From assembly GCA_944389535.1 (NCBI GenBank), contig CALXMS010000005.1, forward strand, positions 1-64,000: a DNA stretch of 64,000 nt, given 5' to 3'. Positions 1 through 64,000 of the stretch are shown piece by piece. Below the pieces are notes generated by a model. It was not told where the DNA came from and did not search any database. It worked only from the letters and a program-made list of their open reading frames with translations. Both the position numbers and the translations under genes were made by a program. This DNA comes from an uncultured Alphaproteobacteria bacterium (GTDB lineage: Bacteria; Pseudomonadota; Alphaproteobacteria; Rs-D84). Within the stretch, counting starts at the first letter, position 1, and the number at the start of each line of letters is the position of its first letter.

Positions 1-1
1 G

Positions 2-3000
2 TGTCAGATAAGTGTAGCGGCTGGTAAATATATAGCGACTGTGAATAGCTCTACTCAATCGACATGTACTGCCGGTTACGCGTGTCCTGGTGGATTAGTA
101 AATTATGGTTCGACAGGTATACGTAATCAATGTACTGGCGCAACATATGCCGGTTCAGGTGCAAGCAGTTGTTCTAATTGTCCAAGTGGATATACAGCGA
201 ACACGACAGCAGGAAAGACGGCAGCAAGCGCATGTCAGATAAGTGTAAGTGCCGGTAAATATATAGCGACTGCAAATAGTGCGACCCAATCTACGTGTAC
301 AGCTGGTTATGCCTGCCCCGGTGGATTAGTAAATTATGGTTCTACAGGGAAACGCACTCAGTGTACAGGTGCAACATATGCTGGTTCTGGTGCGAGCAGT
401 TGTTCTAACTGTCCGAGTGGTTATGATGACGACACGACTGCCGGGAAGACAGCAGCAAGTAGTTGCAAGATAAGTGTTGCTGGTGGTAAGTATATAAAAA
501 CTGCAAACAGTGCGACTTTATCCACTTGTTCGGCGGGTACATACAAAGCAGCACATACAGTAAGTTATGGAAGTACATCAAGTTGTAGTGCATGTACTGG
601 ACGAACTAAGTATAGTGCTGCTGGTGCAAGTGCGTGCAGTACGGTAAGCAGTGGATATTATTCAACTGGCTGTAACACCAGTAACAATAACTGTACTGGT
701 CAAAGGCAGTGTACTGGTGCGACGTATTGTAGCAGTGGTGTTCAATATAGTTGTCCAAGTGGATATACAGCGAACACAACGGCTGGTAAGACTGCGGCAA
801 GTGCGTGTCAGATAAGTGTTGCTGGTGGTAAGTATGTAGGTACAGCAAACAGTGCGACTTTATCTACATGTGCGGCTGGTACATATAAAGCGGCCCATAC
901 GGTAAATTATGGAAGTACATCAAGTTGTAGTGCATGTACAGGTCGTACTAAGTATAGTGGTGCTGGTGCAAGTGCATGCAGTACGGTAAGCACGGGTTAT
1001 TATACGACCGGCTGTAACACCAGTAACAATAACTGTACAGGTCAAAGTCAGTGTACCGGTGCGACCTATTGTAGTGGTGGTGTGCAAAATTCATGTCCAA
1101 GTGGTTATACGGCGAACACGACAGCAGGAAAGACGGCAGCTAGTCAGTGCAAGATAAATTGTTCTGGGGGATATCGTGTAACAACTGCTAATGGGGCGTG
1201 TACAGCGATAACTAGCGGCAATGTATACATTGGTTCACATATTGTATCGTATGGCAGTACATCACCTGCTGCGACGTCATGTCCAACGAGTTATACGATA
1301 AGTGGCAAAACTGCGGCAGATCACGATGCAAAGTCTGATTGTAAGATAAGCTGCGCGGCAGGTACACGAGTAGCAAGTGCGGATGCGGCGTGTACTACAC
1401 CGACTGGCAGTTGGTATAGTGCTGCACATACAGTATCTGCGGGTTCTACATCTGGAACAAATGTAAAGTCATGTGTAAGTGGTTATGCGACAGCGAACAC
1501 TACTACAAAGACGGATCATGATTCGTCTACGGATTGTAAGATAAGTTGCGCAGCAGGTACACGAGTAGCAAGTGCGAATGCAACATGTACGACTCCGTCT
1601 GGTAACTGGTATGTAGGTGCGCATACGGTAAGCCAAGGTAGCACGAGTAGTGTGAACAGTTGTTTAAGCAATTATACGATAAGTGGCACAACTGCGGCAA
1701 ATCACGATACGGCGAGTGATTGTAAGATAACTTGTGCTGGTGGAACATATTTGGCAACAGCGAATGCAACATCTTGTACTAGTGTGGGTACGGGATATTG
1801 GGCCGCAGCGACGACGGTAAGTCAAGGCAGTACGAGTACCAGGACACAATGCCCTGCGAATTATCGAAGTGGTGCTGCAGCAAGTGCACAAAGCGGATGT
1901 CAGACCAGTTGTGCTGGTGGAACATATGTGGCGACGGCGAATGCGGCATGTACTAGTGTAGGAACCGGATATTATAAGGCGGCACATACAGTAAACTATG
2001 GCAGTACGAGTACCAGGACACAATGCCCTGCGAATTATCGAAGTGGTGCTGCAGCAAGTGCGGCGAGTGGATGTCAGACCAGTTGTAGTGGTGGGACATA
2101 TGTAGCGACGGCGAATGCGGCATGTACGAGTGTTGGCACTGGGTATTATAAAGCGGCACATACAGTAAACTATGGCAGCACGAGTACCAGGACACAATGC
2201 CCTGCGAATTATCGAAGTGGTGCTGCAGCAAGTGCGGCGAGTGGATGTCAGACCAGTTGTAGTGGTGGGACATATGTAGCGACGGCGAATGCGGCATGTA
2301 CGAGTGTTGGCACTGGGTATTATAAAGCGGCACATACAGTAAACTATGGCAGCACGAGTACCAGGACCGCCTGTCCTAGTGGATATGATGATGGTGCAGC
2401 TGCAAGTGCGGCAAGTGGATGTAAGATAAGTGTAGCTGGTGGTAAATATATAGGTACAGCAAACAGTGCGACTTTAAGTACATGTTCTGCTGGTACATAT
2501 AAAGCGGCGCATACGGTAAATTATGGAAGTACATCAAGTTGTAGTGCATGTACAGGTCGTACTAAGTATAGTGGTGCTGGTGCAAGTGCATGCAGTACGG
2601 TGACAACTGGTTATTACACGACCGGCTGTAACAGTAGCAGCAATAACTGTACAGGTCAAACCAAGTGTGAAGCCACATATTATTGCGAGGGTGGTATTAA
2701 GAATGCATGCCCCACTGCAGACGACCATAAACGAACAAGTTTTCCTGATAATTATCACGATCCAATAATATCAAAAACGTATGTTACAAGTGATTATTCG
2801 GGATTACCAAGCATAAGTAACTGTACTGTTATATCTACATTAAATTCAGCTAGAGGAACTTTGTATGAATATGCCCAATATAATACAAGTACTGGTAAAT
2901 ATGAAAATACAACAAGTTATGGTTGGTATAAGGTAAATTCCGGATATTACCTAGAAAGTCGATCAGGGTGTGGCACGTATCAGTATTTTAAAGAGGCAAG

Positions 3001-6000
3001 TGTTTGTCCTGCTGGAAGTTATTGCCCTGGTGCTGCAGCAATTGCTTGTAATTCATCTGTAACAACACTTGGATTAAACTCTTGTCCATCAAGTTACCCG
3101 AACAGTGCTGCGCAAGCTGGTGCGATAACTCAGTGTTATAGTAATACCAAATCTCGTGCGTGGACGGGCAGTCAGGTAAATGGCAGTGTACCGACAAACT
3201 GTGCAAGCGTAAAGACTTGGGGAAGTTGTTCTAAACCTGCATGCGATTATGTAGCATATTCTAATAGTGCTGGTACAGGCGATGGGACAATAAAGAGCGG
3301 GTGTTCAACAAATAGCGCATCTTGTACAAAACCTGTTGTTGCGGTTACAGCAAAAGCCGGATATTACGATAACGGTACTACGTGTGCTGCGTGTTCTGGA
3401 TTGGCAAGTGGTTTTTATCCAAATTCTGCTGAAGGAAATGAAGGGGGCGCATCAGCATGTTATACGAATAGTCTAAGTGGTAAATACGTAGCATCGGCAA
3501 ATGCAACAAGTGCAACGGCTTGCGCAAACTGGACATATAAGGGTGCTCATACAGTAAACTATGGCAGTACATCAAGTTGTACATCTTGTCCAGCTGTAAC
3601 AAGTGGTTGGAGTAAGAAAGACAGCGCCGGTACCGGTTGGACCAGTTATACAAGTTGCGTACAGGTAAGTGGTACACCAACTAATTGTGCATCTGGTAAC
3701 TTAAAGCAGACTGCGACCAGTTCTACTGCGTGGGGGGCGTCCGCTGTAAATACTGCGCTAAGTGCGAACTCTAAATATTACGTAAATGGTACGTCATGCA
3801 GTGCGTGTCCCGCGGGTAGTTATTGTACTGGTGGTACAGCGGCGGCGACCAAATGTGCAATAGGTTCGTATAGTACAGGTACTGCGAGTGCATGTACGGT
3901 CTGTGGTGCTGGTAAGACGACGGCCAGCACTGGTACGACAGCGGCATCAAGTTGTACGTCATGTACTGCTATCAGTGGATTATCTTCGTGGGCGACGCCT
4001 ACTTGGAGTGCCAATACAGTAAGTAACCTGTGTACAGTATCTACGTGTCAGGCAAATTATTATAAGAGTGGTAACACGTGTCCGACATGCAGCAGCGGAA
4101 CGAATGGCGATTATACGAAGAGTGCTGCTGGGACGACGAGTGTAAACAGTTGTTATTTAACGACAACGGCTGGAAACTATGTAGAAACTGCAAAAGCTGG
4201 GGAAGTTACATGTGCTGCGGGTGGTTGGTGTCCTGGTGGTTCGAACATCTATTATGGCACGGGTACGACGACAGGTGGACGAACGGCATGTTCTACATTG
4301 GGCACAGGGTATACTAACACAAGTACTGGTCAGAAAGCGAACACAAGTTGTTATTTACCGGTTGCTGGCGGTAAGGTACGTGTTGGGACCAGTGGTGTAA
4401 CGTTAGATACGTGTGATGCTGGTACATATAAAGCGGCGCATAACGCATATTATGGGACATCGTATAGTTGCGATAATTGTACAGGTCGTACTAAGTATAG
4501 TGGTGCTAGTGCAAGTGCATGCAGTACGGTAAGTACGGGTTATTACACGACCGGCTGTAACACCAGTAACAATAACTGCACTGGTCAAACTCAATGCGAA
4601 TTAAATACGTATTGTGAGGGTGGTATTAAGACCGCATGTCCTGATCCAGAAACGCATAAACGTACAACTTTTCCAAGTAAATATTATTCGCCTAGTTTTT
4701 TATCTACTCAGTTTGGTGGATTTGCTGTGGGTAGTAGTAGTATTTCTCAATGCGCCGCATTCTCGTGGTTAGAATCATCTCGTGGGCTTTTATATGAATA
4801 TGCGAGATATAACACAACTACAGAAAAATATGAAAATACAACAAACTACGGTTGGTCAGATGTTAATCCTGGTTATTATTTAACAAACAAAGGGGGGTGT
4901 GGAGCATATGCGTATTATTTAGATAATTTGGTGTGTCCTGAGGGATCATATTGCCCAGGTAAATCTAGAGTCTCATGTAATGCAGGCAATCAGGCAACGG
5001 TTCATACTACAAACTTTGGTCTGGAAACTTGCCCGACTGGATATCCGAACAGTGCTGCGCAAGCTGGTGCAATTACTCAGTGTTACAGTAATACCAAATC
5101 TCGTGCGTGGACGGGGACGCAGACTGCGTGCGCAAAGCCGACCGGGTGTTATTCTGTAACGTGTAACGCCTGCTCTATCGACGCGTGTGATTATGTGGCT
5201 TATTCTAATACCGCCGGTACAGGTGACGGCACGGTAAAGTCCGGATGCGAAACTAATAACGCCGCATGTCAGCAGACGTTGAAAAGCGTTACCGCTAATG
5301 CAGGACGGTATGTCAGTGGTTTGACCTGCCCCGCATGTTCGGTTGGAACGTATCAAGGTACAAATGGTGCCACGGTAACAAGTTGTTCTGTATGTTCTGG
5401 AAATACTTATGCTGCGTCAGAAGGTACGGCAACATGCAGCAGTTGCCCGACAAGTTATACAATCAGCGGTACCACCGCAGCAGATCACGATGCAAAGTCT
5501 GATTGCAAGATAAGTTGCGCTGCAGGTACACAAGTCGCAACGGCGGATGGAGCATGCACAACACCGGCATCCAGCTGGTATACATCTGCTCATACAGTGG
5601 CCGCTGGGTCTACATCTGGAACAAACGTAAAAGCCTGTTTGACTAATTATGCGACACCGTTAACGCAAACAAGAACAGATCATGACGCGTCTACGGATTG
5701 TAAGATAAGTTGCGCGGCAGGTACAAGAATTGCGTCCGCTAATGCAACAAGTTGTACTACACCGTCTGGTAACTGGTATATAGGGGCACATACGGTAAGC
5801 CAAGGCAGCACAAGTAGTGTAAACAGCTGTTTAACTAACTATACGATAAGTGGTACGGCCGCAGCAAATCACGATGAGGTCGCAGATTGTAAGATTACTT
5901 GTGTTGGTGGTTCTTATATCGCAACCGCTAATAATACATCTTGTACACCTGTTGGTGCAGGATATTGGGCGGCAGAATCCATCGTTTCACAGGGCAGCAT

Positions 6001-6286
6001 TGGCGTCCGTAACGCGTGTGACGACGGACTGACAACCATTGGTTCCGGTAATGGTGCTGACGAAGCCGGTGACTGCGGACGAATACTGAACGTGAACGGA
6101 GAAAAAGTATATCTGCGTAGTGACAAAAAGACTACCCCGTCTTTGAACGTAAGTATCAGTGGTAAGACTTTCTATGGCAATATGGGAACAAGCTATGATA
6201 GTCCGCTGAAAATTAAATCTGGGACGACCACTTATTCAGTATACGATGATTCCGATAATATTATTTATATACCAGATAAAGAATGA
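2..6286 (+). CDS. Giant Cys-rich repeat protein, 5' end outside the window
   Basis: At least 2094 codons. A GTG at 41 could serve as a start, but the same frame is open back to base 2 and already encodes the repeat motif (CQISVAAGKYIAT), so the true start lies upstream. The protein is built from short Cys-rich modules rich in Ser, Thr, Gly, Ala and Asn, with recurring motifs such as CPSGYTANTTAGKTAAS, CTGRTKYSGAGASAC and AHTVNYGSTS. Spaced Cys pairs resemble GCC2/GCC3 or ephrin-receptor-like modules of extracellular proteins. The last 80 residues or so differ: few Cys, strand-rich (VNGEKVYLRSDK), possibly a C-terminal globular or secretion domain. No membrane anchor or sortase motif is visible. 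It contains three tandem 174-bp repeats, a duplicated module, and a 459-bp tract shared with the gene at 50509. A surface or secreted adhesin-like role is inference; no signal peptide can be seen because the N-terminus is missing. Confidence 0.85.
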   Translation, partial: CQISVAAGKYIATVNSSTQSTCTAGYACPGGLVNYGSTGIRNQCTGATYAGSGASSCSNCPSGYTANTTAGKTAASACQISVSAGKYIATANSATQSTCTAGYACPGGLVNYGSTGKRTQCTGATYAGSGASSCSNCPSGYDDDTTAGKTAASSCKISVAGGKYIKTANSATLSTCSAGTYKAAHTVSYGSTSSCSACTGRTKYSAAGASACSTVSSGYYSTGCNTSNNNCTGQRQCTGATYCSSGVQYSCPSGYTANTTAGKTAASACQISVAGGKYVGTANSATLSTCAAGTYKAAHTVNYGSTSSCSACTGRTKYSGAGASACSTVSTGYYTTGCNTSNNNCTGQSQCTGATYCSGGVQNSCPSGYTANTTAGKTAASQCKINCSGGYRVTTANGACTAITSGNVYIGSHIVSYGSTSPAATSCPTSYTISGKTAADHDAKSDCKISCAAGTRVASADAACTTPTGSWYSAAHTVSAGSTSGTNVKSCVSGYATANTTTKTDHDSSTDCKISCAAGTRVASANATCTTPSGNWYVGAHTVSQGSTSSVNSCLSNYTISGTTAANHDTASDCKITCAGGTYLATANATSCTSVGTGYWAAATTVSQGSTSTRTQCPANYRSGAAASAQSGCQTSCAGGTYVATANAACTSVGTGYYKAAHTVNYGSTSTRTQCPANYRSGAAASAASGCQTSCSGGTYVATANAACTSVGTGYYKAAHTVNYGSTSTRTQCPANYRSGAAASAASGCQTSCSGGTYVATANAACTSVGTGYYKAAHTVNYGSTSTRTACPSGYDDGAAASAASGCKISVAGGKYIGTANSATLSTCSAGTYKAAHTVNYGSTSSCSACTGRTKYSGAGASACSTVTTGYYTTGCNSSSNNCTGQTKCEATYYCEGGIKNACPTADDHKRTSFPDNYHDPIISKTYVTSDYSGLPSISNCTVISTLNSARGTLYEYAQYNTSTGKYENTTSYGWYKVNSGYYLESRSGCGTYQYFKEASVCPAGSYCPGAAAIACNSSVTTLGLNSCPSSYPNSAAQAGAITQCYSNTKSRAWTGSQVNGSVPTNCASVKTWGSCSKPACDYVAYSNSAGTGDGTIKSGCSTNSASCTKPVVAVTAKAGYYDNGTTCAACSGLASGFYPNSAEGNEGGASACYTNSLSGKYVASANATSATACANWTYKGAHTVNYGSTSSCTSCPAVTSGWSKKDSAGTGWTSYTSCVQVSGTPTNCASGNLKQTATSSTAWGASAVNTALSANSKYYVNGTSCSACPAGSYCTGGTAAATKCAIGSYSTGTASACTVCGAGKTTASTGTTAASSCTSCTAISGLSSWATPTWSANTVSNLCTVSTCQANYYKSGNTCPTCSSGTNGDYTKSAAGTTSVNSCYLTTTAGNYVETAKAGEVTCAAGGWCPGGSNIYYGTGTTTGGRTACSTLGTGYTNTSTGQKANTSCYLPVAGGKVRVGTSGVTLDTCDAGTYKAAHNAYYGTSYSCDNCTGRTKYSGASASACSTVSTGYYTTGCNTSNNNCTGQTQCELNTYCEGGIKTACPDPETHKRTTFPSKYYSPSFLSTQFGGFAVGSSSISQCAAFSWLESSRGLLYEYARYNTTTEKYENTTNYGWSDVNPGYYLTNKGGCGAYAYYLDNLVCPEGSYCPGKSRVSCNAGNQATVHTTNFGLETCPTGYPNSAAQAGAITQCYSNTKSRAWTGTQTACAKPTGCYSVTCNACSIDACDYVAYSNTAGTGDGTVKSGCETNNAACQQTLKSVTANAGRYVSGLTCPACSVGTYQGTNGATVTSCSVCSGNTYAASEGTATCSSCPTSYTISGTTAADHDAKSDCKISCAAGTQVATADGACTTPASSWYTSAHTVAAGSTSGTNVKACLTNYATPLTQTRTDHDASTDCKISCAAGTRIASANATSCTTPSGNWYIGAHTVSQGSTSSVNSCLTNYTISGTAAANHDEVADCKITCVGGSYIATANNTSCTPVGAGYWAAESIVSQGSIGVRNACDDGLTTIGSGNGADEAGDCGRILNVNGEKVYLRSDKKTTPSLNVSISGKTFYGNMGTSYDSPLKIKSGTTTYSVYDDSDNIIYIPDKE
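1838..2359 (+). repeat. Three tandem 174-bp coding repeats
   Basis: Units at 1838-2011, 2012-2185 and 2186-2359 each encode 58 residues beginning TRTQCPANYRSGAAASA and ending AAHTVNYGSTS or close to it. By eye, units 2 and 3 are identical over their full length, while unit 1 differs at scattered positions. The unit length is a multiple of three, so gain or loss of units keeps the frame. This is the pattern of a recent duplication by unequal crossing-over or slippage. Confidence 0.9.
2494..3168 (+). repeat. Duplicated module, copy A (copy B at 4424-5116)
   Basis: Copies A and B encode about 230 aligned residues in the same order: TYKAAH, CTGRTKYSG, TGYYTTGCN, a CEGGIK motif, then a Cys-poor insert with HKRT-FP, LYEYA-YNT and KYENTT-YGW, and finally YPNSAAQAGAITQCYSNTKSRAWTG-like sequence. 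Divergence is moderate, so this duplication is older than the 174-bp repeats. The insert looks like a small folded domain between Cys-rich modules; I do not recognise it. Confidence 0.75.
3122..3580 (+). repeat. 459-bp tract identical to 51088-51546
   Basis: From GCGATAACTCAGTG to ATCAAGTTGT this segment matches the second giant gene base for base by my reading, in the same reading frame. The flanks on both sides are homologous at protein level but clearly diverged at DNA level. Confidence 0.9.
4424..5116 (+). repeat. Duplicated module, copy B (copy A at 2494-3168)
   Basis: Second copy of the module described at 2494-3168. It keeps the TKYSGA, TGYYTTGCN, CEGGIK, HKRTTFP, LLYEYARYNT and YENTTNYGW motifs but differs at many codons, and the segment after the YGW motif is longer before the YPNSAAQ sequence returns. 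Confidence 0.75.
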
Positions 6287-6301
6287 TTATTTATGCATAA
6301 T

Positions 6302-6328
6302 AAAAACGCGCAAAACGCGCGTTTTTTA
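6302..6328 (+). terminator. Rho-independent terminator of the giant gene
   Basis: AAAACGCGC pairs with GCGCGTTTT around a short loop and is followed by a T-run, 15 bases after the stop codon. Confidence 0.85.
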
Positions 6329-6341
6329 ATGTAAAATCCTT

Positions 6342-6563
6342 TTATCTTTTTTCACCTTGATGTTTTGCGGCAGATAGTGCCGTTCGCAAAGATTGTTCTG
6401 CTATCTGGCGGATTTTCTGTGAAAACGTACGTAAATTTAAAGTATCGGCAACGCTGTCTGCAAATATCTGCGATATATATTCAATCTGCGTAGGTGCTAT
6501 TATAAAAACTTCACTTGTTATGTTCGCCGGATTTAAACGGCGTATATTCGTTGGTTCCCGCAT
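6342..6563 (-). CDS. Small protein of unknown function, 73 aa
   Basis: It is preceded by a good ribosome binding site (AAGGGG, 7 bases before the ATG), which supports it as a real gene despite its length. It is divergent from secA and convergent with the giant gene's terminator. The product is soluble, with a predicted helical middle (QIEYISQIFADSVADTLNLR) and a basic C-terminus. No domain recognised. Its neighbours do not indicate a role. Confidence 0.6.
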   Translation of the reverse strand: MREPTNIRRLNPANITSEVFIIAPTQIEYISQIFADSVADTLNLRTFSQKIRQIAEQSLRTALSAAKHQGEKR

Positions 6564-6640
6564 TTTTTACCCCTTTTCGTCAAATATTTTATAGTTTTGT
6601 CCTTGTTTATTTCTTTGTTTGCATTATATCATAAAGTACC

Positions 6641-6669
6641 TTGACCGCAAGGCTCAAAATTGCTATATC
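6641..6669 (+). promoter_or_regulatory. Sigma-70 promoter of secA
   Basis: TTGACC (6641-6646), 17-base spacer, TATATC (6664-6669) preceded by TGC as an extended -10. A small inverted repeat, CCTTG-accg-CAAGG (6639-6652), overlaps the -35. Confidence 0.7.
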
Positions 6670-6697
6670 TTTCAAGGTAAAGACAAGGATTTAAAGT

Positions 6698-9307
6698 ATG
6701 TTTAAAAATGTAATCGCTAAATTATTAGGTTCCGCTAACGACAGAATCGTTAAATCTTATGACAAAGTCGTTTCTTTAATAAATGATATGGAACCAAAAT
6801 ACCATGCCATGTCCGATGAAGAATTACGCGAACAAACCAATGTTTTGCGTAAACGTTTGGCAGCCGGTGAAAAAGAAAAAAGCATTTTACCAGATGCTTT
6901 TGCGGTCGTTCGTGAAGCTGCAATTAGATCTATTGGGTTGCGGCATTTTAACGTCCAGTTAATCGGTGGTATGGTTTTAAACAACGGGCAAATCGCAGAA
7001 ATGAAAACCGGTGAAGGTAAGACTTTGGTCGCAACCTTGGCGCTGTATTTAAAGGCATTACATGGTAAAGGCGCCCATCTTATAACCGTTAATGACTATT
7101 TGGCTTCTCGTGACGCAGAATGGATGGGGCAAGTATATCGTTTCTTGGGTATGACAGTTGGCGTGATTCAGCATGATATGACAGATGACGAGCGTAGAAA
7201 CGCTTATGCGTGTGACATAACGTATGTTACTAATTCTGAACTGGGCTTTGATTATTTGCGGGATAATATGAAGTTTTCTAAGGCTCAACAGGTTTTACGC
7301 CCGTTATTCTTTGCCATAGTTGACGAGGTTGATAGTATTCTTATTGATGAGGCAAGAACTCCTTTAATTATCTCTGGGCCCGCCGAAGATACCAGCGAAC
7401 TGTATGAAAAAGTGGACGCTGTTGTAGCAAAGCTTTCCCCAGACGATTATAAAAAAGACGAAAAAGACCGTCATGTTACCTTAACAGAAACCGGCGTTGA
7501 TACAGCAACGCGTATGCTTCAAGAAGCAGGCTTATTAATTGGCGATAATTTATATGCGTCTGAAAATGCGGCGCTGGTTATGCATATTCAGCAGTCTTTG
7601 TTGGCGCATCATCTGTATCAGAAAAACGTAAATTACGTCGTACGTAACGGTGAAATCCTTATTGTAGATGAATTCACAGGGCGCGTAATGACTGGTCGTC
7701 GCTTTGGTAAGGGATTACATCAGGCCATCGAAGCCAAAGAGCATGTAAAAGTTCAGCCAGAAAACCAAACGGTTTCAAGTATTTCGTATCAGAATTTATT
7801 CCGTTTATATCCTACGTTGTCAGGTATGACAGGTACCGCAATGACAGAAGCGGCAGAATTTGAAGAAATTTATAAATTACGTGTTGTTTCAATACCTACA
7901 AATCGTCCGGTGGCGCGCGTGGATCACCACGATGAAATTTATCGTAATAAAGAAGAAAAATATGATGCCATAATAAAACAGATAGAAGATTGTATGTCCC
8001 GTAAACAGCCTGTTTTGGTCGGAACTGTATCAATTGAAAAATCTGAAGAATTGGCGGCAATAGTTCGCAAAAGACTTGGTATTAACCCCGCTGTTTTGAA
8101 TGCGAAACATCATGAATCAGAGGCAAAAATTGTCGCGCAGGCAGGCGCACCTGGGGCGGTTACAATTGCGACTAACATGGCTGGACGCGGAACGGATATT
8201 AAGTTGGGCGGTAATGCTGAAGAACTTATTGCTGAATTAGACCCAGAAGCATCTGATTTTGAATCTAAAAAACAAGAAATATATACCCGCATTGAAAAAA
8301 ATAAAAAGCAAGTCTTGGATGCAGGTGGTTTGTACGTAATCGGTACTGAACGTCACGAATCTCGTCGAATTGACAATCAATTACGTGGGCGAAGCGGTCG
8401 TCAAGGTGACCCAGGGGATTCTAAGTTCTTTCTGGCCCTAGACGATGATTTGATGCGTATATTCGGAGCTGCACGATTGCAAGGTATGTTAACCACTCTT
8501 GGTTTAAAACCGGGGGAAGCCATCACGCACCCATGGATAACCAAAGCTTTAGAAAAGGCGCAGAAACGTGTGGAGTCTCGTTACTTTGAATCACGTAAAG
8601 AATTATTAAAATACGATGACGTTATGAACGAGCAGCGCGGCGTTGTTTATAAACAGCGTGACGACTTAATGGTGTCTGAGGATTTAAAACCATTAGCGCG
8701 CGAAATGATAGGCGACGTCATAGAACTTATCTGTGAAAATAATATTCCAGAAAAGTCTCATCAGGCCGATTGGAATATAAAAGGAATTCACGATACAATG
8801 TTACGCGTATTCGCTTTGGACATAACTGATATAGATAAATGGAAGACAGATGAAACTGTATCAGAACGTCGAGCATATGAAATTTTATACAATTTGGCTA
8901 TGAGACGTTATCAGCAGCAGACGGAAAAATATGGTCCGGAACTGATGCAAATGGCTTCTCGTCAGATGATGTTGGGGGCTTTGGATTCTGTGTGGAAACG
9001 TCATCTGCAGCAAATGGATTATTTGCAAACTGCCATAGGTTTACGTGGTTATGCTCAGAAAAATCCATTGTACGAATATAAGCGTGAAGCTTTAGAATTA
9101 TTTAGAAACACTATAAATAATTTTAAAATCATGTCGGTATCGTATATTTGCCGCATGGAATTAACGCGGGAAGACGTTGCGGCAACAGAAAAAGAACGTG
9201 CTAAACACGATGCGGCATTAAATGATGCTGGTGAAGCGCGCAGAAATGCACCCTGCCCGTGTGGTTCCGGATTAAAATATAAACATTGTTGTGGTAAGTT
9301 AAAGTAA
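6698..9307 (+). CDS. secA: Preprotein translocase ATPase SecA
   Basis: Motor of the general secretion (Sec) pathway: binds preproteins at the inner membrane and drives them through SecYEG using ATP. At 869 aa it has the usual bacterial length. Walker A is MKTGEGKT (residues 102-109), the DEAD-type Walker B is VDEVDSILIDEARTPLI, and motifs GMTGTA, TNMAGRGTDI and QLRGRSGRQGDPG follow in order. The C-terminus carries the SEC-C zinc motif (CPCGSGLKYKHCCG) that binds SecB and ribosomes. The start has AAGGAT upstream and its own promoter. It is a single-gene unit closed by a terminator shared with the convergent phosphofructokinase gene. It would be needed to export the giant Cys-rich proteins if they use Sec. 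Confidence 0.98.
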   Translation: MFKNVIAKLLGSANDRIVKSYDKVVSLINDMEPKYHAMSDEELREQTNVLRKRLAAGEKEKSILPDAFAVVREAAIRSIGLRHFNVQLIGGMVLNNGQIAEMKTGEGKTLVATLALYLKALHGKGAHLITVNDYLASRDAEWMGQVYRFLGMTVGVIQHDMTDDERRNAYACDITYVTNSELGFDYLRDNMKFSKAQQVLRPLFFAIVDEVDSILIDEARTPLIISGPAEDTSELYEKVDAVVAKLSPDDYKKDEKDRHVTLTETGVDTATRMLQEAGLLIGDNLYASENAALVMHIQQSLLAHHLYQKNVNYVVRNGEILIVDEFTGRVMTGRRFGKGLHQAIEAKEHVKVQPENQTVSSISYQNLFRLYPTLSGMTGTAMTEAAEFEEIYKLRVVSIPTNRPVARVDHHDEIYRNKEEKYDAIIKQIEDCMSRKQPVLVGTVSIEKSEELAAIVRKRLGINPAVLNAKHHESEAKIVAQAGAPGAVTIATNMAGRGTDIKLGGNAEELIAELDPEASDFESKKQEIYTRIEKNKKQVLDAGGLYVIGTERHESRRIDNQLRGRSGRQGDPGDSKFFLALDDDLMRIFGAARLQGMLTTLGLKPGEAITHPWITKALEKAQKRVESRYFESRKELLKYDDVMNEQRGVVYKQRDDLMVSEDLKPLAREMIGDVIELICENNIPEKSHQADWNIKGIHDTMLRVFALDITDIDKWKTDETVSERRAYEILYNLAMRRYQQQTEKYGPELMQMASRQMMLGALDSVWKRHLQQMDYLQTAIGLRGYAQKNPLYEYKREALELFRNTINNFKIMSVSYICRMELTREDVAATEKERAKHDAALNDAGEARRNAPCPCGSGLKYKHCCGKLK

Positions 9308-9310
9308 TAA

Positions 9311-9340
9311 AAAAAAATCCCGCAGTCGCGGGATTTTTTA
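9311..9340. terminator. Bidirectional terminator between secA and pfk
   Basis: AAAAAAATCCCGC-agtc-GCGGGATTTTTT is a near-perfect hairpin with A-run and T-run flanks. It lies between the secA stop codon and the stop codon of the convergent gene, so it can serve both. Confidence 0.85.
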
Positions 9341-10417
9341 TTTTGTTTCACCTATATAAATTCCTAGATCTGTTGCTATATTTAATAACGGATCATCAGG
9401 AGAAACGTATGAGTCCGACGTTTTAACCCCAGGAATATGAGGATCTTGGGTGACTTCCCCAGCATCAAAAAATTGTTTTAAACTTATGGTTTTGCATTCG
9501 CAATCTTTTATTGCCGTCATGACATATGTTTCGTTGTTAGCTATTGCATGCAAGGCACAATCAGCCATACGAGCGGCTAAAATTCTGTCTGCAGCAGTCG
9601 TATCACCAACGCGTTGCGTGTGTTCCGGGTATGCCGTTCTGTTAACAATTCCTGCAGCTGTTAACTTTCTTGATATCATATCTGCAGGTCGTCCAGAATG
9701 ACCACGTAAAGAAATGCCTTCGGATACAAGTATTATACCGTAATCTGTAGGGGCGCTTTTTATATGCTGGACAAGAGAATTTACATCAAATTTTATTTCT
9801 GGTATCAAAATTGCAGTTGCACCAATCGCTATGCCAGCATTTAATGCAAGTTGGCCGCAATCTCTTCCCATAGTCTGCGTAACAAACCAACGGTGATGGC
9901 TGCGTGCAGTCAACATTAATTGATCGCAGAAAGATGTTAATTGTTGTACAGCCGTATTAAATCCGATAGTTTTGTCGGTTAACGGAATGTCCATATCTAT
10001 TGTTTTTGGTATGCATACTAGTTGCAAACCAGCATATATTTCTTTGTTGCACCAGGCAAGCGATAAACTGCCGTTGCCGCCAATTAACACAATGGCGTCT
10101 AATTTTAAATCAAGTAATGATTTTCGTAACTGCTTATTAAACTTATCTACTTTTCCAAACTTTGCTGCAGTTTCAAAGTTTAATGCATGAGCACGCCCGC
10201 TATGTAAAAAACTACCGGCTAGACGAGCCGCTTCAATGGGCAAAGTTTCATCATTAAATTTGATTATGCGCGGTGGCGTTTCACATAAACCGTCTGTGCC
10301 GTCCAGAATACCTATTACCTGCCAACCACGAAGCGTCGCCCCACGATATAAACGTTGAATCACCGTGTTTAAACCAGAACAATCACCGCCAGTAGTCATT
10401 ATACCAATTCGCTTCAT
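9338..10417 (-). CDS. pfkA: 6-phosphofructokinase (ATP- or PPi-dependent)
   Basis: Phosphorylates fructose-6-phosphate to fructose-1,6-bisphosphate in glycolysis. I start it at the ATG at 10417 (MKRIGIMTTGG), 359 aa, because a GAGG site lies 6 bases upstream; an upstream TTG at 10438 is unlikely. Family motifs: N-terminal GIMTTGGDCSGLN, IGGNGSLS, PKTIDMDIPLTDKTIGFNTA and SEGISLRG. The Gly in GGNGS (position 104 of E. coli) is the ATP-type residue, whereas the Lys in PKTID (position 124) is typical of PPi enzymes, so the phosphate donor cannot be decided by eye. Oddities are Asn for Asp in GGDGS and Met for Asn in TIDND; both catalytic Asp residues remain. Confidence 0.9.
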   Translation of the reverse strand: MKRIGIMTTGGDCSGLNTVIQRLYRGATLRGWQVIGILDGTDGLCETPPRIIKFNDETLPIEAARLAGSFLHSGRAHALNFETAAKFGKVDKFNKQLRKSLLDLKLDAIVLIGGNGSLSLAWCNKEIYAGLQLVCIPKTIDMDIPLTDKTIGFNTAVQQLTSFCDQLMLTARSHHRWFVTQTMGRDCGQLALNAGIAIGATAILIPEIKFDVNSLVQHIKSAPTDYGIILVSEGISLRGHSGRPADMISRKLTAAGIVNRTAYPEHTQRVGDTTAADRILAARMADCALHAIANNETYVMTAIKDCECKTISLKQFFDAGEVTQDPHIPGVKTSDSYVSPDDPLLNIATDLGIYIGETK

Positions 10418-10543
10418 CTTCATCCTCACATTATTCAACTAATTATATCACAAATTATATCACAAATAAGTTGACAAAGAAAATATTTTTGCAATAATTT
10501 GTCCAATAGATAATAAAAAGACAACCTGCAGGAGAACCTAGCT

Positions 10544-11692
10544 ATGGCAATATTTAAAAAACCTAGTGTTATAGGTAAAACAAAACGCTCTACCGATGAA
10601 TTAATAGATAACGCGATAGCGCAGCAAACTGATTGGATGGAAAGACGTCGTAGATTTGCACGCCGTTTTTTAAAAACGTTAAATATTTTTGCGCGTCCAA
10701 ACCCCAAAAAAGAAGAACCAGAAAACCTGCAACAAAGCGAAGAAAATAATACCAGGCGCCGTTCTGGTTTGGCAGCATATTGGTTTCCAATATTGTGTGC
10801 AATTTTTGTCATTTTGATTGCTGTATGGGTGGCTTTTTTTCATAAATCTTCGCAGACTGTCGTCACAGTCCCCGCAGTTGCAGAACCAACAATACAAGCC
10901 GTTGTGGAAAGTCCAGTCCCAACGTTTGATATAGTACGCATTGAACCAGCCGGTAAAGTTGTGGTTGCTGGTCGTTGGTTACCAAACAAAAGCATTTCCA
11001 TTGTCGTTAATGGTGATATAGTGGCAACGGAACGTACCGATAAAAATGGTGATTTTGTTTATTCGCCAAAACGTGCTTTTGATGCCGGGAATTATACATT
11101 TTCTTTGATAGGTGCAGAAGAAGATATTAAATCCGAAGAAAACGTTTTTGTTTATATTTCTGAAAGGGGTTATGAGAATTCTGTTTCCTTATTAATGACG
11201 AAAGACGGCAGTACATTATTACAAGCGCCGACAATGTTAGCTGATGGTGATTTATTTGTTTCTAAAATTGATTATTTAGATACTGGTCGCATAGTGGTAA
11301 CGGGTGATTCTTTGCCTCGTTTGCGTGTATCCTTGTCTTTGAATGATGAATATTTAGGTTTTGCGCGCGTTTCTGACCATAAGCATTTTGGTTTAGGTGC
11401 AGACGTTGGGGCCTTAAAAAGCGGTGAAGAATATAAACTAACTGTTCGTCTACATGATGGTGACGGTCGCACGATTGCAGAAATAAATCACGAATTTGTT
11501 ATGCCGAAAATGACTGGTGACGATGATACTTATTATACCGTTCGTAAAGGGGATTGTTTATGGATAATTGCTCGGAACTTTTTGCGTAAAGGGATTTTGT
11601 TCAGTATCATTGCGGAAAGAAATGATATAGGGAATCCAGATTTGATATTCCCAGAACAGTTGTTACAAATTCCAACAAATGCAAGTAAGTAA
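10544..11692 (+). CDS. Membrane-anchored LysM-domain protein
   Basis: 382 aa. A basic cytoplasmic N-terminus of about 75 residues (RRRRFARRFLK) precedes one membrane segment (about 77-99, FPILCAIFVILIAVW). The periplasmic part contains an Ig-like stretch (KVVVAGRWLPNKSISIVVNGD through FDAGNYTFSL) and ends in a LysM domain (about 332-378: YYTVRKGDCLWIIARNFL and LIFPEQLLQIP). LysM binds peptidoglycan, so a link between inner membrane and cell wall is likely. This architecture is common among alphaproteobacterial LysM proteins. The start has CAGGAG 9-10 bases upstream; single-gene unit with its own terminator. Confidence 0.85.
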   Translation: MAIFKKPSVIGKTKRSTDELIDNAIAQQTDWMERRRRFARRFLKTLNIFARPNPKKEEPENLQQSEENNTRRRSGLAAYWFPILCAIFVILIAVWVAFFHKSSQTVVTVPAVAEPTIQAVVESPVPTFDIVRIEPAGKVVVAGRWLPNKSISIVVNGDIVATERTDKNGDFVYSPKRAFDAGNYTFSLIGAEEDIKSEENVFVYISERGYENSVSLLMTKDGSTLLQAPTMLADGDLFVSKIDYLDTGRIVVTGDSLPRLRVSLSLNDEYLGFARVSDHKHFGLGADVGALKSGEEYKLTVRLHDGDGRTIAEINHEFVMPKMTGDDDTYYTVRKGDCLWIIARNFLRKGILFSIIAERNDIGNPDLIFPEQLLQIPTNASK

Positions 11693-11710
11693 TAATTAAA
11701 ACCTAAATAA

Positions 11711-11740
11711 AAAAGGGCGCAAAACTTGTGCCCTTTTATT
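11711..11740 (+). terminator. Terminator after the LysM gene
   Basis: AAAAGGGC (11711-11718) pairs with GCCCTTTT (11730-11737), followed by TATTTT. It lies directly next to the 3' end of the minus-strand tRNA-Gly. Confidence 0.85.
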
Positions 11741-11743
11741 TTC

Positions 11744-11817
11744 TGGTGCGGGCGAAGGGAATCGAACCCTCGTCTTCAGCTTGGGAAGCTGACGTGCTGC
11801 CATTATACCACGCCCGC
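11744..11817 (-). tRNA. tRNA-Gly(CCC)
   Basis: On the minus strand GCGGGCG and CGCCCGC form a perfect acceptor stem. The anticodon loop TTCCCAA, flanked by TCAGC/GCTGA, gives anticodon CCC. The T arm contains GGTTCGATTCC, the discriminator is A and the CCA tail is encoded. Confidence 0.95.
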
Positions 11818-11952
11818 ATTTATGGCTCGATTTTATACCCCATATCACAAAAAGTCCAGCATAAAACGCATTCCGTCTTTTCTCATTGCTTTTTATGCTT
11901 TTCAGTCCTACATTTAAGTATGCCTTTTAAACAAACATAAGGGAGTTTTATC

Positions 11953-13206
11953 ATGGCAAATGAAATTTTAAACCCATTAATTGGCGCTCAACAACGTGTA
12001 AAAATTGCTTGCGAAAAACTTGGTATGAGTCCAGAAGTTTATGAAATTTTAAAATATCCACAACGTATGTTAGAAGTATCTATTCCAGTCAAAATGGATG
12101 ACGGTTCTATGCGTGTCTTTACAGGATTTCGTGCACAGCATAATACTGCCGTTGGACCATCTAAAGGTGGGGTGCGCTTCCACCCAAACGTTACTCGTGA
12201 TGAAGTGGCAGCGCTGTCTATTTGGATGACATTCAAGTGCGCGGTAACCGGAATTCCATACGGTGGCGGTAAAGGAGGTATAATCGTTGATCCTAAGACT
12301 CTTTCACAAGGTGAATTGGAACGTTTGTGTCGTGGGTATGTAGACGCAATTTATCCGATATTAGGTGAAAAGAAAGATGTCCCTGCCCCAGACGTAAATA
12401 CCAACGGTCAGATTATGGCTTGGATGGTAGACGAATATATTAAATTATCTGGCGAATCTTCTTTTGGTACATTTACGGGCAAACCTGTTGAACTAGCCGG
12501 TTCAAAGGGGCGTAACGCAGCGACTGGTTTAGGAATTTCCATCATTATGAACGAAGCCTTAAAAAAGCAAGGTAAAACTTTGAAGGAAGCACGTATTGCA
12601 ATTCAAGGTTTCGGAAATGTCGGAAGTTTTACCGCCAAATGCGCACATGATATGGGTGCAAAAATTGTATCTATTGCAGAATGGAATACAACACTGTTTA
12701 ATGAAAACGGTTTGAATATTGATGCATTAATGAAGTTCAAAGCAGATAATAAAGGTAACATCAAGGGATTCCCTGGTGCAAAAGAAATTAGTATTGAACA
12801 GTTTTGGGGATTAGATGTAGATGTTTTATCACCATGTGCGATGGAAAATACTATAAACAAGGAAACCGCGCCTCTAATTAAAACTGATTTGGTTGTTGAA
12901 GGTGCTAACGGTCCAACATCATTAGAAGGTGAAGAAATATTATTAAAAAATGGCGTAACTGTCGTGCCAGACATTTTAGCAAATGCAGGCGGCGTTACAG
13001 TTTCTTACTTTGAATGGGTTCAAAATCGCTATGGGTATTATTGGGAAGAAGATGAGGTAAATCAAAAGGAAGAAATTGCAATGAAAAATGCATTTGATGC
13101 AATTTATAAAATCAAAGAAGAATACAATGTTCCTATGCGAGAAGCTGCGTATATGCATTCGATAAAACGTGTTGCAGCTGCTATGAAACTTCGCGGATGG
13201 TATTAA
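11953..13206 (+). CDS. gdhA: Glutamate dehydrogenase (Glu/Leu/Phe/Val family)
   Basis: Interconverts glutamate and 2-oxoglutarate plus ammonium, linking carbon and nitrogen metabolism. At 417 aa it fits the hexameric NAD-preferring (RocG/GudB-like) branch. Substrate-binding sequence GPSKGGVRFHP and catalytic Lys107 in PYGGGKGGI lie in the N-terminal domain, with VPAPDVNTNGQIMAWM after. The Rossmann domain begins with IQGFGNVGS. The start ATG has AGGGAG upstream. It is a single-gene unit with a terminator just after the stop. Coenzyme preference is inference from family resemblance. Confidence 0.95.
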   Translation: MANEILNPLIGAQQRVKIACEKLGMSPEVYEILKYPQRMLEVSIPVKMDDGSMRVFTGFRAQHNTAVGPSKGGVRFHPNVTRDEVAALSIWMTFKCAVTGIPYGGGKGGIIVDPKTLSQGELERLCRGYVDAIYPILGEKKDVPAPDVNTNGQIMAWMVDEYIKLSGESSFGTFTGKPVELAGSKGRNAATGLGISIIMNEALKKQGKTLKEARIAIQGFGNVGSFTAKCAHDMGAKIVSIAEWNTTLFNENGLNIDALMKFKADNKGNIKGFPGAKEISIEQFWGLDVDVLSPCAMENTINKETAPLIKTDLVVEGANGPTSLEGEEILLKNGVTVVPDILANAGGVTVSYFEWVQNRYGYYWEEDEVNQKEEIAMKNAFDAIYKIKEEYNVPMREAAYMHSIKRVAAAMKLRGWY

Positions 13207-13234
13207 AAAATCCCCTTTTAAGGGGATTTTGATT
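13207..13234. terminator. Terminator after glutamate dehydrogenase
   Basis: AAAATCCCC-ttttaa-GGGGATTTT hairpin with A- and T-rich flanks between two convergent genes; probably works in both directions. Confidence 0.8.
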
Positions 13235-13248
13235 TTTTAACGTTTTTA

Positions 13249-13659
13249 TTATTCAGAACATACTTCTACAGCATATGCTTCTGCATTGATGTTTTCTGCG
13301 TTGCCACAAAACAAACGGAAATTACATTTGTTTTCAGGCGTATTCATGCTGGCCATTGTGTTTTCTGGGATAATGTTCAACAAACATACATCATCGGCCG
13401 CATATTGCGTCGGATTTTCAACAGATAAAAATGTAACTGTTGCGTTTTTACTTGCGATTTTGGTAAGAACTTCTGTCGCTGGCAATGATAATACATAATC
13501 TCCGACCGGACCAACTGCGACAACGGATACAGCAGCACCATTATTAGAAAGAGTTTGTATTTCTTTTTCTATGGCATTAAAATCTTCTGGGGTTGGTTGG
13601 TTATCACCGCATGCTGCCAATGAAATAGCCATTAGTGCTAATAAAGACAATTGTTTCAT
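13249..13659 (-). CDS. Small putative lipoprotein
   Basis: 136 aa. The N-terminus MKQLSLLALMAISLAACGDN is a lipoprotein signal peptide with lipobox LAAC (Cys17). The rest is short, acidic and without a recognised domain; four further Cys (CLLN, CNFR, CGNA, CSE) could form disulfides in the periplasm. An AAGGA site lies 8 bases before the ATG. Transcribed divergently from the rpsP operon. Function unknown. Confidence 0.8.
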   Translation of the reverse strand: MKQLSLLALMAISLAACGDNQPTPEDFNAIEKEIQTLSNNGAAVSVVAVGPVGDYVLSLPATEVLTKIASKNATVTFLSVENPTQYAADDVCLLNIIPENTMASMNTPENKCNFRLFCGNAENINAEAYAVEVCSE

Positions 13660-13725
13660 AAGTTATCCTTTTGGTTTGACGTTTGAAGTATAACACAAAA
13701 AACATAATAGTAACAATAAAATTGT

Positions 13726-13754
13726 TTGACTTTTTTGTTTTTTTAGTACATACT
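13726..13754 (+). promoter_or_regulatory. Sigma-70 promoter of the rpsP operon
   Basis: TTGACT (13726-13731), 17-base spacer, CATACT (13749-13754). It predicts transcription from about 13761 and therefore a leader of about 140 bases before rpsP. Confidence 0.6.
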
Positions 13755-13760
13755 TTTTTC

Positions 13761-13903
13761 GCAAATCCCAAAGATTGCTATCACAGATAATCCAGTACGT
13801 GGTATACGTATGGTACATCAACCGGCGAGTGTTCGCTCTTGATGAGTGTTTTGTTGTGTGGCTTTCTTGGAAAAACAGTTTATAAATATGAAGGAGCAAA
13901 ATT
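13761..13903 (+). promoter_or_regulatory. Long structured leader of rpsP
   Basis: About 140 untranslated bases, unusually long for this window. A compound hairpin has outer arms CATCAA (13816-13821) and TTGATG (13839-13844) around inner arms GCGA (13825-13828) and TCGC (13833-13836). Just upstream the GTAC-rich stretch (13790-13816) can also fold. The ribosome binding site AAGGAG lies outside the hairpin. Feedback control by a ribosomal protein is a possibility; I do not recognise a known leader family. Confidence 0.45.
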
Positions 13904-14356
13904 ATGGCAACTGTTATTCGTTTGGCACGTTTCGGTGCAAAAAAACGTCCGTATTATCATGTAGTTGTAACTGATTCTCGCAACGCACGTAATTCAGGAA
14001 ATATTTTGGAAGTGGTCGGTAAATATGATCCAATGTTACCACGTGATAACGCAAATCGTGTTATATTAAAGATTGATGAGGTTAAAGCATGGTTGGCAAA
14101 AGGGGCAAAACCTTCTGATCGTGTTTATAGATTCTTAGCAAACGCAGGTTTAGTGGATGCACGCAAAGTCCCAAATCAGACGAAGAAGAATCAGCAATCT
14201 GAAAAAACATTACAGAAGATAAAAGACAAACAGGATAAATTAGCTAAAATTGCTGAAGAAAAAGCTGCAGCAGAAGCGGCAGCAAAAGCAGAAGCTGAAA
14301 AACCTGTTGAAGAAACACCAGCAGAAGAAACTGCGACAGAAACTGTTGCCGAATAA
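13904..14356 (+). CDS. rpsP: 30S ribosomal protein S16
   Basis: Early-assembling protein of the small ribosomal subunit. The first 85 residues are the conserved core ([30 protein letters not shown]... cut here; then GKYDPM and [13 protein letters not shown]). The 150-aa length exceeds the usual 80-90 because of a tail of about 60 residues, first Lys/Gln-rich then Ala/Glu-rich ([19 protein letters not shown]); alphaproteobacterial S16 often carries such tails. The start has AAGGAG upstream. First gene of the rpsP-rimM-trmD-rplS operon. Confidence 0.97.
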
Positions 14357-14368
14357 TTTTGCCTATAA

Positions 14369-14394
14369 AAATGCCCAGATTTATCTGGGCATTT
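14369..14394 (+). terminator. Hairpin between rpsP and rimM
   Basis: AAATGCCCAGAT and ATCTGGGCATTT form a perfect 12-bp stem with a 2-base loop, followed by only a weak T-run. It may terminate or attenuate part of the transcription, or act as an mRNA stabiliser or processing site so that S16 is made in excess over RimM and TrmD. Confidence 0.7.
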
Positions 14395-14403
14395 AAAAGA
14401 GAT

Positions 14404-14865
14404 ATGTCAGACAATAAAAAAATCTTGGTTGGTAAAATAGTTGCACCACAAGGAATTCGTGGCGAAGTGCGTGTTCAGACATATACTCAAATACCATCGG
14501 ATTTGAAAACTTTAAAAGTGCACGGGGATAAATTGGCAGACGGATCGTTTCATTTCGTTCGAGCATTGCCCTCTTCTAGTGTCATTATCGCACGTATAGA
14601 TGGTGTTAATGACCGCAATGCTGCTGAATTATTAAGAAACACAGAATTGTTTATTAATCGGGCAGATTTACCAAAATTGAAAGATGGTGAATATTATCAG
14701 TGTGATTTAATAGGTATGCGAGTTATTCGTGACGGTATAACTATTGGATTCGTTGACAATATACAAAATTATGGTGGTGGCGATATTTTGGAACTAGACA
14801 ACGGTAGTATGGTATCTTTTGCGGGTGCAAAAGTCGATATAACAAATAAGGTCATAAGCTTATAG
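14404..14865 (+). CDS. rimM: 16S rRNA processing protein RimM
   Basis: Assists maturation of the 30S head domain near ribosomal protein S19. I choose the ATG at 14404 (MSDNKKILVGKIVAPQGIRGEVRV), 153 aa, because the family starts here and the longer frame from 14359 would run through the hairpin. The N-terminal RimM barrel runs to about residue 80; the PRC-barrel follows with GEYYQCDLIGMRVI and YGGGDILEL. The ribosome binding site is weak (AGAGA). Second gene of the operon. Confidence 0.95.
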   Translation: MSDNKKILVGKIVAPQGIRGEVRVQTYTQIPSDLKTLKVHGDKLADGSFHFVRALPSSSVIIARIDGVNDRNAAELLRNTELFINRADLPKLKDGEYYQCDLIGMRVIRDGITIGFVDNIQNYGGGDILELDNGSMVSFAGAKVDITNKVISL

Positions 14866-14876
14866 GAGCTATAAAA

Positions 14877-15194
14877 ATGGCAAAAAGTCCCAAAGTAACT
14901 GCAAAACCATTTGCGTTAGAAAAAAATTCTAATATTTATGTTCCAAAGCCCGCAACAAAAACAAAACGAGGAAAGCGTTGTAGCTGTGTTCATATTTGTA
15001 AATATTTTTTAACATATCCAGTTGATAAATGGGGTGTTAGAATTATACCTCACAATGCTAAATGTCCTTATGCACAGGCAGATAAAAATGCCGAAGACAT
15101 TGTTTGTATGGGTGATTTTGAATGTATAAATGGACAGATAGTTTGTTATAGAAAGCAATTTGCTTTAACTAATATATATTGTGGGGCAAGATAA
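14877..15194 (+). CDS. Unknown small Cys-rich protein in the rimM-trmD interval
   Basis: 105 aa. AGGAG lies 9 bases upstream of the ATG, and the gene sits 11 bases after rimM in the same direction, so it is co-transcribed. The basic N-terminus is followed by eight Cys (CSCVHICKYF, KCPYA, VCMGDFEC, VCY, YCG), suggestive of metal binding or, if exported, disulfides; no signal peptide is visible. No family recognised. Confidence 0.7.
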   Translation: MAKSPKVTAKPFALEKNSNIYVPKPATKTKRGKRCSCVHICKYFLTYPVDKWGVRIIPHNAKCPYAQADKNAEDIVCMGDFECINGQIVCYRKQFALTNIYCGAR

Positions 15195-15224
15195 CCTTTG
15201 TAATTACCGATAAGGAATAGAGAT

Positions 15225-15512
15225 ATGAATAAAAACGAACAATTAAACGTGTCATTTGAAATTAATAAGTTCCCTTATGTAACAATTATTACGCAATGTG
15301 CGGCCGCAGATATTATAGACAGTGTGTGTCCTGTATGTAAGGCTATAACAAAAGTTCCTTTTGCGAATTATAAATATACAATAGAAGAAAAAACGGACAA
15401 TTCAAAACATGTAAAAATATCAGGTGTAAAAAACAAAGAGATTAATTTTTATGTAATGTCGATGATGAAATTCCTGTGCAAAGAATGCGGTTATAACAGA
15501 AAAGCAAGATAA
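15225..15512 (+). CDS. Unknown small protein with a split zinc-ribbon-like pattern
   Basis: 95 aa. One CPVC knuckle (about residues 35-38) and one CKEC knuckle (about 86-89) are separated by a strand-rich stretch, the layout of a zinc ribbon. AAGGAA precedes the ATG. Its TAA overlaps the trmD ATG by one base (TAATG), which implies translational coupling with trmD. No family recognised. Confidence 0.7.
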   Translation: MNKNEQLNVSFEINKFPYVTIITQCAAADIIDSVCPVCKAITKVPFANYKYTIEEKTDNSKHVKISGVKNKEINFYVMSMMKFLCKECGYNRKAR

Positions 15513-16195
15513 TGACACATTTTAATATATTGACCATTTTCCCAGAAATGTTTCCTGGAACCTTAGGCGGCGGAGTTATTGGGCGTGCATTAAATAATAA
15601 AGTGTGGTCTTATGATACTATAAATATTCGTGATTTTGCACGTGATAATTATGGTAGTGTTGACGACGAACAATTTGGCGGTGGCGTCGGTCAGGTTATG
15701 AGACCGGACGTTCTTGGTGACGCATTAGATTCTATTAAAGAAAAAGGCAGAATAATTTATTTTTCACCGCGTGGTCCGCAATTAACACAGAAATTGGTCA
15801 GGGATTTCACCTCCGATAAAGATTCAACTTATACCCTGCTCTGTGGTCGCTATGAAGGAATAGATCAACGTGTTATTGAAGAATATGATATAATGGAATT
15901 ATCCATTGGTGATTATATACTGTCTGGCGGTGAAATTGCCGCACAGGTTTTTATTGACAGCGTGGTTCGCGTGATGAATAATGTGTTGGGCGGTGGTAAT
16001 GAAGCAACCGCCAATGAAAGTTTCGAAATCGGGGGGCTTGAATGGCCGTTATATACCCGCCCGTCGGCATGGCGTGGACGTAAAGTCCCAGAAGTCCTGC
16101 TGTCCGGTCATCACGGCAATATAGAAAGATGGCGGAAACAACAATCGGACGAAATAACAAAGAAACGTCGTCCGGATTTAATAAAGGAAAACTAA
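15512..16195 (+). CDS. trmD: tRNA (guanine-N1)-methyltransferase TrmD
   Basis: Makes m1G37 next to the anticodon in tRNAs reading CNN-type codons, preventing frameshifts; SAM-dependent SPOUT (knotted) enzyme working as a dimer. At 227 aa it has near-family length. N-terminus [13 protein letters not shown], then [31 protein letters not shown] and the knot [12 protein letters not shown]. The C-terminus contains [21 protein letters not shown]. Coupled to the preceding small gene through TAATG; rplS begins two bases downstream. Confidence 0.98.
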
Positions 16196-16196
16196 A

Positions 16197-16589
16197 ATGA
16201 GCATTATTAAAAAAATTGAAGCTGCTCAAGTTGAAAAATTAAAGGGCAGCAAGAAAATCCCGGCTTTTAAGGCTGGTGATACCGTCAAAGTACACGTAAA
16301 AATTAAAGATGGTGACAAATTCCGTATTCAGGTTTTTGAAGGCGTTGTAATTGCACGTGACGGTGGCGAAGGAAATAATGCATCCTTTACAGTACGTCGT
16401 GAATCTTATGGGGTTGGCGTAGAACGTAAATTCCCATTGTACAGCCCAGCGATTGAAAAAATTGAAAAGGTTCGTACAGGTAAGGTTCGTCGTGCAAAGT
16501 TATTTTTCTTGCGTGGGTTGTCTGGTAAAAAAGCACGTATCGTTGAAGATTTATCAGCTTCTGCTGCGGAAAAAAACGCAGATAAATAA
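16197..16589 (+). CDS. rplS: 50S ribosomal protein L19
   Basis: Large-subunit protein at the 30S-50S interface. 130 aa with the family core: [45 protein letters not shown] and [10 protein letters not shown]. The C-terminal tail is slightly extended ([13 protein letters not shown]). The start lies two bases after the trmD stop, so its translation is likely coupled. Last gene of the operon, followed by a hairpin. Confidence 0.97.
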
Positions 16590-16613
16590 CAATTACCAGT
16601 TATCTATCTTAAT

Positions 16614-16640
16614 AAACCCGCTTCGTGCGGGTTTCATTAT
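16614..16640 (+). terminator. Terminator of the rpsP operon
   Basis: AAACCCGC-ttcgt-GCGGGTTT stem-loop followed by CATTATTT; strong stem, weak T-run. Confidence 0.7.
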
Positions 16641-16655
16641 TTAAAGTTTAATAAT

Positions 16656-16684
16656 TTGACTTTAATGATATGCACTTGTAATAT
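16656..16684 (+). promoter_or_regulatory. Promoter abutting the DUF2155 start codon
   Basis: TTGACT (16656-16661), 17-base spacer, TAATAT (16679-16684). Only 7 bases separate the -10 from the ATG at 16692, so transcription should start at or next to the start codon: a predicted leaderless mRNA. Confidence 0.75.
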
Positions 16685-16691
16685 ATTGGGT

Positions 16692-17045
16692 ATGAAAAAA
16701 ATATTTTTATACTCTTTAATTATCGGATCTTTGTGCTTCTCTATCCAAGCGGATGCTTATGTTGATAAACAAAATGCTGTAATAAGAATAATGAATAAGG
16801 CTGCAGGAAAAGTACAAAAAGTTACTTTACCTGTTGGACAAGAAGCAAAATATGAAAAGTTAAACATGCTTGTGCGTGCATGTAAACAGACAGATCCTTT
16901 TGATGCGCAAGATTTCTTTATGTTTATAGAAATTTATAAAGATCAAGATAATAAAATATTTAGCGGCTGGATGAGCGCCAATGAACCTGGTGATAACCCA
17001 CTGCAAAATGCAGATTATGATTTATGGTTGGTAAGTTGTGAATAA
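16692..17045 (+). CDS. DUF2155 family periplasmic protein
   Basis: 117 aa. I start at ATG 16692 (MKKIFLYSLIIGSLCF); the longer frame from 16656 begins inside the promoter. A Sec signal peptide ends near IQADA, then the DUF2155 core: NAVIRIMNKAAGKVQKVTLPVGQ, LNMLVRACKQ, FMFIEIY, IFSGWMSANEPGDNPLQNADYDLWLVSC. Family members are typical of Alphaproteobacteria; their function is not established. No Shine-Dalgarno is visible. The two conserved Cys may form a disulfide. The two genes downstream follow closely in the same direction. Confidence 0.85.
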   Translation: MKKIFLYSLIIGSLCFSIQADAYVDKQNAVIRIMNKAAGKVQKVTLPVGQEAKYEKLNMLVRACKQTDPFDAQDFFMFIEIYKDQDNKIFSGWMSANEPGDNPLQNADYDLWLVSCE

Positions 17046-17068
17046 TATTTAAAAAGCAGAGGTGAATT

Positions 17069-17374
17069 ATGAAGTTCTTAAAAAAATATTTAAAGTTTTT
17101 CATCGGCGTTGCTGTTTTGATTTTAGGTATTTTGTTTATACCAAGCGTTATATCATCCAGTGATCTAGAGAACGGGAATTTAAAAAGATGGCGAACCGCT
17201 GATTTAGCACGTCGTACTGCTGCAGCGCAATTATTATCTGCGTCAAACGAAAATATAGAACTTTTAGTTCAATGTGTAGATAAAATGGCAACATTACCAG
17301 ATTCGTCTGATATGGCTGTTCGAGACGCAGTTGCATTGTGTTATACTGGTATACAGGTAAACCAAAACAATTAA
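17069..17374 (+). CDS. Small single-pass membrane protein
   Basis: 101 aa. AGAGGTG lies upstream of the ATG. One hydrophobic segment near the N-terminus (about residues 9-30, FFIGVAVLILGILFIPSVI) acts as an anchor or uncleaved signal; the rest is helical and Ala-rich with two Cys. No family recognised. It lies between the DUF2155 and DUF1460 genes, so a cell-envelope role is plausible but inferred only from context. Confidence 0.7.
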   Translation: MKFLKKYLKFFIGVAVLILGILFIPSVISSSDLENGNLKRWRTADLARRTAAAQLLSASNENIELLVQCVDKMATLPDSSDMAVRDAVALCYTGIQVNQNN

Positions 17375-17381
17375 CCATAAA

Positions 17382-18068
17382 ATGAAATTTTTTATAATTT
17401 TGCTTATGCTAACTGGATGTGTCAAAGTCAGCAATGATGACCTTGGACATCAGTATGTGGGCGCAAAATATGTTTTAGACCCTTTGGGAGAAGAAACTTT
17501 ACCTGATACTGACCCATTAATAAGAACTGATGCTTTTGATTGTACTACATTCGTTGAAACAGTGCTGGCGAATGGTGATGTAGGTAAGCTTACCCAAATA
17601 CGATATAAAGATGGAAAAGTAAATTTTTTAAATAGGAACCATTTTATAGAAACCGATTGGCTTTCAAATAACGCTGACATGGTAGAAAACATTAGTAATA
17701 AATTTGCAGAGACAGAACAACGCATAGTTACAATAGATAAACAAAATTGGTTGAAAAAGACGCATAAAATAGATGCTGAATTTCCAAAACAGACTGTTGC
17801 ATTAGATTATATACCATATAATCGGTTGGCTCGTATAGTTACAAAAGAACCGTTAATAGTGTTGTTTATTACTGGAAAATCAGAAAAAAGTGCTAAAATA
17901 GGTACAGACTTGGCTGTTGTGCACATGGGATTGCTGTTGCCGAATGGTACACTAAGACACGCTTCGTCACAATACGAACGCGTGATGGATACGGATTTTT
18001 ATGAATATGTGCTGCAACGTGCAAAAAGCAAAAACAATATAGGAATATCATTGGTGAAAATAAAATGA
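17382..18068 (+). CDS. DUF1460 lipoprotein, N-acetylmuramoyl-alanine amidase-like
   Basis: 228 aa. A short lipoprotein signal (MKFFIILLMLTGC, Cys13) targets it to the periplasmic face. The DUF1460 pattern is clear: YVLDPLGE, DAFDCTTFVETVLA with the likely catalytic Cys54, and FLNRNHFIETDW; VVHMGLLL supplies the likely His. Structures of this family show an NlpC/P60-related cysteine-peptidase fold thought to act on peptidoglycan fragments. It starts 7 bases after the upstream gene and overlaps tsaD by four bases (ATGA). Confidence 0.85.
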   Translation: MKFFIILLMLTGCVKVSNDDLGHQYVGAKYVLDPLGEETLPDTDPLIRTDAFDCTTFVETVLANGDVGKLTQIRYKDGKVNFLNRNHFIETDWLSNNADMVENISNKFAETEQRIVTIDKQNWLKKTHKIDAEFPKQTVALDYIPYNRLARIVTKEPLIVLFITGKSEKSAKIGTDLAVVHMGLLLPNGTLRHASSQYERVMDTDFYEYVLQRAKSKNNIGISLVKIK

Positions 18069-19192
18069 GCGAAGACAATTTAATTCGTATGAATATGGGA
18101 GAACTACACAGTAACCTTCATAAAGAAGAAACGCCTGCTATATTGTGTTTAGGCATAGAATCTTCTTGTGATGAAACTTCGGCGGCCATCGTGGATTCTG
18201 ATCGTAATATTTTATCACATATCATTTATTCTCAAATTCCTGAACATCAAAAATATGGTGGTGTAGTACCAGAATTAGCGGCTCGTGCACATATTTTAGC
18301 AATAGACGACGTTATTAATAAAACATTGGTGGCCGCAGGTAAAAAAATAGAAGATATAGATGTTATCGCTGCGACAGCTGGCCCGGGGTTAATAGGTGGC
18401 GTTTTGATTGGATGGATGGCTGCCACTGGTATTGCCCAATCTACTAGAAAACCTTTGGTCGCAGTAAATCATTTAGAAGGACATGCACTTGTTCCGCGTT
18501 TACACGCTGCGGCGGCAAATGGTACAGACGGAGTAACAAGTGTGTATTTCCCATATTTGTTGATGCTGGCGTCGGGTGGACACTGTCAAATACTTCTTGT
18601 ACGCGGCGTCGGAAAATATGAAATGATCGGTCAAACTTTAGACGACAGCGCCGGAGAAGCTTTTGATAAAGTTGCCAAGATATTGGGGTTGGGCTATCCG
18701 GGCGGTCCAATAGTTGATAAGCGTGCTGTACAAGGAAATTCAAAAACTTTCAATTTTCCCCGCCCATTATGCGATAAACCTGGGTGTGACTTTTCTTTTA
18801 GCGGAATAAAAACAGCGGCAAGAACAATTTTATCTCGTTTTGAACCGCCCTATTCCGATATTTTTATAAACGATTTTTGTGCTTCGTTTCAAGCAGCAGT
18901 TGTGGATTGTATAATAAACCGTTTGGATAACGCTTTTGCTGATCAACGTGTTATAAAGGCGGCACCAAAAATTCTTGTTGTTGCAGGTGGTGTTGCAAAG
19001 AATAGCGCTGTTCGTTCTGCAATGGAAGAATTGGCGCAAAAGCATAATGTAACATTTGCCGCCCCACCAATGAATTTATGTACAGATAACGGCGCAATGA
19101 TTGCATGGGCCGGGATAGAGAACTATAAGCTAGGTCGTGTTGTGAAAGAACCTGTCGCACCGCGTCCTCGTTGGCCATTAACAGAATTATAA
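18065..19192 (+). CDS. tsaD: tRNA threonylcarbamoyltransferase TsaD
   Basis: Transfers threonylcarbamoyl to A37 of ANN-reading tRNAs (t6A), with TsaB, TsaE and TsaC. 375 aa; the N-terminus is about 25 residues longer than usual, the conserved part beginning at LCLGIESSCDETSAAIV. The metal site HLEGH is at 136-140; GGHCQILLV, DDSAGEAFDKVAKILGLGYPGG and the ASKHA ATP-site motif VVAGGVAKN follow. It overlaps the amidase-like gene by ATGA. A start further in, at one of the internal Met codons, is possible. The partner tsaB lies at 46980. Confidence 0.97.
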   Translation: MSEDNLIRMNMGELHSNLHKEETPAILCLGIESSCDETSAAIVDSDRNILSHIIYSQIPEHQKYGGVVPELAARAHILAIDDVINKTLVAAGKKIEDIDVIAATAGPGLIGGVLIGWMAATGIAQSTRKPLVAVNHLEGHALVPRLHAAAANGTDGVTSVYFPYLLMLASGGHCQILLVRGVGKYEMIGQTLDDSAGEAFDKVAKILGLGYPGGPIVDKRAVQGNSKTFNFPRPLCDKPGCDFSFSGIKTAARTILSRFEPPYSDIFINDFCASFQAAVVDCIINRLDNAFADQRVIKAAPKILVVAGGVAKNSAVRSAMEELAQKHNVTFAAPPMNLCTDNGAMIAWAGIENYKLGRVVKEPVAPRPRWPLTEL

Positions 19193-19211
19193 AAAACGAG
19201 AAACACCATAT

Positions 19212-19760
19212 ATGGTCAAAAAGAAAATATCTTATGATGCCGCAACACAAAAACTTGTAAAACAAGTTAAGGAATCTTATTTGCCGGCAGATTTTTCAAC
19301 TAAATATGATCTTGGCGAAATGGTTATACGTTTTAGAGAGGCTTTTAAAATACCAGAATTACGTAAAAAAGTTTTAACCCAGAACAACGAAAGCGAGCGA
19401 TTGAAATACGAAAGGTTTTCGGCGGGTTTTTGCGGTATCGCAAGTTATACATGGAATCATTTATTTAGAATGCCAGATAAGTCTGAAATATGGTTATTAA
19501 AACAATATACAAATAACACACAAATATATGGTTTACCAAATCATGTATGGCTGGAAAATAAATATGATGGGTCTATTTTGGATCTTTCTTTTGATCAATC
19601 CATAGATAAAGAACGGTACTTTGTTGAGATACCATATTATCTGGGGGATTACGTAAGCAGTGATTTTAATTTCCGACGTGCGTTTGTCTTCTCTAAATAT
19701 ATCAATGTTGACTTGGAAGACATCGTATTTATAAATATGTTAATGAATCAAAAACATTAA
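19212..19760 (+). CDS. Unknown protein with Cys-His-Asp pattern (paralogue 1)
   Basis: 182 aa, no signal peptide. It aligns with the next gene over most of its length: SYDAATQKL, a helical LGEMVIRFREAFK, then GFCGIASY (Cys74), NHVWLENKYDGSILDLSFDQ (His111, Asp124). The order Cys, His, Asp with a fixed His-Asp distance in both paralogues resembles the transglutaminase/papain-type catalytic triad. No named family recognised; enzymatic activity is inference. It follows tsaD by 19 bases with only a weak ribosome binding site. Confidence 0.75.
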   Translation: MVKKKISYDAATQKLVKQVKESYLPADFSTKYDLGEMVIRFREAFKIPELRKKVLTQNNESERLKYERFSAGFCGIASYTWNHLFRMPDKSEIWLLKQYTNNTQIYGLPNHVWLENKYDGSILDLSFDQSIDKERYFVEIPYYLGDYVSSDFNFRRAFVFSKYINVDLEDIVFINMLMNQKH

Positions 19761-19790
19761 TTTATCCGCCTTGTTTTTATATTATAAAGA

Positions 19791-19819
19791 TTGCAAAAGT
19801 CAGTATTTTTTGCTATAAT
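19791..19819 (+). promoter_or_regulatory. Promoter abutting the start of the second paralogue
   Basis: TTGCAA (19791-19796), 17-base spacer, TGC-TATAAT (19814-19819, extended -10). The ATG at 19826 lies exactly where transcription should begin, and no Shine-Dalgarno is present: predicted leaderless mRNA. Confidence 0.8.
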
Positions 19820-19825
19820 TCATGC

Positions 19826-20281
19826 ATGTCAAACAAACTAAAATCTTACGACGAAGCAACACAAAAATTGATGCTATTAGCGATGGATTATGACGTGCCT
19901 AAGATCGGGGAATTTAGTCTGGAAGAAATGGTATATTTATTGCGCGAATCTTTTAAATATAAATTAACTTATAAGAAAGTTTTTGATGAAACATTAGAAC
20001 AAAATTGTGATCCTGCGACAGGTTTTTGTTTGGTCAGCAGTTATTATATATATGAAAAGACGGGTGCAGATAAAATTTGGACTTTAATGAAATCTCCAAT
20101 TCACTGGTGGCTGCAGCATAAGCAATATAGTGGACCTTTTGATATAACATATACACAATTTAACGAACCGTTTCCTTATTATACCGGCAAACCGGAAACT
20201 AAAATTTATACAGATGAGGAATTTACAAAAATACTTCGTGAAAAAGCGTATATACTTGGTAAACAGGCGGGATTAGAATAA
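19826..20281 (+). CDS. Unknown protein with Cys-His-Asp pattern (paralogue 2)
   Basis: 151 aa, paralogue of the gene at 19212: SYDEATQKL, SLEEMVYLLRESFK, GFCLVSSYYIYEKTG (Cys68), KIWTLMK, HWWLQHKQYSGPFDITYTQF (His93, Asp106). The Cys-His distance is 25 here and 37 in paralogue 1, while the His-Asp distance is 13 in both, so the three residues look like the conserved functional core. It has its own promoter directly at the ATG and is followed after two bases by xseA. Function unknown. Confidence 0.75.
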   Translation: MSNKLKSYDEATQKLMLLAMDYDVPKIGEFSLEEMVYLLRESFKYKLTYKKVFDETLEQNCDPATGFCLVSSYYIYEKTGADKIWTLMKSPIHWWLQHKQYSGPFDITYTQFNEPFPYYTGKPETKIYTDEEFTKILREKAYILGKQAGLE

Positions 20282-20283
20282 TT

Positions 20284-21525
20284 ATGATTATGGAGAAACC
20301 AGCACCATTTGTGCAACCTGATATGATATTTAGCGTTTCTGACGCGTCTGCTTTATTAAAAAATGTTGTTGAGACCGCTTTCCCCAGACTACGAATTCGC
20401 GGAGAATTATCTCAGATTACGCGTGCAACTTCGGGTCATATGTATATGACGATAAAAGATGCTGGTGCGGCGATTTCTGTAATAATCTGGCGGGGAACGT
20501 CAATACCATTTAAGTTAGAAGATGGCCTAGAGGTTATAATAACAGGACGCTTTACGACATATCCGGCTCGCAGCAACTATCAGATAGTTGTCAGCGAAAT
20601 TGAGATGGCCGGGATTGGCGCAATTCTTAAAATGCTTGAAGAACGTAAGCAAAAGTTAGCCGCAGAAGGTTTGTTCGATCAGAATAAGAAAAAACCGATT
20701 CCAAAATTTCCTACGCGTATAGGAATAGTAACAAGTCCAACAGGTGCGGCGTTTCAAGATATACAAAATCGCTTACGGGAACGACTGCCAGTAGAAGTTG
20801 TTTTATATCCTGCGACTGTTCAAGGTGCGACTGCTGCAGCTGAAGTTGCGGCGGGCATAGAATATTTTAATAAAGCAAAAAACGTAGACGTCATAATAGT
20901 CGCACGTGGTGGCGGTGCATTAGAAGATCTGCTGCCTTTTTCAGAAGAAATCGTGGTTCGTGCGGCCGCCGCAAGTAAAATACCTTTAATATCTGGTGTC
21001 GGTCATGAACCAGATTGGATGTTGATTGATTATGCTGCCGATGTTCGTGCACCTACTCCTACTGGTGCAGCAGAAATGGTGGTTCCAACCAAACTGGCTT
21101 TGTTACAAGAAATAGATAACTTGTGGTATAAGTTATCAAATACATTTACTACACGTTTAGCTAATGCAAAGTCTCGCGTTGCTGATGTTAATCTTAAATG
21201 TCCTAAACAATTGATTATGGAGCAACAGCAAAAAATTGATGATTTATCGCGTACCATGAATATTATAATAAATAATAAAATAGACCTAGCAAGACAGCGT
21301 ATAAACGCATTATCTTCTTTTCCAAATATATTACAAAATAAGATGTCCGCATTATCTCAGGCCATCAGTCATTTAGGACAAATGCTTTGTTCATTAAGTT
21401 ATAAAAGTGTTTTACAACGTGGTTACGCAATCGTTCGCGATAAAAACAACGAAATAATAAGTCGGGCAGACGAAAAGAAAATACCTGCCAGTATAGAGTT
21501 TGATGACGGAATTATAAAAATTTAG
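20284..21525 (+). CDS. xseA: Exodeoxyribonuclease VII large subunit
   Basis: Degrades single-stranded DNA in both directions together with XseB. 413 aa: an N-terminal OB fold (FSVSDASALLKNVVETAFP, RIRGELSQ, GHMYMTIKD), then the catalytic domain (PTRIGIVTSPTGAAFQDI, VIIVARGGGALEDLLPFSEE, ISGVGHEPDWMLIDYAADVRAPTPTGAAE), and a coiled-coil C-terminus ending in the conserved VLQRGYAIVRD. The ATG at 20284 or 20290 can serve as start; neither has a clear ribosome binding site, so coupling with the preceding gene is likely. xseB is not in the window. Confidence 0.97.
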   Translation: MIMEKPAPFVQPDMIFSVSDASALLKNVVETAFPRLRIRGELSQITRATSGHMYMTIKDAGAAISVIIWRGTSIPFKLEDGLEVIITGRFTTYPARSNYQIVVSEIEMAGIGAILKMLEERKQKLAAEGLFDQNKKKPIPKFPTRIGIVTSPTGAAFQDIQNRLRERLPVEVVLYPATVQGATAAAEVAAGIEYFNKAKNVDVIIVARGGGALEDLLPFSEEIVVRAAAASKIPLISGVGHEPDWMLIDYAADVRAPTPTGAAEMVVPTKLALLQEIDNLWYKLSNTFTTRLANAKSRVADVNLKCPKQLIMEQQQKIDDLSRTMNIIINNKIDLARQRINALSSFPNILQNKMSALSQAISHLGQMLCSLSYKSVLQRGYAIVRDKNNEIISRADEKKIPASIEFDDGIIKI

Positions 21526-21535
21526 TATATGTTTT

Positions 21536-23188
21536 TTATTGTTTAATCAATGTTTTTGCTGTTGCTAGTGATTCCGGTGTTATTTTGGCGCCGCTTATAA
21601 TTCTTGCTATTTCATTGATTTTTTCATCGCTATTTAATTCGATTACAGTCGTAATCGTAGTATCTTGGTCCGAATGTTTCAATATTTTAAAATGTTTGTC
21701 GGCGTAACCAGCCACCTGTGCAGAATGTGTTATTACCAAAGTTTGTGAACTTTCAGATAAACGATTTAAACGTTGACCAACAGCACTTGCCGTTGCACCA
21801 CTTATCCCCGTGTCTATTTCATCAAAAACAAAAGTATGTGCATCACCACCATCAGCCAGAACAACGCGTAAAGCCAACATAAATCTAGCTAATTCGCCAC
21901 CGGACGCGGCTTTGTTTAGCGGCGCAAAAGGAGTACCAGGATTAGTTTTTACGGCAAATATTACATCATCATACCCCAAACAAGAAGGTTTTGCCGGTGT
22001 TATATCCACAATAAAATCTGCGTTACCAAGTTTTAAGTCCGGTAATTCAACCATTATTTCTTTACGCAATTGCTCGGCAGCACGTTTACGTACACTTGTG
22101 AGCTCTTTGGCAAATTTATCAAATGTTATTTTTTTCTGTTGTAAATCTGCCTTTGCATTTTTTAGTTCTTCATCAGAATTCTCAATAACGTTTAATTGTT
22201 CTTTCATTTGCCTTAATTTTTCTGGTAACTCGTCTGCAGTTACCCTATGTTTACGCGCGGCAGCACGTATAGCAAATAGTCTTTCTTCTATTTCGTCTAT
22301 ATTACACGTTTCTATATCAGCTGGTTTTATATTGTCAGAAACCGTTGATATAATTTGTGCAGCTTTATATAAGGCATCTATTTGTTCTGCATATGGATTA
22401 GGGTCCGTTTTTATGCGTTCTAATATATGCGCAACATTAAATATTTGGGTTTCTAATGATTCTCCATGCGAATTTAAAGCATTATTTGCATCAGATAATA
22501 TAGCGGCGTCTTTCTCTGCGCTCATAATAGCGGAACGTTTTGCTGCTAATTCGGCCTCTTCGCCTATTTGTACGTTCAAAGACTCAAGTTCTTTTACATT
22601 ATATTCTAAGAATTCTCTTTCTGCCGCCGATTTATTGACAGTCTGCTCTAGCTCCGCCAATCGCAATTCAGCCTTATGATACAAATTGTAATTAGTATTA
22701 ACTGCATTAAGTAATGTACTGTACTCTTTGTTGATTTTTTGCCCGAACAAATCCAGCGCTGCCCTATGTGTTGCAGGATTAAGTAACGTATGATTTGCAA
22801 ACTGACCGTGTATTTCCACCAGGATATCACCAATTTGCTTTAAGGTTTTTATTGATACAGGGATATCATTTACCCACGCACGACTTTTCCCGTCACTTGA
22901 AAGAATTCTACGCAATATTATTCCATCATCGTGATCAATTCCATTTTCGTCTAATACACACTTTAATTCCGTGGCAACGGTGTCAAATTCTGCAATTACT
23001 GATGCGACATCACAACCATGTCTTATCAATCCTATATCAGATCGTGCGCCTAATGCCAAAGCTAGTGCATCTAACAAAATACTTTTTCCGGCCCCAGTTT
23101 CACCAGTAAGTATATTTAAACCTTTACCGAACTCAAGATTCAGCTTTTCAATCAAAACAATATTAGAAATATATAAACGTGTAAGCAT
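21536..23188 (-). CDS. recN: DNA repair protein RecN
   Basis: SMC-like ATPase in double-strand break repair. I start it at ATG 23188 (MLTRLYISNIVLIEKLNLEFG), 550 aa, the family start; the longer frame from 23224 would begin inside the promoter. Walker A is GETGAGKS (29-36); two long coiled-coil arms fill the middle; the C-terminal half has the ABC signature ASGGELARFMLALRV and Walker B FVFDEIDTGISG, then VITHSAQVA. No Shine-Dalgarno; the promoter ends 6 bases before the ATG. Convergent with xseA. Confidence 0.97.
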   Translation of the reverse strand: MLTRLYISNIVLIEKLNLEFGKGLNILTGETGAGKSILLDALALALGARSDIGLIRHGCDVASVIAEFDTVATELKCVLDENGIDHDDGIILRRILSSDGKSRAWVNDIPVSIKTLKQIGDILVEIHGQFANHTLLNPATHRAALDLFGQKINKEYSTLLNAVNTNYNLYHKAELRLAELEQTVNKSAAEREFLEYNVKELESLNVQIGEEAELAAKRSAIMSAEKDAAILSDANNALNSHGESLETQIFNVAHILERIKTDPNPYAEQIDALYKAAQIISTVSDNIKPADIETCNIDEIEERLFAIRAAARKHRVTADELPEKLRQMKEQLNVIENSDEELKNAKADLQQKKITFDKFAKELTSVRKRAAEQLRKEIMVELPDLKLGNADFIVDITPAKPSCLGYDDVIFAVKTNPGTPFAPLNKAASGGELARFMLALRVVLADGGDAHTFVFDEIDTGISGATASAVGQRLNRLSESSQTLVITHSAQVAGYADKHFKILKHSDQDTTITTVIELNSDEKINEIARIISGAKITPESLATAKTLIKQ

Positions 23189-23194
23189 ATGAAG

Positions 23195-23224
23195 ATTATA
23201 GTCGTATAATATAGAATATTTCAA
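23195..23224 (-). promoter_or_regulatory. Promoter abutting the recN start codon
   Basis: On the minus strand TTGAAA (23224-23219), 18-base spacer, TATAAT (23200-23195), then six bases and the ATG at 23188. The mRNA should be leaderless or nearly so. Confidence 0.8.
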
Positions 23225-23235
23225 GGCATTTAATT

Positions 23236-23670
23236 CTATACCTTTTCTAATGAAAAATCGTTAAGCCAAAGAATAAAAGCTTGGATATCATATTGCGGAT
23301 AAATGCCCCTTAAAAGTTCGACATATTCATTAATTTGCTGTATGTAATCTTCATGATAAGTAGATTTATCTATATCTGTTTTATAGTCTAAAATATATAC
23401 TAATTTGTTTTCGTGATCTATAACTAAACGATCTATGCGGCGACTTACAAAGCGACCGTTTATATATCCAGCGACAGGAATTTCTGTTTCAGAATTTTTA
23501 CCGAAAAACTTCACTAATTCCGGATGTTTTTCTATTTCTTTATATAACGGATCATCTGTGTTTAAACCAGCCGTTATGTTTTTTAGTTTAGCATGCGTAA
23601 CACGTCCTGTTTCCGTTGCATGTTCTTGCTGTATTATTCTTGATATAACATCACGTAATTTATTCGACAT
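23236..23670 (-). CDS. addA: AddA nuclease domain as a separate polypeptide
   Basis: 144 aa. It carries the PD-(D/E)xK nuclease core normally found at the C-terminus of AddA: GYINGRFVSRRIDRLVI (Asp80) and VYILDYKTD (Asp95, Lys97), followed by the helix IQQINEYVELL. The ATG lies inside the last codons of the helicase gene, overlapping by 11 bases in another frame, and has its own AGGA site. It thus looks like a coupled split gene and not a dead frameshift, though a frameshift in a once continuous addA, or a sequencing error, would look similar. It would act with the helicase in resecting double-strand ends. Confidence 0.8.
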   Translation of the reverse strand: MSNKLRDVISRIIQQEHATETGRVTHAKLKNITAGLNTDDPLYKEIEKHPELVKFFGKNSETEIPVAGYINGRFVSRRIDRLVIDHENKLVYILDYKTDIDKSTYHEDYIQQINEYVELLRGIYPQYDIQAFILWLNDFSLEKV

Positions 23671-26317
23671 TATCTATCCTAATTTTTTCATCTGTTACAG
23701 TTGCTTTATCATCATTTGATAATATCCGCCATAATTGTTTGTGCCAAGACAGCTCCTGTGCAGGTTTGTTTTTAGGCGCAAAACCATAAACATATAAACG
23801 TTTAATAGCGCGTGTCATCGCAACATACAATAAACGATAGTATTCGGCTATTCTTATTCTATTTAAGGCCTGTTCTGCCACGTCTCTAAATTGGCTGTTA
23901 TCTGTTTTTGGTGCCCATAACCAAGGTTTTGGATAATTCGTATCTTGCTGTTTTAACGAATATGGAAAAATTTCTGGTGTAATAGGAAAAATTGTTTCTT
24001 TCTTAGGCATTCTAACAGTGTCTATCAAAAATATAACATGCGCTTCTAATCCCTTACTACTATGTGCGGTAACAATTCTTACCCCGGCTGTACTATCCAT
24101 GTCACGCTTAATAACGCTTCCACCGTTTATAAACCATTTTATAAAATGAAACATCGTACCGCTTTGCGTTCTTTCATAAGATAAACATATAGTTAAAAAT
24201 TCTTCTAATGGATCTATGACTTGATTACCTAATGCAGCAATCATACTTTGACGAACCCCATTTGAATTCAAAACATTTGTAAAGAAAGAATATGGTCCCA
24301 TAGTATTGTTCCACAATATTACATGGTTCAGTCTTTCATGAATATCGGGAAAAAGATTTTTCAACACATTAAATACAGATATTCTTGTGGCGTCACAAGA
24401 CTCTTTTTTGCCGCGTTTATTTGCATCATTTTTTATTTTACAAATATTAAAAATATCTTGTTCTTTCAATCTAAAAACAGGACTTTTTAATACACAACAT
24501 AAACTATAATCGTCATCAGGATTTATACAAAATCTAACAAGGTTTAACAGGTCTCGTATTGCTGGGAATTCTGGAAGAACAATTCTATCACTTCCTGCCA
24601 CCGGTACATTGCGTCGTTTTAGTTCTTTTACAAGAACGGGTATCATAGGTTCCCTGTTTTGAACAAGCACCATTATATCGTCTGCTTTAAACGTTCCTTC
24701 CTTTAAAACGCTTTCTATCTTGTCTGCAATCATTGATATGTATTTATATATATCCAAGTCATCTTCTTGACAGTCGAATAACTTATATATTTCTACAAAC
24801 GCGTTTTTGTCAGAATGCACCCATTTATGGTTATTATTAATAAAACCTGTTTTTGTTTTTACTTCATCGTCGTTAAAAACTGTGTCAACCGTGTATAAGA
24901 TTGGCGGCATAGAACGAAAGCTTTGTACCAAAGGAATTTCCTGAATATCCCGTATATTATTTTTTATTTGTTTAGAAATTTCTTTGCGACTAAACTCAAA
25001 AACCCTGGGATCTGCTCCCTGAAAACCGTAAATAGACTGTTTGGTATCACCAACAACAAACAAAGAACGAGGATTTTGTCCCAGGTCACCTTCTGTAAAA
25101 AAATCTCCTGATAACAATCTTAATATTTCCCATTGTTCTGGAGTTGTATCTTGTGCTTCATCAACTAATATATGAGTTAATTTTACATTCAGTTGTGACA
25201 AAACCCACCCCATAACTGACGGAGAAGAAAATAATTGGCGTGTATATAAAACCATATCTTCAAAATCTAAAACATTTTGCTGTCGTTTTATTTCTGCATA
25301 TTTTTGTGCAAATGCCGCGGACAAATCAAAAATCGCCAACGTGTCCATAAAAACTTGTTCTGATATTTTGTATTGATTAACCGCATAAACTCTGTTTTGT
25401 TCATCAAGCAAAAAATCTTTTTTAGACACGTTTTTATTTGGCATACCATTTTGATACAAATACGCTTCTTTATATTTTTCAAAATCAATCGTTTTATCAA
25501 TGTATTGTTGTGTATATTTTACAATATTTATTAAGTATTGTGCCGGCTTTTTTGACATATTTATGTCTTTTTGGGTTTCGTATATGATTTTTTTAAGTGT
25601 TTCATCCGAAACTTCCAATTGAATCGGCTTGTCTAATCCCAAAAATTTTCTAGTTGTATCAACAAAATATTTCCGATAGTTGTTAAGATTTTTAACTTGG
25701 AAAAAATCTTTATAACGATCACTTAAAACAGACAACAATGCATTTATTTTGCTTTCGTCGATTCTGCCGACGATATACGAAAAAGCTTCGCTTACCTGAG
25801 GGTTGTTTGATGAATTTATAAGTCGTGAAAAAGCCTCTTGCAATAAAATTCTTTGCGTATCGTCCGACACAATAGACCAAGATGGTGAAATACCGGCTTC
25901 TATTGGAAAGCGTCTTAATATTTCTTCACAGAAACCGTGTATTGTTTTAATTTTAAGTAATTCAGGATCATCTATATATTTAAAAAACACCGTTCTTGCA
26001 TGGGATATATCGGCCTCAGTAGCTGTTTTATTAAAAGATATACCATCTAACAATTCTTTTAATTCATCATCTGACGCAACGGCCCATTTTTGTAATTCTT
26101 TTAAAATTCTGTTGCGCATTTCCCCGGCTGCGGCTTTCGTATAAGTTAGACATAATATTCCGCAATCATCTATATCTTCACTTCTAAACAATATTCTTAG
26201 CAATCTCTGGACCAAAACGCTTGTTTTGCCCGTGCCTGCGTTTGCCTGTACCCATACATTTTTTGCCGGATTGGCCGCCAGATCTTGTTCCTGTGAAAGC
26301 TTGATTTTTTTAACCAT
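23660..26317 (-). CDS. addA: AddA-type DNA helicase subunit
   Basis: 885 aa, superfamily 1A helicase of the alphaproteobacterial AddA branch. Walker A NAGTGKT (26-32), CLTYTKAAAGEMRNRI (Ia), ILVDEAQDTTPEQWEIL (II), VGDTKQSIYGFQGADPRVF (III/IV), VRIVTAHSSKGLEAHVIFL (V) and LLYVAMTRAIKRLYVYG (VI). The usual AddA is about 1100-1200 aa and ends in a nuclease domain; here that part is the next gene. A Shine-Dalgarno (AAGGG) precedes the ATG. The partner addB, often adjacent, is not in the window. Confidence 0.93.
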   Translation of the reverse strand: MVKKIKLSQEQDLAANPAKNVWVQANAGTGKTSVLVQRLLRILFRSEDIDDCGILCLTYTKAAAGEMRNRILKELQKWAVASDDELKELLDGISFNKTATEADISHARTVFFKYIDDPELLKIKTIHGFCEEILRRFPIEAGISPSWSIVSDDTQRILLQEAFSRLINSSNNPQVSEAFSYIVGRIDESKINALLSVLSDRYKDFFQVKNLNNYRKYFVDTTRKFLGLDKPIQLEVSDETLKKIIYETQKDINMSKKPAQYLINIVKYTQQYIDKTIDFEKYKEAYLYQNGMPNKNVSKKDFLLDEQNRVYAVNQYKISEQVFMDTLAIFDLSAAFAQKYAEIKRQQNVLDFEDMVLYTRQLFSSPSVMGWVLSQLNVKLTHILVDEAQDTTPEQWEILRLLSGDFFTEGDLGQNPRSLFVVGDTKQSIYGFQGADPRVFEFSRKEISKQIKNNIRDIQEIPLVQSFRSMPPILYTVDTVFNDDEVKTKTGFINNNHKWVHSDKNAFVEIYKLFDCQEDDLDIYKYISMIADKIESVLKEGTFKADDIMVLVQNREPMIPVLVKELKRRNVPVAGSDRIVLPEFPAIRDLLNLVRFCINPDDDYSLCCVLKSPVFRLKEQDIFNICKIKNDANKRGKKESCDATRISVFNVLKNLFPDIHERLNHVILWNNTMGPYSFFTNVLNSNGVRQSMIAALGNQVIDPLEEFLTICLSYERTQSGTMFHFIKWFINGGSVIKRDMDSTAGVRIVTAHSSKGLEAHVIFLIDTVRMPKKETIFPITPEIFPYSLKQQDTNYPKPWLWAPKTDNSQFRDVAEQALNRIRIAEYYRLLYVAMTRAIKRLYVYGFAPKNKPAQELSWHKQLWRILSNDDKATVTDEKIRIDNVE

Positions 26318-26434
26318 TATGCCCTTGCTTTATTTTTTGGATTTTAGTATAAATTTCATAGAACTGCAAGAATATATAGAATTCTGCTTACATAACCATT
26401 ATTGTTGTAGATATTTTAACTACGGGGGGGATTT

Positions 26435-28366
26435 ATGGAAGTCGGACAACTTTTTTGGATTATTTTTGGTACATTAGGCGGCTTACTGTTTTTGGCGATA
26501 ATAACCTTGTTTTTCGTGTCCAGAAAGTCACAGAAGGTTATGCAGTCTTTATTAACCATAATGACCAAACCAGAAAACGCAAAAATACAAGATGCAGTTA
26601 GGGTGTTAAATTCTATTCTTGCGGATGAAATGATAAAAATGGAATCCAATTTCCAAAACATTCGTGATGAACTAGCTGCTCAGATAAACGCAGCAAATGA
26701 ATTAAAAAAATCCTTGGACGAACAAAATGCTAAACTGACTGCAACGACTGATGATACGACAAAGAAAATAGCCTTAATGTCTCAACGTCTTGAAAACACC
26801 GTATCTGCTTTAAACGGTATAGTTGAATCTAGTGGCTGGCAAGACGTAGAAATGTCCACAGAAAAATTTAATGCCACTGTTAATGATCTTTTAGACAGAA
26901 TAGAAACAACGACAAATAATACGAACGATCAAATTTCAAACGTCCAAACTAATATTGATAAATGGCTAGAAACAAGCGGTAACCTTTCGCAACAATTGCA
27001 GACAGAATTTGATACTAATACAGAACAAATGAAAAACATAAATGTCGAATACGAAAGTATGCGTCAGAATTTGACAGAATTAGCCAAATCAACTGCAGAC
27101 GGGTTCGAAAACGTTAAGACTGCTGCGACTGATTATGCAGACATAATGACGAATAACAATAACCAACTTGACGAACACTTAACAAAGCTTGATTCTTTTG
27201 GCAAACAGGCTAAGAAGCAATTAACAAGCCAGGTAAATACATTGACTAATACCGCAAATGTTGTTGCCGGACAAGTACGTTTATCCGAAACGTCGATAGA
27301 ATCGCAGGTTCGCAAATTGACAGATGCCGTTGAAACGTTAATGTCATCTGCGACTTCTACTGAAACTGCTGTACGCAATATTTCAAAAGAACTAACGGAA
27401 TTATGTAATCACTTTAACAAAGATATTCGCGGATTTACTAACGACATTGTCGGGGAATTAAATACAGTATCTGGTGTTGCGAATTCTACATTAGAAAATA
27501 CTCGTTCCGCCGCTGGGGCATTTTCGGAATCTGTGAAAGCCATGGCAACAGGTGTTCGTGAAACGTTAATAGAAATGAATACTGCGCATACACAATTATC
27601 TGGGCAATCAGAAAACCTGATAAAAATGTCTGCGGAAACAACCGCCCAATTGCAACCGTTGTCAGAGTTAATAGAGAAATACTATTCGGCCCTGCCCGAT
27701 TTAGCGCGAGATTCCGTCAGTACAGGTGATAATCTGCAGAAAATCGTTGAATCTTTGAACGAAAAAATATCCCTTATGAAACAAACGGTAAGCGAATCAA
27801 CAACTACCATAGCGGATTCTGCTGGTAAATTAGAAGACTTGGCTGGTCAATCTAGACAACAGATGATAGATTTGATGTCTGACTATGCAAAAGCGGTAAA
27901 CACCATGCAGACTTTAAATAAGCAAATGATGGTTGCACGCGCTACAGCACCGATGGATGCAATAAATATAACACCTAATGCTGCACCTATATACGGTCGT
28001 GTAAGCCCACAAGATTTTTTAAAACAAAGCGAACGTATGTTTGAAAAGTTACATGAACAAACAATGGATTTGACAAGGGCATCTGGAGCTGAAATACCTG
28101 ACGTTGTTTGGAAGAAGTATCATAATGGGGACAAAACGATATTTTCTAAATGGTTCGCAAAAATTATAGCGGCAGCAGATAAAAAACAAATTCGAGAAAT
28201 GTTGAAGACAAATGCCGCATTTAAATCACAGGCTACACAATTTGTACGTAGTTTCGATAAAATATTAACTGCTGCCCGCCAAGCAGATGGCACAGATAAA
28301 CTTGCCGGGACGATCACAAAGACGGACTTGGGACAGATTTATATTGCTTTGCAAGCACAGCTTTAA
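26435..28366 (+). CDS. Membrane-anchored long coiled-coil protein
   Basis: 643 aa. One N-terminal membrane segment (about 5-28, QLFWIIFGTLGGLLFLAIITLFF) is followed by about 450 residues of Thr/Asn/Ser/Gln-rich coiled coil that resembles the signalling rod of chemotaxis receptors but lacks their hairpin tip. The C-terminal 120 residues look globular (SPQDFLKQSERMFEKLHEQT, VVWKKYHNGDKTIFSKWFAKI, QFVRSFDKILTAA). The ribosome binding site is a run of seven G about 6 bases from the ATG. Divergent from addA and convergent with tmk. A structural or polar-organising role is possible; function unknown. Confidence 0.8.
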   Translation: MEVGQLFWIIFGTLGGLLFLAIITLFFVSRKSQKVMQSLLTIMTKPENAKIQDAVRVLNSILADEMIKMESNFQNIRDELAAQINAANELKKSLDEQNAKLTATTDDTTKKIALMSQRLENTVSALNGIVESSGWQDVEMSTEKFNATVNDLLDRIETTTNNTNDQISNVQTNIDKWLETSGNLSQQLQTEFDTNTEQMKNINVEYESMRQNLTELAKSTADGFENVKTAATDYADIMTNNNNQLDEHLTKLDSFGKQAKKQLTSQVNTLTNTANVVAGQVRLSETSIESQVRKLTDAVETLMSSATSTETAVRNISKELTELCNHFNKDIRGFTNDIVGELNTVSGVANSTLENTRSAAGAFSESVKAMATGVRETLIEMNTAHTQLSGQSENLIKMSAETTAQLQPLSELIEKYYSALPDLARDSVSTGDNLQKIVESLNEKISLMKQTVSESTTTIADSAGKLEDLAGQSRQQMIDLMSDYAKAVNTMQTLNKQMMVARATAPMDAINITPNAAPIYGRVSPQDFLKQSERMFEKLHEQTMDLTRASGAEIPDVVWKKYHNGDKTIFSKWFAKIIAAADKKQIREMLKTNAAFKSQATQFVRSFDKILTAARQADGTDKLAGTITKTDLGQIYIALQAQL

Positions 28367-28374
28367 ATAAACGG

Positions 28375-29061
28375 CTATTTAATTCGATTATTTAATAATT
28401 TATCAATAATTGGGCGCAAATGCATAAAAACTTCTTCTATGCCCATTCTGACACCATCCGAGCGCATTTCGTCAACCACCGTCCACTGCGTCGGATTTTG
28501 TAAGGCAATTTGCTTATATACACTTGATACGTCATATAATAATTTAAAGTCACTTTCATGAATGTCTGGCGTGCCGTTTTGATATTGCTTTAAACCGGTC
28601 GTGCGCATATCATACGATATTTTTGGATCTAAATATAAATAAATATTATGGTTCGGCCGAATTATACCCAGTTGAGTAAATTCTAAATCTTCCATAAACT
28701 TAATTTTCTGTTCCCATTGTTCTTTAGGACATTTAGCAACAGAAAAAGAATTACTATAAGTATACCTGTCCAATATTACCCATTTACCTTCTTTTAACCA
28801 TTGTGCAATTATAGGTTGGTGCTGTAATCGATCTAAAGCATATGGCAACATTGTATATTCAGCGGGCAGATCACGTGTGGCACCGAATTTACCATTTAAG
28901 TAATCTTTTACCAACTTTCCAAAAAACTCGCTATATCGTGGAAAATCTAACGTTTCCGCACTTATACCACGTTGCCGTAAATAATTTATAATATTCTGGA
29001 CTTGGGTATGTTTACCTGCCTTATCGGTTCCCTCTATTGCTATCATATAACCCTGTTTCAT
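28375..29061 (-). CDS. tmk: Thymidylate kinase
   Basis: Phosphorylates dTMP to dTDP. 228 aa. P-loop EGTDKAGKHTQ has His where most have Thr or Ser; FPRYSEFFGKLVKDYLNGKFG, YALDRLQH and VILDRYTYSNSF (DRY motif) follow, then IYLYLDPKIS. The PRYSEFFGKLVKDYLNG sequence places it in the longer branch with relatives in Firmicutes and eukaryotes, unlike the E. coli-type enzyme of about 210 aa. AAAGG lies upstream of the ATG. Downstream of rpoD on the same strand but separated from it by a terminator. Confidence 0.88.
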   Translation of the reverse strand: MKQGYMIAIEGTDKAGKHTQVQNIINYLRQRGISAETLDFPRYSEFFGKLVKDYLNGKFGATRDLPAEYTMLPYALDRLQHQPIIAQWLKEGKWVILDRYTYSNSFSVAKCPKEQWEQKIKFMEDLEFTQLGIIRPNHNIYLYLDPKISYDMRTTGLKQYQNGTPDIHESDFKLLYDVSSVYKQIALQNPTQWTVVDEMRSDGVRMGIEEVFMHLRPIIDKLLNNRIK

Positions 29062-29077
29062 TTTTTACCTTTTGTGT

Positions 29078-29109
29078 AAAAAATCCCGCTATGATAGGCG
29101 GGATTTTTT
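29078..29109 (-). terminator. Terminator of rpoD
   Basis: AAATCCCGC-tatgatag-GCGGGATTT with A-run and T-run flanks overlaps the rpoD stop codon and precedes tmk. Confidence 0.85.
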
Positions 29110-31195
29110 ATTCTTCTAAGAAACTGCGTAGTTTACGCGCACGTGTCGGATGTTTTAATTTATTCAAAGCCTTTTGTTCAATCTGACGAATACGTTCACG
29201 AGTAACACCTATATATTCACCGACTTCTTCCAAAGTGCTTGTCTTATTCGTGCTCATACCAAAACGTTGACGCAAAACAGTTTCTTCTTTTGGATCTAGT
29301 TCAGACAGAATCTGCGTTACAATTTTACGTAAATTCTTTTGAGCAGCAGACACAAATGGATTTTTTGCTGTTTCATCAGCAATAATTTCTATACGACTGC
29401 TGTCATCTTCTGTACCGACAGGAGCTTCCAAAGAAATAGGTTTCAGATTTACTTTTAATGCCTTATGGATCTTATCAACCGGCAAGTATATAATCTTTGA
29501 TAGTTCTTCTGGCGTTGGCTGACGACCATATTTATGCATGAACTGACGCGTTGCGCGCTGAATCTTATGAATATTGTCTATCATATGTACAGGTATGCGA
29601 ATTGTACGCGCTTGATCGGCAATGCTTCTAGAAATCCCCTGCTGAATCCAATTGGTTGCATACGTTGAAAATTTATTACCTAAACGATAATCAAACTTGT
29701 CTACCGCTTTCATAAGTCCGATGTTACCGTCTTGAACTAAATCAGAAAAATCTAGTCCTAAGCCACGATTGCTAGATTTCTTCGCAAACTTTATAACTAA
29801 GCGCAGGTTAGCCTCTATCATCTCACGTTTTGCTCTTGCTGCTTCGGCTTGACCGCGACGAACAAGTTCTACTACTTTTTTATACTCACTTGTTGGTTGC
29901 CCTGTTTCAGTAGCAATTGCAGTGATATCTTCTTGGATTTTTAAAATATCTTTTTCGTGTTTCTTAGCAAAATTTGCCCATACTGCATTCTTGCTGCGCA
30001 TTAATTTTTTTACCCAATTACGGTTAATTTCATTACCCGTATATTCGGACAAGAAATCTTCACGCTTAATTTTATTTGCCATGGCAAGGCGTAATAATTT
30101 ACCCTCTAAACCCATAAGCAATTGATCTCTTTTAGTCAACTGCTCTAAAATTTCTGCGATTCTATCGTCGTTTAAACGTATTTTGCTTACATGTTCAAAC
30201 AGCTCTAAACGCATTTTAGTATATTTCTTTTCTAAAGCCTCATCAGGTTTAGAAGAGGTTTCTAAGTTTTCTAATCTTTTCGCCTGTAATTTTTGCATAT
30301 TATTAAATATACGCTTTATCTTGCCAAACAGTTCCATTACCATCGGCATCAAAGCTTCTTCCATTACAGGAATTGGAACACCAGATGTTCCGCGCGGCGT
30401 ATCTTCTTTTTTGATTCCGTCTTCATCTTCGTCTTCATCCTCATCTTCATCGTCGTCATCAGACATGGTTGATTCTTCTAAATCATCTAAATCATCATCA
30501 TCTAATTCATCGACATGTTCTACGCCCTTTGATTTCAAAGTTTCTGAAATTGCCGCCAGTGATTTTTGTTCTGCGTCACTAGAATACATTACTTCCAAGT
30601 TAACAATGTAACGTAAACGAATATCATCATTTAATAATTGCTGATACCAGTCCAACATCGCTTTAATTGTCATCGGACTTTCACACAGTCCGTAAACCAT
30701 CAAACGAGATGCCGCTTCAATACGTTGCGCTATGGCAACTTCACCCGCCGCAGTTAAAAGTTGAACAGTACCAATTTGTTTTAAATATGATTGAACAGAA
30801 TCTTGTACACCAAGAACTAAATTACCTGTTTGACTGCGTTCTAGTTGTTTGGCGTAATGTTCATAATCATCATCATTAACATCAACCTGCTCTGCGTCTG
30901 CGTTCAATAAATTGCGAGTTTTATCAAGTTGATTATCGGAATCATCGTCGTCATAATATTTTTCCATGTTTTTGGAAAAATTATCTGTTTCTAATATTTC
31001 CAGCCCCAAGTCTTGTTGGAAAAAATCCAGGACTTCTTCTTGCTCTTTTTCTGGGACTTCATCGGCTTCTGTTGCGGCACTAAAATCCATCTTGGACAAA
31101 TAACCAATTTCTACCGCACTAGTAGCCAATTTCTGTAAATTTTCTGGTAATGACTCAATCAATAACTTGGTTGCTGCGTCTAAATTCTTAGCCAT
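29108..31195 (-). CDS. rpoD: RNA polymerase sigma factor RpoD (sigma-70)
   Basis: Housekeeping sigma factor. Start set at ATG 31195 (MAKNLDAATKLL), 695 aa, with GGAAGG 7 bases upstream; the GTG at 31201 is less likely. Region 1.1 at the N-terminus, then an acidic run near residues 240-270 (DDDDEDEDEDEDEDG) in the non-conserved region. Region 2 has RLVIKFAKKSSNRGLGLDFSDLVQDGN and KFDYRLGNKFSTYATNWIQQGI; region 4 has ETVLRQRFGM and STLEEVGEYIGVTRERIRQIE. It fits the TTGACA/TATAAT-like promoters seen in the window. Confidence 0.98.
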   Translation of the reverse strand: MAKNLDAATKLLIESLPENLQKLATSAVEIGYLSKMDFSAATEADEVPEKEQEEVLDFFQQDLGLEILETDNFSKNMEKYYDDDDSDNQLDKTRNLLNADAEQVDVNDDDYEHYAKQLERSQTGNLVLGVQDSVQSYLKQIGTVQLLTAAGEVAIAQRIEAASRLMVYGLCESPMTIKAMLDWYQQLLNDDIRLRYIVNLEVMYSSDAEQKSLAAISETLKSKGVEHVDELDDDDLDDLEESTMSDDDDEDEDEDEDEDGIKKEDTPRGTSGVPIPVMEEALMPMVMELFGKIKRIFNNMQKLQAKRLENLETSSKPDEALEKKYTKMRLELFEHVSKIRLNDDRIAEILEQLTKRDQLLMGLEGKLLRLAMANKIKREDFLSEYTGNEINRNWVKKLMRSKNAVWANFAKKHEKDILKIQEDITAIATETGQPTSEYKKVVELVRRGQAEAARAKREMIEANLRLVIKFAKKSSNRGLGLDFSDLVQDGNIGLMKAVDKFDYRLGNKFSTYATNWIQQGISRSIADQARTIRIPVHMIDNIHKIQRATRQFMHKYGRQPTPEELSKIIYLPVDKIHKALKVNLKPISLEAPVGTEDDSSRIEIIADETAKNPFVSAAQKNLRKIVTQILSELDPKEETVLRQRFGMSTNKTSTLEEVGEYIGVTRERIRQIEQKALNKLKHPTRARKLRSFLEE

Positions 31196-31222
31196 AAACA
31201 CGCCTTCCCATATATTCGTTAA

Positions 31223-31747
31223 TTATTTTTGTTTTCTTGCTTTGGCAACTGCGTCATGAAGCGCAGATTCTGACACCAACCCCAGAACAATTGGACTTTG
31301 TATTTGAATTATTGAATAAGATTTATGAGTTTTGTTTCTTACCGATGCAACAGTTGGATTTGTACTACGCATTAATCTTGCAACTTGGCCATCAGACAAT
31401 TCGGGATAATTTTTTATAATCCACAAAATACCACCCAAACGGTTCTGACGATGTAATTTAGGAGTGTACCCAACCCCTTTCTTATTTTGTGCCTTTTGAG
31501 CGTTGACGATTTCTTCACGTAATTCCAAGCGAGCTTCAGGATCAGCCTCGCACCGTTCAATGTCTTCCCTCTTTAATTGCCCGTTTAAAATCGGGTTTAA
31601 ACCTTGAACTTTTGTGGTTTCAGCATCAGCAATGTTTTTAACTTCTAATTCATGCAAACCACAGAAATCTGCAATCTGTTCAAACGTCAAAGACGTGTTT
31701 TCAATCAACCACAAAGCTGTGGACTTTGGCATATATGGGTAATTCAT
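31223..31747 (-). CDS. TrcR-like cell-cycle transcriptional regulator (DUF1013)
   Basis: 174 aa from ATG 31747 (MNYPYMPKSTALWLIENTSLTFEQIADFCGLHELEV), chosen because the family starts with PxMPKxTAxWL and a GAGG site lies upstream; the longer frame adds 13 residues without family support. Helix-turn-helix-like segments are EQIADFCGLHELEV and SDGQVARLMRSTNPTVASVRN. DUF1013 is restricted to Alphaproteobacteria, and its Caulobacter member is the cell-cycle regulator TrcR, linked with RNA polymerase. Its position next to rpoD fits. Followed by a terminator. Confidence 0.88.
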   Translation of the reverse strand: MNYPYMPKSTALWLIENTSLTFEQIADFCGLHELEVKNIADAETTKVQGLNPILNGQLKREDIERCEADPEARLELREEIVNAQKAQNKKGVGYTPKLHRQNRLGGILWIIKNYPELSDGQVARLMRSTNPTVASVRNKTHKSYSIIQIQSPIVLGLVSESALHDAVAKARKQK

Positions 31748-31822
31748 CGAACGTTCCTCTTGTTGCTGGGGTGCAATATACACCAAAATGCCTCTAATTT
31801 CAAGCCTTTTTTATATAAAATT

Positions 31823-31850
31823 AAAACTCGGGACTAAAATCCCGAGTTTT
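31823..31850 (-). terminator. Terminator of cysS
   Basis: AAAACTCGGG-actaaaat-CCCGAGTTTT, a perfect 10-bp stem just after the cysS stop codon and upstream of the DUF1013 gene. Confidence 0.85.
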
Positions 31851-31859
31851 CCGACAAAC

Positions 31860-33287
31860 CTAGACTTTTTTAATTATTTTTACCCCGTTTGGAGTATCCA
31901 TAATACTCCAACCTGCATTTTCTATTTGCGCTCGTATTTCGTCGGCTCTGCCCCAGTCTTTGGAAGCTTTTGCCGCCGCACGTGCATCAGCAAGCTTTTG
32001 AATATCATCAGGAACTGTCATACTTTCTAAATTATTTATTTTCTTGGCTCTATCAATGAATTGCAAGCCTAATAAATCGTCGACAAATTCAAACAAAGCG
32101 ATTTTTGTTGACGCGCTGATAGTATCATCACGTAATAAGTTTTGAATTTGCACCAAAGATTCAGCAGTTTTCATATTATCAGAAACCGGAGCTAAAATTT
32201 TATCTTTCCACGTTACAAAATCGCTTTCACTGAATTCACCGGGAACGGTATTCGCCAAAACATCAGCTAAACGTCTAACAAGATTTTTATATCCGTTTGC
32301 GGCAGAATCCATGGCTTCCCATGAAAACGCTAATTGGGTCTGATAATGTCCCAGCAATATAAGATATCTATAAACCATCGGATCATAACCACGTTTACGT
32401 ACTGAATCAAGACCAAGAAACTCACCTTTAGATTTACTCATCTTTTCCCCAGATTTATCAATCAAAAAGCTAAAATGCACCCAATAGTTTACCCAAGGAG
32501 CACCGGTAATCGGTTCTGATTGTGCTATTTCATTTGTATGATGTATTCTTGATAAATCTTCTCCGCCGGTATGAATATCAAAATGATTTCCCAGTAATTT
32601 CATACTCATTGCGCTGCATTCTGCATGCCAACCCGGGAACCCAATACCCCATGGGCTGTTCCACTCCATCTGACGCTTTTCGTTTTTAGGAGAAAATTTC
32701 CATAAAGCAAAATCCGTTGGGTTTCTTTTATCAGAATTATATTCTACTCTGGCACCAGCACGATTACCCGTTAAACTACCCCCTGTTAACTGCCCGTACG
32801 CAGCAAACTTACTTGTGTCGTAATAAATGCCATCCCCCGCGATTTCATACGTATACCCCAACTCTTCCAATTTTTTTACCAAATCAATTTGTTCGGCAAT
32901 ATAATCTGTGGCACGCGGCATATCCGTAGGACGAATTATATTTAAATCATCATAATCTCTTAAAAATTCATCCGTATAAAATTTCGCGATTTCCCACACA
33001 GACTTTTTATCGCGAGCTGCACCCTTTTCCATTTTATCATCGCCACTATCTGCATCATCGCTGCTTAAATGTCCGACATCTGTAATATTCATTACGTGAT
33101 GTACCTTATAACCATTTGCTAAGAACATTCGCTTCAGTATATCATTGTGTATCATTGTACGTAAATTACCGATATGTGCATAATGATAAACCGTTGGACC
33201 GCAAGAATAGAAACCCATTTTACCTGGGACTAATGGTTTAAATTCTTCAATTTTTCTTGACATAGTATTGAATAATCTGATTGTCAT
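31860..33287 (-). CDS. cysS: Cysteinyl-tRNA synthetase
   Basis: Charges tRNA-Cys; class I synthetase. 475 aa. HIGH-type motif YHYAHIGNLRTMI near the N-terminus with zinc ligand Cys29 in SCGPTVYH; FPGWHAECSAMSM, HTGGEDL and HHTNEIAQSEP in the middle; KMSKSKGEF as the KMSKS loop; C-terminal anticodon-binding part with DWGRADEIR. AAGGATG lies just before the ATG. Monocistronic. Demand for Cys-tRNA should be high given the two giant Cys-rich proteins. Confidence 0.98.
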   Translation of the reverse strand: MTIRLFNTMSRKIEEFKPLVPGKMGFYSCGPTVYHYAHIGNLRTMIHNDILKRMFLANGYKVHHVMNITDVGHLSSDDADSGDDKMEKGAARDKKSVWEIAKFYTDEFLRDYDDLNIIRPTDMPRATDYIAEQIDLVKKLEELGYTYEIAGDGIYYDTSKFAAYGQLTGGSLTGNRAGARVEYNSDKRNPTDFALWKFSPKNEKRQMEWNSPWGIGFPGWHAECSAMSMKLLGNHFDIHTGGEDLSRIHHTNEIAQSEPITGAPWVNYWVHFSFLIDKSGEKMSKSKGEFLGLDSVRKRGYDPMVYRYLILLGHYQTQLAFSWEAMDSAANGYKNLVRRLADVLANTVPGEFSESDFVTWKDKILAPVSDNMKTAESLVQIQNLLRDDTISASTKIALFEFVDDLLGLQFIDRAKKINNLESMTVPDDIQKLADARAAAKASKDWGRADEIRAQIENAGWSIMDTPNGVKIIKKV

Positions 33288-33430
33288 TGCACATCCTTTG
33301 TATAGTAATTTAATGATAATTAAATAGAATTTTTATTGCAAACAAAAACGTTTGCCGACAGAAAAGCAAATTAACGACAACAGTAAAAGTTAATAAATTT
33401 TATTGTCATTTTTATATAGAACTATGTAAC

Positions 33431-33519
33431 TGGCGGAGCGTATAGGACTCGAACCTATGGACCGCTATAACACGGTCACGGATTAGCAATCCGCTGCATT
33501 ACCACTCTGCCAACGCTCC
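33431..33519 (-). tRNA. tRNA-Ser(GCT)
   Basis: On the minus strand GGAGCGT/ACGCTCC acceptor stem, anticodon loop TTGCTAA giving GCT, a long variable arm (GACCGTG...CGGTC) typical of serine tRNAs, T arm GGTTCGAGTCC, discriminator G, encoded CCA. Confidence 0.95.
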
Positions 33520-33536
33520 GCGTGGTTGCGACGCTC

Positions 33537-33565
33537 ATTATACAGAAATCGTTTTTTAATTGCAA
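33537..33565 (-). promoter_or_regulatory. Promoter of tRNA-Ser(GCT)
   Basis: On the minus strand TTGCAA (33565-33560), 17-base spacer, TATAAT (33542-33537), 17 bases before the tRNA. Confidence 0.8.
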
Positions 33566-33586
33566 GCCGGAAAATTTATAAAAATG

Positions 33587-33608
33587 AACGCCTTTAAATA
33601 AAGGCGTT
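33587..33608 (-). terminator. Terminator of the accD-accA fusion gene
   Basis: AACGCCTTT-aaata-AAGGCGTT; on the minus strand it is followed by TCATTTTT. Confidence 0.75.
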
Positions 33609-33616
33609 TAAGTACA

Positions 33617-35359
33617 TTAATGTTCGTCTACATTATGTTCCGGAGAACAGAAATCTACGTCTCGCGTCATTGCCAAAAACTTTTCTGCACGCCGAACAGA
33701 CATATTACCTTTTTTATTTTTCTGTAAATCATGAATTTGTTCAGAAACAGCTGTTGCTAACAACTCCATAGTTGTCTGCCAATCCGTATGCGCACCACCG
33801 GAAGGTTCATCAATAATCTGATCGATAACGTTTAAATCTGCCATATCTCGTGCCGTAAGTTTCATCGCTTTGGCGGCAACGGCTTTATACTTATTATCCT
33901 TCCATAAAATACTGGCACAAGATTCAGGTGAAATAACAGAATATATTGTGTTTTCTAACATTAATACTCTATCACCTGTACCAATGGCAATTGCACCGCC
34001 ACTGCCGCCCTCACCCACATTGACGGCAACATATGGTGTATTAACGCTTAAACCCGTCGCTATCGTTTCAGCAATAGCCTGTGACTGTCCGCGTTCTTCA
34101 GCGGCACTGCCAGCAAAAGCCCCAGCAGTATCAAACAATGAAATTATTGGCAATTTAAACTTTTCTGCTAAACGCATTAAACGTTGTGCTTTGCGATATC
34201 CCTCAGGATTCGGCATCCCGAAACGATGAAATTGCCGCGTTTCAATTGTACGACCTTTTTCTTGCCCTATTATTACGGCCGGAATATCGCGCCAATAACC
34301 AATGCCACCACACATAGCAGGATCTTCACCAAACAACCGATCTCCGGCAAGATATGTCCAATCTTCAACAATCCCGTTTATATAATCTAAAAAATGGGGT
34401 CTATTTTCATTTCGTGCTAATAAGACTTTGTCATATGCCTCATTTTCGCCCATACCCCGAACCTTTTTATTATCCTGTGCGGGCGTATTCACATTAATTG
34501 AATGTGGAGTATGAGGTTGTTTCGTCAGTACCTTCAATATTTTTTCTATTCTTTCTTTTAATTCGGTACGTGGTACCACCATATCAACCATACCGTGTTC
34601 ATATAAATATTCAGCTGTTTGAAAGTTAGACGGCAACTTTTCACGAATATTTTGTTCAATTACGCGACGACCAGCAAAACCTATACGCGCACCTTTTTCA
34701 GCAATATGAATGTCACCCAGCATGGCAAACGACGCCGTTACCCCACCAAATGTAGGGTCGGTTAACAGAACTATATATGGAATTCCGTTTTCATGAAGTT
34801 TGTTAACTGCAACTGTTGTACGCGCCATTTGCATCAATGACAGAATGTTTTCCTGCATACGAGCACCACCACTGCACGTCACCATTATAAAAGGTTGGTT
34901 TAACTCTATTGCATGTTCCATACTTGCTACTATACCGTCGCCGGCTGCGCGCCCCATAGAACCTAATAAGAAGTCACCGTTAAGCACACATATTGTTGTT
35001 GGTATTCCACCAATGATACCATCTGCAGTTGTTATGGCATCGTTATAACCCGTTTCGTTTCTGGCCTCTATCAAGCGATCTTTATATGCTTTACGATCTA
35101 CAAAATCTAACGGATCATCACAAACGATCGGAAGATTTAAACGAGTCCATTCGTTATTATCAAATAACAAATCAAACCTTTGCTTAGGCGTCATTATGAA
35201 AGCCCGACCGCATCGCGGACATATATAATGATTTGTTTTATAATCTTTATAATATACTAATCTTCCGCAAGATTCGCACTTTATCCACATCAATCTACGA
35301 ATTCTATCGTAACGTTCCCGATTATGATTTTTGATCCCAGATTTTTTACCAAATAACAT
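33617..35359 (-). CDS. accDA: Acetyl-CoA carboxylase carboxyltransferase, fused beta-alpha (AccD-AccA)
   Basis: 580 aa. Transfers the carboxyl group from biotin-BCCP to acetyl-CoA, the first step of fatty-acid synthesis. Residues 1 to about 275 are AccD: zinc ribbon Cys28-x2-Cys31 and Cys47-x2-Cys50, MGRAAGDGIVASMEHAI, TCSGGARMQENILSLMQM and TDPTFGGVTASFAMLGDI. After a linker, about 300 to 580 is AccA: DRLFGEDPAMCGGI, RFGMPNPEGYRKAQRLM, LFDTAGAFAGSAAEERGQS, GEGGSGGAIAIGTGDRVLML and SPESCASILWKD. In most proteobacteria these are separate genes. ihfB lies directly upstream. Confidence 0.93.
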   Translation of the reverse strand: MLFGKKSGIKNHNRERYDRIRRLMWIKCESCGRLVYYKDYKTNHYICPRCGRAFIMTPKQRFDLLFDNNEWTRLNLPIVCDDPLDFVDRKAYKDRLIEARNETGYNDAITTADGIIGGIPTTICVLNGDFLLGSMGRAAGDGIVASMEHAIELNQPFIMVTCSGGARMQENILSLMQMARTTVAVNKLHENGIPYIVLLTDPTFGGVTASFAMLGDIHIAEKGARIGFAGRRVIEQNIREKLPSNFQTAEYLYEHGMVDMVVPRTELKERIEKILKVLTKQPHTPHSINVNTPAQDNKKVRGMGENEAYDKVLLARNENRPHFLDYINGIVEDWTYLAGDRLFGEDPAMCGGIGYWRDIPAVIIGQEKGRTIETRQFHRFGMPNPEGYRKAQRLMRLAEKFKLPIISLFDTAGAFAGSAAEERGQSQAIAETIATGLSVNTPYVAVNVGEGGSGGAIAIGTGDRVLMLENTIYSVISPESCASILWKDNKYKAVAAKAMKLTARDMADLNVIDQIIDEPSGGAHTDWQTTMELLATAVSEQIHDLQKNKKGNMSVRRAEKFLAMTRDVDFCSPEHNVDEH

Positions 35360-35363
35360 TTTA

Positions 35364-35642
35364 TTATCCGTTCATCTTTTTAGTTAACTCACGGCTAGGC
35401 TTAAACAAAATAGTGGTACTTGCCTCCAAATGCATTGGTTGACCAGTACATGGATTATATCCAATTTTCGTCGCCCGTGCGCGCGGTTGAAACGTTCCAA
35501 ATCCTCTAACTTCAATCCTATTTCCATCTGCGACTGATTCAATCATTTGATCTGCCACTGTATCTAATATCGCAGCAGCATCAGTCGCACGCATATGTTT
35601 AAATTGAACTTGAATAGATCTTACAATATCAGAGCGTTTCAT
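35364..35642 (-). CDS. ihfB: Integration host factor beta / HU-family DNA-bending protein
   Basis: 92 aa, usual length for IhfB. MKRSDIVRSIQVQF start, RIEVRGFGTFQPRARATKIGYNPCTGQPM spans the beta arms with the conserved Pro, and ILFKPSRELTKKM ends the protein. The VRGFGTF and basic N-terminus favour IHF-beta over HU, but the Cys in YNPCTG is unusual (usually RNPKTG). AAGG is upstream of the ATG. It lies 4 bases upstream of the accDA gene, so the two are probably co-transcribed. Confidence 0.85.
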   Translation of the reverse strand: MKRSDIVRSIQVQFKHMRATDAAAILDTVADQMIESVADGNRIEVRGFGTFQPRARATKIGYNPCTGQPMHLEASTTILFKPSRELTKKMNG

Positions 35643-35794
35643 ACATTATTCCTTTTCGTTTAGAACTTATTATGAAATTCTTATCGAATTTTATCAAGAA
35701 CAAAGTTTTTTAACATAATTAAAAGATTATCTACCTATGTCAGCAAGCCTTTTTACGGCTTATAATCATTTTATGTTAACTAAGGAGATAAAAT

Positions 35795-36529
35795 ATGTCA
35801 GATAATATACAATACCAAATGCCTCTTATCGGCGACAAAGCCCCAGAATTCGTTGCTCATACGACTAATGGCACAGTGAATTTTCCTGCAGATTATTCAG
35901 GCAAATGGGTAATTCTTTTTTCTCATCCTGCGGATTTTACCCCCGTTTGTACGACGGAATTTATGACTTTTCAAGCAATGCTACCAGATTTAAACAAATT
36001 AAATACAGATATAATCGGTCTTTCTGTTGGAACTCTTACAGGTCATCTGGCATGGATAGAAGCAATAAAAAATCTTAAATATCGCGGTTGGGAAAACATG
36101 CAAATAACTTTTCCAATAATTGACGATATGAATATGGAAATCGCGAAAAAATATGGAATGATCCATAGTCACGCATCGGATAATAAAACTGTACGCGCTG
36201 TATTTATCATAGATCCTACAGGCGTTATAAGAGCTATTTTATACTATCCTTTAACGACGGGACGTAATTTCGACGAAATTAAACGAACGCTAATCGCTTT
36301 ACAAACAACAGATGCGTTCGGTGTCGCAACGCCAGCAGACTGGGAACCCGGAGAAGACGCAGTTGTTTCTGCACCAACAACTGCAAAAGAAATGCACGAA
36401 AGGCTGACACATAAAGATAAAAATCTTGACGTAAAATCTTGGTTCTTGACTTTAAAAAAAATACCTGAAAATACGATAATGGAAAAGTTATATAATAAAT
36501 CTATTACTAAACAAGCACTAAAAAAATAA
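35795..36529 (+). CDS. Peroxiredoxin, 1-Cys (Prx6-like)
   Basis: 244 aa. Reduces peroxides with the Cys in HPADFTPVCTTEF. There is no second Cys near the C-terminus for a resolving role, and the length and C-terminal extension (WEPGEDAVVSAPTT, DVKSWFLTLKK) fit the Prx6/AhpC-TSA long branch. An AAGGAG site is 8 bases upstream; TATAAT at 35761-35766 is the likely -10. With rubrerythrin at 41965 it forms the peroxide defence seen here. The reductant partner is unknown. Confidence 0.93.
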   Translation: MSDNIQYQMPLIGDKAPEFVAHTTNGTVNFPADYSGKWVILFSHPADFTPVCTTEFMTFQAMLPDLNKLNTDIIGLSVGTLTGHLAWIEAIKNLKYRGWENMQITFPIIDDMNMEIAKKYGMIHSHASDNKTVRAVFIIDPTGVIRAILYYPLTTGRNFDEIKRTLIALQTTDAFGVATPADWEPGEDAVVSAPTTAKEMHERLTHKDKNLDVKSWFLTLKKIPENTIMEKLYNKSITKQALKK

Positions 36530-36540
36530 AAAATAATAAT

Positions 36541-36566
36541 TGGGGGTGTTACGCCCCCATTAAAAA
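36541..36566. terminator. Hairpin between peroxiredoxin and alkyltransferase-like genes
   Basis: TGGGGG-tgttacg-CCCCCA between convergent genes; a T-rich tract follows on the minus strand, so it more clearly terminates the minus-strand gene. Confidence 0.65.
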
Positions 36567-36901
36567 ACCAGCGGAAAATCACGTATATCCATAGGCACCG
36601 AATCGCGTTCCGGATTCCATTGAAATTCTGTCATTTTTACTTTTTTATCTTTATCAAACTTAATCCCCTCTGCTTTTAATTGCCGATACTGTTCTTTTTG
36701 GTAACCAGCACATAAACTGCCGTCTTTAAAAACCACACGATGCCAAGGCAGATTCCAACTACTTTTATTGTTTGAAGCATATCCGACGAAACGAGCCATA
36801 CGTGGTCGACCTATCATCTGCGCAATCTGACCATATGTTGCAACCCTACCAACTGGTATTCTTGCAACAATATCATAAACCTGTTCATTAAACGTTTTCA
36901 T
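36560..36901 (-). CDS. Alkyltransferase-like protein (ATL)
   Basis: 113 aa, the size of the DNA-binding domain of O6-alkylguanine DNA alkyltransferase: VARIPVGRVATYGQIAQMIG, then RFVGYASNN and LPWHRVVFKDGSL. The reactive Cys of the PCHRV motif is Trp53 here (PWHRV), the hallmark of ATL proteins, which bind O6-alkylguanine without repairing it and route the lesion to nucleotide excision repair. A C-terminal extension of about 20 residues follows (MTEFQWNPERD). No separate Shine-Dalgarno is obvious. Confidence 0.9.
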   Translation of the reverse strand: MKTFNEQVYDIVARIPVGRVATYGQIAQMIGRPRMARFVGYASNNKSSWNLPWHRVVFKDGSLCAGYQKEQYRQLKAEGIKFDKDKKVKMTEFQWNPERDSVPMDIRDFPLVF

Positions 36902-36949
36902 GCTGATGATTATTTTAATCCGTTAAACCATGAAGTCAAATATAAACCC

Positions 36950-36977
36950 TTGCAAAAGAATTTGTAACAAGTATAAT
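36950..36977 (+). promoter_or_regulatory. Promoter of tRNA-Ser(CGA)
   Basis: TTGCAA (36950-36955), 16-base spacer, TATAAT (36972-36977), 11 bases before the tRNA. Confidence 0.85.
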
Positions 36978-36988
36978 TTCTCTCCATC

Positions 36989-37078
36989 GGAGACGTGGCA
37001 GAGTGGTCGAATGCGCGCGACTCGAAATCGTGTATACGGGAAACCGTATCAAGGGTTCAAATCCCTTCGTCTCCGCCA
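36989..37078 (+). tRNA. tRNA-Ser(CGA)
   Basis: GGAGACG/CGTCTCC acceptor stem, anticodon loop CTCGAAA giving CGA, long variable arm (TATACGG-gaaa-CCGTATC), T arm GGTTCAAATCC, discriminator G, encoded CCA. Confidence 0.95.
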
Positions 37079-37118
37079 GGATTTTTAATATCTTTATAAT
37101 ACTAAAAACGAAATATCA

Positions 37119-38291
37119 TTATACGTCAAAATCATACGCTTGAACAGACTTCACAATGGCAGCAACAAGTTTGTCTTGATGAGATGCACTTTTTAATAAA
37201 CTTTCTTCCGAAGCATTAGACAGATGCCCTAATTCTATCAACGCCCCTGGAACAGTAGAACGCAAAACTGCAAACGGTGCATGACGCACGTCTGGTCCAG
37301 GCTGTTGAGTTATTTTTGCACGCTTAAATTGAGATGCACAACCCTTTGCATACTCAACCGACATAGCCGCAACAGCATGCTGTTGCAACGAAGATAAAGC
37401 AATTCTAATATCTTTATCAAATTGCTCGAAACCGCTAACATCAATTTTATCCGCCGCATTTTCTGCGTCGGCTAATTTCTGAGCTTCTTCGTCCGAAGCT
37501 TTTTCAGATAAGGTATAAATCGAAAAGCCTTTCATAGAACGACTCGGGTTCGCATTCGCATGTAACGATAAAAATAAATCAGCATGTTTCTTTTCACCGA
37601 TTGAAGCTCTTTGCGCCAATTTTAAATATGTATCGTCACTGCGAGTCAAATATGTATTAAATCCTGCCGCCGACAACTTATCTTTTAATTTTTTAGCAAC
37701 CGATAACACAATGACCTTTTCTTTTGTTCCGCCCTTCCCTATGCATCCCGGGTCTTTCCCGCCATGTCCTGCATCTATCACAATTGTATACTTACGTGCA
37801 GGCGTTGTTTTTTGCTTTACCGCCGTATTGTTTGTTTGCGATGACGCAACAGTGGCGGCGTTGGCACCAGTTCCGGCCATAAAATCTATTACAAGCCTAT
37901 AATCATTATCACCATTCGGATTTAATAACATTATACTTTCACGAGGAATTTGTTTTATAGGCTGCGCAAGATCCGCTATTATTTGCAGTTTATCACCAGA
38001 TTGTACCTGCGTTATCGCAGTAACCAACGTACCGGCCGCCATAGCAGGTGCTAAAGAATGGTTGGCCGATGTATTAGATAGCGTAATCACAATCTGATTA
38101 TTCGGATACGATATGGAATATGACGGACGAGCAGAAGTTTCTATGACTAACCTTGTTTTATTTCCGGGCTGAACACCTGTGCGAACTGTTCGCAAAGAAT
38201 TACGTGCGGCAAAGGCCACACGCGGCAACGTAGCAACGATAACAGCCGTCAAGCCCGTAACTTTTAAAAGCATTCGTCTGGTAATTTTCAT
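37119..38291 (-). CDS. N-acetylmuramoyl-L-alanine amidase with AMIN domain, Tat signal
   Basis: 390 aa. Cleaves peptide stems from peptidoglycan at cell separation (AmiA/B/C family). The N-terminus MKITRRMLLKVTGLTAVIVA has a twin-arginine motif, so it is probably exported folded by Tat, as E. coli AmiA and AmiC are. An AMIN domain (about 33-135) is followed by a linker and Amidase_3: IVIDAGHGGKDPGCIG (zinc His), KEKVIVLSVAKKL, FLSLHANANPS (zinc His) and GALIELGHLSN. The regulatory helix part is present. Its promoter ends 8 bases before the ATG and there is no Shine-Dalgarno. Confidence 0.95.
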   Translation of the reverse strand: MKITRRMLLKVTGLTAVIVATLPRVAFAARNSLRTVRTGVQPGNKTRLVIETSARPSYSISYPNNQIVITLSNTSANHSLAPAMAAGTLVTAITQVQSGDKLQIIADLAQPIKQIPRESIMLLNPNGDNDYRLVIDFMAGTGANAATVASSQTNNTAVKQKTTPARKYTIVIDAGHGGKDPGCIGKGGTKEKVIVLSVAKKLKDKLSAAGFNTYLTRSDDTYLKLAQRASIGEKKHADLFLSLHANANPSRSMKGFSIYTLSEKASDEEAQKLADAENAADKIDVSGFEQFDKDIRIALSSLQQHAVAAMSVEYAKGCASQFKRAKITQQPGPDVRHAPFAVLRSTVPGALIELGHLSNASEESLLKSASHQDKLVAAIVKSVQAYDFDV

Positions 38292-38299
38292 TTGGATAC

Positions 38300-38328
38300 A
38301 TTATATCAAAAAAAACACCTGGTTTCAA
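38300..38328 (-). promoter_or_regulatory. Promoter abutting the amidase start codon
   Basis: On the minus strand TTGAAA (38328-38323), 17-base spacer, TATAAT (38305-38300), 8 bases, then ATG at 38291. Predicted leaderless mRNA. Confidence 0.8.
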
Positions 38329-38348
38329 GTTTTATACAGGAAGAAAAA

Positions 38349-38366
38349 CCGCCCGATTGGGCGGTA
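38349..38366 (-). terminator. Terminator of the secreted protein gene at 38381
   Basis: ACCGCCC-gatt-GGGCGGT; on the minus strand it is followed by TTTTTCTT. Confidence 0.8.
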
Positions 38367-38380
38367 AAATAATTAAATCT

Positions 38381-39625
38381 TTATCTACTGATGCAACTTG
38401 CAAATGTCTGCGCAATTAAGTTTGTTTCTTGCGTAGTCATTGTCTGTACTGGAACAATGTAACAACGAGCGCTGTCACGAATAATAAACACTTTTGTTCC
38501 ACGAACGTATGCAGTCTGCATAGAGCTTAATTGAGCTGTTGTTAAAAAGTCATTTTGTGTGGTTGCAGGGCTGCTCATTGCGGCCTGAACCAACTGATAT
38601 GCAGTTGCATAATCATATACATCAGACAATGTCGTTACATCCATATATAAACTTTGGTTTTCATATGGATTTTCAACATTTACTTGCGCAGTAGGAAACG
38701 CCACGCCTGTTACCAACGCAGCCGCCGTTTGCAAAGTAGATGGCTGAGAAGAATCAGATGTCGATACAGAAGCAGTATTTATTTGTAAGTTATCGCCGCA
38801 CGCCAAATTCATACGATTAGTATAACTTGCCAAAACAGAATCTACCGCCATTTGCCAATCTTCACCTTTTTGATTCATTTCAAGGTTTAGAATTTTTTCG
38901 GCCCAACCCCAAATGTTAGCACCCACGTTACCGGCGTTAGCAAAACGAGTTACCATTTCCGCCGATCCACCAGGTACACCTGCACCGCAGGCATCTGTTA
39001 ACTGTGTTGTCAGCATGCTTGTCGTTTCATTTCCATATGCTAACGCAACAGAATGACATGCCATAGCGGCTTCTAGTTCCTGACGACGCTGTAAACATAA
39101 ATCACTATGAGATTTAGATAATTCGTCTGCCATATTTGCCATTGATAAATACGACATAACTTCTTGCTGCACATATGGTGGGCATAAGCGCGCTGCCGTA
39201 TTTAACCCCCCAGTACCCGTTGCTGTACTATATTGTGGTAATAAAATAGAGGTGTCTTTTTGCAGGCAAAGCAAAGCATAATTATATAATTCACTTTCTG
39301 TCGCATATTGACAACGCCCCGTACGCTGTCCCGGTACCACAGTTACGTCACCGCAATATTCTGCTAAACAATTATAAATCTTCGTACGGCACGCAGTATC
39401 TACATCCGGTTGCGTTACGAGATAATACGTATTTCTTTGGTTTTGTTGGTATGCATTAGCTAATCCCTGATAACCACGATTTACCGTGTTCGTAGTACCA
39501 GAATTAGAGTATGCTGCCGCACCGCGTGACACAGAATCCGTCGCAACGGTTCCAGCCGAAACAGCAAATGCAGAAGATGCACATAAACATGCAAAAAAAC
39601 CAAATGCAAAAAACGTGTTTTTCAT
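38381..39625 (-). CDS. Secreted Cys-containing protein of unknown function
   Basis: 414 aa. Clear Sec signal peptide (MKNTFFAFGFFACLCASSAFA). The mature part begins with a low-complexity Ser/Ala/Asn stretch, then a Cys-patterned region (CRTKIYNCLAEYCGDV, GRCQYATES, LCLQ, LCPPYV, LCLQRRQELEAAMAC, DACGAGVPGG, LACGDNL) consistent with disulfides in the periplasm or outside. The C-terminal third has two further Cys (RCYIVP, SCISR). GAGAGGG precedes the ATG. No family recognised; one of three secreted Cys-rich proteins in the window. Confidence 0.8.
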   Translation of the reverse strand: MKNTFFAFGFFACLCASSAFAVSAGTVATDSVSRGAAAYSNSGTTNTVNRGYQGLANAYQQNQRNTYYLVTQPDVDTACRTKIYNCLAEYCGDVTVVPGQRTGRCQYATESELYNYALLCLQKDTSILLPQYSTATGTGGLNTAARLCPPYVQQEVMSYLSMANMADELSKSHSDLCLQRRQELEAAMACHSVALAYGNETTSMLTTQLTDACGAGVPGGSAEMVTRFANAGNVGANIWGWAEKILNLEMNQKGEDWQMAVDSVLASYTNRMNLACGDNLQINTASVSTSDSSQPSTLQTAAALVTGVAFPTAQVNVENPYENQSLYMDVTTLSDVYDYATAYQLVQAAMSSPATTQNDFLTTAQLSSMQTAYVRGTKVFIIRDSARCYIVPVQTMTTQETNLIAQTFASCISR

Positions 39626-39708
39626 ATTAAAATCCCTCTCGTTAAAAAAATTTTAACACATTGAGACAAAAAAGGCAATCGTTCATTTTACTTATAAATA
39701 TAAATTGA

Positions 39709-39736
39709 TTGATTTAAGAGGATAACTTGCTAATAT
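39709..39736 (+). promoter_or_regulatory. Probable prfB promoter
   Basis: TTGATT (39709-39714), 16-base spacer, TAATAT (39731-39736). The ATG at 39747 is 10 bases downstream, so the leader would be only a few bases. Confidence 0.55.
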
Positions 39737-39746
39737 AAACCTCGTT

Positions 39747-40830
39747 ATGATTATGCCCAATGAAACATTAGCACAAATTTCTGACGACATTTCCGCCGTA
39801 AGGGGGTTTCTTTGACCCAGAAAAGCTGACGAAACAAATTTCTGATTTAGCGAATAAAACAAACGACTCTAATTTATGGAATAATCCAGATAACGCATGT
39901 GCGTTATTACAAAAAAAAGCATCTCTTGAAAAATCTTTACAACTTCTTAATAACCTTGAGTCTGAATACATAACATTAAAAGAACTTTATGAACTTGACC
40001 CAGAAGACAAAGAACTGCTGAAAGAAATTGAAGCGTTATCTGAAAAAGCGCATAAAGCTAAATTTATAACGCTATTCAGTGATCCTGCTGATAATAATGG
40101 GGCTTTTTTATTCATTCAAGCTGGTGCCGGCGGTACAGAGGCACAAGACTGGGCTCAAATGTTATCAAGAATGTATTCTCGCTGGGCAGAAAGGCACGGT
40201 TTTCAATGTGAAGTCATAGAAGAACATCTGGGCGATACAGCAGGCATTAAAAATATTACATATCGAATATCAGGTGAAAGAGCATATGGCTGGTTAAAAA
40301 ACGAAATAGGCGTACATCGTTTAGTAAGAATATCTCCTTTCAACGCCAACGGGAAACGTCAGACCAGTTTTGCATCGGTTGACGTATGGCCTGACATAGA
40401 TGACTCCATAGAAATTGATATAAACGATAAAGACCTACGCATAGATACATACCGTTCTTCTGGTGCAGGTGGTCAGCACGTAAATAAAACAGATAGTGCT
40501 GTTCGTATAACTCATATTCCAACGGGTGTTGTTGTAACGTGTCAGAACGAACGGAGTCAGATTCAAAATAAAGAAATGGCTATGAAAATGCTGCGTAGTC
40601 GTCTTTATGAATTAGAAATGAAAAAACGTGCAGAAGCAGAAAATGCAGCATTGGCGCAACAAAAGAAAATTGAGTGGGGCAGTCAAATTAGAAATTATGT
40701 TCTTTATCCCTATCAACTAGTAAAAGACGTTCGCACCGGAGTTGAAAAAACAGATTCAAATGCTGTATTAGATGGTGACCTAGACGATTTTATGTTGGCG
40801 TGTCTTCAGCGCGATCAATCAATAAAATAA
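39747..40830 (+). CDS. prfB: Peptide chain release factor 2 with programmed +1 frameshift
   Basis: Terminates translation at UGA and UAA. Read in two frames: 39747-39812 encodes MIMPNETLAQISDDISAVRG plus FL, then in-frame TGA (39813-39815); skipping T39813 and continuing from GAC at 39814 gives a 360-aa product. The second part contains the SPF-like recognition region, here GVHRLVRISPFN, and the catalytic GGQ at residues 241-243 (SSGAGGQHVNKT). The intact frameshift site shows RF2 autoregulation. A second possible start is ATG 39753. No Shine-Dalgarno before the start. Confidence 0.96.
39801..39816 (+). promoter_or_regulatory. RF2 programmed frameshift site
   Basis: AGGGGG (internal Shine-Dalgarno-like) is spaced three bases from CTT-TGA-C, exactly the conserved bacterial prfB arrangement. 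Low RF2 lets the ribosome slip +1 past TGA. Confidence 0.95.
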
Positions 40831-40855
40831 CCAATAAAATATTTACAATTAATTT

Positions 40856-40932
40856 TGGCGCACCCGGCGCGATTCGAACGCGCAATCCCCGCCTTCGGAG
40901 GGCGATGCTTTATCCAGTTAAGCCACGGGTGC
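40856..40932 (-). tRNA. tRNA-Arg(CCG)
   Basis: On the minus strand GCACCCG/CGGGTGC acceptor stem, anticodon loop CTCCGAA giving CCG, T arm CGTTCGAATCG, discriminator G, encoded CCA. Confidence 0.95.
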
Positions 40933-40943
40933 AAATCAGAACT

Positions 40944-40971
40944 ATTATAAATACCAACACATTAAATGCAA
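40944..40971 (-). promoter_or_regulatory. Promoter of tRNA-Arg(CCG)
   Basis: On the minus strand TTGCAT (40971-40966), 16-base spacer, TATAAT (40949-40944). Confidence 0.75.
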
Positions 40972-41039
40972 GAAATTAACAATAAAACTTGTCTTTCTAT
41001 ACTTTTCCTGTGTACAATTTGTTTTATAAGGAGATAAGC

Positions 41040-41516
41040 ATGAAATCATGGAAAGTTATAATCGCAATGCTTATATTAACGGGATGTAACAGCGTATACG
41101 TTAAATCTAACTCTATTGACCCTACACAAGTATTTTATGCTGACCGCGGCGGATACGGTATGCGCAAAAGTATAAAACAGAAAATGGAAGAACGCGGTTA
41201 TAACGTCGTTGTCGGTAAAGCACAGACAAAGCACAGTTTTACAAACGAAGATGATGAAATTGAAATAGATTCTTATTTAATTCCTAAAAATGTTAGATAT
41301 ATTGTTAAAGTAAACGAACGTAAAGAAGTATTTAACCCATTTTGGTGTCCATTTAACGGTTTTTGGTGGTGGAACTTTAATGTTTCCGTTTCCGACCAAA
41401 TTACGGGTGAAGAATTAATGTCTTGGCGTGGACGCGCCTGTCAAAATACTGCTATGCGTATGATAAACGATATATTTGATGAAATGGAGATAAAAAATAA
41501 TGAACAAAACAATTAA
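41040..41516 (+). CDS. Putative lipoprotein of unknown function
   Basis: 158 aa from ATG 41040, chosen for the AAGGAG site upstream and the lipobox. MKSWKVIIAMLILTGC gives lipidated Cys16. The mature part is strand-rich with a Trp-rich stretch (NPFWCPFNGFWWWNF) followed by VSVSDQITGEELMSWRGRAC. Architecture suggests a periplasmic-facing lipoprotein. No family recognised. Its 3' end overlaps the next gene by 17 bases. Confidence 0.8.
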   Translation: MKSWKVIIAMLILTGCNSVYVKSNSIDPTQVFYADRGGYGMRKSIKQKMEERGYNVVVGKAQTKHSFTNEDDEIEIDSYLIPKNVRYIVKVNERKEVFNPFWCPFNGFWWWNFNVSVSDQITGEELMSWRGRACQNTAMRMINDIFDEMEIKNNEQNN

Positions 41517-41922
41517 ATCAATCATAGAAATTATTAAATCTTGTGAAGATGTGCAACTATGCACATTTGGTGATGTGTACCCTGAAACTCGCCATGTTAT
41601 GAACGGTATGAATCAAAAGATTGACTCTGTTGATTTGCACTTTTTAACGATGAAATCTTCACCAAAATTTAAACAGTTAGAAAAAAACAATCATTGTTGT
41701 TTATATTACTTTAACCCAAAGACCAGATATGCTGCGCGCTTGTTCGGTCAAATGGAAAATATAGACGACCAAAGTGAAAAGAACAAATATTGGCAAGATA
41801 AATACGCTAATTTTGGTTTTACGGGTGCCGACGATCCTAATTTCGCCCTGCTTCGCTTTATACCAGATGAATATAAATTTTATATTGGCGAAGAATTACA
41901 TACAGGAAAAATAAAACAATAA
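41500..41922 (+). CDS. Pyridoxamine 5'-phosphate oxidase-like (FMN split-barrel) protein
   Basis: 140 aa. Fold recognised from the pattern VQLCTFGDVYPETRHV, DLHFLTMKSSPKFKQLEKNNHCCLYYFNPKTRYAARLFGQME and FIPDEYKFYIG, typical of the general-stress/PNPOx-like branch that binds FMN or related cofactors. The substrate cannot be told from sequence. The ATG lies 17 bases inside the lipoprotein gene with GGAG before it, so the two are coupled. Followed by a terminator. Confidence 0.8.
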   Translation: MNKTIKSIIEIIKSCEDVQLCTFGDVYPETRHVMNGMNQKIDSVDLHFLTMKSSPKFKQLEKNNHCCLYYFNPKTRYAARLFGQMENIDDQSEKNKYWQDKYANFGFTGADDPNFALLRFIPDEYKFYIGEELHTGKIKQ

Positions 41923-41952
41923 AAAAAGCGGGATAAAAATCCCACTTTTTTT
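41921..41952. terminator. Bidirectional terminator before rubrerythrin
   Basis: AAAAAAAGCGGGAT-aaa-ATCCCACTTTTTTT, one internal mismatch, between convergent genes. Confidence 0.8.
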
Positions 41953-41964
41953 AATGATTATACA

Positions 41965-42591
41965 TTATTCATCAATTTTTGCGTATTCGCAGAAACCTTC
42001 GTTTGTATCACAACGAGAGATCGTTCCTTCGCTGATGAAATACCCCTGTGGATGCAAGCATGCTGGGCATACTTTTGGTGCTTCTGTACCAATGTGCCAC
42101 ATACCGCAGTTTGTGCAGCGCCACATAACGATTTTATCCTGCTTGAACAATGTACCTGTTTCAATTGCTTCAATCAACGCACGATAGCGTGATTCGTGAT
42201 AACGTTCTGCATAACCGATATTCTTCAAAATAGAAGCAATCGCATCAAAACCTTCCTGTGCAGCAATTTGAGCAAACTTTGGATACATTACAGTGTTTTC
42301 TTCATGTTCACCGTATGCCGCTGCTTTCAAGTTTTCCAGCGTTGTACCAATTTTACCTGCTGGGAAAGACGCTGTGATTTCCAAATCACCGCCTTCCAAA
42401 AATTTGAATAAGCGAGATGCATGTTCACGTTCTTGTTCTGCCGTTTCCAAAAAGATTTTAGAAATTGCCTGATAACCTTCATCTTTCGCTTTTGATGCAA
42501 AGAAACTATAACGGTTACGCGCCTGTGATTCACCAGCAAAAGCAATTAATAAATTCTTTTCTGTTTGTGTACCTTTTAGCGATACTGCCAT
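41965..42591 (-). CDS. Rubrerythrin
   Basis: 208 aa. Non-haem di-iron peroxidase of anaerobes and microaerophiles. The ferritin-like domain has ESQARNRYSFFA, ETAEQEREHASRLF, GEHEENTVMYP and IGYAERYHESRYRALIE with the Glu/His iron ligands; the C-terminal rubredoxin-like domain has WRCTNCG and VCPACLHPQGYF. A tail of about 20 residues beyond the rubredoxin knuckle carries two more Cys (SRCDTNEGFCEYAKIDE), which is unusual. AAGGAG precedes the ATG. Confidence 0.95.
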   Translation of the reverse strand: MAVSLKGTQTEKNLLIAFAGESQARNRYSFFASKAKDEGYQAISKIFLETAEQEREHASRLFKFLEGGDLEITASFPAGKIGTTLENLKAAAYGEHEENTVMYPKFAQIAAQEGFDAIASILKNIGYAERYHESRYRALIEAIETGTLFKQDKIVMWRCTNCGMWHIGTEAPKVCPACLHPQGYFISEGTISRCDTNEGFCEYAKIDE

Positions 42592-42681
42592 TTTGTTCTC
42601 CTTTTATACTTTATGAATTATGACCCAGATAGTAACAGATAAAAGTATAAAAAGCAAATTTTTGTAATGTGCTATTTTGAC

Positions 42682-44200
<1,519 letters not shown>

Positions 44201-44208
44201 TTAAAAAC

Positions 44209-44236
44209 TTGCAATTGCCACTATAAATATTATAAT
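44209..44236 (+). promoter_or_regulatory. Promoter of ssrA
   Basis: TTGCAA (44209-44214), 16-base spacer, TATAAT (44231-44236). TTGCAA is its own reverse complement and lies between the divergent obgE and ssrA genes. Confidence 0.8.
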
Positions 44237-44242
44237 TATTAG

Positions 44243-44576
44243 GGTCACGTAAGTGATGATGATTCTGAAGCCGTTGCGGAATAGTCGTTTTGGACTGGGG
44301 GGCGGTACCCCACAGCTCCACCAATAAACATCATGGGGCTGACATAGTTTCGACAGGCGCAGTAAAGGCAAATCGGTTGAATCCGACGTGGCGTCGTTAA
44401 AAGCCGAATAAAAACTGAATGGCGATAGAATCGCTGCGAACGACAACGTTCGCCTTGCAATGGCTGCCTAATACGGCATTGAGCATGACTGGCAATTGTT
44501 AGTCATTCTCGTTTAGCTTATTGCGGGGTCTAACCGGGTACCCGGCAACAGAAACCCGGTACTTTTTAAATGAAAT
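44243..44576 (+). ncRNA. ssrA: Transfer-messenger RNA, circularly permuted type
   Basis: Rescues stalled ribosomes. The tRNA-like 3' half comes first: GGGG...CCCCA stem, then CAGCTCC-ACCA ending near 44324. After a short spacer (ATAAACATCAT region) the 5' half begins GGGGCTGACATAGTTTCGACAGG-like at about 44335; GGGGCTG pairs with CAGCTCC (one G-U), forming the acceptor stem in permuted order. The tag frame is 44436-44471: ANDNVRLAMAA then TAA, preceded by the charged Ala, a recognisable AANDN...AA degradation tag. This permuted, two-piece form is characteristic of Alphaproteobacteria. The 3' region holds the terminator ACCGGGT...ACCCGGT-ACTTTTT. Ends approximate. Confidence 0.9.
44533..44576 (+). 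terminator. Terminator at the ssrA 3' end
   Basis: ACCGGGT (44533-44539) pairs with ACCCGGT (44564-44570), followed by ACTTTTT. Confidence 0.7.
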
Positions 44577-44594
44577 AAATAAAAAGGTTTAAAT

Positions 44595-44825
44595 ATGTTT
44601 GGAAAAATAAAAAAAATATTCTTTACGGGCATTTTCGGCGTTATGTACATTTCTTTCATCGCGCAAATAGTATATGTTTTGGTTTGGATACCAGAATGGG
44701 ACGCAAAATTAGGTTGGATGGGTTTATTAGCATTTGAATGGCTGGCTTTGATCGCAGCCCGTTATCTATCAAAACGTTCTAGCAATAGCGCACAATATAA
44801 TAATTATAATTCCCGTCGCCGCTAA
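44595..44825 (+). CDS. Small two-segment membrane protein
   Basis: 76 aa. Two hydrophobic segments (about 10-31, GIFGVMYISFIAQIVYVLVW, and 39-57, LGWMGLLAFEWLALIAARY) followed by a basic tail with NNYNSRRR. AAAAAGG lies 8 bases upstream of the ATG and a terminator follows, so it is a real small gene. No family recognised. Confidence 0.65.
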   Translation: MFGKIKKIFFTGIFGVMYISFIAQIVYVLVWIPEWDAKLGWMGLLAFEWLALIAARYLSKRSSNSAQYNNYNSRRR

Positions 44826-44850
44826 AAAAAACTTTATTGTGCCTATTCTG

Positions 44851-44874
44851 TCCCCCATCAAGGGGGATTTTTTA
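44851..44874 (+). terminator. Terminator after the small membrane protein
   Basis: TCCCCC-atcaa-GGGGGA followed by TTTTTTA. Confidence 0.85.
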
Positions 44875-44880
44875 TAGACC

Positions 44881-44909
44881 TTGAAAAATCATAAAAAAGT
44901 TCTTATATT
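44881..44909 (+). promoter_or_regulatory. Probable promoter of the lon-like gene
   Basis: TTGAAA (44881-44886), 17-base spacer, TATATT (44904-44909), 10 bases before the ATG at 44920; leader predicted at only a few bases. Confidence 0.65.
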
Positions 44910-44919
44910 TATACTCGCT

Positions 44920-46677
44920 ATGAGAAATTATATCTTACCTTTTAGAAATTTGGTTGTACATCCTGGATTGACGGTACCAATCTATATTGACAACCCTCTT
45001 TCCGTGGCATGTATTGAAGCGGCAACAAAACTTAATCAAAAGATAATCATTACGCCTCAACACAGTTGGAACTATCCTGATGCAACAGAAGATATTTATG
45101 ATATTGGTACCATAGGCGATATTGCGCAAGTTTTACGTCTACCAGACGGGACTTTACATGCGATAGTTCGTACCACAGACGTTGTGAACTTGTCTGACGT
45201 TTCTGTTGAAAATGGTTTGTTTTCTGCAGAAGCCACACCGATTGAGATAACAGACGACAGTAATTTTGAACAGACGTTGGCGTTACGAGATAAAGTTGCA
45301 GAAAATATGCAAGCTTTATCGGCGACACGTAAATTCAAATTAGACAAAATGCGCGCGATAATTCAAAACTATCCGATGGCGGCATTCGTAGATTCAGTGA
45401 TTCAATCCGCAGATATAGAAACAGATGATGCGGTCCGGGTTTTACGTGCTTCATCCTGGCGAGAAAAATTAATGCTGTTGCTGGAACAAATAAATCTGAT
45501 GGCAGAAACTGCCAAAATTGAAGATTCCATAAATCGTCGCATACATCAGCAAATGGAAAACGGACGACGTGAAGCAATATTGCAAGAAAAAATGCGTGCC
45601 ATCCAGAAAGAAATGGGTGACGACAGCGAAGAAATGGATACAGAAAACTTACGTAAACGTATTGAAAGATCCGCAATGCCGCAAGACGCCAAAGACAAAG
45701 CAATGTCTGAATGGAAACGTATGCGCAGTATGTCCCCTATGTCTAATGAAGGTGGGTTATTAAAAACCTATATTGAAGAACTGTTATCCATGCCGTGGGA
45801 TAAATCAGATGAGACAAAGATTGATTTAAAAACAGCACGGACAGTTTTAGACTCGGAACATTCTGGTATGCAAGCCGTTAAAGAACGTATTTTAGAACAT
45901 ATCGCCGTTATGAAAAAAACTGGCGGCACCCAAGGAAGCATATTATGTTTTGTTGGTGCACCTGGTGTCGGTAAAACATCATTATGCAAATCAATCGCAG
46001 AGGCATTAGGACGCAAGTATCAGCGAATTTCACTTGGTGGCGTCTCTGACGAAGCGCATTTTAGAGGTCATCGTAAAACTTATATCGGCGCCCAAACAGG
46101 TCGTATAATGGATGCACTTAAACGCTGCAAAGCGAATAATCCTGTTATCGTTCTAGACGAAATTGATAAAATGGGACGTGATTGGCGGGGCGACCCAGAA
46201 TCAGCGCTATTAGAAATACTTGACCCAGAGCAAAACAAATCCTTTCGCGACCATTATTTAGAAGTAGATTTTGACCTATCAAAAGTATTATTCATTGCTA
46301 CGGCGAATACTTTAAATATGTCTAACGCGCTAAAAGACCGTATGGAAATAATTGAAATTCCTGGTTATAACGAGGACGAAAAGGTTAACATTGCAAAAGA
46401 ACACTTAATTAATCGTGCCGCAAAAGATACTGGATGGGATCCAAATAATATAATAATAAACGACGAAGAATTACGTCATTTAATTCGCAACTATACATCT
46501 GAAGACGGCGTACGTGAACTGCAGCGTGAAATAACTGCTTTATTGCGCCGTACATTGTTAGAAAACGATGGGGAAGACATAAGAACAGAATTTACTAAAC
46601 AAAAAATTGATGATTTATTAGCAATTCGTAAATCATTAACAATGACCAAAAAAATAGGGTTCGGAATTAGAGCCTAA
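44920..46677 (+). CDS. lon: Lon-like AAA+ protein lacking the protease domain
   Basis: 585 aa from ATG 44920 (MRNYILPFRNLVVHPG); full Lon is about 780-810 aa. The N-terminal substrate-binding domain (to about 190), coiled-coil linker (EAILQEKMRAIQKEMG) and AAA+ module are intact: Walker A GAPGVGKT (346-353), HRKTYIGAQTGRIMDAL, Walker B VIVLDEIDKMG, sensor 1 FIATANTLN, arginine finger region and GVRELQREITALLRR. The sequence stops at KKIGFGIRA, where the Ser-Lys protease domain should begin. No protease remnant is found downstream in any frame. It may act as a chaperone, or a separate full Lon may exist elsewhere. Confidence 0.9.
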   Translation: MRNYILPFRNLVVHPGLTVPIYIDNPLSVACIEAATKLNQKIIITPQHSWNYPDATEDIYDIGTIGDIAQVLRLPDGTLHAIVRTTDVVNLSDVSVENGLFSAEATPIEITDDSNFEQTLALRDKVAENMQALSATRKFKLDKMRAIIQNYPMAAFVDSVIQSADIETDDAVRVLRASSWREKLMLLLEQINLMAETAKIEDSINRRIHQQMENGRREAILQEKMRAIQKEMGDDSEEMDTENLRKRIERSAMPQDAKDKAMSEWKRMRSMSPMSNEGGLLKTYIEELLSMPWDKSDETKIDLKTARTVLDSEHSGMQAVKERILEHIAVMKKTGGTQGSILCFVGAPGVGKTSLCKSIAEALGRKYQRISLGGVSDEAHFRGHRKTYIGAQTGRIMDALKRCKANNPVIVLDEIDKMGRDWRGDPESALLEILDPEQNKSFRDHYLEVDFDLSKVLFIATANTLNMSNALKDRMEIIEIPGYNEDEKVNIAKEHLINRAAKDTGWDPNNIIINDEELRHLIRNYTSEDGVRELQREITALLRRTLLENDGEDIRTEFTKQKIDDLLAIRKSLTMTKKIGFGIRA

Positions 46678-46705
46678 CTGACTAATAAACATACGGAGTT
46701 ATTAT

Positions 46706-46996
46706 ATGAAACTTTTACAACAATATCGCATTTATAAAGTATTAAAAACTAACGCAAAACATATCATTACGGGGAATTACTATAACAGCGTAACATTTGA
46801 AGCAAAGGTAAATGATATACTAGTGTCCGCAGAAAAATGTTATCCTGATTATGACGGTGAAAGATATTCAAAATATTCTTTAAGTATATATAATACGAAC
46901 AATGGTTCTTTAGCTAAATATAGAGGGATTTTTGCGCAAGTTGTTTATAATTTATTAAAACACAAATACGGAAAAACAAATGCTATTAGTCATTAA
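46706..46996 (+). CDS. Small protein of unknown function before tsaB
   Basis: 96 aa, CGGAG upstream of the ATG. Basic N-terminal helix, then strand-rich sequence (NYYNSVTFEAKVNDILVSAEK) and YSLSIYNTNNG. It overlaps the tsaB start by 17 bases, implying translational coupling. No family recognised. Confidence 0.6.
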   Translation: MKLLQQYRIYKVLKTNAKHIITGNYYNSVTFEAKVNDILVSAEKCYPDYDGERYSKYSLSIYNTNNGSLAKYRGIFAQVVYNLLKHKYGKTNAISH

Positions 46997-47525
46997 TACT
47001 GCTAATGATGGTTTAGATTTTTTATTAGAGCAAAAAGTAAAGCATATAGATGTAGAAAAGCAATCTATTGCTTTACCACTTGAAACCGAAAAATTCTTAA
47101 ACGAAAACGACATTAAATGGTCTGATTTAACAGCGGTTGGCGTTGTTGTTGGTCCAGGTAGTTTTACGGGTATTCGTCTTGGTATAGCATATGCAAAAGG
47201 TCTTGGTTTAGGTTTGAATATACCCGTTGTTCCCATAAACGCTTTTGAATTATATTTGCAGGAATTCCCAGACGCTTTTGTGGCAATAGATTCGGGGCGC
47301 GGTGATTTCTTTGTGGCAGCAAACGGATTAGAACCATGCACCATGTCAATTGAAGATGTAGAAGTTAAACAGATGCAATGGGCTCGTACCGTTGGGCATA
47401 AACCTTTTGATCTACGTAACGCTTTACCTATAGTTCAAGAAAAACTATCTAAAAGCATTATAGATCCAGTAGTTCCGATGTATCTTCGACCAAGTTATGC
47501 AGAACAAAATAAAAATGTTAAATGA
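46980..47525 (+). CDS. tsaB: tRNA threonylcarbamoyladenosine biosynthesis protein TsaB
   Basis: 181 aa. Partner of TsaD in t6A37 synthesis; ASKHA-fold scaffold. MLLVINTANDGLDFLL start, VGVVVGPGSFTGIRLGIAYAKGLGLGL is the family hallmark, then VPINAFE and IDSGRGDFFVA. A little shorter than E. coli TsaB (231 aa) at the C-terminus, as often seen. rimI follows with overlap, a common gene pair. Confidence 0.95.
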   Translation: MLLVINTANDGLDFLLEQKVKHIDVEKQSIALPLETEKFLNENDIKWSDLTAVGVVVGPGSFTGIRLGIAYAKGLGLGLNIPVVPINAFELYLQEFPDAFVAIDSGRGDFFVAANGLEPCTMSIEDVEVKQMQWARTVGHKPFDLRNALPIVQEKLSKSIIDPVVPMYLRPSYAEQNKNVK

Positions 47526-47901
47526 TATAGCCAATCTTCATAAACTTTGTTTTCCGCACAAACCGTGGTCTACAAAAGACTTCACAGACTTAAAAACGTC
47601 TGGTTGCGATATCATTGCCAGTCAAAATGGTTTTGTGGTTTGGCGCGTTGTCGCGGATGAGGCGGAAATAATAACAATAGGCGTACACCCAGATGCTCGT
47701 GGGAACGGTATTGCAAGTGCTATGTTAACCTTAGTAGAAAATGACGTAAAAAAGCGCGGCGTTAAAAAGATTTTTTTAGAGGTTGCAGAAACTAATACCC
47801 CTGCGCTTAACCTTTATAAATCTAATGATTATAATAAAGTCGGTATTCGCCCGAAATACTATGATGGCATAGACGCAATCCTGATGGAGAAGCAATTATG
47901 A
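47515..47901 (+). CDS. rimI: Ribosomal-protein-alanine N-acetyltransferase RimI
   Basis: 128 aa from ATG 47515 (MLNDIANLHKLCFPHKPWSTKDF); an in-frame ATG at 47497 is possible. GNAT fold with the acetyl-CoA motif IITIGVHPDARGNGIASAML and C-terminal NLYKSNDYNKVGIRPKYY. Its family acetylates the N-terminal Ala of S18. Overlaps tsaB upstream and the next gene by four bases (ATGA). Confidence 0.92.
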   Translation: MLNDIANLHKLCFPHKPWSTKDFTDLKTSGCDIIASQNGFVVWRVVADEAEIITIGVHPDARGNGIASAMLTLVENDVKKRGVKKIFLEVAETNTPALNLYKSNDYNKVGIRPKYYDGIDAILMEKQL

Positions 47902-48989
47902 CAGAAAAAAAATATGTTTTAAGTAACGCAACCATAATACAAAGAATACCTAAAAGTGAAACCAATCCATATGGTTATATTCCAACAGAGGTTGTACCAT
48001 TTGACAAACCAACCATGGCAGTTTTTGGCGGCGACTTAACGCAAACAGAAAGAAACGCTAATTATTATGCAAAGCAAATAGAAGAACTATTAAAAGAAAG
48101 CGGTATCAGTAACATAAATATTTACTCTATCGCTTATAATTTTGGTTCGGGACGTTCAAAACTTGAACGTGCTGAAATGTTTCGTTCTGCAGGTCGCAGA
48201 ATTAAAGAAGAACGTATTTTACCAGAAGCAAAAAAAAGACTAGATTTGATACAAAAATCAATGAAGGATAACGAACCCGTTCCTAATTACATTAAACAAT
48301 TATATAAAATATTTTTATATCCAAGAATTTCTGATGAAAATAACAAACCTTTAAATATAAATGATGCTGTTTTCAGAATTAGAAAAATTAAATTTTATGC
48401 TCACTGTCAGGGTGCCGCTGCATTATGGCAAATGTCAAATTATATGTATGATGAAATGTTGCGCATGGGATACGAAAAAAAGAATATAGAAAAAATTCAA
48501 AAAGAATTGTTGGTAATTCAACATAGTCCTCTTGCACCGTTGAACAAACAAAAATTTATGACTATTTCATTTGCATCTGCAAATGATACAATGATGCAAG
48601 ACCATAACAACCAATTTGCAGATTGGTTTAACGACAATTATCAAGACATTATTCCATGTTATTTCGGGCCTAAACACGGTAACATTTTTATTGCGACAAA
48701 TTTATACACTAATTCTTTTAAAGAACACGATAATAGATGTATCGTGCCTTCAGAAGAAATTAGTTGCCCATTAACAACAGAAGGCAAAATAATATTTACG
48801 GCCGAACGTAACGCCTTAATTAGATCCGCATTAAAGGCCATTGATGAAACACCTATAAAATCCGTCGCAGAACTAACCGATGGTAACGGGGTAAATTTCA
48901 AACGGCTAAAAAAGAATGGTGATGCTGTTTATTCTGTTATGCTGAACGATTTACATCTACAAAATTTATCACACGATCATCAAAAATAA
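47898..48989 (+). CDS. Unknown protein, alpha/beta-hydrolase-like
   Basis: 363 aa, no signal peptide. TMAVFGGDLTQTERNANYYAKQIEELL resembles the first strand and helix of an alpha/beta hydrolase, and KFYAHCQGAAALWQMSNYM resembles the nucleophile elbow with Cys in place of Ser (A-H-C-Q-G). Later IQHSPLAP and FGPKHGNIFIAT may provide the His. I do not recognise the family; a thiol or degenerate hydrolase is inference. Its start overlaps rimI (ATGA), and its 3' end overlaps the convergent helicase gene by 53 bases. Confidence 0.7.
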   Translation: MTEKKYVLSNATIIQRIPKSETNPYGYIPTEVVPFDKPTMAVFGGDLTQTERNANYYAKQIEELLKESGISNINIYSIAYNFGSGRSKLERAEMFRSAGRRIKEERILPEAKKRLDLIQKSMKDNEPVPNYIKQLYKIFLYPRISDENNKPLNINDAVFRIRKIKFYAHCQGAAALWQMSNYMYDEMLRMGYEKKNIEKIQKELLVIQHSPLAPLNKQKFMTISFASANDTMMQDHNNQFADWFNDNYQDIIPCYFGPKHGNIFIATNLYTNSFKEHDNRCIVPSEEISCPLTTEGKIIFTAERNALIRSALKAIDETPIKSVAELTDGNGVNFKRLKKNGDAVYSVMLNDLHLQNLSHDHQK

Positions 48990-50217
48990 TATCTTTCGGT
49001 TTTAACGGTGCCACTACGTGCATATCATACGCGTTACGAGTTCGAGATAAAGCAACGTAAGTCTGCCCGTGAGTAAACGCACCACGTGATATATCAACGA
49101 TTACATTATCTAATGTCTTACCCTGCGCTTTGTGTATGGTCATCGCATAACCAAGATTTAATGGGAATTGCTTAAAACTGCCAACTTCTTGTTCTTGCAA
49201 TCTATCATTTTCATCACGAATATATTCTATCTTCTGCCAAGTTTCTGGTTTTACCGACACAATATCCCTGGATTTATTAAACAATTCAACAACGATCTCT
49301 CTTGCCGATAAATTACGTATTATTCCCATAGAACCGTTATACCACTTATCTCCATTTTTTACAAAAACGACTAAAGCACCTATTTTTAAAGTCAAATTCA
49401 TAGGGGCAGGAACATCACGCTCTTGAAAAGAACCCGTTAATTCCCCAGTATAACTTACTTCTGGAGCTTGTATCTGCGCCAAACGAGATGAATTTATACG
49501 TTCGGCGACCGCACGAAAAGGCGTTATTATAACGGCGTTTTCCAAACGTGACTTGTCGACAAACTTACAACCATTAAAAAAATCTAACGCACTTAAATCA
49601 TTGTTACGTAATTTTCTTAAATTTTCTAATAAGGTTTTATCACTTTGTCTATAAACCAAATCAAAATCATACCTTAAAAAATCCGCGCGTTTATATGCAT
49701 TACTATCAAAAAAATACGCATTATCATGCTCATAGGCCATACGATAATAATCCATTGCTTCACGAGTTATTACAGGCGGCAGTTGAAACAAATCACCAAT
49801 GGCAACGACCTGAAGCCCACCAAAAGGCTCATTATTACGACGCGCCGTCCTGGCCAATATATCTACAGCATCTAGCAAATCCGGTGCCACCATAGAAATT
49901 TCATCTATTATCAGAACATCTGCCGCATTTAATATATTCCTTGGTTTCGCCTTTAATTTTAATAATTCGGGCATTATAAAATCTCGCGGTTGAATCTGAA
50001 ACAAAGAATGTATGGTTTGCCCGCCAACGTTCAGCGCAGAGACTGCCGTGGGACAAGCACATATAATCCGCTTTTTTGACGCGCTTTTTAAATAATTTAC
50101 AAAAGTTGACTTCCCTGTACCTGCCTGCCCTAAAATTAATACATTAGAGTTAGTATTTTCTATTACATCAAATGCTTTTTTCTGAATATTACTTAAAATA
50201 CTTACTAATTCCGCCAT
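48937..50217 (-). CDS. Pif1/RecD-like superfamily 1B DNA helicase
   Basis: 426 aa. 5'-3' helicase: Walker A ILGQAGTGKSTFVNYL, CPTAVSALNVGGQTIHSLFQ (Ia), VLIIDEISMVAPDLLDAV (II), GDLFQLPPV (III), then ITPFRAVAERIN and PLNLGYAMTIHKAQGKTLDNVIVD with YVALSRTRN (V/VI). Pif1-like proteins unwind G-quadruplexes and forked DNA. Compact, with no extra domains. The ATG has no clear Shine-Dalgarno. Tail-to-tail overlap of 53 bases with the hydrolase-like gene. Confidence 0.92.
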   Translation of the reverse strand: MAELVSILSNIQKKAFDVIENTNSNVLILGQAGTGKSTFVNYLKSASKKRIICACPTAVSALNVGGQTIHSLFQIQPRDFIMPELLKLKAKPRNILNAADVLIIDEISMVAPDLLDAVDILARTARRNNEPFGGLQVVAIGDLFQLPPVITREAMDYYRMAYEHDNAYFFDSNAYKRADFLRYDFDLVYRQSDKTLLENLRKLRNNDLSALDFFNGCKFVDKSRLENAVIITPFRAVAERINSSRLAQIQAPEVSYTGELTGSFQERDVPAPMNLTLKIGALVVFVKNGDKWYNGSMGIIRNLSAREIVVELFNKSRDIVSVKPETWQKIEYIRDENDRLQEQEVGSFKQFPLNLGYAMTIHKAQGKTLDNVIVDISRGAFTHGQTYVALSRTRNAYDMHVVAPLKPKDIIFDDRVINFVDVNRSA

Positions 50218-50272
50218 GGGTAGTATTTTTACATAGGATTAAATAAAAATAAAGCATATAAATAAAAATTTC

Positions 50273-50300
50273 TTGCAACTAAAATGAAATAGTATATAAT
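50273..50300 (+). promoter_or_regulatory. Promoter of tRNA(CAT)
   Basis: TTGCAA (50273-50278), 16-base spacer, TATAAT (50295-50300), 9 bases before the tRNA. Confidence 0.85.
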
Positions 50301-50309
50301 TGCGTCCGT

Positions 50310-50386
50310 GGGTTAGTAGCTCAGTTGGTTAGAGCGGAGCGCTCATAACGCTTTGGTCGTGGGTTCAAGTCCTACCTAACCCACCA
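50310..50386 (+). tRNA. tRNA with anticodon CAT, probably tRNA-Ile2
   Basis: GGGTTAG pairs with CTAACCC, anticodon loop CTCATAA gives CAT, T arm GGTTCAAGTCC, discriminator A, encoded CCA. The CGCTCATAACG anticodon arm and following TTTGGTCG resemble tRNA-Ile2 (lysidine-modified, reads AUA) more than elongator Met, but this needs a TilS-determinant check. Confidence 0.85.
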
Positions 50387-50395
50387 CAAATTAAT

Positions 50396-50418
50396 ACACG
50401 CCGATGGCGTGTTTTTTT
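50396..50418 (+). terminator. Terminator of tRNA(CAT)
   Basis: ACACGCC-gat-GGCGTGT followed by TTTTTT. Confidence 0.85.
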
Positions 50419-50456
50419 ACTTTAATTATATAATTATATTTAGAATTATTTTTCTC

Positions 50457-50486
50457 TTGCGCGATATACACGATTTTTTCTAGAAT
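50457..50486 (+). promoter_or_regulatory. Probable promoter of the second giant gene
   Basis: TTGCGC (50457-50462), 18-base spacer, TAGAAT (50481-50486), followed by a strong ribosome binding site GAGAGGAAG (50498-50506) before the ATG. Confidence 0.5.
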
Positions 50487-50508
50487 AAGATATAAAAGAG
50501 AGGAAGTT

Positions 50509-53500
50509 ATGGGAAAAAGTCGCGTTTTTCTGCGGATTTTTGCATCTTTATTTATTACGTTTTTTGCGACAAATGTATTCGCTGCTGGTTATACTTGCCC
50601 TACATATAAAAAATATACCAGTTGTAATGCTGGTTACTATATGACAGCCAGTTCTTCATCATCGGCCTGTAATACTACGCCTGCTGCTGGTAATGCGTGT
50701 CGTCCGTGTTCTACTATGGGATCTAATTATACCTGTTCTGGTGGTACAGCCTGCCCAACATTAAATACAGTTACAATAACATATAATTTAAATGGTGGTT
50801 CTGGAACTACGCCTAATGCAAAACAATGTAACGTTGGTTCTTCTTGTTCTTTACAATCTGGTGCGACAACATCTTTCTATCGTGCTGGTTATGTATTTGC
50901 GGGTTGGTCGACTACAAGCACCGCAACGACTGGTTCTACATCGATGACGTTTACCGCTGCAGATACGGTATATGCAGTTTGGACAAAGTGCGCTGCTGGA
51001 ACATATAAGGGTGGCAGTGGTACTCAGGCAAGTGCAGCTTGTTCTACCTGTCCATCGGGTTATCCGAACAGCGCAGAAGCATCGACGGCGATAACTCAGT
51101 GTTATAGTAATACCAAATCTCGTGCGTGGACGGGCAGTCAGGTAAATGGCAGTGTACCGACAAACTGTGCAAGCGTAAAGACTTGGGGAAGTTGTTCTAA
51201 ACCTGCATGCGATTATGTAGCATATTCTAATAGTGCTGGTACAGGCGATGGGACAATAAAGAGCGGGTGTTCAACAAATAGCGCATCTTGTACAAAACCT
51301 GTTGTTGCGGTTACAGCAAAAGCCGGATATTACGATAACGGTACTACGTGTGCTGCGTGTTCTGGATTGGCAAGTGGTTTTTATCCAAATTCTGCTGAAG
51401 GAAATGAAGGGGGCGCATCAGCATGTTATACGAATAGTCTAAGTGGTAAATACGTAGCATCGGCAAATGCAACAAGTGCAACGGCTTGCGCAAACTGGAC
51501 ATATAAGGGTGCTCATACAGTAAACTATGGCAGTACATCAAGTTGTTACAACTGTTTAGCAGTAGAGTCAGGTTGGACTAAGGCCAGTGGCACAGGATGG
51601 ACAACCTATGCATCATGTAAAGAAACAAAGACCGGCTCAGCAATAAGTAGCTATTGTGATGCCGGTGTTCTGACAAAAACACAATCTAGTGCAAGTGCAT
51701 GGGGAACGTCAGCAATAACTACAAACCTAAGTGCAAAATCAGGTGCTTATGTAAGTGGTCAAACTTGTTTAAACTGTACACAAGGTAGTTATTGTACGGG
51801 TGGTACAGCGGCAGCTATTAAATGTGCAGCCGGTTCTTATAGTGGTGCCGGTGCAAGTGCATGTACACCGTGCCAAAGTGGTAAAACAACCTCTACAACA
51901 GGGCAAACCAGTTGTAATGCCACGTGCAGTAATGCGGCTAACGTAAGTACATGGTCTAATGCAACTTGGGCTGCAAATACTGTAACTAATCTTTGTACAA
52001 TATCTACATGTTCTTCGGGTTATACAAAAAATAGTAATGCTTGCGTTGCTTCTAATTATACCATCACTTATAAAAACGGTGGTGGCACAGGGTCTGATGT
52101 AACACAAAGCGTTACTTATAACACAAAATTTACAACGAAAGCCTCCAATACATTTACTCGTCCTGGATATAACTTCAGCAGTTGGGGCGGCTCTTATCCT
52201 AATCCGAGCAGCGATTACACGTATACCACCGCGGGCAATACTACATTAACTGCCCAATGGAGTGCTTGTGCCAATAACCCAACAGCACCGGGAACATGTA
52301 ATTGTGGTGACACACAATTCCCGAATGGTTCAGGATGTGAAGCGTGCTCTAAGTCATGTTCTGGCGTTACTGGTTTTACATTAGGTACATATGACGTTTG
52401 CAAAAGCCAGACAAATAATCAATGCTATCGTAATTGCACGACATCTGATGTGGCAAATTCAAGCGCAGTTAGCGGTACTGTAACCAAAGGTGGCACCGTT
52501 TCATGTAAGGCGACGTCTTGTAAAGCGAATTTCTACTTATCTGGCAGCGGATGTGCAGCTTGCGTACCAAATGCAACCTGTCCAGGGGAAGACGAACCTT
52601 TTACATGTAATACTGGATATCATTTATCAAATGACGGTACTAGTTGCGAACCAAATGAATATTCTATTACACTGAAAAAGAATGGCGGTACAGGAACAAT
52701 AAACGGTTCAACAGGGACTAATGACGCCGTACAAACATGTAAGCATGGCGAATTATGCAATCTTCCTTCCAGTGGGTTAACTCGCACAGGTTATGCTTTC
52801 ACAGGTTGGGGCACATCATCTTCTTGTACCAGCGGCGTATTCCAACGTACATTTACGTCTGCAACGACTTTATATGCTTGCTGGTCACAGCAAACAACGA
52901 CTTGTCAATCTGGTAAATACTATAATGGTTCTGAACATGTTACATGCCCTGCTGGTATGTTCTGTCCAGGAACTGGTTCTACAAATATAGGTTCTGCAGG
53001 TTGTGCTCAAGATTGTCCTGGCTCTGGTACCTCTGATGCGGGTGCAACATCACAAACGCAATGTTACATATCATGTTCTGGGAAAACGATAACTGGGGGA
53101 AAACTAACTGCAGATTCTTCTAAATCTAATTACAACGGTTCAACTTATCCTGCTTGTACGTACACAGCGAACTGTAATGAAGGTTATCTTGCTTCAGGTA
53201 ACGGTACATCTGCTGCAACGTGTACCAAGTGCCAAAACGGAGTTGTTTGCCCAGGTGGGACAAGCCAATCACAACCATCACAATGTCCTGCAGGATCATA
53301 CTGTGAAGCCGGCATTGCTAAAACATGTCCAAGCGGCGGTACATCTGATGCGGGTGCCGGCGCAGCAACCGACTGTTATAAAGTATGCCAAGATAATTCT
53401 ATTACAGGTGGAACACAAGAAGCAATTAATGAGAAAGTAAAGTGGACTGGTTCCGCGTATCCGTCATGTACGTATAATGCAAATTGTAATCCTGGCTATG

Positions 53501-56500
53501 TTGCATCTGGGAACGGAACGACCACGGCCAAATGTACACAATGCCAAAATGGTGTCGTTTGCCCAGGAGGAACAAGTCAAGCAGAACCAGAATTATGTCC
53601 CGTAGGTTCATACTGCATAGCAGGTATTTCCCATTCTTGTCCTGCTGGTGGCACATCTGCAGCTGGTGCGGTTTCCAAAAACGACTGTTACAAAGTTTGT
53701 AGTCCAACCTTATCCATCACAAATGGGCAAGGTATATCAACCGGTAACGCATATTATAACGGCTCAGAATATCCTGCGTGTCAATATCGTGCAGAATGTA
53801 ATGACGACTACATAGCTCAGAACAGCCCAAGCGCAAACCCAAGCTGTATATGGGCAGATCCAGATGCATGTCCAATTGGTTTCTATTGCCCGCCAGACAG
53901 CCCCGCACCAATTCAATGCCCAGATGGCGGAACTTCTGATATTGGTTCTACAAACATTACACAGTGTTATAAAATATTTGACGATTACGAAGGGTTCCAA
54001 AACGGTGTTGCGTCGGCAAAATGTTTCTATCAAAATACTACTACTCTTTATGATGCATGTAGTATACTTGAAGTTAAAAGCTGTATCGCCGGTTATTGGT
54101 ATGCGCAACAAAATGCGTTCCTATGCAGTGAAATATCAAGTGGTTATTATAGCCCTGCAGGACAAATAACTCGAACGGCATGCCCTGTAGACCCAAGTGG
54201 TGGTCAAGTTGGCTCCTTGGAAAAAGCGGATAGTTATACAGACTGTTACAAAACTTGCTCATTAAACGTATCTAATTCAACGTCTGTTGCGGCAAAAGAT
54301 AACGAAGTTTATGGTATAACTGAAGATACTTATGCTGCGTGTTCTTTCGCTGTAACGTGTGAAACTGGGTATACAGTTCAAAATAACAACACTGCAAATC
54401 CGTCATGTAAAGCAAACACTTATACAATTACGCTTGATAAAAACGGTGGTACCGGTTCAACTCAAACAAGCATACAATGTACGTTTGACAGTGGCAGCTG
54501 TACTTTACCTGCAGTTACAGGGTTATCAAGACCAGGTTATACTGTACAAGCCAAATGGTGCTCCGACAAAAATGGTAATGGTCCATGCTATTACGCAGGT
54601 CAATCAACAGCCACAAATATATCTGAAACTGGTAAAGATGTAACTTTATACGCAGTATGGTTGCCTAATATATACAAGATTACGTTGGATCATCAAAATG
54701 CAAATATAAGTGGTGCCCCAAGCGTAGTATATTTAAAGTATGCGAATGGCTGGTATAGTGATGACAGTGCTACAACCCCCATATCTAAACTAACAACGCT
54801 GCCGGAAAAAACAGGTTACGACTTTGCTGGTTATTACAACAGTACTCAGGCTGGTGGTATTCAGATTACTTCTGCGAGTGGTGTATTTCAAACATCAGCA
54901 AATGCCCTAACCTTTACAACAAAAGATGCCAGCATATATGCAAAATGGTCAGCAGGTATGACATCGTGCGCTGCGGGGACTTATTATACTGGCACCGGAT
55001 CCTTGTGCCAAGCATGCTCTGCCAATCATTATTGTCCTGGCGGAACTTTTGCAACAGACGTCGGAACACCAGAAGGTTTAAATGCATGTCCAGAACAAGG
55101 GGCTTCGCCTTCAAACTCAACATCCATAACACAGTGTTATAAAACGAAGTTAGCTTATACTGCCTCACATGGTTCAGGAACACAAACTTGTAACTATGAT
55201 GACGATACAAAGTCTTATAACGCAAATTGCACAAACAAAGTTATAAATATATGTGACTCTGGTTATTATCTAGCAGATTCGGGGGCAACGACCCCAGATT
55301 GTGAACCAGTTGGCAAGGGATATTATAGTGAAGGCACAGATACAACACGTATGCAATGTCCTAATAACGGCGATACAGAGTCTGCCACATCCACTATGAT
55401 ACAACAATGCTTTAAGACAGGATTGTCGTATTCGGCGACTTACGGTTCCGGAACACAGCGCTGCTTCTATTCTAGCGGAACTGGTACGTCCGCAATATAT
55501 CAACGAGACTGTGATACTAAAGTGATAACAAGTTGTCGCGGTGGTTATTGGCTGGCAAATAGCAATGATATAGATTGTGTAGAAGTAGGACAAAACTATT
55601 ATAGCGTTTCCAATGACACACAGCGACACGCCTGCCCTGCCAACGGTAAAACGAACGGCACAACATCAGATGATATATTGCTGTGTTACAAAGATGGTTT
55701 GCCATATACAGAGGCGCTACATGGAACAGGTGAATATCTGTGTTATTATACAAGTGGCACAGGTGACAGCGCTATTTATTCATCAAGCTGTAACTTACCA
55801 ACAATAACAAGTTGTGACGCTGGATATTATTACGATCACTTAACGTTGGCGACAGATTGTATAGAAGCAGAGAAAGGTTACTATAGTCCAGTAATGGATA
55901 TAAACCGTTATCAATGTGCGTTTGGCGGAACAACGAAAACAACAACTAGTGAATCTTCCGCAGAATGTTATCGTGATGATATGATGTGCAGAGTAACAAA
56001 CGGCTCTGGCGAACAAACCTGTAATTATAACGAAATAGATGGTGATTATACATTAGATTGTCAGACATGTTACGTAACTGAATGCGACGAAGGTTTCTCT
56101 CAGGTAGGCAATACCTGCATAACCTGTCCGGCTGATAACGTATGTACAGACGGTAAACAACAAACATGTGCATCTTTAACTGGTGGTTTATACACCAAGT
56201 CCGACCCAGGAACAACTGATGTATCTATGTGTTATACAAGCTGTGCATTGGAAGAAAATGCCGCGGCAATGGACGGACGCGATTATTATACAGCCCCAGA
56301 CACATGTACAATAAGACGTTGCATGCCGGCTTATACGTTAAACGAAGGTCAGTGCGACATATGCCCAGCAGGAAGTTTTTGTGATGGAACAATTGATCCG
56401 ATAAATCCGGGAGATGACATAACATCTTGTGATTCATTAAAAACAGGTGAATGGTCTATGTCTTTACCGGGTTCAAAAGACGCAACACAATGTTACGCTG

Positions 56501-57303
56501 AATGTAAGCAACGTAAAATTGAGAACGGTACAGCATTGCCCGTTAACGACACAGAATTCTATCCGACGGCATGTAAATTCACAGGTATATCAGATACAGG
56601 CAACCCATGCGATATAATTGACGATGTTTGCGTAGAAACATCTTGCAATGCAGGATATGAAATGAAAGACGGCAAATGCGTTCAGTGTTATCGCGAACAT
56701 GCCATAGGGTACACAGAAGGAGGTATATGCCATGTATCAGAATGCGTGGCTGGATATCATCCGAACGGTGGCGACAAATGCGAACCTAATTTACAAGAAT
56801 GTAGCGTACCCAATGCAGTATACGCAGAAAGAACTTGGGACTTTAAGAAAAACGCGTTCGGTCCATGCGTCATAAAGGAATGTGAATCTGAGTTTCATCT
56901 ATCTTCTAACGCATGCGTATCTGATGTACAACCATGTAACGTTGAAAACGGTGCAGGCTTTAAAGAATGGGATCCTAAGATCAAAGATTGGGGTAAATGC
57001 ATCGCCGTTTCTTGTAACCCAGGTTATACGAACGATCCATCAGAAACGAACGAACTTACCAAACAATGTGGTGAATGTAAGAATAAATATAGTACTCTTG
57101 GGAAACTAGCGGTCAGCAGCTATGTTCAAGGATGTGAAATTGCATCTTGCATGTATCAGGGAGAGCTTTATACCCTTGAAAACAACGAATGCATCCAAAT
57201 TTGTCCGCTTGAAGAATATTCAGACGAAACAGGAACTAAAGTATGGGACGAAAGTAGAAAGAAGTGCGTTCGTACATGTAATGATGGTTACACAATGTGG
57301 TAA
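50509..57303 (+). CDS. Giant secreted Cys-rich protein with InlB-like repeats
   Basis: 2264 aa. Sec signal peptide MGKSRVFLRIFASLFITFFATNVFA, cleavage after about residue 25. Cys-rich modules recur throughout (CPAGSYC, CAAGSYSGAGASACTPC, CNAGYEMKDGKC), resembling GCC2/GCC3, ephrin-receptor or TNFR-like extracellular modules. Five segments match the Listeria-Bacteroides (Flg_new/InlB B) repeat: about residues 87-159 (ITYNLNGGSG...YVFAGWS...VYAVW), 517-584, 716-794, 1305-1384 and 1388-1480. Modules grow more acidic towards the C-terminus, which ends in CNDGYTMW with no anchor. About 459 bp are identical to the first giant gene. A strong Shine-Dalgarno and own terminator make it a single-gene unit. 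Surface adhesion or a coat-like role is inference. Confidence 0.92.
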   Translation: MGKSRVFLRIFASLFITFFATNVFAAGYTCPTYKKYTSCNAGYYMTASSSSSACNTTPAAGNACRPCSTMGSNYTCSGGTACPTLNTVTITYNLNGGSGTTPNAKQCNVGSSCSLQSGATTSFYRAGYVFAGWSTTSTATTGSTSMTFTAADTVYAVWTKCAAGTYKGGSGTQASAACSTCPSGYPNSAEASTAITQCYSNTKSRAWTGSQVNGSVPTNCASVKTWGSCSKPACDYVAYSNSAGTGDGTIKSGCSTNSASCTKPVVAVTAKAGYYDNGTTCAACSGLASGFYPNSAEGNEGGASACYTNSLSGKYVASANATSATACANWTYKGAHTVNYGSTSSCYNCLAVESGWTKASGTGWTTYASCKETKTGSAISSYCDAGVLTKTQSSASAWGTSAITTNLSAKSGAYVSGQTCLNCTQGSYCTGGTAAAIKCAAGSYSGAGASACTPCQSGKTTSTTGQTSCNATCSNAANVSTWSNATWAANTVTNLCTISTCSSGYTKNSNACVASNYTITYKNGGGTGSDVTQSVTYNTKFTTKASNTFTRPGYNFSSWGGSYPNPSSDYTYTTAGNTTLTAQWSACANNPTAPGTCNCGDTQFPNGSGCEACSKSCSGVTGFTLGTYDVCKSQTNNQCYRNCTTSDVANSSAVSGTVTKGGTVSCKATSCKANFYLSGSGCAACVPNATCPGEDEPFTCNTGYHLSNDGTSCEPNEYSITLKKNGGTGTINGSTGTNDAVQTCKHGELCNLPSSGLTRTGYAFTGWGTSSSCTSGVFQRTFTSATTLYACWSQQTTTCQSGKYYNGSEHVTCPAGMFCPGTGSTNIGSAGCAQDCPGSGTSDAGATSQTQCYISCSGKTITGGKLTADSSKSNYNGSTYPACTYTANCNEGYLASGNGTSAATCTKCQNGVVCPGGTSQSQPSQCPAGSYCEAGIAKTCPSGGTSDAGAGAATDCYKVCQDNSITGGTQEAINEKVKWTGSAYPSCTYNANCNPGYVASGNGTTTAKCTQCQNGVVCPGGTSQAEPELCPVGSYCIAGISHSCPAGGTSAAGAVSKNDCYKVCSPTLSITNGQGISTGNAYYNGSEYPACQYRAECNDDYIAQNSPSANPSCIWADPDACPIGFYCPPDSPAPIQCPDGGTSDIGSTNITQCYKIFDDYEGFQNGVASAKCFYQNTTTLYDACSILEVKSCIAGYWYAQQNAFLCSEISSGYYSPAGQITRTACPVDPSGGQVGSLEKADSYTDCYKTCSLNVSNSTSVAAKDNEVYGITEDTYAACSFAVTCETGYTVQNNNTANPSCKANTYTITLDKNGGTGSTQTSIQCTFDSGSCTLPAVTGLSRPGYTVQAKWCSDKNGNGPCYYAGQSTATNISETGKDVTLYAVWLPNIYKITLDHQNANISGAPSVVYLKYANGWYSDDSATTPISKLTTLPEKTGYDFAGYYNSTQAGGIQITSASGVFQTSANALTFTTKDASIYAKWSAGMTSCAAGTYYTGTGSLCQACSANHYCPGGTFATDVGTPEGLNACPEQGASPSNSTSITQCYKTKLAYTASHGSGTQTCNYDDDTKSYNANCTNKVINICDSGYYLADSGATTPDCEPVGKGYYSEGTDTTRMQCPNNGDTESATSTMIQQCFKTGLSYSATYGSGTQRCFYSSGTGTSAIYQRDCDTKVITSCRGGYWLANSNDIDCVEVGQNYYSVSNDTQRHACPANGKTNGTTSDDILLCYKDGLPYTEALHGTGEYLCYYTSGTGDSAIYSSSCNLPTITSCDAGYYYDHLTLATDCIEAEKGYYSPVMDINRYQCAFGGTTKTTTSESSAECYRDDMMCRVTNGSGEQTCNYNEIDGDYTLDCQTCYVTECDEGFSQVGNTCITCPADNVCTDGKQQTCASLTGGLYTKSDPGTTDVSMCYTSCALEENAAAMDGRDYYTAPDTCTIRRCMPAYTLNEGQCDICPAGSFCDGTIDPINPGDDITSCDSLKTGEWSMSLPGSKDATQCYAECKQRKIENGTALPVNDTEFYPTACKFTGISDTGNPCDIIDDVCVETSCNAGYEMKDGKCVQCYREHAIGYTEGGICHVSECVAGYHPNGGDKCEPNLQECSVPNAVYAERTWDFKKNAFGPCVIKECESEFHLSSNACVSDVQPCNVENGAGFKEWDPKIKDWGKCIAVSCNPGYTNDPSETNELTKQCGECKNKYSTLGKLAVSSYVQGCEIASCMYQGELYTLENNECIQICPLEEYSDETGTKVWDESRKKCVRTCNDGYTMW
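51088..51546 (+). repeat. 459-bp tract identical to 3122-3580
   Basis: Copy in the second giant gene, residues about 194-346. The wider region (about 51050-51920) is colinear with 3085-3960 of the first gene, but only this stretch is identical in DNA. Confidence 0.9.
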
Positions 57304-57308
57304 AAAAG

Positions 57309-57335
57309 AAAGCGTCTAAAATAGACGCTTTTTTT
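57309..57335 (+). terminator. Terminator of the second giant gene
   Basis: AAAGCGTCTA-aaa-TAGACGCTTT followed by TTTT, just after the stop codon. Confidence 0.85.
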
Positions 57336-57373
57336 ATATGGCCAATTTTATAGATTTTTTAATTATATTATTC

Positions 57374-57379
57374 TACAAT
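57374..57379 (+). promoter_or_regulatory. -10 box abutting the flavoprotein start
   Basis: TACAAT six bases before the ATG at 57386; the -35 region is weak (TAGATT). Compatible with a leaderless mRNA. Confidence 0.45.
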
Positions 57380-57385
57380 CATAAC

Positions 57386-58537
57386 ATGAAAATATACGAC
57401 GTAGTTATTATAGGAGCCGGTGCCGCAGGATTAACAGCGGCTGCCGCGGCAACTGAACGAAACAAATCGGTGGCAATAATTGACATGGGTAAAACACCTG
57501 CAAGAAAAGTAATGGCATCTGGGGGTGGAAGATGTAATTTTACTAATATCAACGTTAATGTTAATAGATACTTCGGTAATAACCCTGATTTCGTACGCAG
57601 CGCTATTACACGTATAAACCCTCAAGATATTTTAAATTGGGCTAAAAAGCACAATATAACATGGGTGGAAAAAAATCCCGGACAGTATTTTTCAGAAACT
57701 GGTGCCGCAGACATAGTGAAAGCCATTATAAAAGACGCAAGTAAAGCCGATTTTTTCCTTGAAACGCAAGTTCTTGATACTAAATTTCAGTCCAACTTGT
57801 TTCATATAACAACTAATAATAAAACCTTTATCGCACGTTCTTTAATAATCGCAACAGGAGGAATTTCTTTCCCTGCTTTAACGGTTTCTGATTATGGATA
57901 TCAAATAGCAAAAATCTTTGGTCATAAAATTATTCCTGTTCGCCCTGCTCTTTGTGCAATAGCAACGCAAATTTTTCCAAAAAACTTAGCGGGGATATCT
58001 TTGAAAGTAGGAATATCCATTGGACATGAAAAATTTATCGACTCGATGTTATTTACTCACTTTGGGCTTGGTGGGCCTGCAATATATAGAGCAACTGTTC
58101 GCGATATTACAGATATACGTATAAACCTTATGCCTGAGGTGAACGTATACGATTTTTTAAAAGACGCTAAAACCACATCAGGAAAGAAAAAAGTTTCTAG
58201 TATATTATCGGAAAAATTACCTATAAAACTCGCCAAGTTATTTTGTCCTGATGATAAAAATATTGCGGATTACAAAGATGCTGAACTACGCCACATTGCC
58301 GATACGATACATGATATAATCATACCATATCAAAAAATAAAATTGTTTTCTCTAAAAAGCGCAGAAGTTGTCCGAGGCGGAGTGGATGTAACGTATATAT
58401 CATCTAAAACGATGGAATCAAAACTGCAACCAGGTTTGTTCTTTGCAGGTGAAGTTTTAGATATAGCCGGGGATTTAGGTGGTTTTAATTTACATTGGGC
58501 GTGGGCCAGCGGACACATTGCCGGTGAAAACGCATAA
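57386..58537 (+). CDS. HI0933/YhiN-family flavoprotein (NAD(P)/FAD-dependent oxidoreductase)
   Basis: 383 aa from ATG 57386 (MKIYDVVIIGAGAAGLTAAA), the family start; the frame to 57338 has no support. FAD-binding GAGAAG at the N-terminus, MASGGGRCNFTN (family hallmark), then IIATGGISFPALTVSDYGYQIAK, LFTHFGLGGPAIYRA and FAGEVLDIAGDLGGFNLHWAWASG at the C-terminus. The family includes BaiN and YhiN; substrates are mostly unknown. No Shine-Dalgarno. Confidence 0.93.
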   Translation: MKIYDVVIIGAGAAGLTAAAAATERNKSVAIIDMGKTPARKVMASGGGRCNFTNINVNVNRYFGNNPDFVRSAITRINPQDILNWAKKHNITWVEKNPGQYFSETGAADIVKAIIKDASKADFFLETQVLDTKFQSNLFHITTNNKTFIARSLIIATGGISFPALTVSDYGYQIAKIFGHKIIPVRPALCAIATQIFPKNLAGISLKVGISIGHEKFIDSMLFTHFGLGGPAIYRATVRDITDIRINLMPEVNVYDFLKDAKTTSGKKKVSSILSEKLPIKLAKLFCPDDKNIADYKDAELRHIADTIHDIIIPYQKIKLFSLKSAEVVRGGVDVTYISSKTMESKLQPGLFFAGEVLDIAGDLGGFNLHWAWASGHIAGENA

Positions 58538-58605
58538 CATAAAGACAACAAACCTATACAAAGTTTAATATTATGCTTTACAATCTAAATAAAGGGGCGT
58601 ACAAA

Positions 58606-59517
58606 ATGAAAGAAGTCATTTTAACAGCCAAAGACGGCAAAAAAATATTCTGTTCATTATGGGATAAAGCTACGCAACCTATTGGTGTTGTTCAAATAAT
58701 TCATGGTATGGATGAACACGTGAAACGTTATGATAGATTTGCAAATTTTCTAAACAAACATGGTTATGTTGTATTTGGTGATGATCATAGAGCTCATGGT
58801 CGTACAGCAGCTAATATATCCAAAATAGGCAAACCTGATGGAGATAAAGATTTATTCAAATCTATTGTTTCCGATGAAATCATGATAGCAAAACATTTAA
58901 AAACCACATATAAATTACCGGTTCTGACTTTTGGGCATAGCTATGGCAGTTTCATAACACAGAAACTGATGGAGAAACCGAACTTTTTTACATCTGGGGT
59001 ATGCCTGTCTGGATCTGCCCGATATCCGCTTCCATTTGTCGCATTAGGGTTAGGTGTTTCTTTTATTGGTGACAAATTATTCGGCCCAGATGCCCCTGCC
59101 CGTCTTATAGAAGAGTTCTCACCTATCAGAGGCAAAAATCATGGGGCAAGTAAGCTTACTCGCGATAAAAAGCAGGTTATTTTACATGAAAAAGACCCAA
59201 TGCGAGCGAAATATTTTTCCTATGGTTTTTACTATTCGATGTTCAAAAATTTAATGCATTTTTCAAATAAAATAAACAAAAACTTACCCATACTAATAAT
59301 TAGCGGAGATCGCGATCCAGTCAGCATGAACGGAATTTTAGCAAAAAAATTATATAATATATATAAACAAGAAAAGGCAACTAACCTATCAATGATACTA
59401 TATCCGGAAGATCGTCATGAATTACTAATGGAAATAAATTATAAACAAGTTCAAAAAGATATATTAAATTTTTTTAATTCCGTCATATACACAGTGCAGC
59501 AAAAGAAAAAGGTATAA
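58606..59517 (+). CDS. Alpha/beta hydrolase, monoacylglycerol-lipase-like
   Basis: 303 aa from ATG 58606, which has AAAGGGG upstream (an in-frame ATG at 58573 lacks one). VVQIIHGMDEHVKRYDRFANFL and DDHRAHGRT are typical of the lysophospholipase/monoacylglycerol lipase branch. Nucleophile in FGHSYGSF, Asp in ISGDRDPVS, His in PEDRHELL. No signal peptide, so probably cytoplasmic. The stop overlaps the convergent ybaK-like gene by 35 bases. Confidence 0.9.
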   Translation: MKEVILTAKDGKKIFCSLWDKATQPIGVVQIIHGMDEHVKRYDRFANFLNKHGYVVFGDDHRAHGRTAANISKIGKPDGDKDLFKSIVSDEIMIAKHLKTTYKLPVLTFGHSYGSFITQKLMEKPNFFTSGVCLSGSARYPLPFVALGLGVSFIGDKLFGPDAPARLIEEFSPIRGKNHGASKLTRDKKQVILHEKDPMRAKYFSYGFYYSMFKNLMHFSNKINKNLPILIISGDRDPVSMNGILAKKLYNIYKQEKATNLSMILYPEDRHELLMEINYKQVQKDILNFFNSVIYTVQQKKKV

Positions 59518-59953
59518 TTTTTCCAAGATCTTGCAGAGATATTTCTACCTGATAACCGACTCGACCGGCACTAAATATAATTGTATTAAAATTTTCTGCC
59601 GAAAGATCTATCAGTGTGTGAAATTGCTTTTTCATTCCTATTGGGCTACAACCGCCGTGTACATAACCGGTCAAACCTAACAAATCGCGCATTTTCAACA
59701 TATCAACGGACTTTTCTCCAACCGCCAATGCGGCACGCTTTAGATCTAACTCGGCACATACTGGTATCATAAAAACATAATGTTGCCCTGATTTGGCGAC
59801 AGTTACGAGGGTCTTAAACACCTGCAAGGGGTTTTGATTTAAAGCGGCCGCAATTTCTTCACCGTTACCTGCCCCCGTTCCGACATACGAATATGACTTA
59901 TATGATATTTTGTGTGCGTCTAACATGCGCATAACATTTGTTTTTATTTCCAT
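59483..59953 (-). CDS. ybaK: Cys-tRNA(Pro)/Cys-tRNA(Cys) deacylase YbaK/EbsC
   Basis: 156 aa. Hydrolyses Cys mischarged on tRNA-Pro, an editing factor related to the ProRS insertion domain. NVMRMLDAHKISYKSYSYV start, QVFKTLVTV with the conserved catalytic Lys, and TGYVHGGCSPIGMKKQF, the family signature. On the minus strand TTGACT and TATAGT precede the ATG at short distance with no Shine-Dalgarno. The gene is convergent with the hydrolase. Confidence 0.93.
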   Translation of the reverse strand: MEIKTNVMRMLDAHKISYKSYSYVGTGAGNGEEIAAALNQNPLQVFKTLVTVAKSGQHYVFMIPVCAELDLKRAALAVGEKSVDMLKMRDLLGLTGYVHGGCSPIGMKKQFHTLIDLSAENFNTIIFSAGRVGYQVEISLQDLGKIIPFSFAALCI

Positions 59954-60073
59954 GGCACTATAAAACTATACAAAAATTATCAACAAGTCAAATGCTCAAA
60001 ACTGTATTATATAGTTGCTTTTATATTTTATATCTGCAAAAATTGTTAACACAACATGATATAAGAGTAAAAA

Positions 60074-60907
60074 ATGGTAAAAATTTCTGTCATTATGCCA
60101 GCTTATAATGCTGAACAATATATTGCTCAAGCAATAGAAAGCATATTAAATCAAACTTTTACTGATTTTGAGTTTATAATAATAAATGATGGATCATCAG
60201 ACAAAACCGCTGAAATAATTAAATCTTATAAAGATAAAAGAATTAATTTTATTGATAATAAAAAAAATCAAGGATTAATTGCTGTTCTTAATCAAGGTCT
60301 TGCTATATCAAACGGAGAATATATAGCACGAATGGATAGTGACGATATATCTTTACCTGAACGATTTGAAAAGCAAGTTAAATATCTAGACGCACATCCA
60401 GAAATAGGAGTATTGGGAACATCAATAATTCAGTTTGGTGAACATACTAAAGAACAAGAGGTCATAAAAAAACCAAAAATTACTTATTTAGACATTGTAT
60501 TGTGTTGCCCTGTTGTTCACCCAAGTGCTATGATTAGAAAGTCTATATTGGATAAATATAACTTGCGCTATAACCCAGACTATCAACATGCAGAAGACTA
60601 TTATTTATGGTCTCAAGCAATAAAATATACTAATATAACCAATCTTAAAGATGTACTTTTAAAATATAGATATCACGATAAAAACGTAAGTATAGTCTAT
60701 AATACCACACAAAATAAAATCGCACAAAAAATATCCGACGAAATGATAGACTTCTTAACAGATATACCAGAATTAAAAAATGAGATAAAAAAACTTGCAA
60801 AAAAAACGAGATTTTATAATACGTCATTTTTATCGATACACATGTTAAAGCGCCACCCTATTCGTTGGTTCAAATTAAGAAAAGCACTAAAAAAAGGGAA
60901 TTCATGA
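60074..60907 (+). CDS. Glycosyltransferase family 2
   Basis: 277 aa. Inverting GT-A sugar transferase: VKISVIMPAYNAEQYIAQAIESILNQ, IIINDGSSDKT, and the DxD-type metal site ARMDSDDISLPERFEKQV, then HAEDYYLW. Probably adds a sugar to a cell-surface glycan. AAGAG precedes the ATG. The stop overlaps the next start (ATGA at 60904-60907), so the two are coupled. Confidence 0.93.
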   Translation: MVKISVIMPAYNAEQYIAQAIESILNQTFTDFEFIIINDGSSDKTAEIIKSYKDKRINFIDNKKNQGLIAVLNQGLAISNGEYIARMDSDDISLPERFEKQVKYLDAHPEIGVLGTSIIQFGEHTKEQEVIKKPKITYLDIVLCCPVVHPSAMIRKSILDKYNLRYNPDYQHAEDYYLWSQAIKYTNITNLKDVLLKYRYHDKNVSIVYNTTQNKIAQKISDEMIDFLTDIPELKNEIKKLAKKTRFYNTSFLSIHMLKRHPIRWFKLRKALKKGNS

Positions 60908-62814
60908 AAAATATTGTTTTTGCTATAAATGATGGTTATATAAAGCAATTATGCGTAACAATTACATCTATCATTAATAATAACAAGCATATTCATTTTC
61001 ATGTTATTAGTAGCGATTTAAGCCAAGACAGTAAAAACGCTATTTTACATCTATTGCATAACAGGCATGATCTTTTGATAGATTTTATCGAATTAGATAA
61101 TAAGATTTTTAAAGGTTTAAAGCTGAACATTGATTATATCAGCGTTGAAACATATTTCAGATATGTGATAGCAGACATATTACCAAAAATTGATAAGTGT
61201 TTATATCTAGACGCAGACCTGATTGTAAATGGTAAATTAGACGATTTTTATAATACAGATCTTGGTAATAATTATTGTGCCGGCGTTAAAGATTTATATA
61301 TAGAAATGTTGAACTACAAAAAAAATATAAATTTTAATTCTGACGATCTATATATAAATGCAGGCGTATTATTATTAAATCTTTCCAAAATGCGCAAAGA
61401 TAAAATATCTGATGTTTTAATTAAAAATACTATTAAATTTTCCGACAAAATTGAATTTCAAGACCAAGATATTATAAATATAACATTTAAAAATCATATT
61501 ATTTCTTGTGATAGCATCTACAATTTTACATCACAAAATGTAATTGACGAATGGTCAAAACATCGTCGCGCTTGTATAATACACTATACTGGTAAACGCA
61601 AACCATGGAATGCCGATTGTCCAAATAAAATGAAAAATATATGGACAAAATACGCAAAAATTATGGATAAAACTATGAAAAAGAAAATAAAAGTTGCTTT
61701 ATTGATTGATGAATTTTTCGGTGGTGCAGGAACGCCTTTCGGCGGATATGGTGCACTTGCTAGAAAATATATTGCTAAATATGTACCTAATGATCTTATA
61801 TCAATTGATGTTATATTGGGGTCAGGTGGTCATAGATTTAGAGCCCGCAAATATCATGTGGACGATGTTGTATTATATAAAATGCCTCGTAAACATTGGG
61901 CATCTAGGCTATTTTTAAAACGGAAAAACTATGATATATATCTATCAATTGAATTAACCAATGACTGGGTATTAAAACACGAACCCAATAATAGTAAAAA
62001 ACTAATTTTATGGATACAAGATCCTCGTCCAAAATATGAATGGGATGAAATAGCAACTATGACATTAATGCCAGAGCCTAATTATTACAATCAAAAAATT
62101 TATGATCTTGTACACAACTTATATGAACAAAATCGCGTTCGCTTTATTTCACAAGCTTACTTCTTAAATAGAAAAGCAATAGATTTGTATAGATTGAAAA
62201 AAAATACGCAAATAACATATATGCCAAATCCGATAGAAATAGACGAAGAATTTGATTTAAAATCGTATAAAAAGAAAAATAAAATTATATTCTTAGGTCG
62301 TTTAGAAGATGTTAAACGTGGTTGGATATTCTGTGAAATTGCTAAAAAATTACCTGAATACGATTTCTTCGTATTAGGTAAAATAAATACAACCAAAAAA
62401 AATACCGCAGCATTCTGGGATCAATATAAAAATATATCAAACCTACATTTTGCTGGACATGTCGACGGCGAAGAAAAAAACCAATTCTTAAAAGATGCTA
62501 AAATTTTAATTAACACATCAATTCATGAAGGGCTTCCTGTTTCTTTCTTAGAGGCGTTATCATATGGTTGTTGCCTTGTCAGCAATCGTAATCCAGATGA
62601 ATTGACAGAGAAATTTGGCATATGGGTAGGAGATGTTTTAGGAAATGGCTTTGATAAAATAGATTTATATGTTAAAGCCGTTAAAGAATTGATGGAGAAT
62701 GACGCCAAACGCAGAAAGCTATCTATTGCTGGACGCAAATACGTACAACAAATACACAATATTAAAAAGGTTATATCTGATCTTCGTAATGTTATTTATA
62801 CAGAAGTCCAATAA
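60904..62814 (+). CDS. Two-domain glycosyltransferase, GT8-like plus GT4
   Basis: 636 aa from ATG 60904 (MKNIVFAINDGYIKQL), with AAAAAGGG upstream. Residues 1 to about 265 are GT8/LgtC-like: VTITSIINNN, CLYLDADLIVNGKL (DxD), INAGVLLLNL and FQDQDIIN, HYTGKRKPW. Residues about 275-636 are GT4-like GT-B: LLIDEFFGGAGTPFGGYGALAR, IIFLGRLEDVKRGW, HFAGHVDGEEKN and NTSIHEGLPVSFLEALSYGCCLVSNR. One chain could add two successive sugars. Sits between the GT2 gene and an acyltransferase. Confidence 0.92.
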   Translation: MKNIVFAINDGYIKQLCVTITSIINNNKHIHFHVISSDLSQDSKNAILHLLHNRHDLLIDFIELDNKIFKGLKLNIDYISVETYFRYVIADILPKIDKCLYLDADLIVNGKLDDFYNTDLGNNYCAGVKDLYIEMLNYKKNINFNSDDLYINAGVLLLNLSKMRKDKISDVLIKNTIKFSDKIEFQDQDIINITFKNHIISCDSIYNFTSQNVIDEWSKHRRACIIHYTGKRKPWNADCPNKMKNIWTKYAKIMDKTMKKKIKVALLIDEFFGGAGTPFGGYGALARKYIAKYVPNDLISIDVILGSGGHRFRARKYHVDDVVLYKMPRKHWASRLFLKRKNYDIYLSIELTNDWVLKHEPNNSKKLILWIQDPRPKYEWDEIATMTLMPEPNYYNQKIYDLVHNLYEQNRVRFISQAYFLNRKAIDLYRLKKNTQITYMPNPIEIDEEFDLKSYKKKNKIIFLGRLEDVKRGWIFCEIAKKLPEYDFFVLGKINTTKKNTAAFWDQYKNISNLHFAGHVDGEEKNQFLKDAKILINTSIHEGLPVSFLEALSYGCCLVSNRNPDELTEKFGIWVGDVLGNGFDKIDLYVKAVKELMENDAKRRKLSIAGRKYVQQIHNIKKVISDLRNVIYTEVQ

Positions 62815-62846
62815 TAAATCCATAAAGAAATCTAGTGTATAAAACC

Positions 62847-63476
62847 ATGTTAAGAAAAATAAAACGTCATATTCAAAAACTGAATAGTAATAATATTGTT
62901 GAAATTCCTACTACCAGGCAATTACAAATTCAAATTGAAGGCGTAAATAACACCGTAAAAATATATAATGATAAATTCAAAGGATCTATACAAATTTTTG
63001 GAGACAATAATACATTTATATTGCACGATGGATATGACGCAAAATTAAATGTATCAATAGGTGTTTCAAAAGAAAGACGAACAAATAATTGTCATATAAG
63101 CATAGGAAAAGATTTGTACTGTGGTAGTGCTACAATTGTTATAGGTGAAGATAACTTTATAATGCATATAGGTAATGATTGCATGTTCTCTGAAAACATA
63201 GATATATACGGTACTGATGGTCATACCATAACAGGCAAAAATGGTAACATTTTAAACATAGGCCAAAGCATATATATTGGAGATCATGTTTGGGTTGGTA
63301 AAGATGTAAAAATAAATAAGAATACATCAATCCCAGCCAATAGCGTTATAGGTTGGTCTTCTGTTGTAACTAAAAAGTTTACCAGCCCTAATGTAACGAT
63401 TGCTGGAAACCCCGCAAAAATTGTAAAAACAGATGTTTTATGGCACAGGACTTTTCCGAATCTATATAAAAAATAA
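62847..63476 (+). CDS. Left-handed beta-helix (hexapeptide) acyltransferase
   Basis: 209 aa; ATG 62847 preferred over the GTG at 62835, though neither has a clear ribosome binding site. Hexapeptide repeats run through the middle (VNNTVKIYND, IGEDNFIMHIGND) and the C-terminus shows the acetyltransferase pattern IYIGDHVWVGKDVKI, IPANSVIGWSSVV and IAGNPAKIVK. The likely active-site His is in DGHTITG. Probably O- or N-acylates a sugar made by the upstream transferases. Confidence 0.88.
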   Translation: MLRKIKRHIQKLNSNNIVEIPTTRQLQIQIEGVNNTVKIYNDKFKGSIQIFGDNNTFILHDGYDAKLNVSIGVSKERRTNNCHISIGKDLYCGSATIVIGEDNFIMHIGNDCMFSENIDIYGTDGHTITGKNGNILNIGQSIYIGDHVWVGKDVKINKNTSIPANSVIGWSSVVTKKFTSPNVTIAGNPAKIVKTDVLWHRTFPNLYKK

Positions 63477-63934
63477 TGGTTTCAAATCTTGTTATTTTAA
63501 TATCAAGCTTTCCTTTTTCAACATATGCAAATGAGATAATAAAAAACGATTATTTGTGATTGATATACAATATAGCGTTATTACATCTAATAAAATCCCG
63601 AAAACCGGGCATAATTTAAGGTTCCAACGAATAATCGCGGAACCTTTAATCTTACTGGCGGTGCAAGAAATCTTTTACCTTTGGCTTATGAAAGAACTGC
63701 GTTATAAACACGAACGAAACGGTCAAAAACAGGGAAAAACAGGGATTTTTTGCAAAAAACGGGTATTTTGACCAAAATTCACACAACCTGCACTAGAATC
63801 CATCCACAGTTTTCTAAGCACTTGCGCCATACCCGCACAAAAATTCCCTACACAAATAACAGGGAATTTTTTATAACATATCAGGGAATTATCCGCGAAT
63901 AACAGGGAAATAGTTATAGAAAAACATAAACCAC
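63477..63934. other. Non-coding interval, no convincing gene
   Basis: Two short open frames here lack ribosome binding sites and recognisable sequence. The interval contains an inverted repeat AAGGTTCC (63618-63625)/GGAACCTT (63639-63646) and a field of CAGGGA repeats. It could be an eroded mobile element or the left border of a mobile region. Confidence 0.5.
63729..63908. repeat. Field of CAGGGA repeats
   Basis: CAGGGA occurs at 63730-63735, 63740-63745, 63860-63865, 63882-63887 and 63903-63908, mostly as ACAGGGAA; a related inverted TTCCCT lies at 63844-63849. The copies sit in A/T-rich DNA. Function unknown. Confidence 0.55.
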
Positions 63935-63963
63935 TTGACTTTTTGTATCTTATAAGATACAAT
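63935..63963 (+). promoter_or_regulatory. Promoter with a 20-bp palindromic operator
   Basis: TTGACT (63935-63940), 17-base spacer, TACAAT (63958-63963). The spacer and -10 hold a perfect palindrome TTGTATCTTATAAGATACAA (63943-63962). A dimeric repressor bound there would block RNA polymerase. Confidence 0.75.
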
Positions 63964-63997
63964 ACAAGAAAAGAAATTAATGAAATGGAAGTGAACT

Positions 63998-64000
63998 ATG
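63998..64000 (+). CDS. Probable start codon of a gene running out of the window
   Basis: The last three bases are ATG, preceded by GGAAG (63987-63991) with 6 bases of spacing, about 28 bases after the expected transcription start of the palindromic promoter. The product cannot be seen. Confidence 0.4.

Follow-up and report, generated by a model that had tools for sequence, protein, structure and literature searches.

Inter-locus gene conversion has been described for the babA, babB and babC genes of Helicobacter pylori (PMC4552749), and silent cassettes convert expression loci segmentally in the pilE/pilS system of Neisseria, in vlsE of Borrelia and in msp2 of Anaplasma (PMC4534519). The pair of genes described here, A and B, resembles babA/babB in that full-length paralogues sit at conserved loci and chimeras are found in different lineages. 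The pair lies in the window analysed here, which is the whole stretch of 64,000 nucleotides from the start of contig CALXMS010000005.1 (C5 in short). The source genome is an 882 kb Candidatus Enterousia-type metagenome-assembled genome (MAG) with six contigs and 98.8% completeness, and its relatives with named records include Candidatus Enterousia and other gut Alphaproteobacteria. The genus consists of genome-reduced members of the order Rs-D84 from the guts of farm animals (PMC12306168); that paper makes no mention of repeats, surface proteins or adhesins (PMC12306168).

The two genes and the neighbours that mark their loci, the latter assigned by neighbour comparison, are as follows.

2..6286, forward strand: gene A, giant Cys-rich secreted repeat protein, with its 5' end on contig C6 (G000:C6:78759-79473), joined via a 77-bp overlap
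6698..9307, forward strand: secA, right-hand marker of the A locus
48937..50217, reverse strand: PIF1-like helicase, left-hand marker of the B locus
50509..57303, forward strand: gene B, giant Cys-rich secreted protein with List_Bact_rpt/Flg_new repeats
57338..58537, forward strand: HI0933-like flavoprotein, right-hand marker of the B locus

In agreement with the original prediction, both products are giant and Cys-rich: B has 2264 aa with 7.6% Cys, and A has at least 2094 aa in this contig with 7.1% Cys, reaching about 2,300 residues in full length when the part on C6 is included. The A locus has the order dnaK-A-secA, with the DnaK-like gene lying upstream of A on contig C6 (recognised by eye), and the B locus has the order PIF1 helicase-B-HI0933 flavoprotein; both are conserved across the genus. 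The loci were defined independently via these flanking genes, and the same A- and B-locus neighbours were present in many relatives. The order is also the same in a relative assembled as a single contig (G003), where A and B are about 50 kb apart. In the source genome, A and B are the only two members of their family that were found, and they lie in direct orientation, 48 kb apart. The interval between the loci contains genes expected to be essential, namely secA, rpsP, trmD, tsaD, sigma-70, cysS and obg.

Three further genes of the window were recorded. A second TsaD-family (perhaps TsaB) gene is present near gene B (46980-47525). A release factor gene (39640-40830) is found in two frames, with '...SAVRGFL stop' followed by 'FDPEK' in the +1 frame, and from its reading frames it looks like the familiar programmed frameshift of prfB. 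A Lon-like protein (44881-46677) contains substrate-binding, AAA and lid domains; a protease domain was not found in it, and there was no obvious continuation in the frames just downstream.

Both A and B have signal-peptide-like starts, as judged by eye. Gene B matched PF09479 (List_Bact_rpt/Flg_new) with 83.9 bits at a curated cut-off of 27, and four repeats scored above the cut-off; the window part of gene A gave no match to this family. The Pfam search returned no family for the rest of B, the tract domain described below or the window part of A, and no NCBIfam family was matched by gene A. The internal organization of the two genes includes the following features.

2006..2367, forward strand: exact 188-bp repeat within gene A (2006-2193 and 2180-2367), a sign of intragenic exchange
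5042..5488, forward strand: second module copy in gene A
50599..52128, forward strand: gene B, hypervariable N-terminus with the tract (residues ~30-540), A-like in parts
52129..57300, forward strand: conserved body of gene B

Comparison with 28 B orthologues demonstrated that the N-terminal ~500 residues of B are hypervariable and the other ~1,700 conserved, with a median of 34 bits per 60 aa in the N-terminus versus 79 in the body (P = 3e-9). Parts of the B N-terminus are closer to A genes than to other B genes, which suggests older exchanges. A first painting had marked the whole N-terminal third of B as A-derived; this was rejected with a larger panel, in which the region is a mixture, A-like in parts, because other B genes also vary there. 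Long exact internal repeats were observed in the A genes of several relatives (618 bp in G113, 544 bp in G102 and 510 bp in G003) and in the B gene of G121 (361 bp). An excess of such repeats in A over B, hinted at by a first sample, was dropped with the larger set (7/27 versus 4/38, P = 0.18).

The shared tract and its right flanks have the following positions.

3122..3580, forward strand: gene A copy of the 459-bp exact tract, the putative donor (exact-match comparison, codon comparison and edge analysis)
51088..51546, forward strand: gene B copy of the 459-bp exact tract, the putative recipient (same analyses)
3581..4081, forward strand: right flank in A, homologous to B 51547-52044 but saturated (54% aa, pS 0.72)
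51547..52044, forward strand: right flank in B, homologous to A 3581..4081 (codon comparison)

The two copies of the tract are identical over 459 bp in the assembly (0 mismatches), and the match is maximal, not extendable by one base on either side; the perfect identity of two copies 48 kb apart and both ends were thus exactly as first reported. Among the exact direct repeats of at least 40 bp in the window, the tract is the sole one not internal to gene A; the next longest is the 188-bp repeat within A. Over the whole genome (882 kb, six contigs), the tract occurs in these two places only. Chance is excluded, since the longest match in 19 other A/B pairs of the genus is no more than 29 bp.

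Counting synonymous differences inside and outside the tract had been proposed as a check on recent exchange. The codon comparison gave 0 differences over 106.7 synonymous sites in the tract (pS 0), and pS 0.72 in the right flank, where A and B are in register over 162 codons with 53.7% aa and 56.8% nt identity. By a rule-of-three estimate, the synonymous divergence of the tract would be under ~3% next to apparent saturation in the adjoining flank; recency is here judged from synonymous divergence only, with one genome per species. The contrast between the tract and its adjoining homologous flank supports conversion, and very probably the two paralogous loci, which are old, recently underwent a non-reciprocal homologous exchange that produced the tract. 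The ends of the tract are abrupt and both loci are otherwise intact and in place, as expected for gene conversion. The exactness of the identity is the sole point that would speak for strong purifying selection or a shared RNA element holding the tract identical. Protein constraint does not predict zero synonymous change, and in relatives the protein identity of the corresponding domain is down to 45-72%; this divergence ruled out both forms of constraint, which we regard as having practically no probability.

Most of a Cys-rich unit with two domains is encoded by the tract; the fold of this unit is predicted with confidence, at a mean pLDDT of 92.6. Of 156 genomes of the genus, 66 carry a homologue of the tract domain, and a sequence search revealed no significant relatives outside these homologues. 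A search of solved structures using the domain profile returned nothing, and a Foldseek search with the tract model nothing significant. The second half of the model aligns weakly to the Cys-rich region of EphA4 (Z 3.5, rmsd 2.6, 44 residues).

The edges of the tract sit in motifs common to both genes, and the short motifs kept by A and B are 'YPNSA..AITQCYSNTKSRAWTG' at the left edge and 'AHTVNYGSTSSC' at the right edge. The original prediction described the flanks as homologous and diverged. This description fits the right flank; the left flank has 32% aa identity, and homology is convincing only for the last ~12 codons before the tract. To the left of the tract, 24/24 bases of A equal those of its own second module copy (5042-5115), versus 13/24 for B. 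On the other side, contig C5 of the relative G100 carries the 3' half of the tract joined to the A right flank as one continuous, well-conserved stretch. By codon usage, the tract leans towards A with a log ratio of +4.3, on a scale where B windows were negative in 20/21 cases and A windows positive in 19/22. Since both edges continue native A sequence and the codon usage leans towards A, gene A was probably the donor and gene B the recipient; this direction applies to the source genome only and rests on few sites, and the two module copies of A may have exchanged with each other.

The tract has 61-81% aa identity to the A genes of relatives and the A right flank 92-97%, which would fit an independent acquisition of the tract by both genes from a third source, e.g. 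another strain or species. We consider this very unlikely, as the same stretch would have to be transferred twice, each time with identical ends, the continuity at the edges favours A as the native context, and the closest whole-length homologue of the tract in other genomes of the genus reaches at most 72% aa.

A- and B-locus genes were gathered from relatives, and 22 genomes with both loci were compared. The search for other shared tracts, likewise proposed at the outset, was successful in two of the relatives (one genome per species): the longest exact A/B match was 459 bp in the source genome, 277 bp in G155 and 266 bp in G099; in the other 19/22 it did not exceed 29 bp. The three tracts are located at different positions of the genes, in the middle (source genome), at the 3' end (G155) and at the 5' end (G099), and therefore represent separate events. 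The G155 tract extends over 562 bp at 98% identity and reaches the end of the reading frame, with identity dropping shortly beyond. At the B locus of G155, a second, A-like gene lies directly after B, and its last 562 bp are 98% identical to the A-locus gene of the same contig. The G099 tract spans the signal peptide and 43 bp upstream, with 98% identity over 347 bp; its contig C15 was assigned to the B locus by the PIF1 neighbour. Some further exact matches, located where contigs end (77 bp in G107, ~106 bp in G046 and ~125 bp in G015), are probably assembly overlaps and were left out of account. Judged from these sequences, inter-locus conversion is a recurrent process in the genus, in at least two related species besides the source; the 3/22 is likely a lower bound because many gene copies are cut at contig ends.

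The same contig ends raise the question of an assembly artefact, in which a short-read de Bruijn assembler collapsed differing copies or joined the wrong flanks. The junction concerned lies at the start of the window.

1..77, no strand: overlap with the last 77 bp of contig C6, a de Bruijn graph junction inside gene A (contig-end comparison)

C6 ends with the same 77 bases with which C5 starts, so gene A begins on C6, and as the overlap is inside gene A, the two contigs are probably chromosomal neighbours. An overlap of exactly 77 bp is typical of k-mer assembly and points to short reads, and the MAG was apparently assembled from such reads. In the genus as a whole, many of the A and B genes likewise lie at contig ends, and a repeat of 459 bp is longer than a usual short read, so that small differences between copies could be collapsed. 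However, flanks wrongly joined at direct repeats would produce a circle or a deletion, yet the order and ~50 kb spacing of A and B match those of the single-contig G003, and each locus has neighbours and a gene body of one type. A collapse requires long shared words at both ends, and therefore a recent shared tract would exist anyway; it could hide a few differences but hardly build the tract from flanks that are 57% identical in DNA. Mismatches persist in the G155 tract (98% over 562 bp) and in the G099 tract (98% over 347 bp), so neither was simply collapsed. An artefact is accordingly improbable as the origin of the tract. Contigs across the genus often break inside or beside A or B (G107, G099, G105 and G100), which suggests that these genes are systematically truncated in short-read MAGs; the loci are a warning in that they break, and may blur, such assemblies.

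For gene conversion between A and B, we infer the direction, the mechanism and the diversification of surface-exposed segments by exchange as follows. A RecA-dependent exchange would start in the short motifs kept by both genes, and recA is present in the genome. About 459 bp would then be copied in frame, with A as the most likely donor and the hypervariable N-terminus of B as the recipient, where the copied segment would replace most of the two-domain Cys-rich unit. A crossover between the direct copies would delete the intervening essential genes and be lethal; because such genes lie between the copies, only conversion without crossover is expected to persist. Repeated over a long time, the process could turn both genes into mosaics. 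MutS normally restricts exchange between diverged sequences, and the presence of mutS in the genome was counted against the gene-conversion explanation.

The original prediction combined gene conversion with a variation system. The first part, recent conversion or recombination, is borne out by the pS contrast and by the recurrence in G155 and G099; the second is doubtful, and only two such genes and no archive of silent cassettes were found in the genome. An evolved antigenic or receptor variation system, which would add to conversion rather than replace it, would use A as a module reservoir and the B N-terminus as the displayed variable region. Consistent with such a role are the ~500 hypervariable, partly A-like N-terminal residues of B next to a conserved body, the tracts in 3/22 genomes and the signal-peptide-like starts of both genes (by eye). 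Against it, no silent partial copies were found in the source genome (six contigs, 98.8% completeness), only two family members were found there, both loci look like full genes, the B-locus partner in G155 is the A-like second gene beside B with the tract at the C-terminal end, and the internal-repeat excess of A was not significant. We therefore regard it as doubtful that the genes form an evolved system, and only tentatively consider a two-gene version in which an internally reshuffled A would supply whole Cys-rich units to the B N-terminus by in-frame conversion. If true, a small-genome commensal would gain a mosaic surface repertoire without a silent archive.

Two loci for giant Cys-rich secreted proteins are conserved in a genus of uncultured gut bacteria with reduced genomes, and segments are repeatedly exchanged between them. 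The pair offers a testable model for the diversification of host-facing proteins in small genomes.

Compared with proteins carrying List_Bact_rpt/Flg_new repeats (PF09479, TIGR02543), B shares four repeats; outside these, neither B nor the tract domain, nor the part of A in the window, has a Pfam match. The predicted second half of the tract has a weak resemblance to ephrin-receptor-type Cys-rich modules (Z 3.5). In pilE/pilS, vlsE and msp2, as in A/B, tens to hundreds of bp are transferred non-reciprocally to a variable region that has conserved sequence on either side (PMC4534519); those systems use silent partial cassettes, whereas none were found here and the putative donor is a full-length gene. 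The bab genes, like A and B, are full-length paralogous surface-protein genes at fixed loci, in which segmental conversion yields chimeras that differ between isolates (PMC4552749). The bab paralogues have near-identical ends, a divergent middle and CT-repeat phase variation (PMC4552749), whereas A and B are older paralogues and Cys-rich. Unlike bab, the A/B pair belongs to an uncultured alphaproteobacterium, is without a known ligand and is documented by evidence between species.
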